A stretch of DNA of 38,213 bases from assembly GCF_006265175.1 (NCBI RefSeq), contig NZ_VDCQ01000082.1, forward strand, positions 1 through 38,213, written 5' to 3'. Each line of letters starts with the position of its first letter. Position 1 is the first letter of the stretch. The notes under the pieces are model-generated. The model had not been told where the DNA came from, did no database searches, and saw only the letters and a list, made by a program, of their open reading frames with translations. The DNA comes from Paenibacillus hemerocallicola (GTDB taxonomy: Bacteria; Bacillota; Bacilli; Paenibacillales; NBRC-103111). The position numbers were made by a program, and so were the translations under genes. Below are positions 1 through 38,213 of this stretch, piece after piece.

Positions 1-150
1 CTATTCGCCTTTGCGGCGGAAGCGAAAGGATTCCCTTATTCGCCCTTGCAGCGTTAGCGAAAGGAGCTCCGCTATTCCGCCCATGCAGCGTTTGTTGAAT
101 GGACTTCCGCAATTCGCCCCTTGCGGCGGCAGCGATAAGACTTCCGCTAT
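1..150. repeat. Tandem intergenic repeats, ~37-bp period
   Basis: About four degenerate copies of a ~37-bp unit run from the window edge to the stop codon of the first gene. Units begin near 1, 35, 72 and 110. Each holds a TATTCGCC-like core, a TTGCRGCG core and a spacer with GCGAAAGGA or a variant, and units join through TTCCGC. The array extends off the left edge. The TTCCGCTAT core recurs in the palindromes at 15397-15585, so this is probably a dispersed intergenic family. No open frame here looks coding. Confidence 0.6.
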
Positions 151-1424
151 TTCTCATCCGCCATCCGCGTTCCAACCGCGTCGAACAGCTCCGGGTCGGC
201 CCAGCCGTAGCAATAGTACAGCACATCGTCCGCAGCGCTCCGATCGGCTTCATCAATCGCCAGGACCAGCTCGTCCGGCGACAAATTCCACATCTGGATA
301 CCGCTGAAAATGTACGTTCCGGGTTGGGAAAGCGATCTGACCTTGTCGTTCTCGACACCTACGAATTCGATCGGGAAGCCGTGTTGCTTGAACTGCTCGT
401 AGGATATCCGGTAATCCATGCCAAATAGCCGCATAAAGGCCAGGAATGCCTGTTCGCGATCATCCCGCTCGGAGGCGAAATACTCGATCAGTCCTTGGAC
501 GTCCGCACCGCCGCCCAGCTTGTGGTAAGGGAAATGCTTCAATGCCGGCGAATGCTTCGTAAGCCGCGCGTAGTCCTGTCCCAAAATCCAGGCGTAGGAA
601 GGAGGCCACAAATCGAGCCAGCAGACGATGGACGGATTGCGCAGGCGCAGGCTTGCGGTCAGCGATTCGATAAACGACGAGACGCTGTCCTGCTTAAAAC
701 GAATCCAAGCCTGTACGGCAGCCGAATCGGTTATGCGGGCAACGGCCTCGTCGAATTGTTTCTCGCCCAGCATTCGAACGACTCCGTCCAATTCCGCCCT
801 CAAGGGGTCCGGCTCCAGTCCGAGACGAACCATTTTGCTGCGGCACCGATCGCAGAAGCAGCTGAACAAGCCGGCGGGGTTCACTTGCTTGCCCGCCCAG
901 TCCGGAAAGCGGATGCGGTCGAGCAGAAACGTCGTGCAGCCGTATCGCTCGCTTGCGGCCAGCAGCACGTTCGTCCACATTTCCACCACGTCCCGTCCGT
1001 TCGGACAAAGCCAATGCTCGACCGGATTTCCGCGGAAATCGACGACGCCGTTATGGTGCAGATCGCCTTCGAAATGCCCGTTTAACAGATTCACCCAGGG
1101 GACGACCGAATAGGGGGTGCCTTTCGCGGCTTCCAGCAGCAGGCCCAGCGAATCGCGACCGTCCTCGACGGAAGAGTCCGTTGCTTGGTACAGACGGGGA
1201 CACAGCTTCCGGGTGTCCAGACTCAAATGGAACGTGCCCGTTCCTTGCACGACATCATGAACCGGATTATGGGGCAGGATGCCTGCCGGGTAAGGATTTC
1301 TTTCGAATATCGTGTTTGCCTCCGGCAGCAAATACCGGATGCGGCCCATTTTTCCGACGAGCTTCATGATGGCTGCAGGACCTTCGTCCAATATATCGTG
1401 GGGGTGAAGATGAATTCCGCCCAA
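147..1424 (-). CDS. Putative TIM-barrel glycoside hydrolase-like protein
   Basis: A 425-residue protein resembling the hypothetical glycoside-hydrolase-like families related to GH10/GH13 barrels. Visible landmarks are an LCPNGRDVVEMW strand-helix segment (about residues 139-150), an acidic LLDRIRFPDW strand (about 167-176) and a CFCDRC motif (about 189-194). The order LCPN, D-x-IRFP, C-x-C-x2-C is typical of those barrels, with the strand Asp a candidate catalytic residue. There is no signal peptide, so it probably acts in the cytoplasm. The start is TTG at 1424, chosen because GAGAGGAG lies 8 nt upstream; no ATG in frame is as well placed. The stop abuts the repeat array at 1-150. The substrate cannot be told from sequence, and the family call is by motif memory only. 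Confidence 0.6.
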   Translation of the reverse strand: MGGIHLHPHDILDEGPAAIMKLVGKMGRIRYLLPEANTIFERNPYPAGILPHNPVHDVVQGTGTFHLSLDTRKLCPRLYQATDSSVEDGRDSLGLLLEAAKGTPYSVVPWVNLLNGHFEGDLHHNGVVDFRGNPVEHWLCPNGRDVVEMWTNVLLAASERYGCTTFLLDRIRFPDWAGKQVNPAGLFSCFCDRCRSKMVRLGLEPDPLRAELDGVVRMLGEKQFDEAVARITDSAAVQAWIRFKQDSVSSFIESLTASLRLRNPSIVCWLDLWPPSYAWILGQDYARLTKHSPALKHFPYHKLGGGADVQGLIEYFASERDDREQAFLAFMRLFGMDYRISYEQFKQHGFPIEFVGVENDKVRSLSQPGTYIFSGIQMWNLSPDELVLAIDEADRSAADDVLYYCYGWADPELFDAVGTRMADEK

Positions 1425-1717
1425 TCGTTATTCTCCTCTCGCTGGCAATGAGGGAGTAATTCCGCAAGGCAGTCCGGATCTCCTTGTCGCAACTCGGGAG
1501 AAGTAATGAAAGTACCAAAACCGGCAATAACTTTCCATAACATTGGACCGATGATGACGGAAATATAAAATTTTCCAAACGGTCTTGAACGATGGGAACG
1601 CAAGTAGTATGATTTTATTGGAGAACATCATTCTATATTAAAGAACATGACTGCTTGCAATCCATGTTCTACGCCATGATTCCATTCCATGGGAACGTAA
1701 CAAGGGGGCTCTTGACT

Positions 1718-2344
1718 GTGACATTCAGCAAAGGCAATAAAATCGTATTCATCGGTGACAGCATTACGGACAAAGGGAGAAAGACGGACCCGCTCAAGCT
1801 GGGCGGCGGCTACGTCCGCGTGCTGCACGATTATTTCGCGACCGCACGCCCCGAGCTGTCCTTGCACGTCATTAACGAAGGTACCAGCGGCAATCGGGTC
1901 ATCGACCTGCAGAAGCGGTGGAGGCTCGACGTGCTTGACCATAAGCCGGATTGGGTGTCCGTCTCGATCGGCATAAACGACGTGTGGCGCCAGCTCGATT
2001 CCCCGGACGCCGAGCAAGTATACCCGGACCGCTTCGAAGCGGTGTACCGTTCCCTGCTTCAGCTGACGAAGGAGGAGCTTCCGGGCTGCCGGTTCATCCT
2101 GATGCAGCCGACCGCGGTCAAGGAAATTCCCGATTCCACGGGGAATGTCATGCTCAAGCCTTATGTGGAAATCGTCGATCGTCTGGCCGCGGAATTCGAA
2201 GCCGTTCTCGTTCCGACGCATACGGCCTTCCTCGATTTTTTGCAACGGGGCACCGGCAAGCCATTGACGACGGACGGCGTTCATATGACTACGCTCGGCG
2301 ACATGCTGATGGCCACCACATGGCTGAAAGCGGTAGGCGAGTAG
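1718..2344 (+). CDS. SGNH/GDSL-family hydrolase
   Basis: A 208-residue esterase or lipase-like protein of the SGNH superfamily, probably a carbohydrate or acyl esterase. Block I is IGDSIT with the nucleophile Ser15, block III is GIND (about 85-88) and block V is the catalytic D-x-x-H in TDGVHM (about 186-189). The oxyanion Gly of block II is probably in NEGTSGNRV. The GTG at 1718 is preferred because AAGGGGG ends 9 nt upstream. TTG at 1712 is possible but too close to the ribosome site. The length is normal and there is no signal peptide. An intrinsic terminator follows at 2362-2388, so this is a single-gene unit. Confidence 0.85.
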   Translation: MTFSKGNKIVFIGDSITDKGRKTDPLKLGGGYVRVLHDYFATARPELSLHVINEGTSGNRVIDLQKRWRLDVLDHKPDWVSVSIGINDVWRQLDSPDAEQVYPDRFEAVYRSLLQLTKEELPGCRFILMQPTAVKEIPDSTGNVMLKPYVEIVDRLAAEFEAVLVPTHTAFLDFLQRGTGKPLTTDGVHMTTLGDMLMATTWLKAVGE

Positions 2345-2361
2345 TCCGGTTTTCTTTATCG

Positions 2362-2388
2362 GTCGCGACCTTTGTCGCGGCTTTTTTT
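2362..2388 (+). terminator. Intrinsic terminator after the SGNH hydrolase
   Basis: Stem GTCGCGAC (2362-2369) pairs with GTCGCGGC (2374-2381) with one G-U pair across a CTTT loop, followed by seven T. It sits 18 nt after the stop codon. Confidence 0.85.
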
Positions 2389-2418
2389 CAACCGTATAGA
2401 TTTAAAAAGTTTCGGGGT

Positions 2419-2470
2419 CCCCGCAAAGCGCCTGGATAAACATCGGAGCAAAAGCTCCGCCTTGTGGGGT
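2419..2470 (+). other. Nested hairpin in the aminotransferase leader
   Basis: An outer stem CCCCGCAA (2419-2426) with TTGTGGGG (2463-2470) encloses a perfect hairpin CGGAGC-AAAA-GCTCCG (2444-2459). It lies 88 nt upstream of the aminotransferase start and has no T-run, so it is not a simple terminator. It matches no riboswitch class I can name. A regulatory leader is possible but unproven. Confidence 0.35.
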
Positions 2471-2558
2471 TATTTCATGCAGCAGCTTGAACCGGAAACC
2501 GACAACTGCTAATCTGGCTATAGTCCATCAGGGGAAACCAAAACGGGAGGCTATCGGT

Positions 2559-3848
2559 ATGAATGATTGGAAAACGCTGGACACGGACGAGTTGAACGGT
2601 CTGCTGCAGGATCGGCAAGCGATATATGAACGGTACCGGAATCGACGGTTGAGGCTGGACATGTCGAGAGGCAAGCCATGCCCAGAGCAGCTGGAGCTGT
2701 CCATGGGAATGCTCGACGCAGTGGGTTCCGCCCATAGTCCCAAGACGGCGGACGGTACGGATACCCGCAACTACGGCGGGCTGGACGGTATTCCCGAAGC
2801 GAAGGAGCTGTTCGCCCAAATGCTGGAGGTGCAGCCGGACGAGGTCATCGTCGGCGGAAGCTCCAGCCTGACGATGATGCACGATGCGATTGCCAGAGCG
2901 ATGCTGCAGGGCGTGCTCGGCAGCGCCGCTCCGTGGGGAAAGCTTTCCGCGGTCAAGTTTTTGTGTCCGAGTCCCGGCTACGACAGACATTTCGCCATAT
3001 GCGAGCTGTTCGGAATCGAGATGATCGTCGTCGAGATGAAGCACGACGGACCGGATATGGATGCGGTCGAGAAGCTTGTCGGCGAGGATGAGTCGATCAA
3101 AGGGATATGGTGCGTTCCCAAATACAGCAATCCGGACGGGATCACCTATTCGGACGAGGTTGTGGACCGGCTGGCCCGCATGCAGGCGAAGGCGGCGGAT
3201 TTCCGGATTTTCTGGGACAATGCATATGCCGTGCATCATGTAACCGATCATCCGGATCGGTTGAAGCCGATTCTCGAGGCGTGCAAGGCGGCGGGCAATC
3301 CCGACCGCGTCTTCCTGTTCAGCTCCACGTCGAAAATCAGCTTCTCCGGCGCTGGCGTAGCCGCAATGTCCGCAAGCGTCGCGAACCTGAACCAGATCCG
3401 CAAGGCGCTCTCCGTCCAAACGATCGGACCGGACAAAATCAATCAGCTCCGGCACGTCCGCTTCTTTGGCGGCATGGACGGCATAAAGGCGCATATGGAC
3501 AAGCATGCGGCCATCATGAAGCCAAAATTCGATACGGTGCTGAGCCTGCTCGAAACGGAATTGGGCGACAAAGGGATCGCTTCGTGGAACAAGCCGAACG
3601 GAGGATATTTCATTAGCCTGAATACGCTGGACGGCTGCGCCAAGGAAGTGGTCGCGATGGCCGCCGAGGCTGGCGTCACTCTGACCAAGGCAGGGGCGAC
3701 ATACCCGTACGGCCGCGATCCGCGGGATCGCAATATCCGTATTGCGCCGTCGTATCCGACGCTGTCCGAGCTCGGGACGGCAATTGAAATATTGTGCGTG
3801 TGCGTACAGATCGCGGGGGCCAAGAAGCTGTTGTCCGGGAAACAATAG
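2559..3848 (+). CDS. PLP-dependent aminotransferase, PF12897 (aspartate aminotransferase-like) type
   Basis: A 429-residue fold-type I aminotransferase. The N-terminal LDMSRGKPCPEQ signature marks the family once called Aminotran_MocR and now the aspartate-aminotransferase-like PF12897 group. The likely PLP lysine is Lys259 in SSTSKISFSG, the phosphate-binding segment is GGSSSLTMMHD, Asn191 in KYSNPDG probably contacts the cofactor, and the C-terminal arginine in NIRIAPSYP would bind the substrate carboxylate. It should transfer an amino group between an amino acid and 2-oxoglutarate. ATG at 2559 is chosen over in-frame codons upstream because GGGAGG lies 8 nt before it and homology starts there. 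Substrate specificity cannot be read from sequence. Confidence 0.88.
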   Translation: MNDWKTLDTDELNGLLQDRQAIYERYRNRRLRLDMSRGKPCPEQLELSMGMLDAVGSAHSPKTADGTDTRNYGGLDGIPEAKELFAQMLEVQPDEVIVGGSSSLTMMHDAIARAMLQGVLGSAAPWGKLSAVKFLCPSPGYDRHFAICELFGIEMIVVEMKHDGPDMDAVEKLVGEDESIKGIWCVPKYSNPDGITYSDEVVDRLARMQAKAADFRIFWDNAYAVHHVTDHPDRLKPILEACKAAGNPDRVFLFSSTSKISFSGAGVAAMSASVANLNQIRKALSVQTIGPDKINQLRHVRFFGGMDGIKAHMDKHAAIMKPKFDTVLSLLETELGDKGIASWNKPNGGYFISLNTLDGCAKEVVAMAAEAGVTLTKAGATYPYGRDPRDRNIRIAPSYPTLSELGTAIEILCVCVQIAGAKKLLSGKQ

Positions 3849-3922
3849 AGGATATTCCGGACGCGGCTTGTAAGGCCAACGATGCGGGTGCAGGCATGCA
3901 CCCCGAAAGGAGACAACCGGGA

Positions 3923-4357
3923 ATGAATTGGATGATGATGCTGGTCGTGCTGCTGGGCGGGGGCGCTACCGCGGTGCAGGCGGGAGTGAACGGCGCGCTG
4001 GGGCGCAAAGTGGGAACGATTGAAGGGGCGTTTACTTCGTTTTTGATCGGAACGGTCGCGCTGTTTCTTATCATGATGTTTCTAGGCAAGGGCAATGTGC
4101 TCCAAATCGTTTCTTTGCCGAAATGGCAGCTGACCGGCGGCTTGCTCGGGGCGTTGTATGTAATCGGCATGGTGTTCGCCGTGCCGAAAATCGGCGTCGC
4201 CTCGTCCATGGTTGCCGTAATCGCGGGGCAGCTGCTGACGAGCACGATTCTCGACCATTTCGGCGTAATGAGCGGGAAGCCGATCCCGATCGATTGGCAA
4301 AGGGTGCTCGGGATCGTGCTGCTCGCGGCTGCGCTGTTCCTTTTCTACAAAAAGTGA
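3923..4357 (+). CDS. DMT-superfamily small transporter, YdcZ/DUF606 type
   Basis: A 144-residue integral membrane protein, almost entirely hydrophobic, with about five predicted transmembrane segments. It starts with the LGGGATAVQAGVNGALGR stretch typical of the YdcZ (DUF606) family, then TSFLIGTVALFLIMMF, and ends LLAAALFLFYKK. Family members are half-size drug/metabolite transporters that probably act as dimers; the substrate is unknown. ATG at 3923 has AAAGGAG 10 nt upstream. It may be co-transcribed with the aminotransferase 74 nt upstream. Its last 13 nt overlap the 3' end of the convergent Nudix gene, with no terminator between them. Confidence 0.85.
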   Translation: MNWMMMLVVLLGGGATAVQAGVNGALGRKVGTIEGAFTSFLIGTVALFLIMMFLGKGNVLQIVSLPKWQLTGGLLGALYVIGMVFAVPKIGVASSMVAVIAGQLLTSTILDHFGVMSGKPIPIDWQRVLGIVLLAAALFLFYKK

Positions 4358-4971
4358 TGCTTGACCGCATCGAGAATGCGCTTGTAATAAAGCTCCCCAT
4401 GAGGGACAAAATCGCTGCGCCGAAGAAGGCGGTCGACGGGAACGGGTCGGCCGTCTTCTCCCGTTTCCAGACCGCTGGCCGACACGGTGTCCGCCTCGCC
4501 GGCGAATAGCCTCGCTGCCTCGATCGCGTTGATCCGCACGAGGCCGACGACTTCATCGGGCTGAAGCCGGTATTGCCCGAGCGGAAGATCGCATTCGTAC
4601 AGAAACGTATGATAAAACTCGCGGTCGATCAAATCCAAGTAGCGCAGTTCGACGGGGATCGTGCCGATCGGGGTCAGGTCGGCAAAAGCCGCGCGCAGCC
4701 CGAGCTCCTCCTCCAGCTCGCGAACGCCGTCCTCCACCGTTTCTCCCGCGAGCAAATGTCCGGCCGACGTAATGTCGTATTTGCCGGGATGGGTGTCTTT
4801 GTCCGGATGCCGTTTCTGGAACAAAATAAGCGGTTGCCCGTCGGCGTCTCGCGTCACGATCCAGCAGTGGAACGTCTGGTGCCAGTAGCCGTTCGCGTGC
4901 GTATCCCGGCGTGTTGCGGTGCCGATAAGGTTCATATGCTCATCGAAAATGTCGAATAGTTCGTGTTTCAT
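4345..4971 (-). CDS. Nudix hydrolase (isopentenyl-diphosphate isomerase-like subgroup)
   Basis: A 208-residue Nudix-fold protein that should hydrolyse a nucleoside or other diphosphate derivative. It opens with FDIFDEHMNLIGTATRRD and has the HQTFHCWIV strand typical of proteins resembling IPP isomerase. The Nudix box begins at GHLLAGE and ends at RELEEELGL, with the metal-binding REx2EE in place. The spacing between the first Glu and the Arg is six residues rather than the canonical seven. ATG at 4971 is chosen because GGAGG lies 6 nt upstream. A TATAAT box on this strand at 5005-5010 may serve it. It converges on the transporter gene. Confidence 0.85.
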   Translation of the reverse strand: MKHELFDIFDEHMNLIGTATRRDTHANGYWHQTFHCWIVTRDADGQPLILFQKRHPDKDTHPGKYDITSAGHLLAGETVEDGVRELEEELGLRAAFADLTPIGTIPVELRYLDLIDREFYHTFLYECDLPLGQYRLQPDEVVGLVRINAIEAARLFAGEADTVSASGLETGEDGRPVPVDRLLRRSDFVPHGELYYKRILDAVKHHFL

Positions 4972-5265
4972 CGCTACCTCCGTCGTATGTTCGCCTATCC
5001 GCCCATTATAGCACGATAGGGGAGCGTACGCTTGCCGGCTCAAGCGCTGTCGCTCTTGGCCAGACCGCGATACTGGATCGGCACGATCAGCGCCCACATC
5101 GTGTTGACCAAACCGAGCATTTTGACGAGCAGACCATTACGACCGTCGACAGGCTAACCTTTACATCCGGCAGTCAAATGGCGAAAACCGTGATAAGATG
5201 GTTCATGACGAATGGCAGAGGCAGCGGTCTCACGAGAGAAATGGCGGAAGGAGCGGAATACGACG

Positions 5266-5814
5266 ATGAACATGAAACAAACGGGGGACGTCGGGGGAAC
5301 GTCGCCGAACGTCGCCATGATCGCGGCGATGGACCGCAATCGCGTCATCGGCAAAAGCAACGCGATTCCATGGCGGTTACCGGCGGAGCAGCAATATTTC
5401 AAGCGGATTACGATGGGGCATACGGTGCTCACGGGACGTCTGAACTATGAGGCGATGAAGCGGCCGCTTGCGGGAAGAACCAACGTCGTGATGACACGGG
5501 ACCAGGCGTTCGCGGCGGATGGCTGCGAGGTTGTCCGAACGGTCGATGAAGCTCTGGCGCGGTACGCGGGAAATGCGAATTCCCCGCTGTTCGTAATCGG
5601 CGGGGAACAAATATACCGGTTGTTTTTGCCGGTAGCGCACACGCTTTACTTGACCGTTATCGACGAAACGTTCGACGGGGATACGTATTTCCCCGAGCTC
5701 GACCCGGCGGAATGGAACGAAATATCGCGCGAACGCGGGGCTACGGACGAACAGAACAGGCATGCTTACGTATACTATGTGTACCGTCGCACATCGGCGG
5801 GTAGCGGCGAATAA
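5266..5814 (+). CDS. folA: Dihydrofolate reductase
   Basis: A 182-residue enzyme that reduces dihydrofolate to tetrahydrofolate with NADPH. It has the full family layout: VAMIAAMDRNRVIGKSN, IPWRLPAEQQYFKRIT with Glu at the catalytic-acid position, GRTNVVMT, the NADPH-binding FVIGGEQIY and the C-terminal FDGDTYFPELD. The GRLNYEAM segment has Asn where many enzymes have Thr (GRxT). As I recall, the Bacillus anthracis/cereus enzyme shares this variant. The start is ATG at 5266 with AGGAG 12 nt upstream; ATG 5272 is an alternative. No thymidylate synthase gene is adjacent, which is unusual. Confidence 0.92.
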   Translation: MNMKQTGDVGGTSPNVAMIAAMDRNRVIGKSNAIPWRLPAEQQYFKRITMGHTVLTGRLNYEAMKRPLAGRTNVVMTRDQAFAADGCEVVRTVDEALARYAGNANSPLFVIGGEQIYRLFLPVAHTLYLTVIDETFDGDTYFPELDPAEWNEISRERGATDEQNRHAYVYYVYRRTSAGSGE

Positions 5815-5852
5815 TTCGGGCTGTAGTCATGCAACCGGGGGCTGGTTCGGGC

Positions 5853-6494
5853 TTAACGCATCCGGTAACGTACCGACCAGAAGCAGGCGGCGACGCGGAC
5901 TTGCAGCTCTTCGGCATATGGAGTGAGCAGCGCCGTCAATTCGTCGGCGCTGTAATAGTTTTTCAGCACCTCGTGCCGGGAGCCGTCGGAGAGCGTACGG
6001 AGCTTGTACGTGTCTTCATCGCCGTCCTTGCGAAATAGCTCGCCGCCGATTCCTTGTACATACGTATTATCCGCCATGAAGACTACCGCACCGGGGGCGA
6101 GCCTGCGGTGAAAGCCGGTCAAAAATTCGTGGAGCCTCGATCCGGGCACGTGCGAGAGCCAGAAGTTGGCAAGTCCGGCATCGAACGAGCCGGGGATCCG
6201 CTCCAAGGCGTAAGCGTCAGCCTGGATAAAGCGGACCTTCGACGCAGGCAATCCTTTCGCCGAGGCGATGTCGAGCGTCTCCGGAGTCAGGTCCGTCGCC
6301 GTTACGTGTTCGGCCGTTCCTGCCGCGCGCTCGGTCCAATAACCGGTACCGCAGGCGATTTCTAGCACGCGGCGTCCTTGCAGGGCGGCTCCCAAATCCC
6401 GCTCCAGATCGGCCAGTTCTTGACGGCGAACCGGATCGTCCCGGTGATAGACTCTTTCATATTCTTGCGCTCGTTGGCTGTAATAGTGCTGCAT
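5853..6494 (-). CDS. Class I SAM-dependent methyltransferase
   Basis: A 213-residue Rossmann-fold methyltransferase. Motif I is VLEIACGTGYWT (about residue 47 on), the acidic end of strand 2 is TATDLTPETL, and motif II is IQADAYALERI. The post-motif GAVVFMADNTYVQ and the helical YYSADELTALL cap resemble small-molecule methyltransferases of the Methyltransf_11/25 type. The start is ATG at 6494, with GGGAGG 7 nt upstream on this strand. It converges on folA. The substrate is unknown. Confidence 0.8.
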   Translation of the reverse strand: MQHYYSQRAQEYERVYHRDDPVRRQELADLERDLGAALQGRRVLEIACGTGYWTERAAGTAEHVTATDLTPETLDIASAKGLPASKVRFIQADAYALERIPGSFDAGLANFWLSHVPGSRLHEFLTGFHRRLAPGAVVFMADNTYVQGIGGELFRKDGDEDTYKLRTLSDGSRHEVLKNYYSADELTALLTPYAEELQVRVAACFWSVRYRMR

Positions 6495-6646
6495 CGCACA
6501 ACCTCCCTGATCGTTTTTCAAGCTGATCCCGCGGGGGGGAGCGACCCGGAGAAGATTGCGGCGCCGCGCGTACGGCAACGGCGGCAATCCGCGGGCCGTA
6601 GTACAGCATAACGTATCGGAAGGGATTGTCAATGCCCGAATCGGCT

Positions 6647-6793
6647 TCAGGTGCGCTTGGTGCGTCGAATTTCTTCCATTTCCTTGCGCATCTTCTCGCG
6701 GTAGCGCATCTCGATGCGGATCGAGTAAATAAAGCCGATGACGCCGACGATGACGACAACGATGATGATCGGCGTGCTGTAAGTTGGAAGCAC
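6647..6793 (-). CDS. Small single-pass membrane protein
   Basis: A 48-residue protein if begun at GTG 6793: a short extracytoplasmic N-terminus (LPTYSTP), one hydrophobic segment PIIIVVVIVGVIGFIYSI, then a charged cytoplasmic coiled tail (RYREKMRKEMEEIRRTKR). GTG 6793 is preferred because AGGGGGA lies 9 nt upstream. ATG 6832 would add 13 residues, but its GGAAAG abuts the start. It is divergent from the Xre-type regulator across an operator-rich gap, suggesting joint control. No functional family was recognised. Confidence 0.6.
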   Translation of the reverse strand: MLPTYSTPIIIVVVIVGVIGFIYSIRIEMRYREKMRKEMEEIRRTKRT

Positions 6794-6869
6794 GTTAACG
6801 ATTCCCCCTAACTGTTGGGTGATTAAGAACATCTTTCCATAGCATATATTTCAAATTATACACTATCAA

Positions 6870-6906
6870 TTGAATAATCTTCAACTATATATTGAAGAAA
6901 ATTCAA
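6870..6906. promoter_or_regulatory. Paired TTGAA-N5-TTCAA operators and divergent promoters
   Basis: Two copies of TTGAA-N5-TTCAA begin at 6870 and 6892, 22 bp (about two helical turns) apart. They share a central palindrome CTTCAA-N7-TTGAAG (6879-6897). Another TTCAA half site lies at 6850. On the minus strand, TTGAAG (-35), an 18-bp spacer and TATAAT (complement of 6856-6861) point toward the small membrane protein. On the plus strand, TATACT at 6913-6918 is a -10 box for the regulator. Dyads overlapping both promoters suggest autorepression by the adjacent HTH protein (inference). Confidence 0.6.
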
Positions 6907-6941
6907 ATCTCTTATACTGAATGTCAGAGGTGATCCAAATC

Positions 6942-7304
6942 ATGACTTTCGGTGCGAGATTGAGAAGCGCCAGAAACAGCAAGCGACTCACCCAGCATCA
7001 GGTGGCGGATACGCTTGGCCTCAATTTCACGACCATTTCCAAATACGAGAACGACAAATCTCAGCCCGATAACGAGATTCTGCAGAAAATGTCCGTCTTG
7101 TACGACGTGTCGATCGATTGGCTGCTTACGGGTGAGACGGGCGGGTCGGCCGCGGCCGGAGGCCGGGCGAAAATGTACTTCGGCGGACAGGTCGAGGAGC
7201 TGACGGAGGAAGAGGCCGAGCATTTGCGCGACAGCCTGGAAATGTTCCGGCTCCTGAAGGAGAAGCGCGCCAAGTACGATAGCGGCAGAAAACCGGACAA
7301 ATAG
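6942..7304 (+). CDS. Xre-family HTH transcriptional regulator
   Basis: A 120-residue DNA-binding protein. Residues about 1-62 form a Cro/C1-type HTH: FGARLRSARNSKRLTQ, HQVADTLGLNFTTISKYEND, then LYDVSIDWLLTGE, the usual end of this domain. The remaining third is a Gly/Ala linker and a charged helix (EELTEEEAEHLRDSLEMFRLLKEKR). ATG at 6942 is chosen over the ATG at 6921 because AGAGGTGA lies 8 nt before it, and because the -10 at 6913-6918 puts transcription initiation downstream of 6921. It resembles SinR/SlrR-like small repressors in length and layout only. Confidence 0.82.
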   Translation: MTFGARLRSARNSKRLTQHQVADTLGLNFTTISKYENDKSQPDNEILQKMSVLYDVSIDWLLTGETGGSAAAGGRAKMYFGGQVEELTEEEAEHLRDSLEMFRLLKEKRAKYDSGRKPDK

Positions 7305-7400
7305 AGCAAGGCCGAATATCCGTCATACGCAAGAAGCCGCATTCCCGTTGTCGCGAGAGTGCTTTTTGGCGTCCGCTCCGTCAGAGACGGCCCGAACGGC

Positions 7401-8294
7401 TCAAGCGGAATCGCCGACGTGGTCGGACAGCTCGCCGACGAACAGAGCCGCGGCCAGCGACAAGGACTGTTCCTCCGCCGTTACGACGCCGATGGAACGT
7501 TCGGGCACGGGCTCCGCCGTGCGGATTTCCAGCAGCGTCCCCGTCTCCAGCTCCGTGCGGACGAAATCGCGGTTCACATAGCATACGCCCATATTCCGGG
7601 CGGCGAATTCGATGCCGAGATCGATATTTCCGAGCTCGATCTCCGGCTCCAGCTCCAGCCCGTGCGTCTGCAGAAACGCCCGCAGAAACGACCGGGTCCG
7701 GCTCTCCGCCGACAGCATGATGAACGGCTCCCGCACAAGCTCCTTCAAAGGGACCGGCGACTCCGCGAGACGGGCATATGCGGGGCCCGCGACGAAGCAA
7801 TCCCGCACCGTCCTTTGCGCCGTTACGCGGACGGCGTCTCCCGCCGGCATATGCACGATGCCGCAGTCGATATCGCCCGCATCGAGCCGCTTCAGCAAAT
7901 CCTCGCTTTTGCCGTGCGTCAAACGGATCCGGATACCGGGATGGTTGCCGTGGAACGACTCCAGAAACGGCAGCACGACATGCCTGCACAGCGAATCGCT
8001 CGCTCCGAGACGAACGACCCCGGACAAATACGATTTCATCTCCCCGATTTTGCGCTCCCCGGCTTGCAGCAGCCCGAACGCCTGCTCTACGAACCGGAAC
8101 AGCACCCGCCCTTCTTCCGTCAGCTCCACGCCCTTCGACTTCCGGACCAGCAGCCTCACTCCGAGCTGCTCCTCCAGCTGCCGGACGGCATAGCTGGCGC
8201 TTGGCTGCGTAATGTACAGATCCTCCGCCGCTTTCGTAATGCTGCCGTTCATGACGGCCCGGTGAAACACTTTATAATAGGTTAGCGAGCTCAT
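7401..8294 (-). CDS. LysR-family transcriptional regulator
   Basis: A 297-residue LysR-type regulator. The winged HTH covers about residues 1-60 (FHRAVMNGSITKAAEDLYIT, then QPSASYAVRQLEEQLG) and the C-terminal two-lobe effector domain runs from about 90 to 290. ATG at 8294 has AGAGGTG 10 nt upstream. It is transcribed divergently from the EPSP synthase-like gene with a 117-bp gap, the standard arrangement for a LysR regulator controlling its neighbour. A perfect ATAGA-N5-TCTAT dyad at 8299-8313 overlaps its own ribosome site. The inducer is unknown; a shikimate-pathway metabolite would be a reasonable guess. Confidence 0.9.
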   Translation of the reverse strand: MSSLTYYKVFHRAVMNGSITKAAEDLYITQPSASYAVRQLEEQLGVRLLVRKSKGVELTEEGRVLFRFVEQAFGLLQAGERKIGEMKSYLSGVVRLGASDSLCRHVVLPFLESFHGNHPGIRIRLTHGKSEDLLKRLDAGDIDCGIVHMPAGDAVRVTAQRTVRDCFVAGPAYARLAESPVPLKELVREPFIMLSAESRTRSFLRAFLQTHGLELEPEIELGNIDLGIEFAARNMGVCYVNRDFVRTELETGTLLEIRTAEPVPERSIGVVTAEEQSLSLAAALFVGELSDHVGDSA

Positions 8295-8298
8295 TGAT

Positions 8299-8364
8299 AT
8301 AGAACACCTCTATGTCATGAATTTAAAACATCAATTATCTATATATCTTATCCCCCTCTATAAT
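8299..8364. promoter_or_regulatory. LysR/EPSPS divergent control region
   Basis: Contains the ATAGA-N5-TCTAT dyad (8299-8313), an AT-rich stretch (8319-8350) and a perfect TATAAT box at 8359-8364 reading toward the EPSP synthase gene. The -35 position shows only a poor match (TTATCT, 18-bp spacing), as expected of an activator-dependent promoter. Confidence 0.5.
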
Positions 8365-8411
8365 GAAACACAAGCGGACTGCCGCTAATAAGGAGCAGGG
8401 GAGTAATCGCC

Positions 8412-9782
8412 ATGGTAAAACCGGAGCCGGATTTTATTGCCCGATCGCCCTGGTCGGCGCTGCACGACATCGAGGAAGCGCGGATCGATCCGCCGTTTCG
8501 GCCGCCCGAAGGAATAAGCATCGACGCCCCCGGCAGCAAAAGCGCGTCCAACCGGGTGCTGATACTGGCGGCAATGGCCGAAGGACGTTCGGTTATCCGC
8601 AATTTGTTGAGAAGCGACGATACGTACTGGTGCATCGAGGCTCTGAGAAGCTTGGGCGTCTCTATTGCCGTAGGCGAACAGGAAGTGAGGATCGAGGGAA
8701 CCGGGGGAGCTTGGCCGAATAAGGACGCCGAGCTTTACCTGGGGGCGTCGGGTACGATAGCGCGTTTTCTGCCTGGCGCTCTGGCTGCCGCGGAGGCAGG
8801 CCGATGGAGGCTGAAAGGCAGCCGTAGCTTGAATATGCGGCCGATCGGCCCTTTGGTCGGAGCGCTGAACGCGCTGGGAGCGAATATCCTTTACGCGGAG
8901 CGGGAGGGAATGCTCCCGATTACGGTCGGCGCGTCCGGACTCGCCGGGGGGCGGATCGAAATATCCGGAGACGTCTCCAGCCAATTTGTGAGCGGGGTGC
9001 TCATGGCGAGCTCTTACGCTGCGGCGCCGACGGAGATTGACGTGCCGGGAGGCATCGTCCAGCACGCGTATGTCGGCATTACTGTCGACCTGATGAGGCG
9101 TTTCGGCGCGGTAGTATCCCACGGGGATACGTTCGAAAGGATCGAAGTAAAGCCTCGGCGGTACGCGGGGCAAACGACCCCGATCGAAGCCGACGCTTCG
9201 ACGGCATGCTATTATATGGCATATGCGGCATTGACCGGCGGGCGCGTTCTTATTTCGAATCTGAATGCGGCTACGCTGCAGCCGGATATCGGGTTTACGG
9301 ATATATTGGAAAGGATGGGCTGTCTCGTCCGCCGGGGACCGGACGGCGTCGAGGTGCAGGGACCGGAGCGGCTGCGGGGGGGATTCTCCGTGAGCATGAA
9401 AGAAATGTCCGACCAGACGATGACGCTCGCGGCTATGGCGCCGTTCGCCGACGCGCCGGTCGCGATTACCGACGTGGCGCATGTCCGCCATCACGAGTGC
9501 GACCGCATCGCGGCGATGTGCGAATCGCTTCGCCGGCTCGGCATCGTCGCGGAAGAAAGGGCGGACGGACTGACCGTGCATCCGGGCGCCCCGTCGGCCG
9601 GCGACGATGCCCTCGAGACGTACGACGATCACCGGGTAGCGATGTCGCTGGCCTTGATCGGGTCGAAAGTGCCGGGTATACGGCTCAAGGACCCGGGCTG
9701 CGTGTCGAAGACGTGCCCGTCTTTCTTCGAGGATATGCAGCGGCTCGGCATGCAAGTTAGCCTGAAGCGAAGAAGCGTATAA
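8412..9782 (+). CDS. aroA: EPSP synthase-like enolpyruvyl transferase
   Basis: A 456-residue enzyme of the EPSP synthase/MurA fold, expected to join shikimate-3-phosphate and phosphoenolpyruvate. PGSKSASNR carries the conserved Lys43, LYLGASGTIARF replaces the usual LGNAGTAMRP (Gly114, Thr115 and Arg118 kept, Phe119 where E. coli-type enzymes have Pro101), Asp334 fits the catalytic Asp, HHECDR (360-365) replaces KESDR, and YDDHRVAMS is intact. About 30 extra N-terminal residues precede the first motif. ATG 8412 is the only start near AGGAGCAGGGG (about 9-19 nt upstream). It lies alone beside a LysR gene, not in an aro operon. It may be a paralogue with shifted properties. Confidence 0.85.
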   Translation: MVKPEPDFIARSPWSALHDIEEARIDPPFRPPEGISIDAPGSKSASNRVLILAAMAEGRSVIRNLLRSDDTYWCIEALRSLGVSIAVGEQEVRIEGTGGAWPNKDAELYLGASGTIARFLPGALAAAEAGRWRLKGSRSLNMRPIGPLVGALNALGANILYAEREGMLPITVGASGLAGGRIEISGDVSSQFVSGVLMASSYAAAPTEIDVPGGIVQHAYVGITVDLMRRFGAVVSHGDTFERIEVKPRRYAGQTTPIEADASTACYYMAYAALTGGRVLISNLNAATLQPDIGFTDILERMGCLVRRGPDGVEVQGPERLRGGFSVSMKEMSDQTMTLAAMAPFADAPVAITDVAHVRHHECDRIAAMCESLRRLGIVAEERADGLTVHPGAPSAGDDALETYDDHRVAMSLALIGSKVPGIRLKDPGCVSKTCPSFFEDMQRLGMQVSLKRRSV

Positions 9783-9787
9783 AGGTC

Positions 9788-9830
9788 AAGGCCGCGGCGT
9801 CCGAATATTCCGGAGCGTTCGCGGCCTTTC
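9788..9830. terminator. Bidirectional hairpin between convergent genes
   Basis: A perfect 9-bp stem AAGGCCGCG (9788-9796) with CGCGGCCTT (9820-9828) encloses a small inner hairpin. It sits 5 nt after the EPSPS stop and downstream of the convergent YheC/D gene. T-runs are short on both strands, so efficiency is uncertain. Confidence 0.6.
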
Positions 9831-9877
9831 GATCGTCGATTCGGAATGCTTTAGTGAACTTTGGTTCAGCTTACTTC

Positions 9878-10951
9878 TTACGAATGTCCCCCCGATTCCA
9901 ACAAATATTTGGCGAACCCTACCGGATTCGAATACAATTGCTGGAACGTATCCGGCATATTGCCTTGCTGGAAGCTGTACCTGAGATCGCGCCCATTGCA
10001 TTCGATAAACATCGGAAAACCGTGCTCCGTGAGTCCCACGTCAAGCCCGATATCCGCAAGGTGGGGCAAGTACCGGCTTAAATGGCACGCCACCCGCAGC
10101 GAAAACTCGCCGATCGCTTGTCTGACCGATTCGGCGCGCAACAGCGGATACGCTTCAAGCACATGGTCGAGCCGATACACGACGCCGCCTTGGGCTACGT
10201 TTGTCCGGTATGCGCCCGGCTTGGCGACCTTCGCGGCGATGCCGCTGATTTGCCAATCCCCGGTCTCGTTCCGCTGGACGGATACCCGCAGATCGAACGG
10301 TCTGCCGTTGTAGGTGGCGAGCGGCAACAGCTGCTGGACGAGATAAGGCCGCGACCTCAGCTTGCGCCTCAAGACGGCGGGCAGCTTTTCCCGGAAGGCG
10401 ATTACCCTTCCTTTGACGACGCCGTGCAGCAGCCAGCCGGGCCCGGTATGCTCCAGCTTCATGATGCCCATGCCGATACTGCTGCTGTTCGGCTTCAGAA
10501 TGAGCTGCGGAAATACGGCCATCATTTCCTTCACCGCCGACAAAGTCGCCGCTTGGGTAACCGGCAGATGCGGCCGCAAGGTCGGATCCGTCATCAGCAG
10601 CTGGTGAATATATCCTTTCCCGTACCGGTTCCACTCGTTGAATATGCGTTTCCCGTCGTCCACGAGACGGCGGATCGCCAGCTTCGGCCGCTTGTTCGTA
10701 TATAGCGTCCGGTTATGGATGACGTCCGGCGCGGGAATCCGGCATCGTTTGTATCCTATTTCCGTTTTGACGTAAGCATGGATAAACGGCTGCCCCGGTT
10801 GAATGTCCTTCAGCCGGAAAAAACACGGGGTGACTCCGTGAAGTCGTCCGGCTCTTTCATAGCAGGGCAGCGATTCGTGGTACGTACGGCCGGTCGGAAT
10901 GCCCCGGAACCAGGAATCGTTGACGAGAATGCCGATAAAGCGATTGTCCAT
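9878..10951 (-). CDS. YheC/YheD-family endospore coat-associated ATP-grasp protein
   Basis: A 357-residue protein of the YheC/YheD family, known as endospore coat-associated ATP-grasp proteins. The N-terminus (FIGILVNDSWFRGIPTGRT) matches the family opening. The C-terminal half has ATP-grasp features: LILKPNSSSIGMGI, YLVQQLLPLATYNGRPFDLR (the LR of the metal/ATP site), DIGLDVGL and MFIECNGRD (about 315-322). ATG 10951 is chosen because GGGAGGTGA lies about 11 nt upstream and homology begins there. It is expected in the forespore coat or mother cell. What it ligates is not known. Confidence 0.85.
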   Translation of the reverse strand: MDNRFIGILVNDSWFRGIPTGRTYHESLPCYERAGRLHGVTPCFFRLKDIQPGQPFIHAYVKTEIGYKRCRIPAPDVIHNRTLYTNKRPKLAIRRLVDDGKRIFNEWNRYGKGYIHQLLMTDPTLRPHLPVTQAATLSAVKEMMAVFPQLILKPNSSSIGMGIMKLEHTGPGWLLHGVVKGRVIAFREKLPAVLRRKLRSRPYLVQQLLPLATYNGRPFDLRVSVQRNETGDWQISGIAAKVAKPGAYRTNVAQGGVVYRLDHVLEAYPLLRAESVRQAIGEFSLRVACHLSRYLPHLADIGLDVGLTEHGFPMFIECNGRDLRYSFQQGNMPDTFQQLYSNPVGFAKYLLESGGHS

Positions 10952-11139
10952 GACTGCTTCTTCACCTCCCGTATACCGTATGCGCGAATGCCAGTCCCGG
11001 TATGGACGAGTGCGGTTAGACGAATGTTCCCGCAGGCGGGCCGGGCAACGGGACGGCATGCCTTGACGGCGTATAATCGGTTCGGATTTCCATATACTAA
11101 CAAGGCTAGTCCGCAACAAGCAAGAAAGGATGTGAGCCG

Positions 11140-11238
11140 ATGGGCCGCAACCAATCGAACAATAACGGGAAAAAAAAGCAGCCGGGCAACCGCGGAGATT
11201 CCGATACCGCCCAAGCCGGCACTTCGAAGGAGAAGTAA
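11140..11238 (+). CDS. Small hydrophilic basic protein (32 aa)
   Basis: A short ORF starting at ATG 11140 with AAGAAAGGA 9 nt upstream. The product begins MGRNQSNNNGKKKQPGN and is rich in Asn, Lys, Gln and Gly, with no hydrophobic core. That composition suits the minor small acid-soluble or YuzL-like spore proteins, but no family match is certain. TATAAT (11072-11077) and TATACT (11093-11098) boxes lie upstream. The gene is divergent from the YheC/D gene. A hairpin follows at 11314-11349. Confidence 0.5.
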   Translation: MGRNQSNNNGKKKQPGNRGDSDTAQAGTSKEK

Positions 11239-11313
11239 TACCGGTCCGCCGGCATTCGTCTCGCGAAGGCTTCCCGAAGGAAAGACCCCAAACCGCCCGA
11301 GCGCGAATCGGGT

Positions 11314-11349
11314 CGAGCCGGTCCGCCTAGGCCGGTTCGCCTCCGTTTT
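11314..11349 (+). terminator. Probable terminator after the 32-aa gene
   Basis: Stem CGAGCCGGTC (11314-11323) pairs with GGCCGGTTCG (11330-11339) with two G-U pairs over a 6-nt loop. A GTTTT run follows 6 nt later. The T-run is short and displaced, so confidence is limited. Confidence 0.4.
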
Positions 11350-11411
11350 CCGCTAAGGGCGGTTTTCATTTCGAGTTCAGTTGTCGATGATTTCCCGGAT
11401 GATTTCGCATA

Positions 11412-11440
11412 TCGACGCCATCACCCTCCGCCTGTATAAT
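11412..11440 (+). promoter_or_regulatory. Vegetative-type promoter of the nucleoside phosphorylase
   Basis: TCGACG (11412-11417, four of six matches to TTGACA), a 17-bp spacer and a perfect TATAAT (11435-11440) lie 41 nt upstream of the start codon. Confidence 0.55.
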
Positions 11441-11481
11441 GTTGTAAACCGATACACGTCCCTTACAGGAGGTTGTGCTTG

Positions 11482-12258
11482 ATGCAGCGTTACATTACAC
11501 CCGGTACGGTCATGAGGAACCGTTTCCGGCATCGACCGGCGCCCGCGTGGAGGCTGGCTATCCTATGCTTTCGCGATTATACCGGGTCGCAAATATTAGT
11601 AGAGGCTTTCGGCGCGACGCCGGTCGGCTATAAAGTGCTTTATGGAATGGAGGAGTTCGATGGCGCACCGATCGTATATGAAGCGGAGCTGGCCGGCGGC
11701 AAGGTCGGGATCGTGACAAGATGCAATTGGGGCGGCCCGCAAGCCGCCATCTTGGTCGAGGAGCTGGCGGAGCTCGGAGTCGAATGGATTATCGGGTACG
11801 GGGCGGCCGGGTCGATCGACAAACGAATTGCCAAAGGAAAGCAGCTTATCGCGAGCCGCACGCTTCTGTCGGACGGGACCAGCCGGGCTTATAGGAAGGA
11901 TGAGCCATACCTCGAGTGCGACGCCGGTTTTCTGCGAACGGCACTGGAAGCGGTGGAGGCAAACGGGCTGACCGGCGATGTCCGGGAAACGACGGCGGCG
12001 ACTATCGACGCCCTGTACAGGGAGACGAAGGAGCTTGTGGAGGAGCTGCGCTCGGCCGGGGCGGAGATCGTGAATATGGAAACCTCGGCCTTGTACGCGG
12101 TCTCCCGGGTGTGCGGGATCAAAAGCGTCTGGATCGGCTTCGTCAGCGATTGTCTGGTCGACGACGATTGGGACGACTGGCACGTCAATTTGTCCGAGCT
12201 GGCCGCGACGACTTCCCGGATCTGTCTCGAGGTGGCGCGTAGAACGCTGGACCAATGA
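11482..12258 (+). CDS. Nucleoside phosphorylase-like protein (PNP/UDP family)
   Basis: A 258-residue protein of the purine/uridine phosphorylase superfamily, which splits N-glycosidic bonds of nucleosides. Recognisable elements are VGIVTRCNWGGPQAAILVEE, the phosphate/ribose strand IIGYGAAGSID, the ribose-contacting NMETSAL (Glu200) and the base-recognising SD pair (222-223). The first 30 residues are divergent. ATG 11482 has a perfect AGGAGGT 8 nt upstream. It is followed by a short L,D-transpeptidase gene 153 nt later. Whether it has catabolic or signalling (nucleoside 2-deoxyribosyl/SAH) specificity cannot be decided. Confidence 0.75.
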   Translation: MQRYITPGTVMRNRFRHRPAPAWRLAILCFRDYTGSQILVEAFGATPVGYKVLYGMEEFDGAPIVYEAELAGGKVGIVTRCNWGGPQAAILVEELAELGVEWIIGYGAAGSIDKRIAKGKQLIASRTLLSDGTSRAYRKDEPYLECDAGFLRTALEAVEANGLTGDVRETTAATIDALYRETKELVEELRSAGAEIVNMETSALYAVSRVCGIKSVWIGFVSDCLVDDDWDDWHVNLSELAATTSRICLEVARRTLDQ

Positions 12259-12411
12259 GGCGTATCAAGGAGAGTATGCCTCCCTGCAAACAACGCGCCG
12301 TCCTCGGTTGTCAGCCCGCCCTTTGCCCGCATATGATGTAAGGTCCGGGAATGGCGCGGCGGATGCAGCGCCGGGTCTGCGCCGGCGACTATCGCCGGGA
12401 GGAGATGCAAG

Positions 12412-12750
12412 ATGCCGTCAACCCGCATCATCGTCGATTTGTCGGATCGACAGCTTCATCTGCTGGAGGACGACCGCGTCGTCCAGTCGTATCCCGTCGG
12501 CATCGGTAAAATGCTGACCGCAACCCCTGCGGGGGAGTACAAAGTCGTCAACAAAGCCCCCAACCCGGGAGGACCGTTCGGGGCATATTGGATCGGGCTT
12601 TCCAAGAAGCATTACGGCATACACGGCACGAACGATCCTTCGTCCATCGGCAAGCTTTCGTCGCACGGATGCATCCGCATGTTCAATCGGGACGTTCTGC
12701 AGCTGGAGCGGCGTGTGCGGATCGGGACTCCCGTCACGATCCGGCAATAG
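12412..12750 (+). CDS. Minimal L,D-transpeptidase (YkuD domain)
   Basis: A 112-residue protein that is just one YkuD catalytic domain. L,D-transpeptidases crosslink peptidoglycan 3-3 or anchor proteins through a catalytic cysteine. Here His71 and the signature SHGCIRM (Cys87) are intact, and the N-terminus ([20 protein letters not shown]) is the usual first strand pair. There is no signal peptide, membrane anchor or LysM domain, unlike typical exported members. ATG 12412 follows GGGAGGAG by 7 nt. B. subtilis YkuD is a spore protein. The coat-gene neighbourhood suggests a spore envelope role for this one too (inference). Confidence 0.88.
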
Positions 12751-12790
12751 TCCGGAACGTCGTGCCGTCATAGAAAGGAGGTGGACGCTC

Positions 12791-13981
12791 ATGTCCCGTT
12801 TACGGATCGCGATCATCACGCCCGGCACGTTCGCAATCCCTTCGGGGAGAAGCAGCTCCGTCGAGCTCGTGACCATGCAGGTGGGGAGTCGGCTAAGGCA
12901 TCATGCCGACGTCGTCGTGCTCGGCAAAAAGACGAAGAGGCTGCCGGCGCGGGAGGTTCGCGACGGAATCCGGTTTATTCGCCCTGCCGCGAAGCCGTAC
13001 ATCGGCGTATCCTCGAGATTGCTCCGCCGAGAACGGCCGGATATTATTCAGGTGGAGAATCGCCCGCGCTATGCCCGTTACGTCAAGAAACGCCATCCGG
13101 ATGCCCGGGTCGTGCTGTCACTGCATTCGACCGCCTTTATGTCGAAGCCGCACATTTCCGCCCCGGTTCTCCGCTCTTGCCTTCATTCCGCCGATGCGAT
13201 TGTCGTAAACAGCCATTACTTGAAAAAGCGCGTTGCCGCCGAGGACGAATCGCTCGCCGCGAAAATCGTAGTGAATCATCTGGGCGTCGATACGGACCGC
13301 TTCGTGTCGCGATGGTCGGAAGAAGAGCAAGCAAAGCGGACGGAGCAGCTCGCTAAGCTGGGACTGTCGGGCAAAAAAATTATTCTGTATGTCGGCCGGT
13401 TCATTCCGATCAAAGGCGTTCACCATCTGATCGGCACGATGCCCGCGATTGCGGCGCTTCAGCCGGATGCCGTGCTGCTCATGATCGGGGGAGCGTATTA
13501 CGGCTCGAACCGGCAGACACCGTATGTGCGCCGGCTGCGCCGGATGGCGCAAGTCGTCAAGGAGCACGTACGCTTCGTGCCTTTCGTCTCGCATGACAAA
13601 ATTCCGGCCTGGTTTCGTCTCGCCGATGTCGTCGTCGTTCCTTCGGCAGAGCAGGAGGCATTCGGGCTCGTCAACGTCGAAGCGATGGCGTCGGGCGTTC
13701 CGGTTATCGCCACCGCGTCGGGGGGAATGAAAGAAATTATCGAGCATGACCGGTCCGGGCTGCTGATCGAACCCGGTAATATCGCCGAAGAGCTTGTCCG
13801 GCATATATGCCGGGTGCTGGACGATCCGGAATATGCCAGAAGCCTGGGCGAGAACGGAATAACCCGGGTTCGCGACAGCTTCACGTGGCAGCATACGACG
13901 GACCGTCTGCTCGACCTGTACGGCAGCTTGGACGGAACGTCCGTCGATGCATCGTCGGGCGAAGCGACGGATCCCAAATGA
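12791..13981 (+). CDS. GT4-family glycosyltransferase, CotSA-like
   Basis: A 396-residue GT-B glycosyltransferase. The N-terminal acceptor domain has IAIITPGTFAIPSGRSSSVE. The C-terminal donor domain begins at ILYVGRFIPIKGVHHLI and has the retaining EX7E motif in EAFGLVNVE (Glu289 and Glu297) followed by AMASGVPVIATASGG. It resembles spore coat protein SA (CotSA) of bacilli in layout and length. ATG 12791 has GAAAGGAGGTG about 8 nt upstream. The gene starts 40 nt after the L,D-transpeptidase stop, so the two may be co-transcribed. A terminator follows at once. The sugar donor is unknown. Confidence 0.85.
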   Translation: MSRLRIAIITPGTFAIPSGRSSSVELVTMQVGSRLRHHADVVVLGKKTKRLPAREVRDGIRFIRPAAKPYIGVSSRLLRRERPDIIQVENRPRYARYVKKRHPDARVVLSLHSTAFMSKPHISAPVLRSCLHSADAIVVNSHYLKKRVAAEDESLAAKIVVNHLGVDTDRFVSRWSEEEQAKRTEQLAKLGLSGKKIILYVGRFIPIKGVHHLIGTMPAIAALQPDAVLLMIGGAYYGSNRQTPYVRRLRRMAQVVKEHVRFVPFVSHDKIPAWFRLADVVVVPSAEQEAFGLVNVEAMASGVPVIATASGGMKEIIEHDRSGLLIEPGNIAEELVRHICRVLDDPEYARSLGENGITRVRDSFTWQHTTDRLLDLYGSLDGTSVDASSGEATDPK

Positions 13982-13983
13982 AG

Positions 13984-14024
13984 AAGCGGCTCATTTCCGC
14001 CCTGCGGAGAAGAGCCGCTTTTGC
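13984..14024. terminator. Bidirectional terminator between the GT4 and CotH genes
   Basis: Stem AAGCGGCTC (13984-13992) with GAGCCGCTT (14012-14020) is extended by TTCCGC/GCGGAG-type inner pairing. TTTT follows on the plus strand. It lies between the convergent ends of the two genes. Confidence 0.75.
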
Positions 14025-14029
14025 ATTCG

Positions 14030-15085
14030 TCACCATTCGGCGATTTGTTTTTTTACGATTTCGCGCTTTTCCTGAATGAACCGCCTGATCAGCTCCGGCT
14101 CCCCGTCGAATACGCGAACGGGCCAGTTCCGGGTATGGTCCCGGTAAATGCTGTCGGCGATTCGGCCGTGCATCGTTCTCACCATAGGCATGACTTGCTG
14201 CTCGGTAAATCTCGTTTCCAGCAAATCCTCGAGCAGGACCCGATACCGCCTTCGGACGGCGCTGTCCGAGAGCAGCGCTTCGGTCAGCTTGTTGTAGCCC
14301 GCCACGCGCACCAGATCGCTGGCGCAAGGCTTGCCGTAGCAGTTCCGCCCCCAAGTCCCTTCATAATCCCAAGGAATCATTCTGTACTTGCCCGACGGCT
14401 TATGCTCATAAATCGCGTAGTTTTGATCGAACCCGTCGTAATTGTTCGTCAGCACGGCTCCGGCGAGCCAGCGCAAATAATTACCGGTATCCAGCTTCCG
14501 GTTCAAATAGGCGTCCAATCGCTCGCCCTTCAGCCCGTGCAGATTACGGATAAAGCTTATTAGTCTCGACCGGCCGGTGCGGGAGCCCGATACAAGCTTA
14601 TATCCTTCGAACAACGATTTTTTCCGTTTGCCGGATTCCGGACTGACGAGAGAGAAATTCGCGCTGTCGTTTATCGCATACGCAAGCGTTGCCGCAGCGA
14701 TCCGCCGGCGCCGGAAGAAAGCCCGGTTTACGGCTTCGATCAGCAGGTATACGCCTTCGTTTTGTCCGTTTATCCGAAGCGTGCAGTGGCGGGTTGACGG
14801 GCTCGATACGCCGATCGATTGGAAAAACCGGAACGACAACGCATTGCGGATCATCGACGGATCGTCATACTCGGCGTTGAAATGATATGTCTTGCCCTCG
14901 ACGCGGATTTCGTACGATTTTTTCGGATAATTCCGCGTATGGCCGCCCCGGTAACGGATACGGATCGGTACTTGGCGTCCTTCGCGGAGAAGGCGTGCGG
15001 AAACGAACGTTCCGCTCCACATATGTTTCTTCATCCGTTCTTTCTCGTCGGCTCCAATGACAATGTTGTACTCGGCCAGTGCCAT
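14030..15085 (-). CDS. cotH: CotH-like spore coat protein kinase
   Basis: A 351-residue CotH-family protein. These are atypical secretory-type kinases; B. subtilis CotH phosphorylates the coat proteins CotB and CotG. Visible hallmarks are RIRYRGGHTRNYPKKSYEI near the N-terminus, LRINGQNEGVYLLIEAV, TNNYDGFDQNYAIYEH (about 213-229) and PWDYEGTWGR (238-247), whose Asp is expected to bind metal. ATG 15085 is the only sensible start, but its ribosome site (GAAAGG) is 17 nt away and weak. An upstream hairpin (15117-15145) lies in the leader. The same-strand upstream gene encodes a basic repeat protein that may be its substrate. Confidence 0.85.
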   Translation of the reverse strand: MALAEYNIVIGADEKERMKKHMWSGTFVSARLLREGRQVPIRIRYRGGHTRNYPKKSYEIRVEGKTYHFNAEYDDPSMIRNALSFRFFQSIGVSSPSTRHCTLRINGQNEGVYLLIEAVNRAFFRRRRIAAATLAYAINDSANFSLVSPESGKRKKSLFEGYKLVSGSRTGRSRLISFIRNLHGLKGERLDAYLNRKLDTGNYLRWLAGAVLTNNYDGFDQNYAIYEHKPSGKYRMIPWDYEGTWGRNCYGKPCASDLVRVAGYNKLTEALLSDSAVRRRYRVLLEDLLETRFTEQQVMPMVRTMHGRIADSIYRDHTRNWPVRVFDGEPELIRRFIQEKREIVKKQIAEW

Positions 15086-15116
15086 AAAGGTTCGGTCCCG
15101 CCTTTCGTGACATGGG

Positions 15117-15145
15117 AACAGCCTATCCATAGCGGGTAGGCTGTT
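15117..15145. other. Hairpin in the cotH leader
   Basis: AACAGCCTATCC (15117-15128) pairs with GGGTAGGCTGTT (15134-15145), 12 bp with one G-U pair and a 5-nt loop. No T-run follows on either strand, so it is more likely a leader structure than a terminator. It lies 32 nt upstream of the cotH start. Confidence 0.45.
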
Positions 15146-15251
15146 GTGGGATACGATATGCGAAGGAACAGGCGGGCGCGACGGCGGGCGCCCGGTCGGG
15201 GATGGCCTGGAGCAATTTTTCGCAAGTGTTCGACTAGAGGGGGACATGACG

Positions 15252-15323
15252 ATGTACCGAGAAAAACTACGGCAGCTTAATCCGCATCCGCCTTGGAGGC
15301 CTCTTGAAGAAACGGGTGGTTGA
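15252..15323 (+). CDS. Possible 23-codon ORF divergent from cotH
   Basis: An ATG at 15252 with AGAGGGGG ending 8 nt upstream opens a 23-codon frame ending at TGA 15321. The product is MYREKLRQLNPHPPWRPLEE plus three residues, hydrophilic and proline-rich. A GC-rich hairpin (15347-15372) and a palindrome with a T-run (15449-15477) follow. The ribosome site is good but the ORF is too short to be sure, and no family is recognised. Confidence 0.35.
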   Translation: MYREKLRQLNPHPPWRPLEETGG

Positions 15324-15396
15324 CCGACCGCCGTCATGCAGAGAAACACCGCGCGCCGGGAGCAGCGCGGTGCGAGGGTGCAACGTGTTTGCCATA

Positions 15397-15585
15397 ATTA
15401 GAGGAACTACATTCCTTTATTGCCCCGAATACCGTTACACGCTTGAGGATAACGGAACATGCTTCCGTTATTTTTTGGTTTTTCGGGGTGAAATGATCGT
15501 GAACAGCGAAATAGCGGAATGTACTTCCGTTATGTTGCGACCGACATCCGTATTCGGGTCAAATAGCATACTCCAGCTCCGCTAT
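15397..15585. repeat. Four palindromic GGAA-N5-TTCC elements
   Basis: Four imperfect palindromes with ATAxCGGAA and TTCCGxTAT arms around a ~5-bp centre start near 15398, 15449, 15511 and 15563, 50-60 bp apart. The second (arms 15449-15457 and 15463-15471) is perfect and ends in TTTTTT, so it could act as a terminator. The TTCCGCTAT arm matches the repeats at 1-150. This field fills most of the cotH upstream gap. Confidence 0.6.
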
Positions 15586-15680
15586 GATGGATTCACGGTC
15601 TCACTAGCACCGGCAAAGGCGGCCAGCCTTTACCGATCACGCGGCAAATTCACTCCTGTACGCGGATCGTGCCGTCGCAG

Positions 15681-15725
15681 AAAAACCGTTCCGTATCTTT
15701 GGAAGATTCGGAACGGTTTTTTTTA
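15681..15725. terminator. Strong bidirectional terminator
   Basis: AAAAACCGTTCCG (15681-15693) pairs perfectly with CGGAACGGTTTTT (15709-15721), and the stem extends inward (ATCTT/AAGAT). A T-run follows on the plus strand, and the A-run gives a T-run on the minus strand, 28 nt beyond the stop of the Gly/Asn/Arg repeat protein gene. Confidence 0.9.
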
Positions 15726-15752
15726 CGCAACGTAACGGACGTTCAAGATCGC

Positions 15753-16136
15753 TTATTTGCGGCGGCCGCAGCGGCATTGGCAGCCGCGTTTGTGCTTGTG
15801 AGGGTGGCGTTTGCCTTTGCGCGCTCCTTCGTTCCGATTGCGGTTGCCTCCGGTCTGACCTCCGCGATTGCGGTTGCCCCCCGTAATATTCTCGTTGGGG
15901 ACGCCTCGCGTAAGGCTGCCTTCATTGCGGTTATTGCCGCCCGTTAGACTTCCGCGGGTGCGCTGTCCGATAGACCGGTTGCCGCCCGTACGGTGACCGG
16001 GCGTACGGTGACCGGGCGTGCGCTGTCCGCCGGTGAGGCTCCCTTTCGTGCGATTGCCGCCGGGGATGAGACCGGGGCTGCGATCCGCCAGCCATCTTTC
16101 ATACAGCAGATCCGGTACGTTTTTGATCGTAGGCAT
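15753..16136 (-). CDS. Basic Gly/Asn/Arg-rich repeat protein, candidate CotG analogue
   Basis: A 127-residue low-complexity protein. After a short unique N-terminus (MPTIKNVPDLLYERWLADR) come irregular repeats of two kinds: a pentapeptide G-[NQH]-R-[TS]-x and the unit [KRE]-GSLT-[GR]-G, seen three times. The end is a cluster of Lys, His, Arg and Cys (RGCQCRCGRRK). Two adjacent 15-bp copies show recent duplication at DNA level. ATG 16136 has AAGGAGGAG 8 nt upstream. CATACACTA on this strand at 16170-16178 fits the -10 of mother-cell sigma E/K. With cotH next on the same strand, it may be a kinase substrate like CotG (inference). Confidence 0.75.
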   Translation of the reverse strand: MPTIKNVPDLLYERWLADRSPGLIPGGNRTKGSLTGGQRTPGHRTPGHRTGGNRSIGQRTRGSLTGGNNRNEGSLTRGVPNENITGGNRNRGGQTGGNRNRNEGARKGKRHPHKHKRGCQCRCGRRK

Positions 16137-16169
16137 GGATTCGACTCCTCCTTTCGTGCACCAGTGGTA

Positions 16170-16178
16170 TAGTGTATG
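16170..16178 (-). promoter_or_regulatory. Mother-cell sigma-E/K type -10 box
   Basis: On the minus strand the sequence reads CATACACTA, matching the sigma-E (CATACANT) and sigma-K (CATAnnnTA) -10 consensus. It lies 34 nt upstream of the repeat-protein start. The -35 region is GC-rich and gives no clear decision between the two. Confidence 0.45.
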
Positions 16179-16415
16179 ACTCGTCCGGGCGGTTTGGTTC
16201 TGGTTATATGTGCATACGGCTGAAAAATGGTGCTATGGCGGAACGCCGCGGGAACGTTTCGCCTGTCCGGAAGCAGGCGAATCCGTCTCCCGCGAACGGG
16301 GGCGCTTCTTTTTCGCGGAGTGCATTTCCCCTTTTTCTCCGTGCATTTGCGAACCTCTTTCTGGGTGAACGCATATGTTGCAGATGACTACTCCTGGAAA
16401 AGAAAGGTGACCCGG

Positions 16416-19400
16416 ATGAAAAAGAACAAATCAAGCGAAGGTTCGAGACGAAGCAAACAATCCGGTCAAAGAATCTATAACGCGAACACTAACGAGCTGA
16501 GCTGGCTGGACGACGATAGGGATAGAGCGGCAAAGCAGCTACGCAACAAGAAGTCTGCCGCCGAAACGGATCCAAACGCAAGCAAGCCATCCGATAAGTC
16601 CGCTATTCCGGACGAAACGGTGGAGGAAAAGGCAGCCGTCGCTTCCGTACTCGCTCCCGAGGCTCCCGAGGCTCCCGAGGCAACGGCTGCTGAGGAAGAG
16701 CAGCAAAGCCCGCCTGTTCCGAATGTCGAAGTATTTGCCGAACCTTCGGATATTTCGCCCGTCCTGTTGCTGTTCGAGCGGGCGCAGCACGAGAATGTGG
16801 CCGTCGTCTATACGGACGACATCGTCGACGAAGCCGTGACGAACGAGAAGATCGCCAACCGTTCCATAGACGGAACGAAAATCAAGCCGGGCTCGATCGG
16901 ACGCGATTCGCTTGCCGATTACGCGGTAGATAACGCGAAGCTGGCCGAAGGCAGCGTAACCGCGGGCAAAATCGCCCAGGCATCCATCGAGGATAAACAT
17001 ATCGTCCAAGGAACCATCTCCGGCAAAAAGCTGAAGTCGAAATCGATCGGCGGCGACAAGCTGATCGACAACAGCATCACGTCGGAGAAGCTCGCCGATA
17101 AAACGATCGATTCGATGAAAATCGCCGAAGGCTCCATTGTGGCGAAGCATCTGCACAGCCAAAGCATTTCGACGGATCTCATTCAAGACCAGGCCGTCGT
17201 CAGCGAGAAAATCAAAAGCGGAGCCATCTTGTCGGTCAATTTGGCCAACGGCGCGGTCAACTCGGCCAAAATCGCCGACGGCGCCATATTGACCGAGAAG
17301 CTGCGGGAAGGCAGCGTGACGGCCGACAAGCTGGCGGATAACAGCGTCGGATCGACACACCTTCAGAATGGCTCCGTAGTGGGGGAGCATTTAGCGGCTG
17401 GGACGGTGGCCGCGGAGCATATTTTACCAAACAGCGTCCACGCGGGGCATCTGTCCGAAGGAGCGGTCGAAACCGGCCATCTGGCGCCGCAGGCGGTGAC
17501 GGGCGACAAGCTGGCGGCAGGATCGGTCGGATCGCTTCAGCTGGAGCCCAATTCGGTCCAATCGTCGCATCTGACGCCAGGGTCCGTACGAGACATCCAA
17601 TTGGCGGCCGGCGCGGTCACGACGCCGAAGCTCGCTCCAAGAGCAGTGACGGCCGAGCAGCTGCAAGACGGGGCGGTCACCGAGGCGAAGCTGGCGAGCG
17701 GCGCGGTTACGGCGCCAAAGCTGGCGGAAGGATCGGTAACGTCGGGAAAAATCGCGGATAGGGCAATCGAGCGCCGCCATCTGGCACCGGGTGCGGTCAA
17801 CACGTCGGAGATCGAGACCGAAGCGGTTGGCGAGACGGAGCTTGCGCCCGACAGCGTGGTCACCTCCAAGCTGATGGACGGAGCCGTAACGGAAGCGAAG
17901 CTGGCCGACGGCGCGGTTACTTCGAATAAGCTCGCCGCGGGCACGGTAACCGCCGAGCATTTGGCCGACGGCGCGGTTACCTCCGAGCTGCTGGCGGACG
18001 GTTCCGTCCTGTCCCGGCACGTGGAGCCGGGCGCGATCGGTACCGAGCATTTGCGCAAAAATGCCGTCGGCACGGAAACAGTACAGGACTATTCGATCAC
18101 ATGGAACAAAATCGCGCTCGGCTCCATTACGCGCAACCATCTGGTCCAGGGAACCGTCTATACGCACCATATCGTCGATCACGCCGTTACGACCTCCAAG
18201 ATGGCCCCGGAAGCGGTCTCGACCGATAAGCTGACGAATTTGGCCGTGACGACGTCGAAGCTGGCCGACGGCAACGTTACCGCTGCGAAGCTGGCTGCCG
18301 ATGCCGTTCGCAGCGAGCATTTGGCCGCAGGCTCGGTCGTATCGGAGCATTTGAGCATAGGTCTCATCCAAGGCGAGCATTTGGCCGAAGAAACGGTAAG
18401 CGCCGAGCATTTGCGCGAGAACGCCGTTACCGCCAGAGCGATCGGCGAAGGCTCCGTCACGGAAGCGAAGCTGGCGAACGGCGCGGTGACGATTTATAAG
18501 CTCGCGCCGGACAGCGTGGACGGCAAGCGGCTTGCCGGCGCCTCGGTAGACGTTCGGCATATTGTGTCCGGTGCGGTAACGGCGGCGGGGCTCGCCGACG
18601 GCAGCGTAGGATCGTCCCATATCGTTCCCGATGCGGTGACGGGGCGCCATGTGGCGGGCAGCTCCATCAGCGGGCCGCATGTTGCCGAAGGGGCGATCGT
18701 CTCTCGTCACTTGGCTGCCGGCAGCGTGAACGGCAAGCATTTGATCGACGGCGCAGTCGTATCCCGTCATTTGGCTGAGGGTAGCGTAGGTCCGGCGCAT
18801 CTGGCGGCCGGCTCCGTAGCGCCGCGGCATCTGGCGGATAACAGCGTCGGTTCGGCGCATTTGGCGGGATATTCGGTCGGTCCCGAGCATTTGCGGGAGG
18901 ATGCGGTATCGACGGATGCGCTCCAAGACGGCGCTGTTACGGGAGAGAAGCTGGCGAACGGAGCGGTAAGCGCGAACCAGATCGCCCCGTCGTCCGTGAC
19001 CGGCGACAAGCTGGCCGTCGAATCGGTGTCGGGGGTACACGTCCAGCCCGAGACGATTCAAGGCTATCACCTGAAGCCGGGCGCGATCCGCGGCAACCAT
19101 CTGGAAGCGGGTGCCGTCTCGAACGGTCACTTGACCCGCGAAAGCGTCGATGGCGACAAAATCAAGCCTTCCTCCGTCGGTGAGGAGCATTTGGCGGCGG
19201 GAGCCGTGACCTCCGAAATAATCGGATTAAACGCCGTGAAAGCCGAGCATATATCCGTTCAGTCGATTCAGTCCGAACATGTGGCTCCCCTGACCGTCGC
19301 CGTGACGCATCTGCAGGATCAAGCGGTATCGACCGCGAAGCTGCAGACCGGCGCGGTAACGGAAAGCAAGCTTGCCGCACATTCGGTAACGGCCGATAAG

Positions 19401-22400
19401 CTGGCGGCGGAAAGCGTCCGCGGCGAGCATTTGAAGGCGGAATCGATCCGGGGCTACCATCTCCAGGCAGGCGCGGTCAAAGGCTACCATTTGGAGCAAG
19501 GCGCGCTCCGCACCGAGCACTACGGAATAGGCAGCGTAACCGGCGACAAGCTCGCGGAGGCTTCCGTCGGTACGGAACAGCTGGCTGACGGCTCCGTTAC
19601 GGGGGAGAAGCTGACCCGTGCATCGGTGGGCAAGGAGCATCTGGCCAACGAGTCGATCGAATCCCGCCATTTGACCGATCAGTCCATCGCCGAGGAGCAC
19701 ATTCAAGAAGGCGCGATCGCGACCGGGATGCTGCAGGATGAAGCGGTGACGGGAGAGAAGCTTGCGGCCGGCTCGGTAACGGCGGAGAAGATGGCCGCGG
19801 AATCGGTGACCGGAGATAAGCTCGCGGAGGGCAGTATAACGGCAGATAAGATCGCTGACGGGTCCGTCACGGCCGACAAGCTTGCAGAAGGTTCGTTAAC
19901 CGGAACCGTAATCGCTGCCGAGAGTATCGAAAGCCGTCATATCCGACGCGAAACGATCCAAGGCTACCACATTGGAAGAAACGCGATTCAAGGCGAGCAT
20001 ATCGGCAATGTGGAATGGATCGCAGGGCGATTGGCCGACGGCAGTCTATCCGGCACGAAGCTGCAAGGCCGGTCGATCTCGTCGAAGCAGCTTGCTGCGG
20101 ACAGCATAACGGCGGACCATCTTGCGGGCTCCAGCGTTACGGGCGAGAAGCTGGCCGACGGAGCGGTGACGGCCGACAAGCTGGCGGACGGCTGCACGAC
20201 GGAGGAGAAGCTGGCGAACGGGTCGGTGACAGCCGACAAGCTGGCGGATGGAGCCGTGACAACCCGCCATTTGGCCGAGGGCAGTGTCGGGTCGGCACAA
20301 TTGGCAGAAGCTTCGATCGGCTTCGAGCATTTGCGTCCCGATGCGGTTTCTGCGGCTTCGCTTCAAGACGGTGCGGTGACCGAAGAGAAGCTGGCGACCG
20401 GGGCGGTCGGCGAGGATAAAATCGCCCCATCGTCGATCGGCGGCGATAAAATCAAAACATCCTCCGTCGGGGAAGCTCATTTGACGGAAGGAGCCGTGAG
20501 CGCCGGTAAAATCGGATTAGAGGCCGTAAGGGCCGAACATTTGTCCGGGGAATCGGTCCGCTCCGATCATGTGGCACCTTCCGCCATCTCCGAACGGCAT
20601 TTGCAAGATCAGTCCGTCACGTCCGCCAAGCTGCAAAACGGATCGGTAACGGAAAGCAAGCTGGCCGACCATTCGGTTACGGACGTGAAGCTTGCGGCGG
20701 AAAGCGTCGGAACCGAGCACGTAAAGGCCGAGTCGCTTCGCGGCTATCATCTGCACGCCGGTTCGATCAAAGGCTATCATCTGGAACAAGGCATCCTCCG
20801 GTCCGAGCATTACAGCTCCGGCAGCGTAACCGGGGAAAAGCTCGCGGAAGCGTCCATCGGTACGGACCATTTGAGAGATAGAGCCGTTACGGGGGAAAAG
20901 CTGGCGACCTCGTCGGTAGACAGTGAACATCTGACGGACGCCTCCGTCGAATCCCGCCATTTGTCCGATCAATCCGTTGCGGAACAGCACATCCAAGAGG
21001 GCGCCGTCTCGTCGGGAATGCTTCAGAGTGAAGCGGTAACGGAAGAGAAGCTCGCAGCAGGCGCGGTTACGGCCGAGAAGCTGGCGGCAGGCAGCATCAC
21101 GACGGAGAAGCTGGCAGTCGGGTCCGTCAGCGCCGAGAAGCTGGAGTCGGGTTCCGTCACAGCGGACGCGATTGCTTCGGACAGCGTGGAGGGCCGCCAT
21201 ATTCGTCCGGAAACGATCCAGGGCTATCATATCGGAACAGGAACGATCGGCTCCGAGCATCTCGATGGCGGGGAATGGATTGCCGAGCGACTGGCCGACG
21301 GCAGCGTTGCCGGACATAAGCTGCAGGACGGATCGGTTACGTCGGCGCAGCTCGCGCCGGACAGCGTCACGGCTTATCAGCTTGCTTCCGGCAGCGTCCT
21401 GAACGAAACCATTGCCGCAGAATCGGTGACCGCGGATAAGCTTGCCTTCGGCAGCGTGACCTCAGAGAAGCTGGCGAACGAGTCGGTGAATTCCGGCAAG
21501 CTGGCGAACGATGCCGTAACCGCCGGGAAGCTGGCCGACGGAGCCGTAACGGGAGCGGCCATCGCAGCGGAGAGCATCGAGAGCGCGCATATTGGCATGG
21601 AAGCGATCCAAGGCTACCATATCGGAAGAGGCGCGATCGGCGAAGAGCATCTGAACGGCGTGGAATGGATTGCCGACCGATTGGCGGAGGGAAGCGTCGC
21701 CGGATATAAATTGCAGGACGGAACCGTTACGTCGCAGCAGCTCGCGGCCGAGAGCGTCACGGCAGAGAAGCTGGCGAACGAGTCGGTGAGTTCCGGCAAG
21801 CTGGCGAACAATGCCGTAACCGCCGAGAAGCTGGCCGACGGAGCCGTAACGGGAGCCGCCGTCGCAGCCGAGAGCATCGAGAGCGCGCATATCGGCGCGG
21901 AGGCGATCCAAGGCTACCATATCGGAAAAGGCGCGATCGTAGAAGAGCATCTGGGCAATGTGGAGTGGATTGCCGACCGACTGGTAGACGGTAGCATCGC
22001 CGGGAACAAGTTGCAGGACGGAACGGTTACGTCACAGCAGCTCGCCGCCGACAGTGTGACGACGGAGCAATTGACGTCCGACAGCGTAACGAGCGAGAAG
22101 CTGGCGGACGATGCCGTAACCGCCGAGAAACTGGCAGACGGAGCCGTAACGGGAGCCGCCATCGCAGCCGTGAGCATCGAGAGCGCGCATATCGGCGCGG
22201 AAGCGATCCAAGGCTACCATATCGGAAAAAGCACGATCGGCGAAGAGCATCTGAGCGGCGTGGAATGGATTGCTGACCGATTAGCAGACGGTAGCATCGC
22301 CGGGAACAAGCTGCAGGCCGGAACGGTTACGTCGCAGCAACTCGCAGCCGACAGCGTCACGACGGAGCAATTGAGGCCCGACAGCGTAACGAGCGAAAAA

Positions 22401-23042
22401 TTGGCAAACAGATCAGTCACTTCCGAGAAGCTGGCGAATAGATCGGTTACCGGCGCGATCCTCGCCTCCGACTGCGTCGAAGGCATTCACATCCGGCCGG
22501 GAACGATCCGGGGTCACCATATCGAGCCCGGATCGATCGAGCTGCACCATCTCAAAGGGATCGAGCTGCCGTTTAACGTGGCCGACACTGGCATCCAAGC
22601 CGATAGCCCGAGCGTCTCCGGCGCCCAGTTAGCCAATGGCGAAGTTACCGAACCGAAGCTGGCCGATCAGGCCGTCACATCCGAGAAACTCGCAGCCGGA
22701 GCGGTTCGCGGCGAGCACGTAGCCGATGGCGCGATCTCGTCCGACAAGCTGGACTTCGTCCCCGTACGGACGACCGCCAAATCATCGGGCGCGCTCCAGC
22801 AGTGCGGAGCCGTACCGTTCCACTTCCCCGTCCATGCCGAGACGGTGTGCGTGGAGGTCGCTTTCGAGGAGCCGTTTGCAGCTCCAAACTTCGTCCTGGT
22901 GGCGATGACGAACCATACGGCCTGCTACTCCGTATTGAAAGCCCAGTCGGAGACCAGCGCCGTCATCGAGATTGTAAGAACCAAGTTTACTCCGGAGCCG
23001 TCCGGCATCGTGAACTGGATTGCGATGGGTACGAGAGCGTAA
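16416..23042 (+). CDS. Giant decapeptide-repeat fibre with lectin-like C-terminus
   Basis: A 2208-residue protein in three parts. Residues about 1-135 are hydrophilic (basic start, APEAPEAPEA, acidic run). About 190 decapeptides follow, consensus [DEN]-G-[AS]-[VI]-[TS]-x-x-[KH]-[LI]-[AS], all in one 30-bp register from about 16831 to 22560. After a short linker come about four out-of-register repeats. The last ~95 residues (CVEVAFEEPFAAPNFVLVAM to NWIAMGTRA) resemble an H-type lectin domain. No signal peptide, transmembrane segment or LPXTG is present. ATG 16416 has AAAGGTGA 5 nt upstream. It probably forms a trimeric fibre on the spore surface. Similar repeats occur in phage tail fibres, but no phage genes are near. 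Confidence 0.8.
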   Translation: MKKNKSSEGSRRSKQSGQRIYNANTNELSWLDDDRDRAAKQLRNKKSAAETDPNASKPSDKSAIPDETVEEKAAVASVLAPEAPEAPEATAAEEEQQSPPVPNVEVFAEPSDISPVLLLFERAQHENVAVVYTDDIVDEAVTNEKIANRSIDGTKIKPGSIGRDSLADYAVDNAKLAEGSVTAGKIAQASIEDKHIVQGTISGKKLKSKSIGGDKLIDNSITSEKLADKTIDSMKIAEGSIVAKHLHSQSISTDLIQDQAVVSEKIKSGAILSVNLANGAVNSAKIADGAILTEKLREGSVTADKLADNSVGSTHLQNGSVVGEHLAAGTVAAEHILPNSVHAGHLSEGAVETGHLAPQAVTGDKLAAGSVGSLQLEPNSVQSSHLTPGSVRDIQLAAGAVTTPKLAPRAVTAEQLQDGAVTEAKLASGAVTAPKLAEGSVTSGKIADRAIERRHLAPGAVNTSEIETEAVGETELAPDSVVTSKLMDGAVTEAKLADGAVTSNKLAAGTVTAEHLADGAVTSELLADGSVLSRHVEPGAIGTEHLRKNAVGTETVQDYSITWNKIALGSITRNHLVQGTVYTHHIVDHAVTTSKMAPEAVSTDKLTNLAVTTSKLADGNVTAAKLAADAVRSEHLAAGSVVSEHLSIGLIQGEHLAEETVSAEHLRENAVTARAIGEGSVTEAKLANGAVTIYKLAPDSVDGKRLAGASVDVRHIVSGAVTAAGLADGSVGSSHIVPDAVTGRHVAGSSISGPHVAEGAIVSRHLAAGSVNGKHLIDGAVVSRHLAEGSVGPAHLAAGSVAPRHLADNSVGSAHLAGYSVGPEHLREDAVSTDALQDGAVTGEKLANGAVSANQIAPSSVTGDKLAVESVSGVHVQPETIQGYHLKPGAIRGNHLEAGAVSNGHLTRESVDGDKIKPSSVGEEHLAAGAVTSEIIGLNAVKAEHISVQSIQSEHVAPLTVAVTHLQDQAVSTAKLQTGAVTESKLAAHSVTADKLAAESVRGEHLKAESIRGYHLQAGAVKGYHLEQGALRTEHYGIGSVTGDKLAEASVGTEQLADGSVTGEKLTRASVGKEHLANESIESRHLTDQSIAEEHIQEGAIATGMLQDEAVTGEKLAAGSVTAEKMAAESVTGDKLAEGSITADKIADGSVTADKLAEGSLTGTVIAAESIESRHIRRETIQGYHIGRNAIQGEHIGNVEWIAGRLADGSLSGTKLQGRSISSKQLAADSITADHLAGSSVTGEKLADGAVTADKLADGCTTEEKLANGSVTADKLADGAVTTRHLAEGSVGSAQLAEASIGFEHLRPDAVSAASLQDGAVTEEKLATGAVGEDKIAPSSIGGDKIKTSSVGEAHLTEGAVSAGKIGLEAVRAEHLSGESVRSDHVAPSAISERHLQDQSVTSAKLQNGSVTESKLADHSVTDVKLAAESVGTEHVKAESLRGYHLHAGSIKGYHLEQGILRSEHYSSGSVTGEKLAEASIGTDHLRDRAVTGEKLATSSVDSEHLTDASVESRHLSDQSVAEQHIQEGAVSSGMLQSEAVTEEKLAAGAVTAEKLAAGSITTEKLAVGSVSAEKLESGSVTADAIASDSVEGRHIRPETIQGYHIGTGTIGSEHLDGGEWIAERLADGSVAGHKLQDGSVTSAQLAPDSVTAYQLASGSVLNETIAAESVTADKLAFGSVTSEKLANESVNSGKLANDAVTAGKLADGAVTGAAIAAESIESAHIGMEAIQGYHIGRGAIGEEHLNGVEWIADRLAEGSVAGYKLQDGTVTSQQLAAESVTAEKLANESVSSGKLANNAVTAEKLADGAVTGAAVAAESIESAHIGAEAIQGYHIGKGAIVEEHLGNVEWIADRLVDGSIAGNKLQDGTVTSQQLAADSVTTEQLTSDSVTSEKLADDAVTAEKLADGAVTGAAIAAVSIESAHIGAEAIQGYHIGKSTIGEEHLSGVEWIADRLADGSIAGNKLQAGTVTSQQLAADSVTTEQLRPDSVTSEKLANRSVTSEKLANRSVTGAILASDCVEGIHIRPGTIRGHHIEPGSIELHHLKGIELPFNVADTGIQADSPSVSGAQLANGEVTEPKLADQAVTSEKLAAGAVRGEHVADGAISSDKLDFVPVRTTAKSSGALQQCGAVPFHFPVHAETVCVEVAFEEPFAAPNFVLVAMTNHTACYSVLKAQSETSAVIEIVRTKFTPEPSGIVNWIAMGTRA
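18840..21320 (+). repeat. ~1.29-kb internal duplication within the fibre gene
   Basis: The block with GYHL, EQGALRTEHY and VEWIA-type units around 19171-20060 recurs 1290 bp downstream (19171 with 20461, 19441 with 20731). The left edge aligns at 18901 with 20341 (1440 bp), meaning the second copy lacks five decapeptides. The right part aligns at 19921 with 21181 (1260 bp), one decapeptide fewer. All offsets are multiples of 30 bp. Confidence 0.8.
21541..22440 (+). repeat. Three tandem 300-bp copies in the fibre gene
   Basis: Units beginning at 21541, 21841 and 22141 (each GAGCCGTAACGGGAGC plus near-identical sequence) are exactly 300 bp, or ten decapeptides. They are far more alike than the older copies upstream, so this part expanded recently. 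The third copy diverges after about 22380. Confidence 0.85.
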
Positions 23043-23055
23043 TGAAATGAGAGAG

Positions 23056-23090
23056 CCCCCGGATAACGTTGAGTTATTCGGGGGTTTTAT
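23056..23090 (+). terminator. Intrinsic terminator of the fibre gene
   Basis: CCCCCGGATAAC (23056-23067) pairs with GTTATTCGGGGG (23073-23084) over a 5-nt loop and is followed by TTTTAT, 13 nt after the stop codon. Confidence 0.9.
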
Positions 23091-23127
23091 ATATGAATAA
23101 TTCCCTGTTTCGCCTTGCTGAAGCAAC

Positions 23128-23232
23128 ATGTCAGCGGGTTTGTCGTACTGCTACTTGCAAAACAGCCATGGCGAGGTTGTGCTGATAGGCAACACGTCGG
23201 GAACGGTCGTGATCAGGAGGCACGAGGAGTGA
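23128..23232 (+). pseudogene. Probable RHS/YD-repeat protein remnant
   Basis: A 34-codon open stretch ending at TGA 23230. It reads YCYLQNSHGEVVLIGNTSG followed by TVVIRRHEE. This matches the usual C-terminal RHS core pattern (YYYxxNxxGDVxxIxDxxGxVV) found just before the toxin tip in RHS and WapA proteins. A stop lies three codons upstream and no larger frame exists, so it is a fragment. It is GC-rich, unlike the AT-rich immunity-like gene after it. The identification rests on motif pattern only. Confidence 0.45.
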
Positions 23233-23371
23233 CTGAAGTATTAATAAGTTGAAAAGTACGGAGGTTTTAATAAACTATTAACTTAGAGTAATCTATAAGC
23301 CTCTATAACCCAAACAGGCAAAAATATCTTGAATTAGCTAATCACTTCAATGTAAAAAAGGAGGAAAGTCG

Positions 23372-23797
23372 ATGTCTCGTCAGAAATACAGAATTGGAGA
23401 TTTGTTTGTTTTTAAGTTAGAAGACGGCTCTGATAGGAATGGTTTTGGGCGTGTTGTAGGACTCGATAAACCATCCATTTTAGTTGAACTATACGAGCCG
23501 ATGGACATTAATAATATTCAAATTACTGATGCTGTTAAGGTCTTATTTACTGTGTGGTGTACTGATACGGGGATTACTCGGGGAATTTGGAGGATTGTTG
23601 GTAATTTCGCGATTCCTACCGATCACTCCCCTCCGAAATTTTATAAATCGCAAGCATTAACTGATAAGTTTTTTTTGATTGATGGGCAGGAAACGGTTGA
23701 AATAACTAAGGAACAGATTGGAGATGCACAGCCTTATGGGATCTTTGGTCATGGCGCTGTTCGTATAAAATATGAACATGATTTAAGTAAGAAGTAA
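23372..23797 (+). CDS. Imm26-like immunity protein
   Basis: A 141-residue protein whose N-terminus (YRIGDLFVFKLEDGSDRNGFG, then RVVGLD) has the layout of the Imm26 family: a GDxFxxxLxDG strand pair and GxGRVxG turn. Imm26 proteins neutralise secreted polymorphic toxins in the cytoplasm. The GxWxIVG segment (GIWRIVGNFAIP) in the middle also fits. ATG 23372 has AAAAAGGAGGAAAG about 7 nt upstream. The gene is clearly AT-rich against its surroundings, a sign of transfer. With the RHS-like scrap upstream and no intact toxin, it looks like an orphan immunity gene. Confidence 0.65.
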   Translation: MSRQKYRIGDLFVFKLEDGSDRNGFGRVVGLDKPSILVELYEPMDINNIQITDAVKVLFTVWCTDTGITRGIWRIVGNFAIPTDHSPPKFYKSQALTDKFFLIDGQETVEITKEQIGDAQPYGIFGHGAVRIKYEHDLSKK

Positions 23798-25088
23798 TAT
23801 TGCAGGGTAGTCGCTTAATAACTTTGACCTGGCACATCGAACGGTAGACTCATACTTGAAATTTCCCCTAACAAGTAAAAAAAAAGCAGTTATTTGGAAA
23901 CCGAAAGCGAATCAAGCTACTTGGCTATAAGTAGTAGTTCCGAATTATATGTTTTTATATCAGTGGAGTTATTTGATTCTTTACAATCTGCTTCTTATTT
24001 GGACAAGATCCTATCATGGTATATGTATATACTTAAATATAATATAATAGCAGCGAGTTAACTTGACTTCGCCGCCGTGTCTTTCAATTTCCTGTTAATC
24101 CATTTTCAGTGTGCCCATCAACACTTTAAAGCTCGTCAATATCGGTATTTTCATGGTCACGCCAGTTCTTTACTAAACCGAAACAGTTTTTTCGCTACGA
24201 AGAAGGTTTGTTCTATAAAGCAACCATTCTGAGAAAATAAATTCGTAGTCATCTGACTGGTCGTATTCTGCATATTCCTGATATCCTTCTTCAGTATACC
24301 CTCCCCTTCAACTAAACCTACCTGCAAAACTACATCTTCTACCCCATTTTTTCCAGCAACCACCTCACTTTACATGCAAAATTGCAGTTACATTCCGGGA
24401 GAAACGTCCAATTTTGGCTGAAATCCGCCAATCTACCTGTATTTTTGCAGGTAGATCGTACTCGAACGCCTCTTTTGCCTCGAACGAAATGCACTTTTGC
24501 ACGTAGGCTAGCTTGGGCACGCAAGCAGTAGTCGGTTCGAAAACTGCAAGCGTAACGAGGCGCTGTTCTTCTTCTTCTTCTTCTTCTTCTCGCAAGCATT
24601 TGATCCAGGGAGCGAAAAAATCCCGGTCCGCGCCACGTAACCCGGGTGCCCTGCATCACCTCAGCCCTATTATCGTCCCATCAGCTCACCCAACAGAAGC
24701 ATAGCACTGCAGCATCACCGGATACTTTTAGAAAGCCGCCCCCCAATTTCTCCAAACCCCAACACATTCCCCCGCTACCCGTCATATACCTCAATAACAA
24801 TTCCCGCGCCGCATGCGGTCGACCGCCGTCATGCAATGCCACGCCGAGCGCTGGGAGAATCACGGTGTCCGGGTGGAGCGCACAGCCCTTTTTCCCGGAC
24901 AATCGGCAGATGCCCTTCCGTCGAATGCGGATTTTCATAAAATGACTCGTAAGAAAGCTTCCCGCGAATACCTATTCCGGCGGCTCGGGCGTCGGATGGG
25001 GAGAGGTCGGAAGCTTCTCGCAAGGACGCTTTTTCGTCAATAACGTTTTCGTTTGCATTCACGCTTCAAGCGAAATCGGAGGTGAAGG
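23798..25088. other. Gene-poor AT-rich scar with degenerate repeats
   Basis: About 1.3 kb without a convincing gene. The first 560 bp is AT-rich with scattered stops in all frames. Positions 24321-24560 carry five degenerate units with a TGCAAAA/TTTTGCA core, starting near 24321, 24374, 24436, 24489 and 24539 (50-62 bp apart). A (TTC)8 microsatellite runs 24566-24590. From about 24600 the base composition returns to normal, with no ORF having a proper ribosome site. The leader and promoter of the glycan locus must lie at its right end. Confidence 0.6.
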
Positions 25089-26006
25089 ATGTTGAAGTCA
25101 CGCACGGGCAAAAGAAGGAAACCGTTACGGAGAACGGTCCGCAAAAGCGCCCACCGGAAAACCTCGGCTTCCGCACCTGTCGTCTCGTCGAAGTCCCGTT
25201 CCGCGTCTCCATCCGCCGCTCCGCCGAAAGCGTCGACGTCTCCTGACGCGGTGCCGCCGAGAGCGTCTCAGTCGCCGACACCCGTCGTATCCGTCGTGAT
25301 CCCGGTCGTCAACGAGCGCAAGACGATTGCCCGCGTCATCCGGCAAGCGTTCGCCGTTCACCGGGACACGGAGGTGATCGTCGTGGCGAACGGTTCGACG
25401 GACGGCACGGCGCAGGTGGCGCAGTCGCTCGGCGCGAAGGTGCTGCATTTCCCCGAGCCGCTCGGGCATGACGTCGGACGCAGCATCGGGGCGAGGGAAG
25501 CGAAGGGGAGAATCGTGCTGTTTACGGACGGCGATATCGTCATCCCGGCCAGAGAGATGATGCCGCTCGTAAAAGCGGTGGAGAACGGGGTCGATATCGC
25601 GCTGAACAGCTATTTGGGACCGACCGACAAGATGAACGTTCACGGCGTCGTGCTAGCCAAGCACGCGTTGAATATTGCCCTGTCCCGCCCGGAGCTGAAG
25701 GGGGCGTCGATGACGACGATTCCCCATGCGGTCAGCCGGAAGGCGCTGGAGGCGATCGGCTGGGAGCATTTGGCGATCCCGCCGAAGGCGCAGGCGATCG
25801 GGATATGCCGGGGACTGGATGTCCGCGCCGTTCACTATATCGAGGTCGGACGGACGAACCCGAAGCGGAGAAGGCGTCAAGGCAACGATCCGCTCGAAGG
25901 GCTGATCGTCGGCGACCATCTGGAGGCGCTCGACTGGTATATCCGGGCGACGAACGAAAGGGGAAATAAGCCCGACTTGACGCGGGCGAGGGAAATCGTG
26001 AGGTGA
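25089..26006 (+). CDS. GT2 glycosyltransferase with basic N-terminal tail (copy 1)
   Basis: A 305-residue protein. Residues 1-24 are strongly basic (KRRKPLRRTVRKSAHRK), 25-63 a Ser/Pro/Ala linker, and from about 66 a GT-A domain: VVSVVIPVVNERKTI, VIVVANGSTDGTAQVA, PLGHDVGRSIGAREAKG and the metal-binding DGD at 147-149. The C-terminal part has VSRKALEAIGWEHLAIPPKA and LIVGDHLEAL, shared with the next gene. It should transfer a sugar from an NDP-sugar. ATG 25089 sits in GGAGGTGAAGG. It is the first gene of a long plus-strand locus, and its stop overlaps the next ribosome site, so translation is probably coupled. Confidence 0.85.
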   Translation: MLKSRTGKRRKPLRRTVRKSAHRKTSASAPVVSSKSRSASPSAAPPKASTSPDAVPPRASQSPTPVVSVVIPVVNERKTIARVIRQAFAVHRDTEVIVVANGSTDGTAQVAQSLGAKVLHFPEPLGHDVGRSIGAREAKGRIVLFTDGDIVIPAREMMPLVKAVENGVDIALNSYLGPTDKMNVHGVVLAKHALNIALSRPELKGASMTTIPHAVSRKALEAIGWEHLAIPPKAQAIGICRGLDVRAVHYIEVGRTNPKRRRRQGNDPLEGLIVGDHLEALDWYIRATNERGNKPDLTRAREIVR

Positions 26007-26010
26007 ATTC

Positions 26011-27141
26011 ATGGGTGGCTTACGCAAACGCCGCAACCGCATGACGGGACGCGTGCGCAAACAAAGACTGCGTCGTTATCGCAGGAGGGGAACGCTGAGA
26101 GGCAGACGCGCATTAGGCCGCAAAGCGGCCGCTCCCGCAGCCGTCACAACTAACTCGGATCCGGGAATGGCGCTGCGGGCGTTCGAGGCGGGTCGCGAAG
26201 CCTCGATCCATTCGAGCGATACGGAAAATGCCGGGCCGTTGAAATGGATGAACCGGTGCTGGAACGACTGGGCGGACGCGAACCGCGTATCGGGCTTAGG
26301 GTGGAGCGCCTATCACGATATCGCCGGCAAATTTGCCGCTGGCTTCCAAAGCGCGGCGGGCGTCAGACTGGGCAATGTGGTTCTCGTGCCGACGCGGAAG
26401 ACGATCGGCGCGGTCGTCACGGCGATGAATGAGGAGAAGGCGATCCCCGGGGTGATGGAGCAGCTGGGACGGCTGCCGCTTGACGAAACGATCGTCGTCG
26501 TAAACGGCTCGGCGGACCAAACGTTCTGGAGCGCGAGAAAGTTGAGCGGGGGCATCGTCGTGCACTATGTACGGCCGCTCGGCCACGACGTGGGGCGGGC
26601 CATCGGGGCGAAGCTGGCCCGAGCGGATATCGTGCTGTTCTTGGACGGCGATTTTCCGATATTCGCCGAGCATCTCGTACCGTTTATTCATGCGGTGGAG
26701 AAAGGGACGGATGTGGCGTTGAACGACATCACGCCGTATATCGACGTCTTTGCAAGCCGCGATCCCGTAACGATCGTGAAGGAGATGCTGAACCGTGCCC
26801 TCGGCCGGGAGGAACTGGCCGCCAACTCGTTGACGGCGGTGCCGCACGCCTTATCGAGGAAGGCGCTCGATACGATCGGCTGCGCCAATCTGATGGTGCC
26901 GCCCAAGGCGCAGGCGCTCGCGATCCGGAACGGGCTGCGGGTCGATACCGCGATGAGCGTCGACGTCATTTCGAAAAACCGGGTAAGGGACAAAAATTCC
27001 GGGCGCGACAATCCGGTATCCCATCTGATCGTCGGCGATCATCTGGAGGCGCTCGAGCTGCTGATGCGAACGGACGGAGCAAGATTGAGGGACGCCGACA
27101 ATATCCGCAACCGCAACGTGCTCGGGAGGGCGACGTCATGA
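26011..27141 (+). CDS. GT2 glycosyltransferase with basic N-terminal tail (copy 2)
   Basis: A 376-residue paralogue of the preceding protein. Residues 1-38 are almost pure Arg/Lys/Gly (RKQRLRRYRRRGTLRGRR). An inserted ~75-residue segment (LKWMNRCWNDWADANRV, SGLGWSAYHDIAGKFAAGF) separates the tail from the GT-A domain. That domain has AVVTAMNEEKAIPGV, ETIVVVNGSADQT, PLGHDVGRAIGAK and DGD at 212-214. The end shares VSHLIVGDHLEALELL with copy 1. ATG 26011 follows AGGTGA, which contains the upstream stop. The tandem copies differ mainly in the N-terminal insert, suggesting different acceptors (inference). Confidence 0.83.
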   Translation: MGGLRKRRNRMTGRVRKQRLRRYRRRGTLRGRRALGRKAAAPAAVTTNSDPGMALRAFEAGREASIHSSDTENAGPLKWMNRCWNDWADANRVSGLGWSAYHDIAGKFAAGFQSAAGVRLGNVVLVPTRKTIGAVVTAMNEEKAIPGVMEQLGRLPLDETIVVVNGSADQTFWSARKLSGGIVVHYVRPLGHDVGRAIGAKLARADIVLFLDGDFPIFAEHLVPFIHAVEKGTDVALNDITPYIDVFASRDPVTIVKEMLNRALGREELAANSLTAVPHALSRKALDTIGCANLMVPPKAQALAIRNGLRVDTAMSVDVISKNRVRDKNSGRDNPVSHLIVGDHLEALELLMRTDGARLRDADNIRNRNVLGRATS

Positions 27142-27875
27142 GCGTAACGAGCATCGTCATCCCGACCTACAACGAGCTCATCCTGCTGCGGGAATGCTTG
27201 CAAGCGATCGAGACTTATACGGACAGTCCGTACGAAATCGTAGTCGTCGATAACGGCTCGACGGACGGGACGGTGGAATATTGCCTCAAGAAGCCGGTCA
27301 CGCTCGTCTCGCTCCCCCATAATCGGGGATTCCCGGAAGCGTGCAATCTCGGGCTGAAGGCGGCAAGCGGCAGCGAGCTGCTGCTGCTGAACAACGACGT
27401 AGTCGTGTCGAAGGGCTGGCTGACCAATATGCTGAGCTGTTTGCATAGCGGAGAGCTCGTAGGCATCGTGGGCCCGCGAACGAACTACGCGAGCGGGAAG
27501 CAGCAGATGGAGCTGTCCTATGGCAGCTTGGACGAATTTCACCGTCAGACGGAAACGTTAAACAGTCCGGACCCCCAGAAGTGGGCGGAAGTGAACCGGC
27601 TCGTCGGGCTGTGCTTCCTGTTCAAGCGGGAGTTGATGGAGCGGATCGGGCTGCTGGACGAACGGTTTTCGCCGGGGCATTACGAGGACGACGATTATTG
27701 CTACAGAGCCCGGCTGGCCGGGTACCGGCTGCTCATCGCCGGAGACACGGTCGTTCACCACCACGGCAGCGCAAGCTTCCGCAAGCAGGGGCAGGATCGG
27801 ATGGACCGGCTCGTAGAGACGAATTTCCATAAATTTGTCGACAAATGGGGGATCGATCCGAAGGAGTTCATATGA
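27138..27875 (+). CDS. GT2 glycosyltransferase, rhamnosyltransferase-like
   Basis: A 245-residue GT-A glycosyltransferase without a basic tail. It has TSIVIPTYNELILLRECL, VVVDNGSTDGTVEY, the NND metal site (Asp87 in LLLLNNDVVV), a conserved GPRTNYASG loop and the catalytic-base region GHYEDDDYCYRARLAGYR. This layout is common in rhamnosyl- and related transferases of WcaE/GT2 type. The start ATG overlaps the previous stop (ATGA at 27138-27141). It is a close relative of the GT2 at 35797, which adds a docking motif and a C-terminal module. Next come dTDP-sugar genes, so a deoxysugar donor is plausible. Confidence 0.87.
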   Translation: MSVTSIVIPTYNELILLRECLQAIETYTDSPYEIVVVDNGSTDGTVEYCLKKPVTLVSLPHNRGFPEACNLGLKAASGSELLLLNNDVVVSKGWLTNMLSCLHSGELVGIVGPRTNYASGKQQMELSYGSLDEFHRQTETLNSPDPQKWAEVNRLVGLCFLFKRELMERIGLLDERFSPGHYEDDDYCYRARLAGYRLLIAGDTVVHHHGSASFRKQGQDRMDRLVETNFHKFVDKWGIDPKEFI

Positions 27876-27905
27876 CGAGGCTAACGCGGAAAGGATGGAG
27901 GACTT

Positions 27906-28634
27906 GTGAAGGGCGTTATATTGGCGGGAGGCACGGGCACGCGACTGGCCCCTTTGACGAAGGTGGTCAACAAGCATTTGCTGCCGGCGGGAAAGTACCC
28001 GATGATCCATTACGCGGTCCGCAAGCTGGCGCAGGCCGGCATTGAAGACATTTTGATCGTGCTCGGCAAGCAGTCCGCCGGCCTGTTCCTCGATTACTTG
28101 GGCAGCGGCAAAGCGTGGGGCGTCCGGCTGACGTACCGGATTCAGGAGGAAGCGGGAGGGATCGCGCAAGGACTTTCCTTGGCCGAAGGGTTTGTCGCCC
28201 CCGGCGAGAAAATGGTCGTCCTGCTCGGCGACAACCTGTTCGAGGACGATCTGAAGCCTTTCGCGGACCGGTTCAACCGCCAGGAGCGTGGCGCGATGGT
28301 CATGCTCAAGGAGGTTGAAGATTTGCACCGGTACGGCGTGCCGGTATTTTTGCAGGACAGCATTATTTTTATCGAGGAGAAGCCTTCCACTCCGAAATCC
28401 GGTTACTGCGTGACCGGCGTATACATGTACGATTCGGCCGTGTTCGACGTGATCCGCAAAATCCGGCCGTCGCAGCGCGGGGAGATGGAAATTACCGACG
28501 TGAACAACGTGTATGCGGTGAACGGCGAGCTGCGCTACGGTCTGCTGACCGGCTGGTGGACGGACGCGGGTACGTTCGATTCGCTTCGGGAAGCCGGGGA
28601 GAAGCTTGCCTCCACGGACGGAGACGAACGATGA
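27906..28634 (+). CDS. rfbA: Glucose-1-phosphate thymidylyltransferase (RmlA/SpsI type)
   Basis: A 242-residue sugar-nucleotide transferase making dTDP-glucose from dTTP and glucose-1-phosphate. The N-terminal signature GVILAGGTGTRLAPLTK with NKHLLPAG is intact, followed by the metal-binding GDN, then FIEEKPSTPKSGYCVTGVYM and the WWTDAGTFDSL closure. The length matches the short SpsI-like enzymes of spore polysaccharide loci, shorter than standard RmlA (~290). GTG 27906 has GGAGGA just upstream. Its stop overlaps the next start (ATGA, 28631-28634). dTDP versus another base cannot be settled by motif alone. Confidence 0.87.
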   Translation: MKGVILAGGTGTRLAPLTKVVNKHLLPAGKYPMIHYAVRKLAQAGIEDILIVLGKQSAGLFLDYLGSGKAWGVRLTYRIQEEAGGIAQGLSLAEGFVAPGEKMVVLLGDNLFEDDLKPFADRFNRQERGAMVMLKEVEDLHRYGVPVFLQDSIIFIEEKPSTPKSGYCVTGVYMYDSAVFDVIRKIRPSQRGEMEITDVNNVYAVNGELRYGLLTGWWTDAGTFDSLREAGEKLASTDGDER

Positions 28635-29857
28635 GGCAGTACGATTACGTCGTCATCGGCGCCGGCATTATCGGGCTGACGATCGCGTTGGAGCTGAAGA
28701 GTCGCTATCCCGACGCCTCGATTGCCGTTGCGGAGAAGGAGTCGGACGTCGCGTATCACGCCAGCGGCCGGAACAGCGGCGTTCTGCATGCCGGCTTCTA
28801 CTATACGGCGAACAGTCTGAAGGCGAAGTTCGCCCGCGAGGGCAATCGGGCGATGCAGCAATATTGCCGCAGCCGGGGGCTTGCCGTCAATCCGTGCGGC
28901 AAGCTCGTCGTGGCGGGCGACGAAGAGGAGCTGAGAGGGCTCGAGGAATTGAAGCGGCGGGGCGATGCGAATGGAGTCGAGCTGCACTGGATGAGCGAAG
29001 AGGACATCCGGAAGGTCGATCCGAATGCCCGCACGTTCCGCAAAGCGCTTTTCTCACCAACCACGGTTACCGTCGATCCGCTTCAGGTGTGCATGTCGAT
29101 GAAGCGGGACGCGCTCGGGCTGGGCATCGACCTCCATTTCGATGCAAAGTACGAGGGACGCTGGGAGGAAGGCATTATGACCGGCAAAGGCCCGATCCGC
29201 GCAGCGTACGTCGTCAACGCCGCCGGGCTGTATGCCGACCGGATAGCCCGCGATTACGGATTCGGCGAGCGGTATACGATTATTCCTTTCAAAGGGATGT
29301 ACGTGAAATATGTGAAAAACAAAACCGATATCCGCACGAATATTTATCCGGTGCCGAATCTCGCCAATCCGTTTCTCGGCGTTCATTATACGAAGACTGT
29401 GGACGGTAGCATCAAGATCGGCCCGACGGCGATACCCGCTTTTTGGCGCGAGCAATATCGCGGCTTTTCCCGTTTCAAGCTTGGGGAGTTTCTGCATATT
29501 TTGTATTACGAGGCGAAGCTGTTCGTCACCGATTCGTTCCGGTTTCGCCGGCTCGCCTTCCAGGAGATGAAAAAATATTTCAAGCCCCATTTCGTCCGGC
29601 TGTCGATGAAGCTGGCGGGCAACGTCGATCCGGACGGGTTCGGACCGTTTATGCGGCCGGGCATCCGCGCCCAGCTGCTGGACAAAAAAACGCTGGAGCT
29701 CGTGCAGGACTTCATCGTGGAAGGGGACGATCGATCGATGCATGTGCTCAATGCCGTATCTCCGGCTTTTACGTGCTCCATCCCGTTCGCCGCATACGTC
29801 GTCGATACGATCGCCGCCCGCCGGTCCGCACAAGGCTCTGAAATGGAAGGAGTTTGA
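28631..29857 (+). CDS. LhgO-like FAD-dependent oxidoreductase
   Basis: A 408-residue flavoprotein of the DAO family, closest in layout to L-2-hydroxyglutarate oxidase (LhgO/L2HGDH). The dinucleotide fold is at the N-terminus (DYVVIGAGIIGLTIALEL), with GRNSGVLHAGFYY (His and FAD contacts), VVNAAGLYADRIARDYGF and YTIIPFKGMYVKY. The last 60 residues diverge from the family I know. It lies between rfbA and rfbC with ATGA overlap, so it is an operon member and probably oxidises a sugar or a hydroxy acid attached to one. The hydroxyglutarate assignment should not be taken literally. Confidence 0.75.
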   Translation: MRQYDYVVIGAGIIGLTIALELKSRYPDASIAVAEKESDVAYHASGRNSGVLHAGFYYTANSLKAKFAREGNRAMQQYCRSRGLAVNPCGKLVVAGDEEELRGLEELKRRGDANGVELHWMSEEDIRKVDPNARTFRKALFSPTTVTVDPLQVCMSMKRDALGLGIDLHFDAKYEGRWEEGIMTGKGPIRAAYVVNAAGLYADRIARDYGFGERYTIIPFKGMYVKYVKNKTDIRTNIYPVPNLANPFLGVHYTKTVDGSIKIGPTAIPAFWREQYRGFSRFKLGEFLHILYYEAKLFVTDSFRFRRLAFQEMKKYFKPHFVRLSMKLAGNVDPDGFGPFMRPGIRAQLLDKKTLELVQDFIVEGDDRSMHVLNAVSPAFTCSIPFAAYVVDTIAARRSAQGSEMEGV

Positions 29858-29866
29858 CACTTTATT

Positions 29867-30430
29867 ATGAAGCGAATCGATACGTTGCTGCCGGGAGTGT
29901 TCCTGCTGGAGCCGGTCGTTCATGGCGACCACCGCGGTTATTTTATGGAAAGCTATACGCGAAGCAAGCTCGAGGGGCTCGGCCTGACCTACGATTTCAT
30001 CCAAGACAATCAGTCGTTGTCGGCGCAGGCGGGCGTAATCCGCGGGCTGCATTACCAGCTGTCCGGGAAAGCGCAGACGAAGCTCGTGCGCGTCCTGACG
30101 GGCGCCGTCTACGATGTCGCAGTCGATATCCGCAAAGGCTCGCCGACGTTCGGCAAATGGATCGGCGTCGTTCTGAGCGAGGACAACAAGCGGCAAATCG
30201 TCGTGCCGAAAGGGTTCGCCCACGGTATTTGCACGCTCGTGCCGAATACGCAGCTGCTGTACAAGGTGGATGAGTATTATTCGCCCGAGCACGACCGGGG
30301 TATTTTGTGGAACGATCCGGAGCTCGGCATCGACTGGCCGGCGTCGGCCCCGATTTTGTCGGCCAAGGATCAGGGCCAGCCGCGGCTGAAGGACGCGGAG
30401 ATCGATTTTGCCTATAGGGAGGGACAATGA
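29867..30430 (+). CDS. rfbC: dTDP-4-dehydrorhamnose 3,5-epimerase
   Basis: A 187-residue cupin-fold epimerase that inverts C3 and C5 of dTDP-4-keto-6-deoxyglucose. It has GVFLLEPVVHGDHRGYFMES, DNQSLSAQAGVIRGLHYQ with the catalytic His62, AVYDVAVDIRKGSPTFGKW, VVPKGFAHGICTL and WNDPELGIDWP. Length and order are canonical. ATG 29867 has AAGGAG 14 nt upstream, longer than ideal. Its 3' end overlaps the next start (ATGA at 30427). In B. subtilis the equivalent is SpsL in the spore polysaccharide operon. Confidence 0.93.
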   Translation: MKRIDTLLPGVFLLEPVVHGDHRGYFMESYTRSKLEGLGLTYDFIQDNQSLSAQAGVIRGLHYQLSGKAQTKLVRVLTGAVYDVAVDIRKGSPTFGKWIGVVLSEDNKRQIVVPKGFAHGICTLVPNTQLLYKVDEYYSPEHDRGILWNDPELGIDWPASAPILSAKDQGQPRLKDAEIDFAYREGQ

Positions 30431-31473
30431 TGCGCACCGTACTAGTTACTGGGGCCGGAGGCTACATCGGGTCGGTTCTGGTGCCGAAGCTGCTCGCCAA
30501 AGGCTTCAAGGTCAAGGCGCTCGACCGGTATTTCTTCGGAACCGACAAGCTCGAGCCTCACCCGAATCTCGTGACGATACACGAAGACAGCCGCCGAATC
30601 CGGGAGGAGCATTTCGCCGAGGTGGAGGCCGTCATCGACCTCGTGGCGTTGTCCAACGATCCGAGCGGCGAGCTGTTCCGCGAAGCGACGTACCAGATCA
30701 ACCATATTTCGCGGGCGAGAACGGCGGACATGGCCAAGAAGCTCGGCGTGAAAACGTACATTTTACCGTCCTCCTGCAGCATTTACGGGTTCCAGTCTCC
30801 GGATGTCATCGTCGACGAGCAGTCTGCATCGAACCCGCTGTCGACTTACGCCAAGGCGAACGAGAAAGCGGAGGAGAGCGTTTTGCCTTTGGCGGACGAC
30901 CGGTTTACGGTCGCGGTCATGAGGCAGGCGACCGTGTACGGCTTCTCGCCGCGGATGCGGTTCGATCTGGCGATCAACGGAATGACGCTCGGAGGCTGGA
31001 AAAACGGGGTCATCCCGCTCATGAAGGACGGATCGCAGTGGCGGCCGTTCGTTCACGTGCAGGATACGACCGACGTCATGTGCCTGCTGCTGGATGCCGA
31101 CCCGGCTGACGTGAACGGACAAATTTTCAACGTCGGCTCGAACGACAACAATTACCAGCTGGGCCCGCTTGGCGAAACGATCGCACAGACGCTGCCGAAG
31201 CCGGTTAGCATCGAATGGTACGGCGAACCGGATCACCGCTCGTACCGGGTCAGCTTCGACAAGATCGGGCGAGCGTTGGGCTGGAAGGCGCGATGGACCG
31301 CGGCGGAAGGCGCGATGGAAATCTACAACGCCCTGGAGGCCGGACGCGTGCCTGAATTCGAGCAGACGATCACGTTGAACTGGTATCAGGAGCTGACAAA
31401 GTGGCACCGGATTATCCGGCAGACGGAAATGTATGGCGGCATGATCGATATCCGGGGAGCCGACGGCCGATGA
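30427..31473 (+). CDS. NAD-dependent epimerase/dehydratase-like SDR, atypical active site
   Basis: A 348-residue extended short-chain dehydrogenase. The nucleotide motif is VTGAGGYIGS (residues 7-16) and the Ser region is LPSSCSIYG. In the expected YxxxK motif the sequence is YAKAN (141-145): Tyr is kept but the Lys position is Asn145, with Lys at +2 and +6. The DE pair of RmlB-type dehydratases (TDEVYG) is missing, so it is not a standard dTDP-glucose dehydratase. The C-terminal NWYQELTKWHRI tail is unusual. ATGA overlap joins it to rfbC and rfbD. The likely substrate is an NDP-sugar. Confidence 0.78.
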   Translation: MMRTVLVTGAGGYIGSVLVPKLLAKGFKVKALDRYFFGTDKLEPHPNLVTIHEDSRRIREEHFAEVEAVIDLVALSNDPSGELFREATYQINHISRARTADMAKKLGVKTYILPSSCSIYGFQSPDVIVDEQSASNPLSTYAKANEKAEESVLPLADDRFTVAVMRQATVYGFSPRMRFDLAINGMTLGGWKNGVIPLMKDGSQWRPFVHVQDTTDVMCLLLDADPADVNGQIFNVGSNDNNYQLGPLGETIAQTLPKPVSIEWYGEPDHRSYRVSFDKIGRALGWKARWTAAEGAMEIYNALEAGRVPEFEQTITLNWYQELTKWHRIIRQTEMYGGMIDIRGADGR

Positions 31474-32354
31474 AGCGGATCGTCCTGCTCGGAGCGAACG
31501 GACAATTGGGCACGGACATCCGGCGCGTCTTCCGAGACGCTCCGGTGGACCTTGTTCCGCTGTACCGCGGCGATATCGACGTAGAACAGACCGAGAGAAT
31601 CGGCGGGGTGTTGCGGGGGATCGGCCCGTATGACGCGCTCATCAACTGCACCTCTTACCATAAAACGGACGAATGCGAGGATTACGCCGCCAAGGCGTTC
31701 GCGGTCAATACGCTGGCACCGAGAGAGATGGCCGAAGCTTGCGGCGAGGCCAAAGCGGTGCTGGTCCATATTACGACCGACTACGTGTTCGACGGCCGAA
31801 AACGGACGCCATATCTCGAGGAGGACGCGACATCTCCCCTGAATGCATACGGCGTCTCGAAGGCGGCGGGGGAACATTTCGTAGCGGCTCACCATGACAA
31901 GTTTTTCATTCTGCGGGTATCGTCGTTGTTCGGTACGGCGGGGGCAAGCGGGAAAGGGGGCAATTTCGTGGAAACGATGCTGCGCGTCGCCGCGGGCGGA
32001 GCTCCCCTTCGCGTCGTGAACGACCAGATCATGTCGCCGACCCATACGCTCGACATCGCCGAATCGATCAAGATGCTGCTGATGGAGGGCGTGGACGATT
32101 ACGGCATTTACCATTGCTCCGGAGAGGGCGAGTGCAGCTGGCACGACTTCGCTGCGGAAATATTCCGGCAGCGCGGGGTTGTGGCCGACTTGCGTCCGGT
32201 GACATGCAGCGAGTTTCCGACGAAGGCGAGAAGGCCGGCGTACAGCGTGCTCGATAACGGCAAGCTGAATCGCCTCCGTCCGATGCCGCATTGGAGCGAT
32301 GCGCTCCGGGACTATTTCCGTCTCAAGGACGAGGGCGGACAACAAAGGGGGTGA
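31470..32354 (+). CDS. rfbD: dTDP-4-dehydrorhamnose reductase
   Basis: A 294-residue SDR of the RmlD family, which reduces dTDP-4-keto-L-rhamnose to dTDP-L-rhamnose. The N-terminus is IVLLGANGQLGTD, the DINC-like strand is ALINCTSYHKTDECE, ITTDYVFDG is the family hallmark, and the active site is YGVSK (Tyr127, Lys131), then RVSSLFG. The start ATG overlaps the previous stop (31470-31473). Its stop sits inside the ribosome site of the following CgeB gene. RmlA, C and D are all in this locus but no RmlB is present in the window. Confidence 0.9.
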   Translation: MKRIVLLGANGQLGTDIRRVFRDAPVDLVPLYRGDIDVEQTERIGGVLRGIGPYDALINCTSYHKTDECEDYAAKAFAVNTLAPREMAEACGEAKAVLVHITTDYVFDGRKRTPYLEEDATSPLNAYGVSKAAGEHFVAAHHDKFFILRVSSLFGTAGASGKGGNFVETMLRVAAGGAPLRVVNDQIMSPTHTLDIAESIKMLLMEGVDDYGIYHCSGEGECSWHDFAAEIFRQRGVVADLRPVTCSEFPTKARRPAYSVLDNGKLNRLRPMPHWSDALRDYFRLKDEGGQQRG

Positions 32355-32358
32355 ACGC

Positions 32359-33495
32359 ATGCGCCGGTTGAACGCCAAGACGAGGGAGACCCCTCTCCCG
32401 GCCCCTCCGCGCGACGATGGGATAGTCGGCTGGGGGGACGGTTACAGGGAGGGCAAAAACGAAGGATACCATTACGGCTTGTGCGAATCGATTTATCGTC
32501 AGGCGGCTTCCGCGACTGCCGGGCTGCGCGATGTGAAGGTGCTGTACGTAAAGGCGGACGGCGCTCCTTACGCCGCACTCGATCAGGGAATCGAAGAGGC
32601 GCTGCGGTCGTCGGTCCGGGAGGTCGTCGTCGCCGCGCCGGAGCAGGATGTCGTGCAGCTGTGCGAAGCGGCGAGACCGGATCTGGTGCTCGTCCTCGAT
32701 GCGATCGGACAGTCTTTTCCAACGGAGCAGATCGACCGGATGCGGTCGAAAGGCTTCCGTACGGCGGTATGGCTTCCCGACGATCCTTACCATTCCGACA
32801 AAACCGTCGCGATCGCTCCCCATTACGATTTCGTGTTTACGCTCGAATCGAGCTGCGTCGAGCTATATCGCGAATTGGGATGTCCGCACGTGCATCACCT
32901 GCCTTTCGCCGTCAATCCGGGCTATATCCGGCATGTCCGGGTGGATGAGTCGTACCGGAACGATATTTGCTTCGTGGGCAGCGCCTTCTGGAACCGGGTC
33001 CATTTTTTCGACGAGATCGCCGACTATTTGGCCCGGCAAAAGTTCAAAATCATCGGCTGGTGGTGGGACCGGATGCGCAGCTACGAGCTGTTGGCCGATA
33101 AAATCCACGGCGTATGGCTTTCTCCGGAGGAAACGGCCAAACATTACAGCGGCGCGAAAATCGTCATCAACCTGCACCGGTCGACGGAGGACCCGTCGCA
33201 CAACAGCAATAGCCGCAACATTCCGGCGACTTCGGTCAACCCCCGTCTGTTCGAAATATCTTCATGCGCCACGCTCCAGTTGGTAGACAACCGGACGGAG
33301 CTGCCGGGCTTGTATACGCCGGGGTACGACATCGCGACTTTTTCCACGCCCGGCGAGCTGGTCGACAAAATCGAATACTATTTATCCCATGAGAACGAAA
33401 GGCGGGAAATGGCGAGAAGAGGGTTGCATCGGACAGTGAGCGAGCATACGTACCGGAAACGGATCGAGCGGCTGCTGGGAGCGGTGTTCGGATAA
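32359..33495 (+). CDS. CgeB-family glycosyltransferase (copy 1), GX3 motif
   Basis: A 378-residue protein of the CgeB (spore maturation) family: an N-terminal DUF3880-like domain with RPDLVLVLDAIGQSFP and WLPDDPYHSD, then a Glyco_trans_1_2-type domain (GAKIVINLHRS, TSVNPRLFEISSC, ATFSTPGELVDKIEYYL). In B. subtilis, CgeB is a mother-cell product affecting the outer spore surface. A short basic start is followed by five glycines exactly four apart (Gly24, 28, 32, 36, 40), including GWGDGYREGKNEGYHYG. ATG 32359 has AAAGGGGGTGA 5 nt upstream. It is a paralogue of the next gene. Confidence 0.85.
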   Translation: MRRLNAKTRETPLPAPPRDDGIVGWGDGYREGKNEGYHYGLCESIYRQAASATAGLRDVKVLYVKADGAPYAALDQGIEEALRSSVREVVVAAPEQDVVQLCEAARPDLVLVLDAIGQSFPTEQIDRMRSKGFRTAVWLPDDPYHSDKTVAIAPHYDFVFTLESSCVELYRELGCPHVHHLPFAVNPGYIRHVRVDESYRNDICFVGSAFWNRVHFFDEIADYLARQKFKIIGWWWDRMRSYELLADKIHGVWLSPEETAKHYSGAKIVINLHRSTEDPSHNSNSRNIPATSVNPRLFEISSCATLQLVDNRTELPGLYTPGYDIATFSTPGELVDKIEYYLSHENERREMARRGLHRTVSEHTYRKRIERLLGAVFG

Positions 33496-33529
33496 TTACC
33501 CAAGCTTCGGAGCGTATTCCGATTACTTC

Positions 33530-33544
33530 CGGGGGAGCCCCCCG
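33530..33544 (+). other. Intercistronic hairpin between the CgeB genes
   Basis: A perfect hairpin with CGGGGG and CCCCCG arms around an AGC loop, 30 nt before the second CgeB start. No T-run follows. It may stabilise or attenuate transcripts. Confidence 0.4.
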
Positions 33545-33574
33545 AATAATACCGTGAAGAAAGGAGGGGAGCGA

Positions 33575-34666
33575 ATGCCCACAAAAAAAGCCGTTTGGCC
33601 CCTTGGCTGGGAGGACGGCTACAGGGCGGGCCGGCAGGAAGGGCGACGGCTCGGCACATGCGAGGCGATCTCGCGTCAGCTTCGTTTCGAGGCGCCGGTA
33701 CTGGAGCTGCGGGTGCTCTATGTCCGGACGGGGCTATGGTCATACGATCCGCTCGACCAGGGCATTATCGACGCCTTGCGCCAATTGGTCCGCGAAGTTC
33801 ATGTAGCGGTTCCGACCGACGATACGGTCGCGCTTGCCGCGAGTGTCCGTCCCGATCTCGTGCTGTCCCTGAATTCCGTCGAGTGCTTGAGCGTCGCAAA
33901 GGTGGACGCGATTCGCGGCATGGGCATCCGCACCGCGGTCTGGTTTACCGACGACCCTTACTTTATCGATGCGACCAAGCATATTGCCCCTCATTACGAC
34001 TACGTATTTACGCTGGAGGAAGCGTGCGTGCCGGTGTACCGGGAGCTGGGCTGCGCCAATGTCGCCCATGTGCCGTTCGGAGCGAATACGGCCTATTACT
34101 TGCCGAAGCGCACTGAAGCCCGATTCGAGGCGGACATCTGCTTCATCGGGAGCGCCTTTGTCAACCGGGCCGCTTTTTTCGACCGGATCGCTTCCTATTT
34201 GCAACGGAAAAAGGTGTTTATCGCGGGCTACTGGTGGGAACGGATGGCGAACTTCCCTATGCTCGCCGGTCAAATCCGGAACGGCCAATGGGTATCGCCG
34301 GAAGAAACGGCGTCGTTCTACAACCGGGCCAAAATCGTCATCAACCTGCATCGCTCCATCGATGATGAGACGAATCAAAACGTCGGCGGCATTCCCGCGT
34401 TGTCGGTCAATCCGCGAAGCTTCGAGATCGGCGCCTGCGGGGCCTTTCAATTGACCGACGTCCGCCATAGCCTGGGAGCCGCTTTTGCGCCGGGGGAGGA
34501 GATTGCGACTTACGCGTCGCCGGAGGAGCTAATCGAGAAAGCGGACTATTATTTAAACCATGAGGAAGAACGGCAAACGATCGCGCTGCGGGGCTATGCT
34601 AGAACGATGCGCGAGCATACGTATCCGAGACGCGTCCGGCAGCTGTTGGTCACCGTTTTCGGCTGA
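33575..34666 (+). CDS. CgeB-family glycosyltransferase (copy 2), GX3 motif
   Basis: A 363-residue paralogue of the previous protein with the same domain order: VRPDLVLSLNSVECLS, WFTDDPYFIDATKH, HYDYVFTLEEACVPVYRELG, ADICFIGSAFVNRAAFFD, AKIVINLHRSIDDETNQ and ATYASPEELIEKADYYL. The N-terminus again has five glycines four apart (Gly11, 15, 19, 23, 27) within GWEDGYRAGRQEGRRLG, followed by CEAI (CESI in copy 1). ATG 33575 follows AAAGGAGGGGA by 5 nt. The two copies are arranged in tandem with a 79-bp gap containing a hairpin. Both may add different sugars (inference). Confidence 0.85.
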   Translation: MPTKKAVWPLGWEDGYRAGRQEGRRLGTCEAISRQLRFEAPVLELRVLYVRTGLWSYDPLDQGIIDALRQLVREVHVAVPTDDTVALAASVRPDLVLSLNSVECLSVAKVDAIRGMGIRTAVWFTDDPYFIDATKHIAPHYDYVFTLEEACVPVYRELGCANVAHVPFGANTAYYLPKRTEARFEADICFIGSAFVNRAAFFDRIASYLQRKKVFIAGYWWERMANFPMLAGQIRNGQWVSPEETASFYNRAKIVINLHRSIDDETNQNVGGIPALSVNPRSFEIGACGAFQLTDVRHSLGAAFAPGEEIATYASPEELIEKADYYLNHEEERQTIALRGYARTMREHTYPRRVRQLLVTVFG

Positions 34667-34684
34667 ACGGACATTTGGTCGGAT

Positions 34685-34710
34685 GTCCCCGGCACGGATG
34701 GACCGGGGAC
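34685..34710 (+). other. Intercistronic hairpin before the GT-D gene
   Basis: GTCCCCGG (34685-34692) pairs perfectly with CCGGGGAC (34703-34710) over a 10-nt loop, 19 nt after the second CgeB stop. There is no T-run, so read-through into the next gene is likely. Confidence 0.45.
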
Positions 34711-34756
34711 GAATACGATAAGGGAAAACCAGCACAATTCAAGGTGGTGACGTCAC

Positions 34757-35776
34757 TTGTCTCGTCTCGTTTTGCGCAAGAAGAAACTGCCGTTTAAGCG
34801 AAAAGGGCGGCTTCGACGAAAGGCGTTGCGGAATTCAAGAGGCAGAACGCGCAGTTTGACCGCCGGCGTCAAGTCCGGCGACTCCTTTAACGAAGGCTAT
34901 AATACGGGATATAACAAAGGCTACAACGGCGGCCACGAGGAAGGCTACCGGCAAGGCAAGTACGACGGCGAGGGCCGGAACGAGTGGCGGGACGGCGTCG
35001 ACGGACTGATCGATTCGTTCATTCCGGAGTATGAAATATTGCCGGATTTCACGGCGGAACAAATCGTCGCGGCGGGGGTCGAGCATCTGCGTCCCCATTT
35101 CCGGCATATGCTCACGCCGGATGAGCTGGCAGGCCGCATCCTTCATGCGCTCGACACGCGTTCCCCGTTCTCCCTCGTACGGATCGGCGACGGAGAGCTG
35201 CTGACGCTTGCGCAGGGGAGCGTGCTCAGCGTGGAACAGGTCAAGGAGCAGGGGCCGTTTCTCGGCTATGCCGGCGTAGACGTGCCCGACTTCGACGCGA
35301 GGGATCAGGTGAAGGAGGCGATCAAGCAAGCGACGGTCGTCGGCATTCCGAAGCTGCGGGTGCGCAACTTCCAACCGCTTGCCCTCGCGGTATTCAACGC
35401 GCACGGCATCGGTTACGGATCTGTGACGCTGACCGATTCGTTGATCAATTACTATTTGTACCATGCCGGACATATTTCCCGGATCGTGGGCGGGCGTCGC
35501 GTGCTCATCGCTGGGATGCTTGCGGAGCCGCTTGCCGACTATATGCGGCAAAACGGGGTGAACGTCGTGGCGACGGTATCGCCGGTCGAAGGGGTGAAGG
35601 ACGTTCCTCGCGTCATGGAGGAAATCGCCGCCCGCGATTTCGATATCGCGCTCGTCGCGGCCGGAGTCGCCGCCGTCCTGCTCTCGCAGCGGATCGCCAC
35701 CGAGCTCGGCAAGGTCGCCATCGATTTCGGCCATCTGGCCAATTCGATGATCAAGGGCGAAGCGCCCTTCAAATAG
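34757..35776 (+). CDS. GT-D-fold glycosyltransferase-like protein with basic tail and GX3 motif
   Basis: A 339-residue protein in three parts: residues 1-32 very basic (RKKKLPFKRKGRLRRKALR), 44-73 a run of seven glycines four apart (Gly47 to 71; EGYNTGYNKGYNGGHEEGY), and from about 130 a GT-D-like (former DUF1792) domain with LVRIGDGELLTLAQG (Asp145, Glu147) and LIAGMLAEPLADYM. GT-D enzymes transfer glucose or related sugars onto glycoproteins, as in serine-rich repeat adhesins. TTG 34757 is the start: AAGGTGGTGA ends 6 nt before it and the basic tail follows. It is part of the glycan locus. Confidence 0.75.
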   Translation: MSRLVLRKKKLPFKRKGRLRRKALRNSRGRTRSLTAGVKSGDSFNEGYNTGYNKGYNGGHEEGYRQGKYDGEGRNEWRDGVDGLIDSFIPEYEILPDFTAEQIVAAGVEHLRPHFRHMLTPDELAGRILHALDTRSPFSLVRIGDGELLTLAQGSVLSVEQVKEQGPFLGYAGVDVPDFDARDQVKEAIKQATVVGIPKLRVRNFQPLALAVFNAHGIGYGSVTLTDSLINYYLYHAGHISRIVGGRRVLIAGMLAEPLADYMRQNGVNVVATVSPVEGVKDVPRVMEEIAARDFDIALVAAGVAAVLLSQRIATELGKVAIDFGHLANSMIKGEAPFK

Positions 35777-35796
35777 ACGGGAAAGGGGGAGAAATC

Positions 35797-37161
35797 GTGG
35801 GAACGAGAAAGCGCAAGGGAGCCCGGGCACGGGTTTCCTTGATGAACGCCACGTACAATAACGGCTACAATACAGGCTACGATACCGGGCATTCGCACGG
35901 CTACGGACTGGGCTTCCAGAAAGGAAGCGATTCGTACGCCGCCGGCTTCGACGGTACGAGCATCGTCATCCCGTCGTACAACCAGCAAGCTTATTTGGCC
36001 GATTGCATCGAGAGCATCGGGCAATATACGCCGGAGCCGCATGAAATTATCGTCGTCGACAACGGTTCTACGGACGGTACTGCCGACTATTTGCGGTCAC
36101 TGCGCAAAGCGACCGTCCGGTACAAAATCAGCGAACGCAACCTCGGCTTTGCCGGCGGCGTCAATCAGGGGCTGATGATGGCGCGCGGCTCGACGCTCCT
36201 GTTTCTGAACAACGATACGATCGTTACGGAAGGCTGGCTGTCCAATCAGTTGGCCTGCCTCGGCGGCAGCGACCGTCACGGGCTGGTCGGACCGGTTACG
36301 AACTATATCAGCGGCGATCAGTTGATTTCTACCACGTACGGCTCTACGGAAGAAATGCACCGATTCGCGAAATCGTTCAACCGACCCGATCCCGGCAAGT
36401 GGGCCGTAACCGGGAGGCTGACCGGTTTTTGCGTGCTCATGCGCAAAGAGGTGTTCCGGCGGATCGGTTTTTTGGACGAAGGATTCGAGATCGGCAACTG
36501 CGAGGATGACGATTTCGGCTTTCGCAACCGGCTGCTCGGTCTCGATCTGGTCATCGCGAAGGATACGTTTATCCACCATGTCGGCAGCACGACGATCAAG
36601 ACGCTCACACCGGCCGAGTTCGAGGAAATGTACGCGCGCAATCTCGCCTTTTACTCCGACAAATGGGGCGAGACGCATGCGCTGCTGCAGGAAGTGTCCG
36701 GCCATTGGAACGGAAGTCCGCTCGCCGTAAACGATTTTTATCCGACGCACGTCACCGTGAAAGGAACCGGTCCTACCGTATTTTGGGTGGAGCATGGCAT
36801 ACGGCGTCCATTGGAGAGCTCCGACGGAATTCAGGCAACCCGGCTGTCGCAGATCGAATTGAAAAACTGGCCTTCCGGCGAACCGATTTCCGTCGCGGAA
36901 TGGAACGCCAAGCAAGCCGTAATGGCTGCCGCGGGAAGCCCAGGGGGGCCGCTTGCCGAAGGCCGGATTGCGCAAACTCCGGATGGGCGGCTGTACCAGC
37001 ACCGCGGCGGAAAGCTTCACCGCCTTGTAACGGCTTGGGTCACGGAGGTGTGGAACTTGAACCGGCATCCGGTCCAGACATTGACGGAATCCGAGGCGGC
37101 CGCTTATCCGATCGGACTGCCGGTCATCGCGCCGCCGATCATCAAGGCCGACAATATTTAG
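35797..37161 (+). CDS. GT2 glycosyltransferase with GX3 motif and C-terminal repeat module
   Basis: A 454-residue protein. The start is basic (GTRKRKGARAR), followed by six glycines four apart (Gly23 to 43; NNGYNTGYDTGHSHGYG). A GT-A domain runs from about 53 (TSIVIPSYNQQAYLADC, VVDNGSTDGTADYL, NND with Asp140, NCEDDDFGFRNRLLG). The last ~140 residues hold two related ~50-residue units with F/Y-W/Q, G-x-x-x-R/H-x-L and VAEW/LTESEAAAYP endings, perhaps a carbohydrate- or wall-binding module. GTG 35797 has AAAGGGGGAG about 6 nt upstream. The catalytic half is a paralogue of the GT2 at 27138. Confidence 0.82.
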   Translation: MGTRKRKGARARVSLMNATYNNGYNTGYDTGHSHGYGLGFQKGSDSYAAGFDGTSIVIPSYNQQAYLADCIESIGQYTPEPHEIIVVDNGSTDGTADYLRSLRKATVRYKISERNLGFAGGVNQGLMMARGSTLLFLNNDTIVTEGWLSNQLACLGGSDRHGLVGPVTNYISGDQLISTTYGSTEEMHRFAKSFNRPDPGKWAVTGRLTGFCVLMRKEVFRRIGFLDEGFEIGNCEDDDFGFRNRLLGLDLVIAKDTFIHHVGSTTIKTLTPAEFEEMYARNLAFYSDKWGETHALLQEVSGHWNGSPLAVNDFYPTHVTVKGTGPTVFWVEHGIRRPLESSDGIQATRLSQIELKNWPSGEPISVAEWNAKQAVMAAAGSPGGPLAEGRIAQTPDGRLYQHRGGKLHRLVTAWVTEVWNLNRHPVQTLTESEAAAYPIGLPVIAPPIIKADNI

Positions 37162-37302
37162 AAAAGGCGAAGGCAGCTTTTCTTTGCTTGCGCATGGATG
37201 AGGCTGCCGAGAAGTATGCAAGAGAGGAAGCAGTTACAACTTGATTCGAGCGAATGCTTCCATAGCAAGCTTTGCATGCGCATGGCTCTTAGGAGGGATA
37301 GT

Positions 37303-37572
37303 ATGAGCGTCATCAGGAAGAAGAAGTCCGCCGGCAAATCGGGAAGAAGACGCGTGCGTCGCGCCGTCAAGCGTCCCGGAGGAAAGAGACGGCTGGCGAA
37401 GCGGGGAAAGCGCCGGCTGCTGAGACGCCGCCGCGCGGTCGGCGGAGCAGCGCCGCAGGCCGGGGCCCAAATGACATATGACCAAGGCTACAACATGGGA
37501 TATAACAAAGGCTTCGACGAAGGCTTCGCTCAAGCGTTCGAAGAAGGCTATCAGCACGCTTACGCGTCTTAA
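37303..37572 (+). CDS. Small tag-only protein: Arg-rich tail plus GX3 helix
   Basis: An 89-residue protein with no enzyme domain. Residues 1-44 are almost half Arg/Lys (KSGRRRVRRAVKRPGGKRR, RRLLRRRR), 45-56 a Gly/Ala linker, and 58-89 a GX3 run: Gly62, 66, 70, 74, Ala78, Gly82, Ala86 (YDQGYNMGYNKGFDEGF). Both parts match the N-terminal tags of the enzymes upstream. ATG 37303 has AGGAGGGAT 4-7 nt upstream; longer frames upstream lack a ribosome site. It closes the locus, 141 nt after the last GT2. It may be a hub or spore-surface anchor (inference). No known family was recognised. Confidence 0.75.
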   Translation: MSVIRKKKSAGKSGRRRVRRAVKRPGGKRRLAKRGKRRLLRRRRAVGGAAPQAGAQMTYDQGYNMGYNKGFDEGFAQAFEEGYQHAYAS

Positions 37573-38213
37573 GCCCCGCAAAAAAGGCGAACCGTTAATA
37601 CGGCATACAGCAAGATCCCTTGCTTTCGGGGCACGCGATGAAAACATATGGAGGCGGGGCTAAAGCCGTTGGTTTGCCCGATAAGGGCAAATCGACGGCT
37701 TTCGAAGTAAACCTGGCTTTGAGTCATGAGCTATTACCAAGTCGTGCCCCTTGCAAGCCCGATGAGCAAGTCTGCACCGGGTACTGGCGGCATATTAAGC
37801 GACGGAGGAAGTCTACGATTGCCGTCCGAAAGCCGGAAGGTTAATGGTGAACGGCGGGCGGTGGGCTGTTGGCCGATTAGCATGCTACACGTATAAGTAA
37901 AGTTGAAAAACCGGCTCGTTTGAAGGATACAATAATCGGCTGATGCGGATGGTTAGCCAACCGTATATTACTCCGTGATCGCGATGTACTTGATGTATGC
38001 TGCAACTTCAGCGCCTCGTCGTGGAATTACTGAACCTCATTTCGCTAATCGCTTGCCGGATGGGAAAATTCAGCGAAAAGTGATCCCAGAGGTACTGCTA
38101 AGGTCGGCTTGGTCCGCCGCCGATGAAACGGGAAACAGAAATAAGGTTGAAACCGGCACTATTGTCGGCCAAAAGAAGGGAAACCGACGCGGATAGTGCT
38201 GAAACCAACCTTA
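37573..38213. other. 640-bp tail without a convincing gene
   Basis: No open frame here has both a good ribosome site and recognisable sequence. Positions 37662-37702 form a long two-tier hairpin: AAAGCCGT/ACGGCTTT outside and TTTGCCC/GGGCAAA inside around GATAA, with a 3-nt internal loop. It lacks a T-run. A 73-codon frame (37975-38196) opens without a ribosome site and was not called. The gene downstream of the window cannot be seen. Confidence 0.5.

Follow-up and report, generated by a model that had tools for sequence, protein, structure and literature searches.

Five neighbouring genes in the 38,213-nucleotide stretch of DNA that we analysed (the window) encode proteins that share an array of five to seven Gly or Ala residues spaced exactly four apart (GX3 array). 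Four are glycosyltransferases, namely two of the CgeB type (CgeB1 and CgeB2), a GT-D enzyme and a GT2 enzyme, and the fifth is a protein of 89 residues. Judging from the sequences, we give roughly even odds (probability about 0.5) to the view that the array is a docking helix common to one soluble glycosylation machine, probably of the spore surface, and that the small protein is its adaptor.

GX3 arrays in five neighbouring proteins

The arrays had been noticed in a preliminary description of the DNA, and translation confirmed both their composition and their positions (Table 1). The longest in-register runs consisting only of Gly had five residues in each CgeB, seven in GT-D and six in GT2. 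In the small protein, seven Gly or Ala residues are in register, five of them Gly, and the longest pure Gly run is four. The array had also been called strict. That is true of the spacing, but Ala takes the place of Gly in the small protein and the motif is gone from the GT-D of some relatives.

We shuffled the composition of each protein 20,000 times and scored how often the observed run was reached. The pure Gly run was reached in 2 (CgeB1), 6 (CgeB2), 0 (GT-D), 13 (GT2) and 468 (small protein) shuffles, and the Gly/Ala run in 339, 147, 48, 288 and 77, respectively. Nine other window proteins tested had at most three Gly in register. Six further open frames in the window (32-296 aa; gene status unjudged) reach four.

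The proteins carrying the array have unrelated folds, as had been proposed: GT-B for CgeB, GT-D (PF22882) and GT2 (PF00535), with no catalytic domain found in the small protein. DUF3880 and Glyco_trans_1_2 were each over the Pfam cut-off in both CgeBs, and the GT-B fold was found for CgeB. We use the label CgeB for proteins with these two domains, which we take to be common usage; neither protein matched a CgeB model. The GT-D protein had no sequence relative in the PDB at E<=0.01. In the two CgeBs, GT-D and GT2, the aromatic-Gly array is always N-terminal to the catalytic domain. Three glycosyltransferases of the same operon have no GX3 array.

AlphaFold2 monomer models of CgeB1 and the small protein predict that the array forms one long helix in each, in agreement with the helix suggested previously. 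The predicted CgeB1 helix is outside the matched GT-B fold and has a mean pLDDT of 91 (residues 21-30), 95 (31-40) and 96 (41-50). The model of the small protein has a K/R-rich tail of low confidence followed by the helix. The same architecture, a polybasic tail and a helix, was present in 79 aligned small proteins (start positions were guessed) and in 15 opened from a second family. Based on this architecture, the small protein looks like an adaptor and not just another member. It was over the cut-off of no curated family in Pfam or NCBIfam, and no solved structure was found for its family (best match E 0.11, unrelated).

Table 1. Positions of the gene cluster and its GX3 arrays in the window
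Feature	Position	Strand	Basis
2271-aa repeat protein with WIAG-tail domain, candidate surface structure	16227..23042	+	NF012201 97.4 bits (cut-off 33)
Probable operon head; GT2-family glycosyltransferase, polybasic N-tail, no GX3	25089..26006	+	
GT2-family glycosyltransferase, polybasic N-tail, no GX3	26011..27141	+	
GT2-family glycosyltransferase, no GX3	27138..27875	+	
RmlA-like sugar-1-phosphate nucleotidylyltransferase, no GX3	27906..28634	+	
LhgO-like FAD oxidoreductase, no GX3	28631..29857	+	
RmlC, dTDP-4-dehydrorhamnose 3,5-epimerase family, no GX3	29867..30430	+	PF00908 235.5 bits
NAD-dependent epimerase/dehydratase, no GX3	30427..31473	+	PF01370 108.4 bits
RmlD-like reductase, no GX3	31470..32354	+	PF04321 283 bits
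CgeB-type glycosyltransferase 1, DUF3880 + Glyco_trans_1_2, 378 aa	32359..33495	+	PF12996 60.7 bits, PF13524 110.8 bits
CgeB1 residues 20-50, predicted helix with the GX3 array (Gly 24, 28, 32, 36, 40)	32416..32508	+	AlphaFold2
CgeB-type glycosyltransferase 2	33575..34666	+	PF12996 51.9 bits, PF13524 121.4 bits (scanned from 33578)
CgeB2 array, Gly 11-27	33605..33655	+	translation
GT-D fold glycosyltransferase with basic N-tail	34757..35776	+	PF22882 261 bits (cut-off 27); NF040628 253 bits (cut-off 75)
GX3 run of GT-D, Gly 47-71, 7 Gly	34895..34969	+	translation
GT2 (GT-A) glycosyltransferase	35797..37161	+	PF00535 103.3 bits (cut-off 23.3)
GX3 run of GT2, Gly 23-43, 6 Gly	35863..35925	+	translation
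Proposed adaptor, small polybasic protein of 89 aa with GX3, encoded by the last gene of the cluster	37303..37572	+	
Array of the small protein, G/A at residues 62-86 (helix predicted for 59-88)	37486..37560	+	AlphaFold2

Restriction of the arrays and their conservation among relatives

We searched the 9.65-Mb genome with a profile built from the five motifs (A1). It matched the five genes at E<=2.6e-16, as it must because they were used to build it, and the next match had E=1.47. A motif pattern scan gave 62 matches compared to 28 for the control and was too loose to be useful. The preliminary description had named an equal frequency of the motif in unrelated, non-neighbouring proteins as evidence against its proposal. 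Our searches turned up only single exceptions: 5 of 53 homologues of gt26011, 1 of 13 homologues of lhgO, and a Gly/Cys-rich open reading frame of 116 aa elsewhere in the genome (C57) with six in-register Gly in a G-Phe array of the GFCA type. Long GX3 arrays are also found at the C-ends of other open reading frames in this genome that presumably resemble Rpn/PD-(D/E)XK-type nucleases. These are of the IEKG/EGRA type, differ in that they have no aromatic position, and were missed by the profile. A 304-aa open reading frame with three Gly, which we take to resemble FliH, was not picked up either.

We picked 79 loci by CgeB catalytic peptides, ranked by similarity over the whole CgeB (from the best 80 of 379); a separate set of 73 regions was chosen by motif. 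In these 79 loci from the best 80 of 379, 136 of 144 CgeBs had at least four in-register Gly at a spacing of four, compared to 0 of 144 at spacings of 3, 5 or 7 (a different length filter gives 136 of 142). The residues flanking the array vary while the Gly at spacing four are kept. Also among loci from the best 80 of 379, at least three in-register Gly were present in 40 of 41 GT2 proteins, and the small gene was present in 75 of the 79 loci. Spacing-4 arrays in the other genes of these loci (again from the best 80 of 379) numbered 0/73 for rmlA, 0/42 for rmlD, 0/55 for gt25089, 0/53 for gt27138, 0/14 for sdr, 0/16 for rmlC, 1/13 for lhgO and 5/53 for gt26011. Alignment A6 (81 rows) contains only CgeBs with at least four Gly, that is, 79 of 134 such rows and the two proteins of the window; the invariance of Gly in it is therefore in part a result of this selection.

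At least three in-register Gly were found in 38 of 51 GT-Ds of the operon, compared to 1 of 39 GT-D homologues outside of it. For both GT-D and GT2, runs anywhere in the N-terminal part were counted if they were in register, whichever residue came after Gly, and four GT-Ds were assigned by hand (L252 to the operon; L154, L310 and L328 outside). In the 13 operon GT-Ds with fewer than three, the rest of the operon was still present, indicating that the tag is dispensable in the GT-D subunit. Repeat number in GT-D ranged from 1 to 7 among relatives. The GT-Ds of the operon come close to forming a single clade. The link between motif and operon in GT-D is thus largely one event and not many independent ones; an independent-pairs test had too few pairs, and several origins of the GT-D motif were not shown.

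The module was found to be specific to the operon and conserved in the order. Among 104 genomes of the family, 83 had both CgeB and the small protein, 18 had neither, one had CgeB only and two had the small protein only (Fisher p 5e-17, uncorrected for kinship). This co-occurrence would be expected as well if the small protein were a substrate or had another role. The same genes, whole or in part, occur in a second family of the order (15 loci), where one CgeB often has only three Gly and GT-D has about three. In six loci a further, GT4-like enzyme is encoded 3' of the small gene and also has an N-terminal GX3 array (seven open reading frames; six were scanned and four of the six were over a Pfam cut-off).

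Two motif profiles found nothing comparable in sampled genomes of the class outside the order. The motif profile matched 48 genomes, of which 15 were outside the order, all weakly (best E 3.5e-6) and mostly in open reading frames of 246-433 aa, with frames of 114-117 aa in two genomes. Two of these regions were opened: L260 has a 114-aa frame that by eye is like the nuclease tails, and L264 has none passing the filter. The length of the remaining frames suggests that they are FliH-like. The second profile search, which scored up to 20 candidates per genome and missed weaker CgeBs of genus g24, gave two 38-aa frames outside the order.

The gtd and small arrays share one 44-nt stretch of DNA at 82%. 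We rejected exchange between these genes at the DNA level: mean similarity was 0.685 within and 0.645 between genomes (seven genomes), with no clear excess.

Promoter boxes and relation to known systems

Enrichment of sigma-K-like -10 boxes at operon heads points to the link with sporulation that had been suggested. The box CATANNNTA was found at 16 of 29 rmlA-type heads (2.3 expected) and 14 of 52 gt25089-type heads (3.7 expected), compared to 8 of 407 internal starts (19.4 expected). CgeB-type heads had no enrichment (2 of 44; 2.5 expected). At the operon head in the window itself there is no exact CATANNNTA, and by eye the closest sequence is CATAAAATG. No RNA element in the window reached the gathering threshold.

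To our knowledge, there are few studied examples of soluble helices with Gly at every fourth position. In the open-access literature we found neither glycosyltransferases described with GX3 helices nor any report on the small family, which is weak evidence of absence. By analogy, the arrays may be compared to the deca-GX3 of Yae1-Lto1 (eukaryotic Fe-S targeting), in which two different proteins, with the character of a small adaptor, are joined via such arrays. According to a section of PMC4523923, exchanges of Gly in the Lto1 array weaken Yae1 binding. Unlike Yae1-Lto1, with its ten repeats, the proteins here have five to seven, a strong preference for an aromatic residue after Gly, fusions to glycosyltransferases and a polybasic tail. 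The small protein (23.5 bits) and GT-D (15.4 bits) score below the cut-off of Yae1_N (PF09811, 27.5 bits), and we rejected the window's small protein as a true Yae1 member. By E-value only, 46 of the 79 small proteins matched Yae1_N at E<=0.01 (best 4.1e-6).

FliH/YscL is similar in having a long, soluble bacterial repeat of this spacing, and FliH models match the motif weakly. It differs in that Tyr or Phe follows Gly here, whereas FliH repeats favor Glu, Gln, Lys and Ala (in part of PMC2674601). True membership in FliH was rejected; scores were about 12-23 bits (best 23.1), over the repeat only, compared to NCBIfam cut-offs of 180-293. In the sections of PMC10502511 on the Bacillus subtilis crust, CgeB and CgeD are crust glycosyltransferases, CgeA is a possible glycosylation target or hub, and the crust contains rhamnose. 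Our cluster resembles that system in having CgeB with other glycosyltransferases and Rml-like genes. It differs in that no relationship to CgeA was found; the 79 small proteins had no CgeA-type match in NCBIfam, a library that may hold no CgeA model.

Possible functions of the shared helix

In the docking model, the operon would, judging from the promoter boxes, be expressed in the mother cell at a late stage of sporulation. The GX3 helices may pair by their Gly faces, both among the enzymes and with the helix that stands alone in the small protein, much like Yae1/Lto1. The K/R-rich tail of the small protein and the basic tails on some glycosyltransferases would hold the complex on a polyanionic surface, perhaps that of the assembling spore coat or crust. 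There, dTDP-sugars from the Rml-type enzymes of the operon could be attached one after another to a protein of the surface, for which the WIAG-tail protein encoded nearby is a candidate. A more tentative extension, which we think possible but doubtful, is a docking code. One interchangeable GX3 helix would allow an adaptor that is polybasic and otherwise disordered to template an ordered array of soluble glycosyltransferases with at least three folds, and new enzymes, such as the GT4-like ones, would join by gaining the helix.

It seems improbable to us that the small protein is instead a glycosylated crust protein or hub, a counterpart of CgeA, with GX3 helices that recognize the acceptor and no standing complex. 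The small gene and CgeB are together in nearly all loci and genomes, as this predicts, and CgeA might provide a precedent. However, the helix is on the enzymes too, where recognition of an acceptor does not need it, the tail is largely K/R, and the NCBIfam search gave no CgeA-type match. Separate homo-oligomers, or a structural N-terminal helix in each protein with the likeness due to convergent helix chemistry, would be somewhat less probable again. FliH, the closest bacterial GX3 parallel, forms a dimer (in part of PMC4523923), and the very high model confidence of the CgeB helix suggests that it may pack on its own domain. This would leave unexplained why the same spacing and aromatic pattern are found only in these glycosyltransferases, of at least three folds and from one operon, and why there is a separate protein of tail and helix only.

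We consider it quite unlikely that the helix is a localisation tag for a third party encoded elsewhere (a coat protein or the membrane) and that the members never touch: the obvious partner, a protein of tail and helix only, is encoded in the operon itself, even though such a tag would fit the polybasic tails of the small protein and of several operon glycosyltransferases, the sporulation-type promoter boxes and the coat-like Gly/Cys-rich open reading frame. Functionless repetition, by low complexity (a Gly/Tyr-rich linker) or codon slippage, is very improbable. Repeats of 12 nt can slip, and GT-D repeat number does vary, but the restriction of CgeB arrays to spacing four with varying flanks (136/144, best 80 of 379) largely refutes this notion, and the gtd and small array DNA is not clearly more alike within genomes. 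We rejected a chance origin on the basis of the shuffles, the genome profile search and the spacing-specific counts.

With a shared tag in several folds and a free helix protein in >80 of 104 family genomes, docking is an idea that can be tested using soluble proteins of small size. If it is right, sugar-attaching enzymes would have a bacterial scaffold that can be carried over to other settings, the unnamed family of small proteins could be named by its function, and the chemistry of the spore surface in Paenibacillus and Cohnella would become easier to approach. The docking code, if true, would be a separate kind of enzyme scaffolding in bacteria.

The WIAG-tail protein is encoded near the cluster in many relatives.

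Distribution of the GX3 motif in the operon and in the genome

The preliminary description had placed runs of Gly (or Ala) residues exactly four apart (the GX3 motif) in five adjacent proteins: two CgeB-type transferases, a GT-D protein, a GT2 and a small protein. Translation and run counting showed that the five proteins and their coordinates were correct, and the observation itself is confirmed. Each protein has five to seven Gly at exact spacing 4, mostly with Tyr or Phe next; in the small protein some positions are Ala. Runs as long as these seldom arose in composition-preserving shuffles of the five proteins. The small protein alone was the weakest case, with a pure-Gly run in 468 and a Gly/Ala run in 77 of 20,000 shuffles.

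The five genes end a cluster on one strand, with intergenic gaps of at most ~140 bases. In order, it encodes three GT2-family glycosyltransferases, RmlA-like, LhgO-like, RmlC, epimerase/dehydratase and RmlD proteins, CgeB, CgeB, GT-D, GT2 and the small protein. The motif was absent from the Rml-type, LhgO-like and three upstream GT2-family proteins of the window. Thus, it marks a subset of glycosyltransferases and the small protein, not the whole operon. By CgeB, the nearest named relatives are Paenibacillus mesophilus, P. oceani and P. ginsengarvi.

Locations of the features discussed
Feature	Location	Strand	Remark
2271-aa repeat protein with WIAG-tail domain	16227-23042		upstream of cluster
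Gene cluster	25089-37572		
Glycosyltransferases with polybasic N-tails	25089-27141		also in relatives
Small protein, 89 aa	37303-37572		
Gly/Cys-rich ORF, 116 aa	G000 (the window's genome) C57 ~107458-107519; L036 1428-1775	-	
GX3-array protein, 410 aa	L113 6349-7578	-	no catalytic family in Pfam

A profile of the five motifs matched the five genes in the whole 9.65-Mb genome. These are self-matches, so the weight of the search rests on the empty remainder, where the next best match had only E=1.47. The Gly/Cys-rich ORF on C57, with the aromatic spacing of the motif, is a true exception: within its G-Phe array of the GFCA type, six Gly are in register at spacing 4. Its product may be a coat protein and could conceivably pair with the GX3 helices. 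A FliH-like ORF of this genome has a 3-Gly run at spacing 4. Long arrays of a Lys/Glu/Ile type were also seen on C83, C3, C109, C164 and other contigs (L009-L021), at the C-ends of ORFs that, we presume, resemble Rpn-type nucleases. With these tails, one genome uses the repeat in a second, unrelated way.

Conservation and co-occurrence

The five-motif profile had matches in 68 of 104 family genomes and 15 of 22 genera. We compared 73 regions around motif-profile matches, among the matches listed. A GX3-bearing CgeB was found in 65 and the small gene in 67; 63 had both and four (L161, L163-L165) had neither. At least four in-register Gly were present in 122 of 129 CgeB homologues from these regions and the window.

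We also drew loci by CgeB catalytic peptides (79 loci from the best 80 of 379). In this sample, at least four Gly were present in 136/142 CgeBs, and at least three in 40/41 GT2s and 27/45 GT-Ds, some of which lie outside the operon; the small gene was found in 75/79 loci. At the same loci, 136 of 144 CgeBs scored at spacing 4 and none of 144 at spacings 3, 5 or 7. The motif is common to several folds, spacing-specific and operon-restricted, and CgeB and the small protein co-occur. One locus (L306) has three separate small GX3 genes and three CgeBs.

The small gene was present in 32 of 36 genomes of a second family of the order, among the matches listed. Three of the 15 loci compared there (L250, L251, L254) had the full set of three glycosyltransferases, RmlA, GT-D, GT2, small gene and two CgeBs, and L252 had the same set as far as the contig end. 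L245-L249 and L253 had the small gene and two CgeBs. The stretches fetched for L255-L259 had the small gene with some of RmlA, the three glycosyltransferases, a WIAG-type repeat protein and more distant CgeBs. Gly counts in this family were lower for two proteins: GT-D had about 3 and one of the CgeBs had 3. Beyond the order, two motif-profile searches found nothing comparable among 398 sampled class genomes.

With thresholds of E<=1e-3 for the small protein and E<=1e-60 for CgeB, 85 and 84 of the 104 family genomes had these proteins, respectively; 83 had both and 18 neither. The discordant genomes were G042 (CgeB only), G090 (small protein only) and G016 (a 27-aa, chance-like small-protein match). 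Genomes with neither were spread over several genera (g2-g6, g8, g16, g18), which suggests that the two were lost jointly more than once; the set includes a few incomplete genomes.

Predicted helices and their carriers

The GX3 segment is predicted to be a helix. In the AlphaFold2 model of CgeB (mean pLDDT 94.9), a single helix (20-50) includes all five Gly. The remainder is a BshA-like GT-B fold whose aligned ranges start at residue 46-59, and the modelled helix is therefore counted as an addition to it. We compared GT-Ds found by catalytic domain alone, with four operon flags set by hand: 38 of 51 operon members had at least three in-register Gly, versus 1 of 39 others. Operon GT-Ds formed one group of 53 rows, including two stray non-operon members. 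The longest arrays (4-7) were in the window's clade (21 rows), and some operon lineages have lost the array (e.g., L304, L313, L314, L320, L323, L337). At L113, GT-D is split over two ORFs. What we call a further recruit is encoded after the small gene: a GT4-like enzyme carrying an N-terminal array of its own (L269 twice, L285, L293, L297, L310, L328). We scanned six of the seven ORFs; each matched models of the Glycos_transf_1 type, and for four of the six the score exceeded a cut-off.

The small protein of the window had no Pfam or NCBIfam model at its cut-off, and scores ruled it out as a FliH or Yae1 member. The only Pfam and NCBIfam models matching members at E<=0.01 were Yae1_N, FliH and one glutamate dehydrogenase helix model. 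AlphaFold2 modelled residues 59-88 as a single helix (mean pLDDT 91-92 over 61-80). The tail was predicted with low confidence (56-65) and lacked secondary structure; we read it as disordered. Among 79 small proteins, the array is C-terminal, with Phe or Tyr making up 82% of the residues that follow Gly, and the tail is K/R-rich (median 43% K/R, minimum 28%; median 0% D/E; some starts guessed). All 15 second-family proteins have a similar basic region, with a net charge of +21 to +25 over 40 aa; in those inspected at full length, a linker comes next.

A possible glycosylation complex and its probable link to spores

A glycosyltransferase complex held by GX3 helices is a well-motivated hypothesis. 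The helices would hetero-associate, with the small protein as adaptor and basic tails as anchors, and the product would be spore-surface glycosylation. Yae1-Lto1 is a precedent for association of GX3 arrays (PMC4523923). The window protein is not a Yae1 member by score but may, by analogy, work like Yae1-Lto1. Several operon glycosyltransferases also have polybasic N-tails, so GX3 helices and basic tails may work in concert as tags. Counting an N-tail as polybasic at a net charge of +10 or more within 30 aa, and scoring only extensions that were long enough, we found such tails in 38/47 gt26011 and 24/48 gt25089 proteins (upstream GT2-family enzymes, named by start coordinate), 22/41 GT2s, 12/29 GT-Ds, 28/138 CgeBs and 0/14 scorable sugar-nucleotide enzymes of the operon.

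Family-model searches of the operon genes gave no match to a flippase or ligase family, which would fit glycosylation in the mother-cell cytoplasm. The WIAG-tail repeat protein is encoded close to the cluster in many relatives and is a candidate glycosylated surface filament; a literature search on 'WIAG-tail' and 'Paenibacillus' together gave no leading paper with both. Rhamnose is a component of the Bacillus subtilis crust, whose glycosyltransferases are taken to include CgeB and CgeD; for CgeA, a role as glycosylation target or hub has been discussed (PMC10502511).

We counted promoter boxes at operon heads; the numbers are rough, as the expectations come from simple shuffles and the species are related. 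The box CATANNNTA, which we take to be a sigma-K-like -10 consensus, was upstream of 16/29 rmlA-type (expected 2.3), 14/52 gt25089-type (3.7) and 4/23 small-type heads (0.9). There was no excess at CgeB-type heads (2/44, expected 2.5), and internal starts had 8/407 (19.4). The window's own operon head has only a near match. By eye, a GGTATTCGTCCAC-like box, possibly a regulator site, precedes the -10 box at rmlA-type heads in many species (L265-L343).
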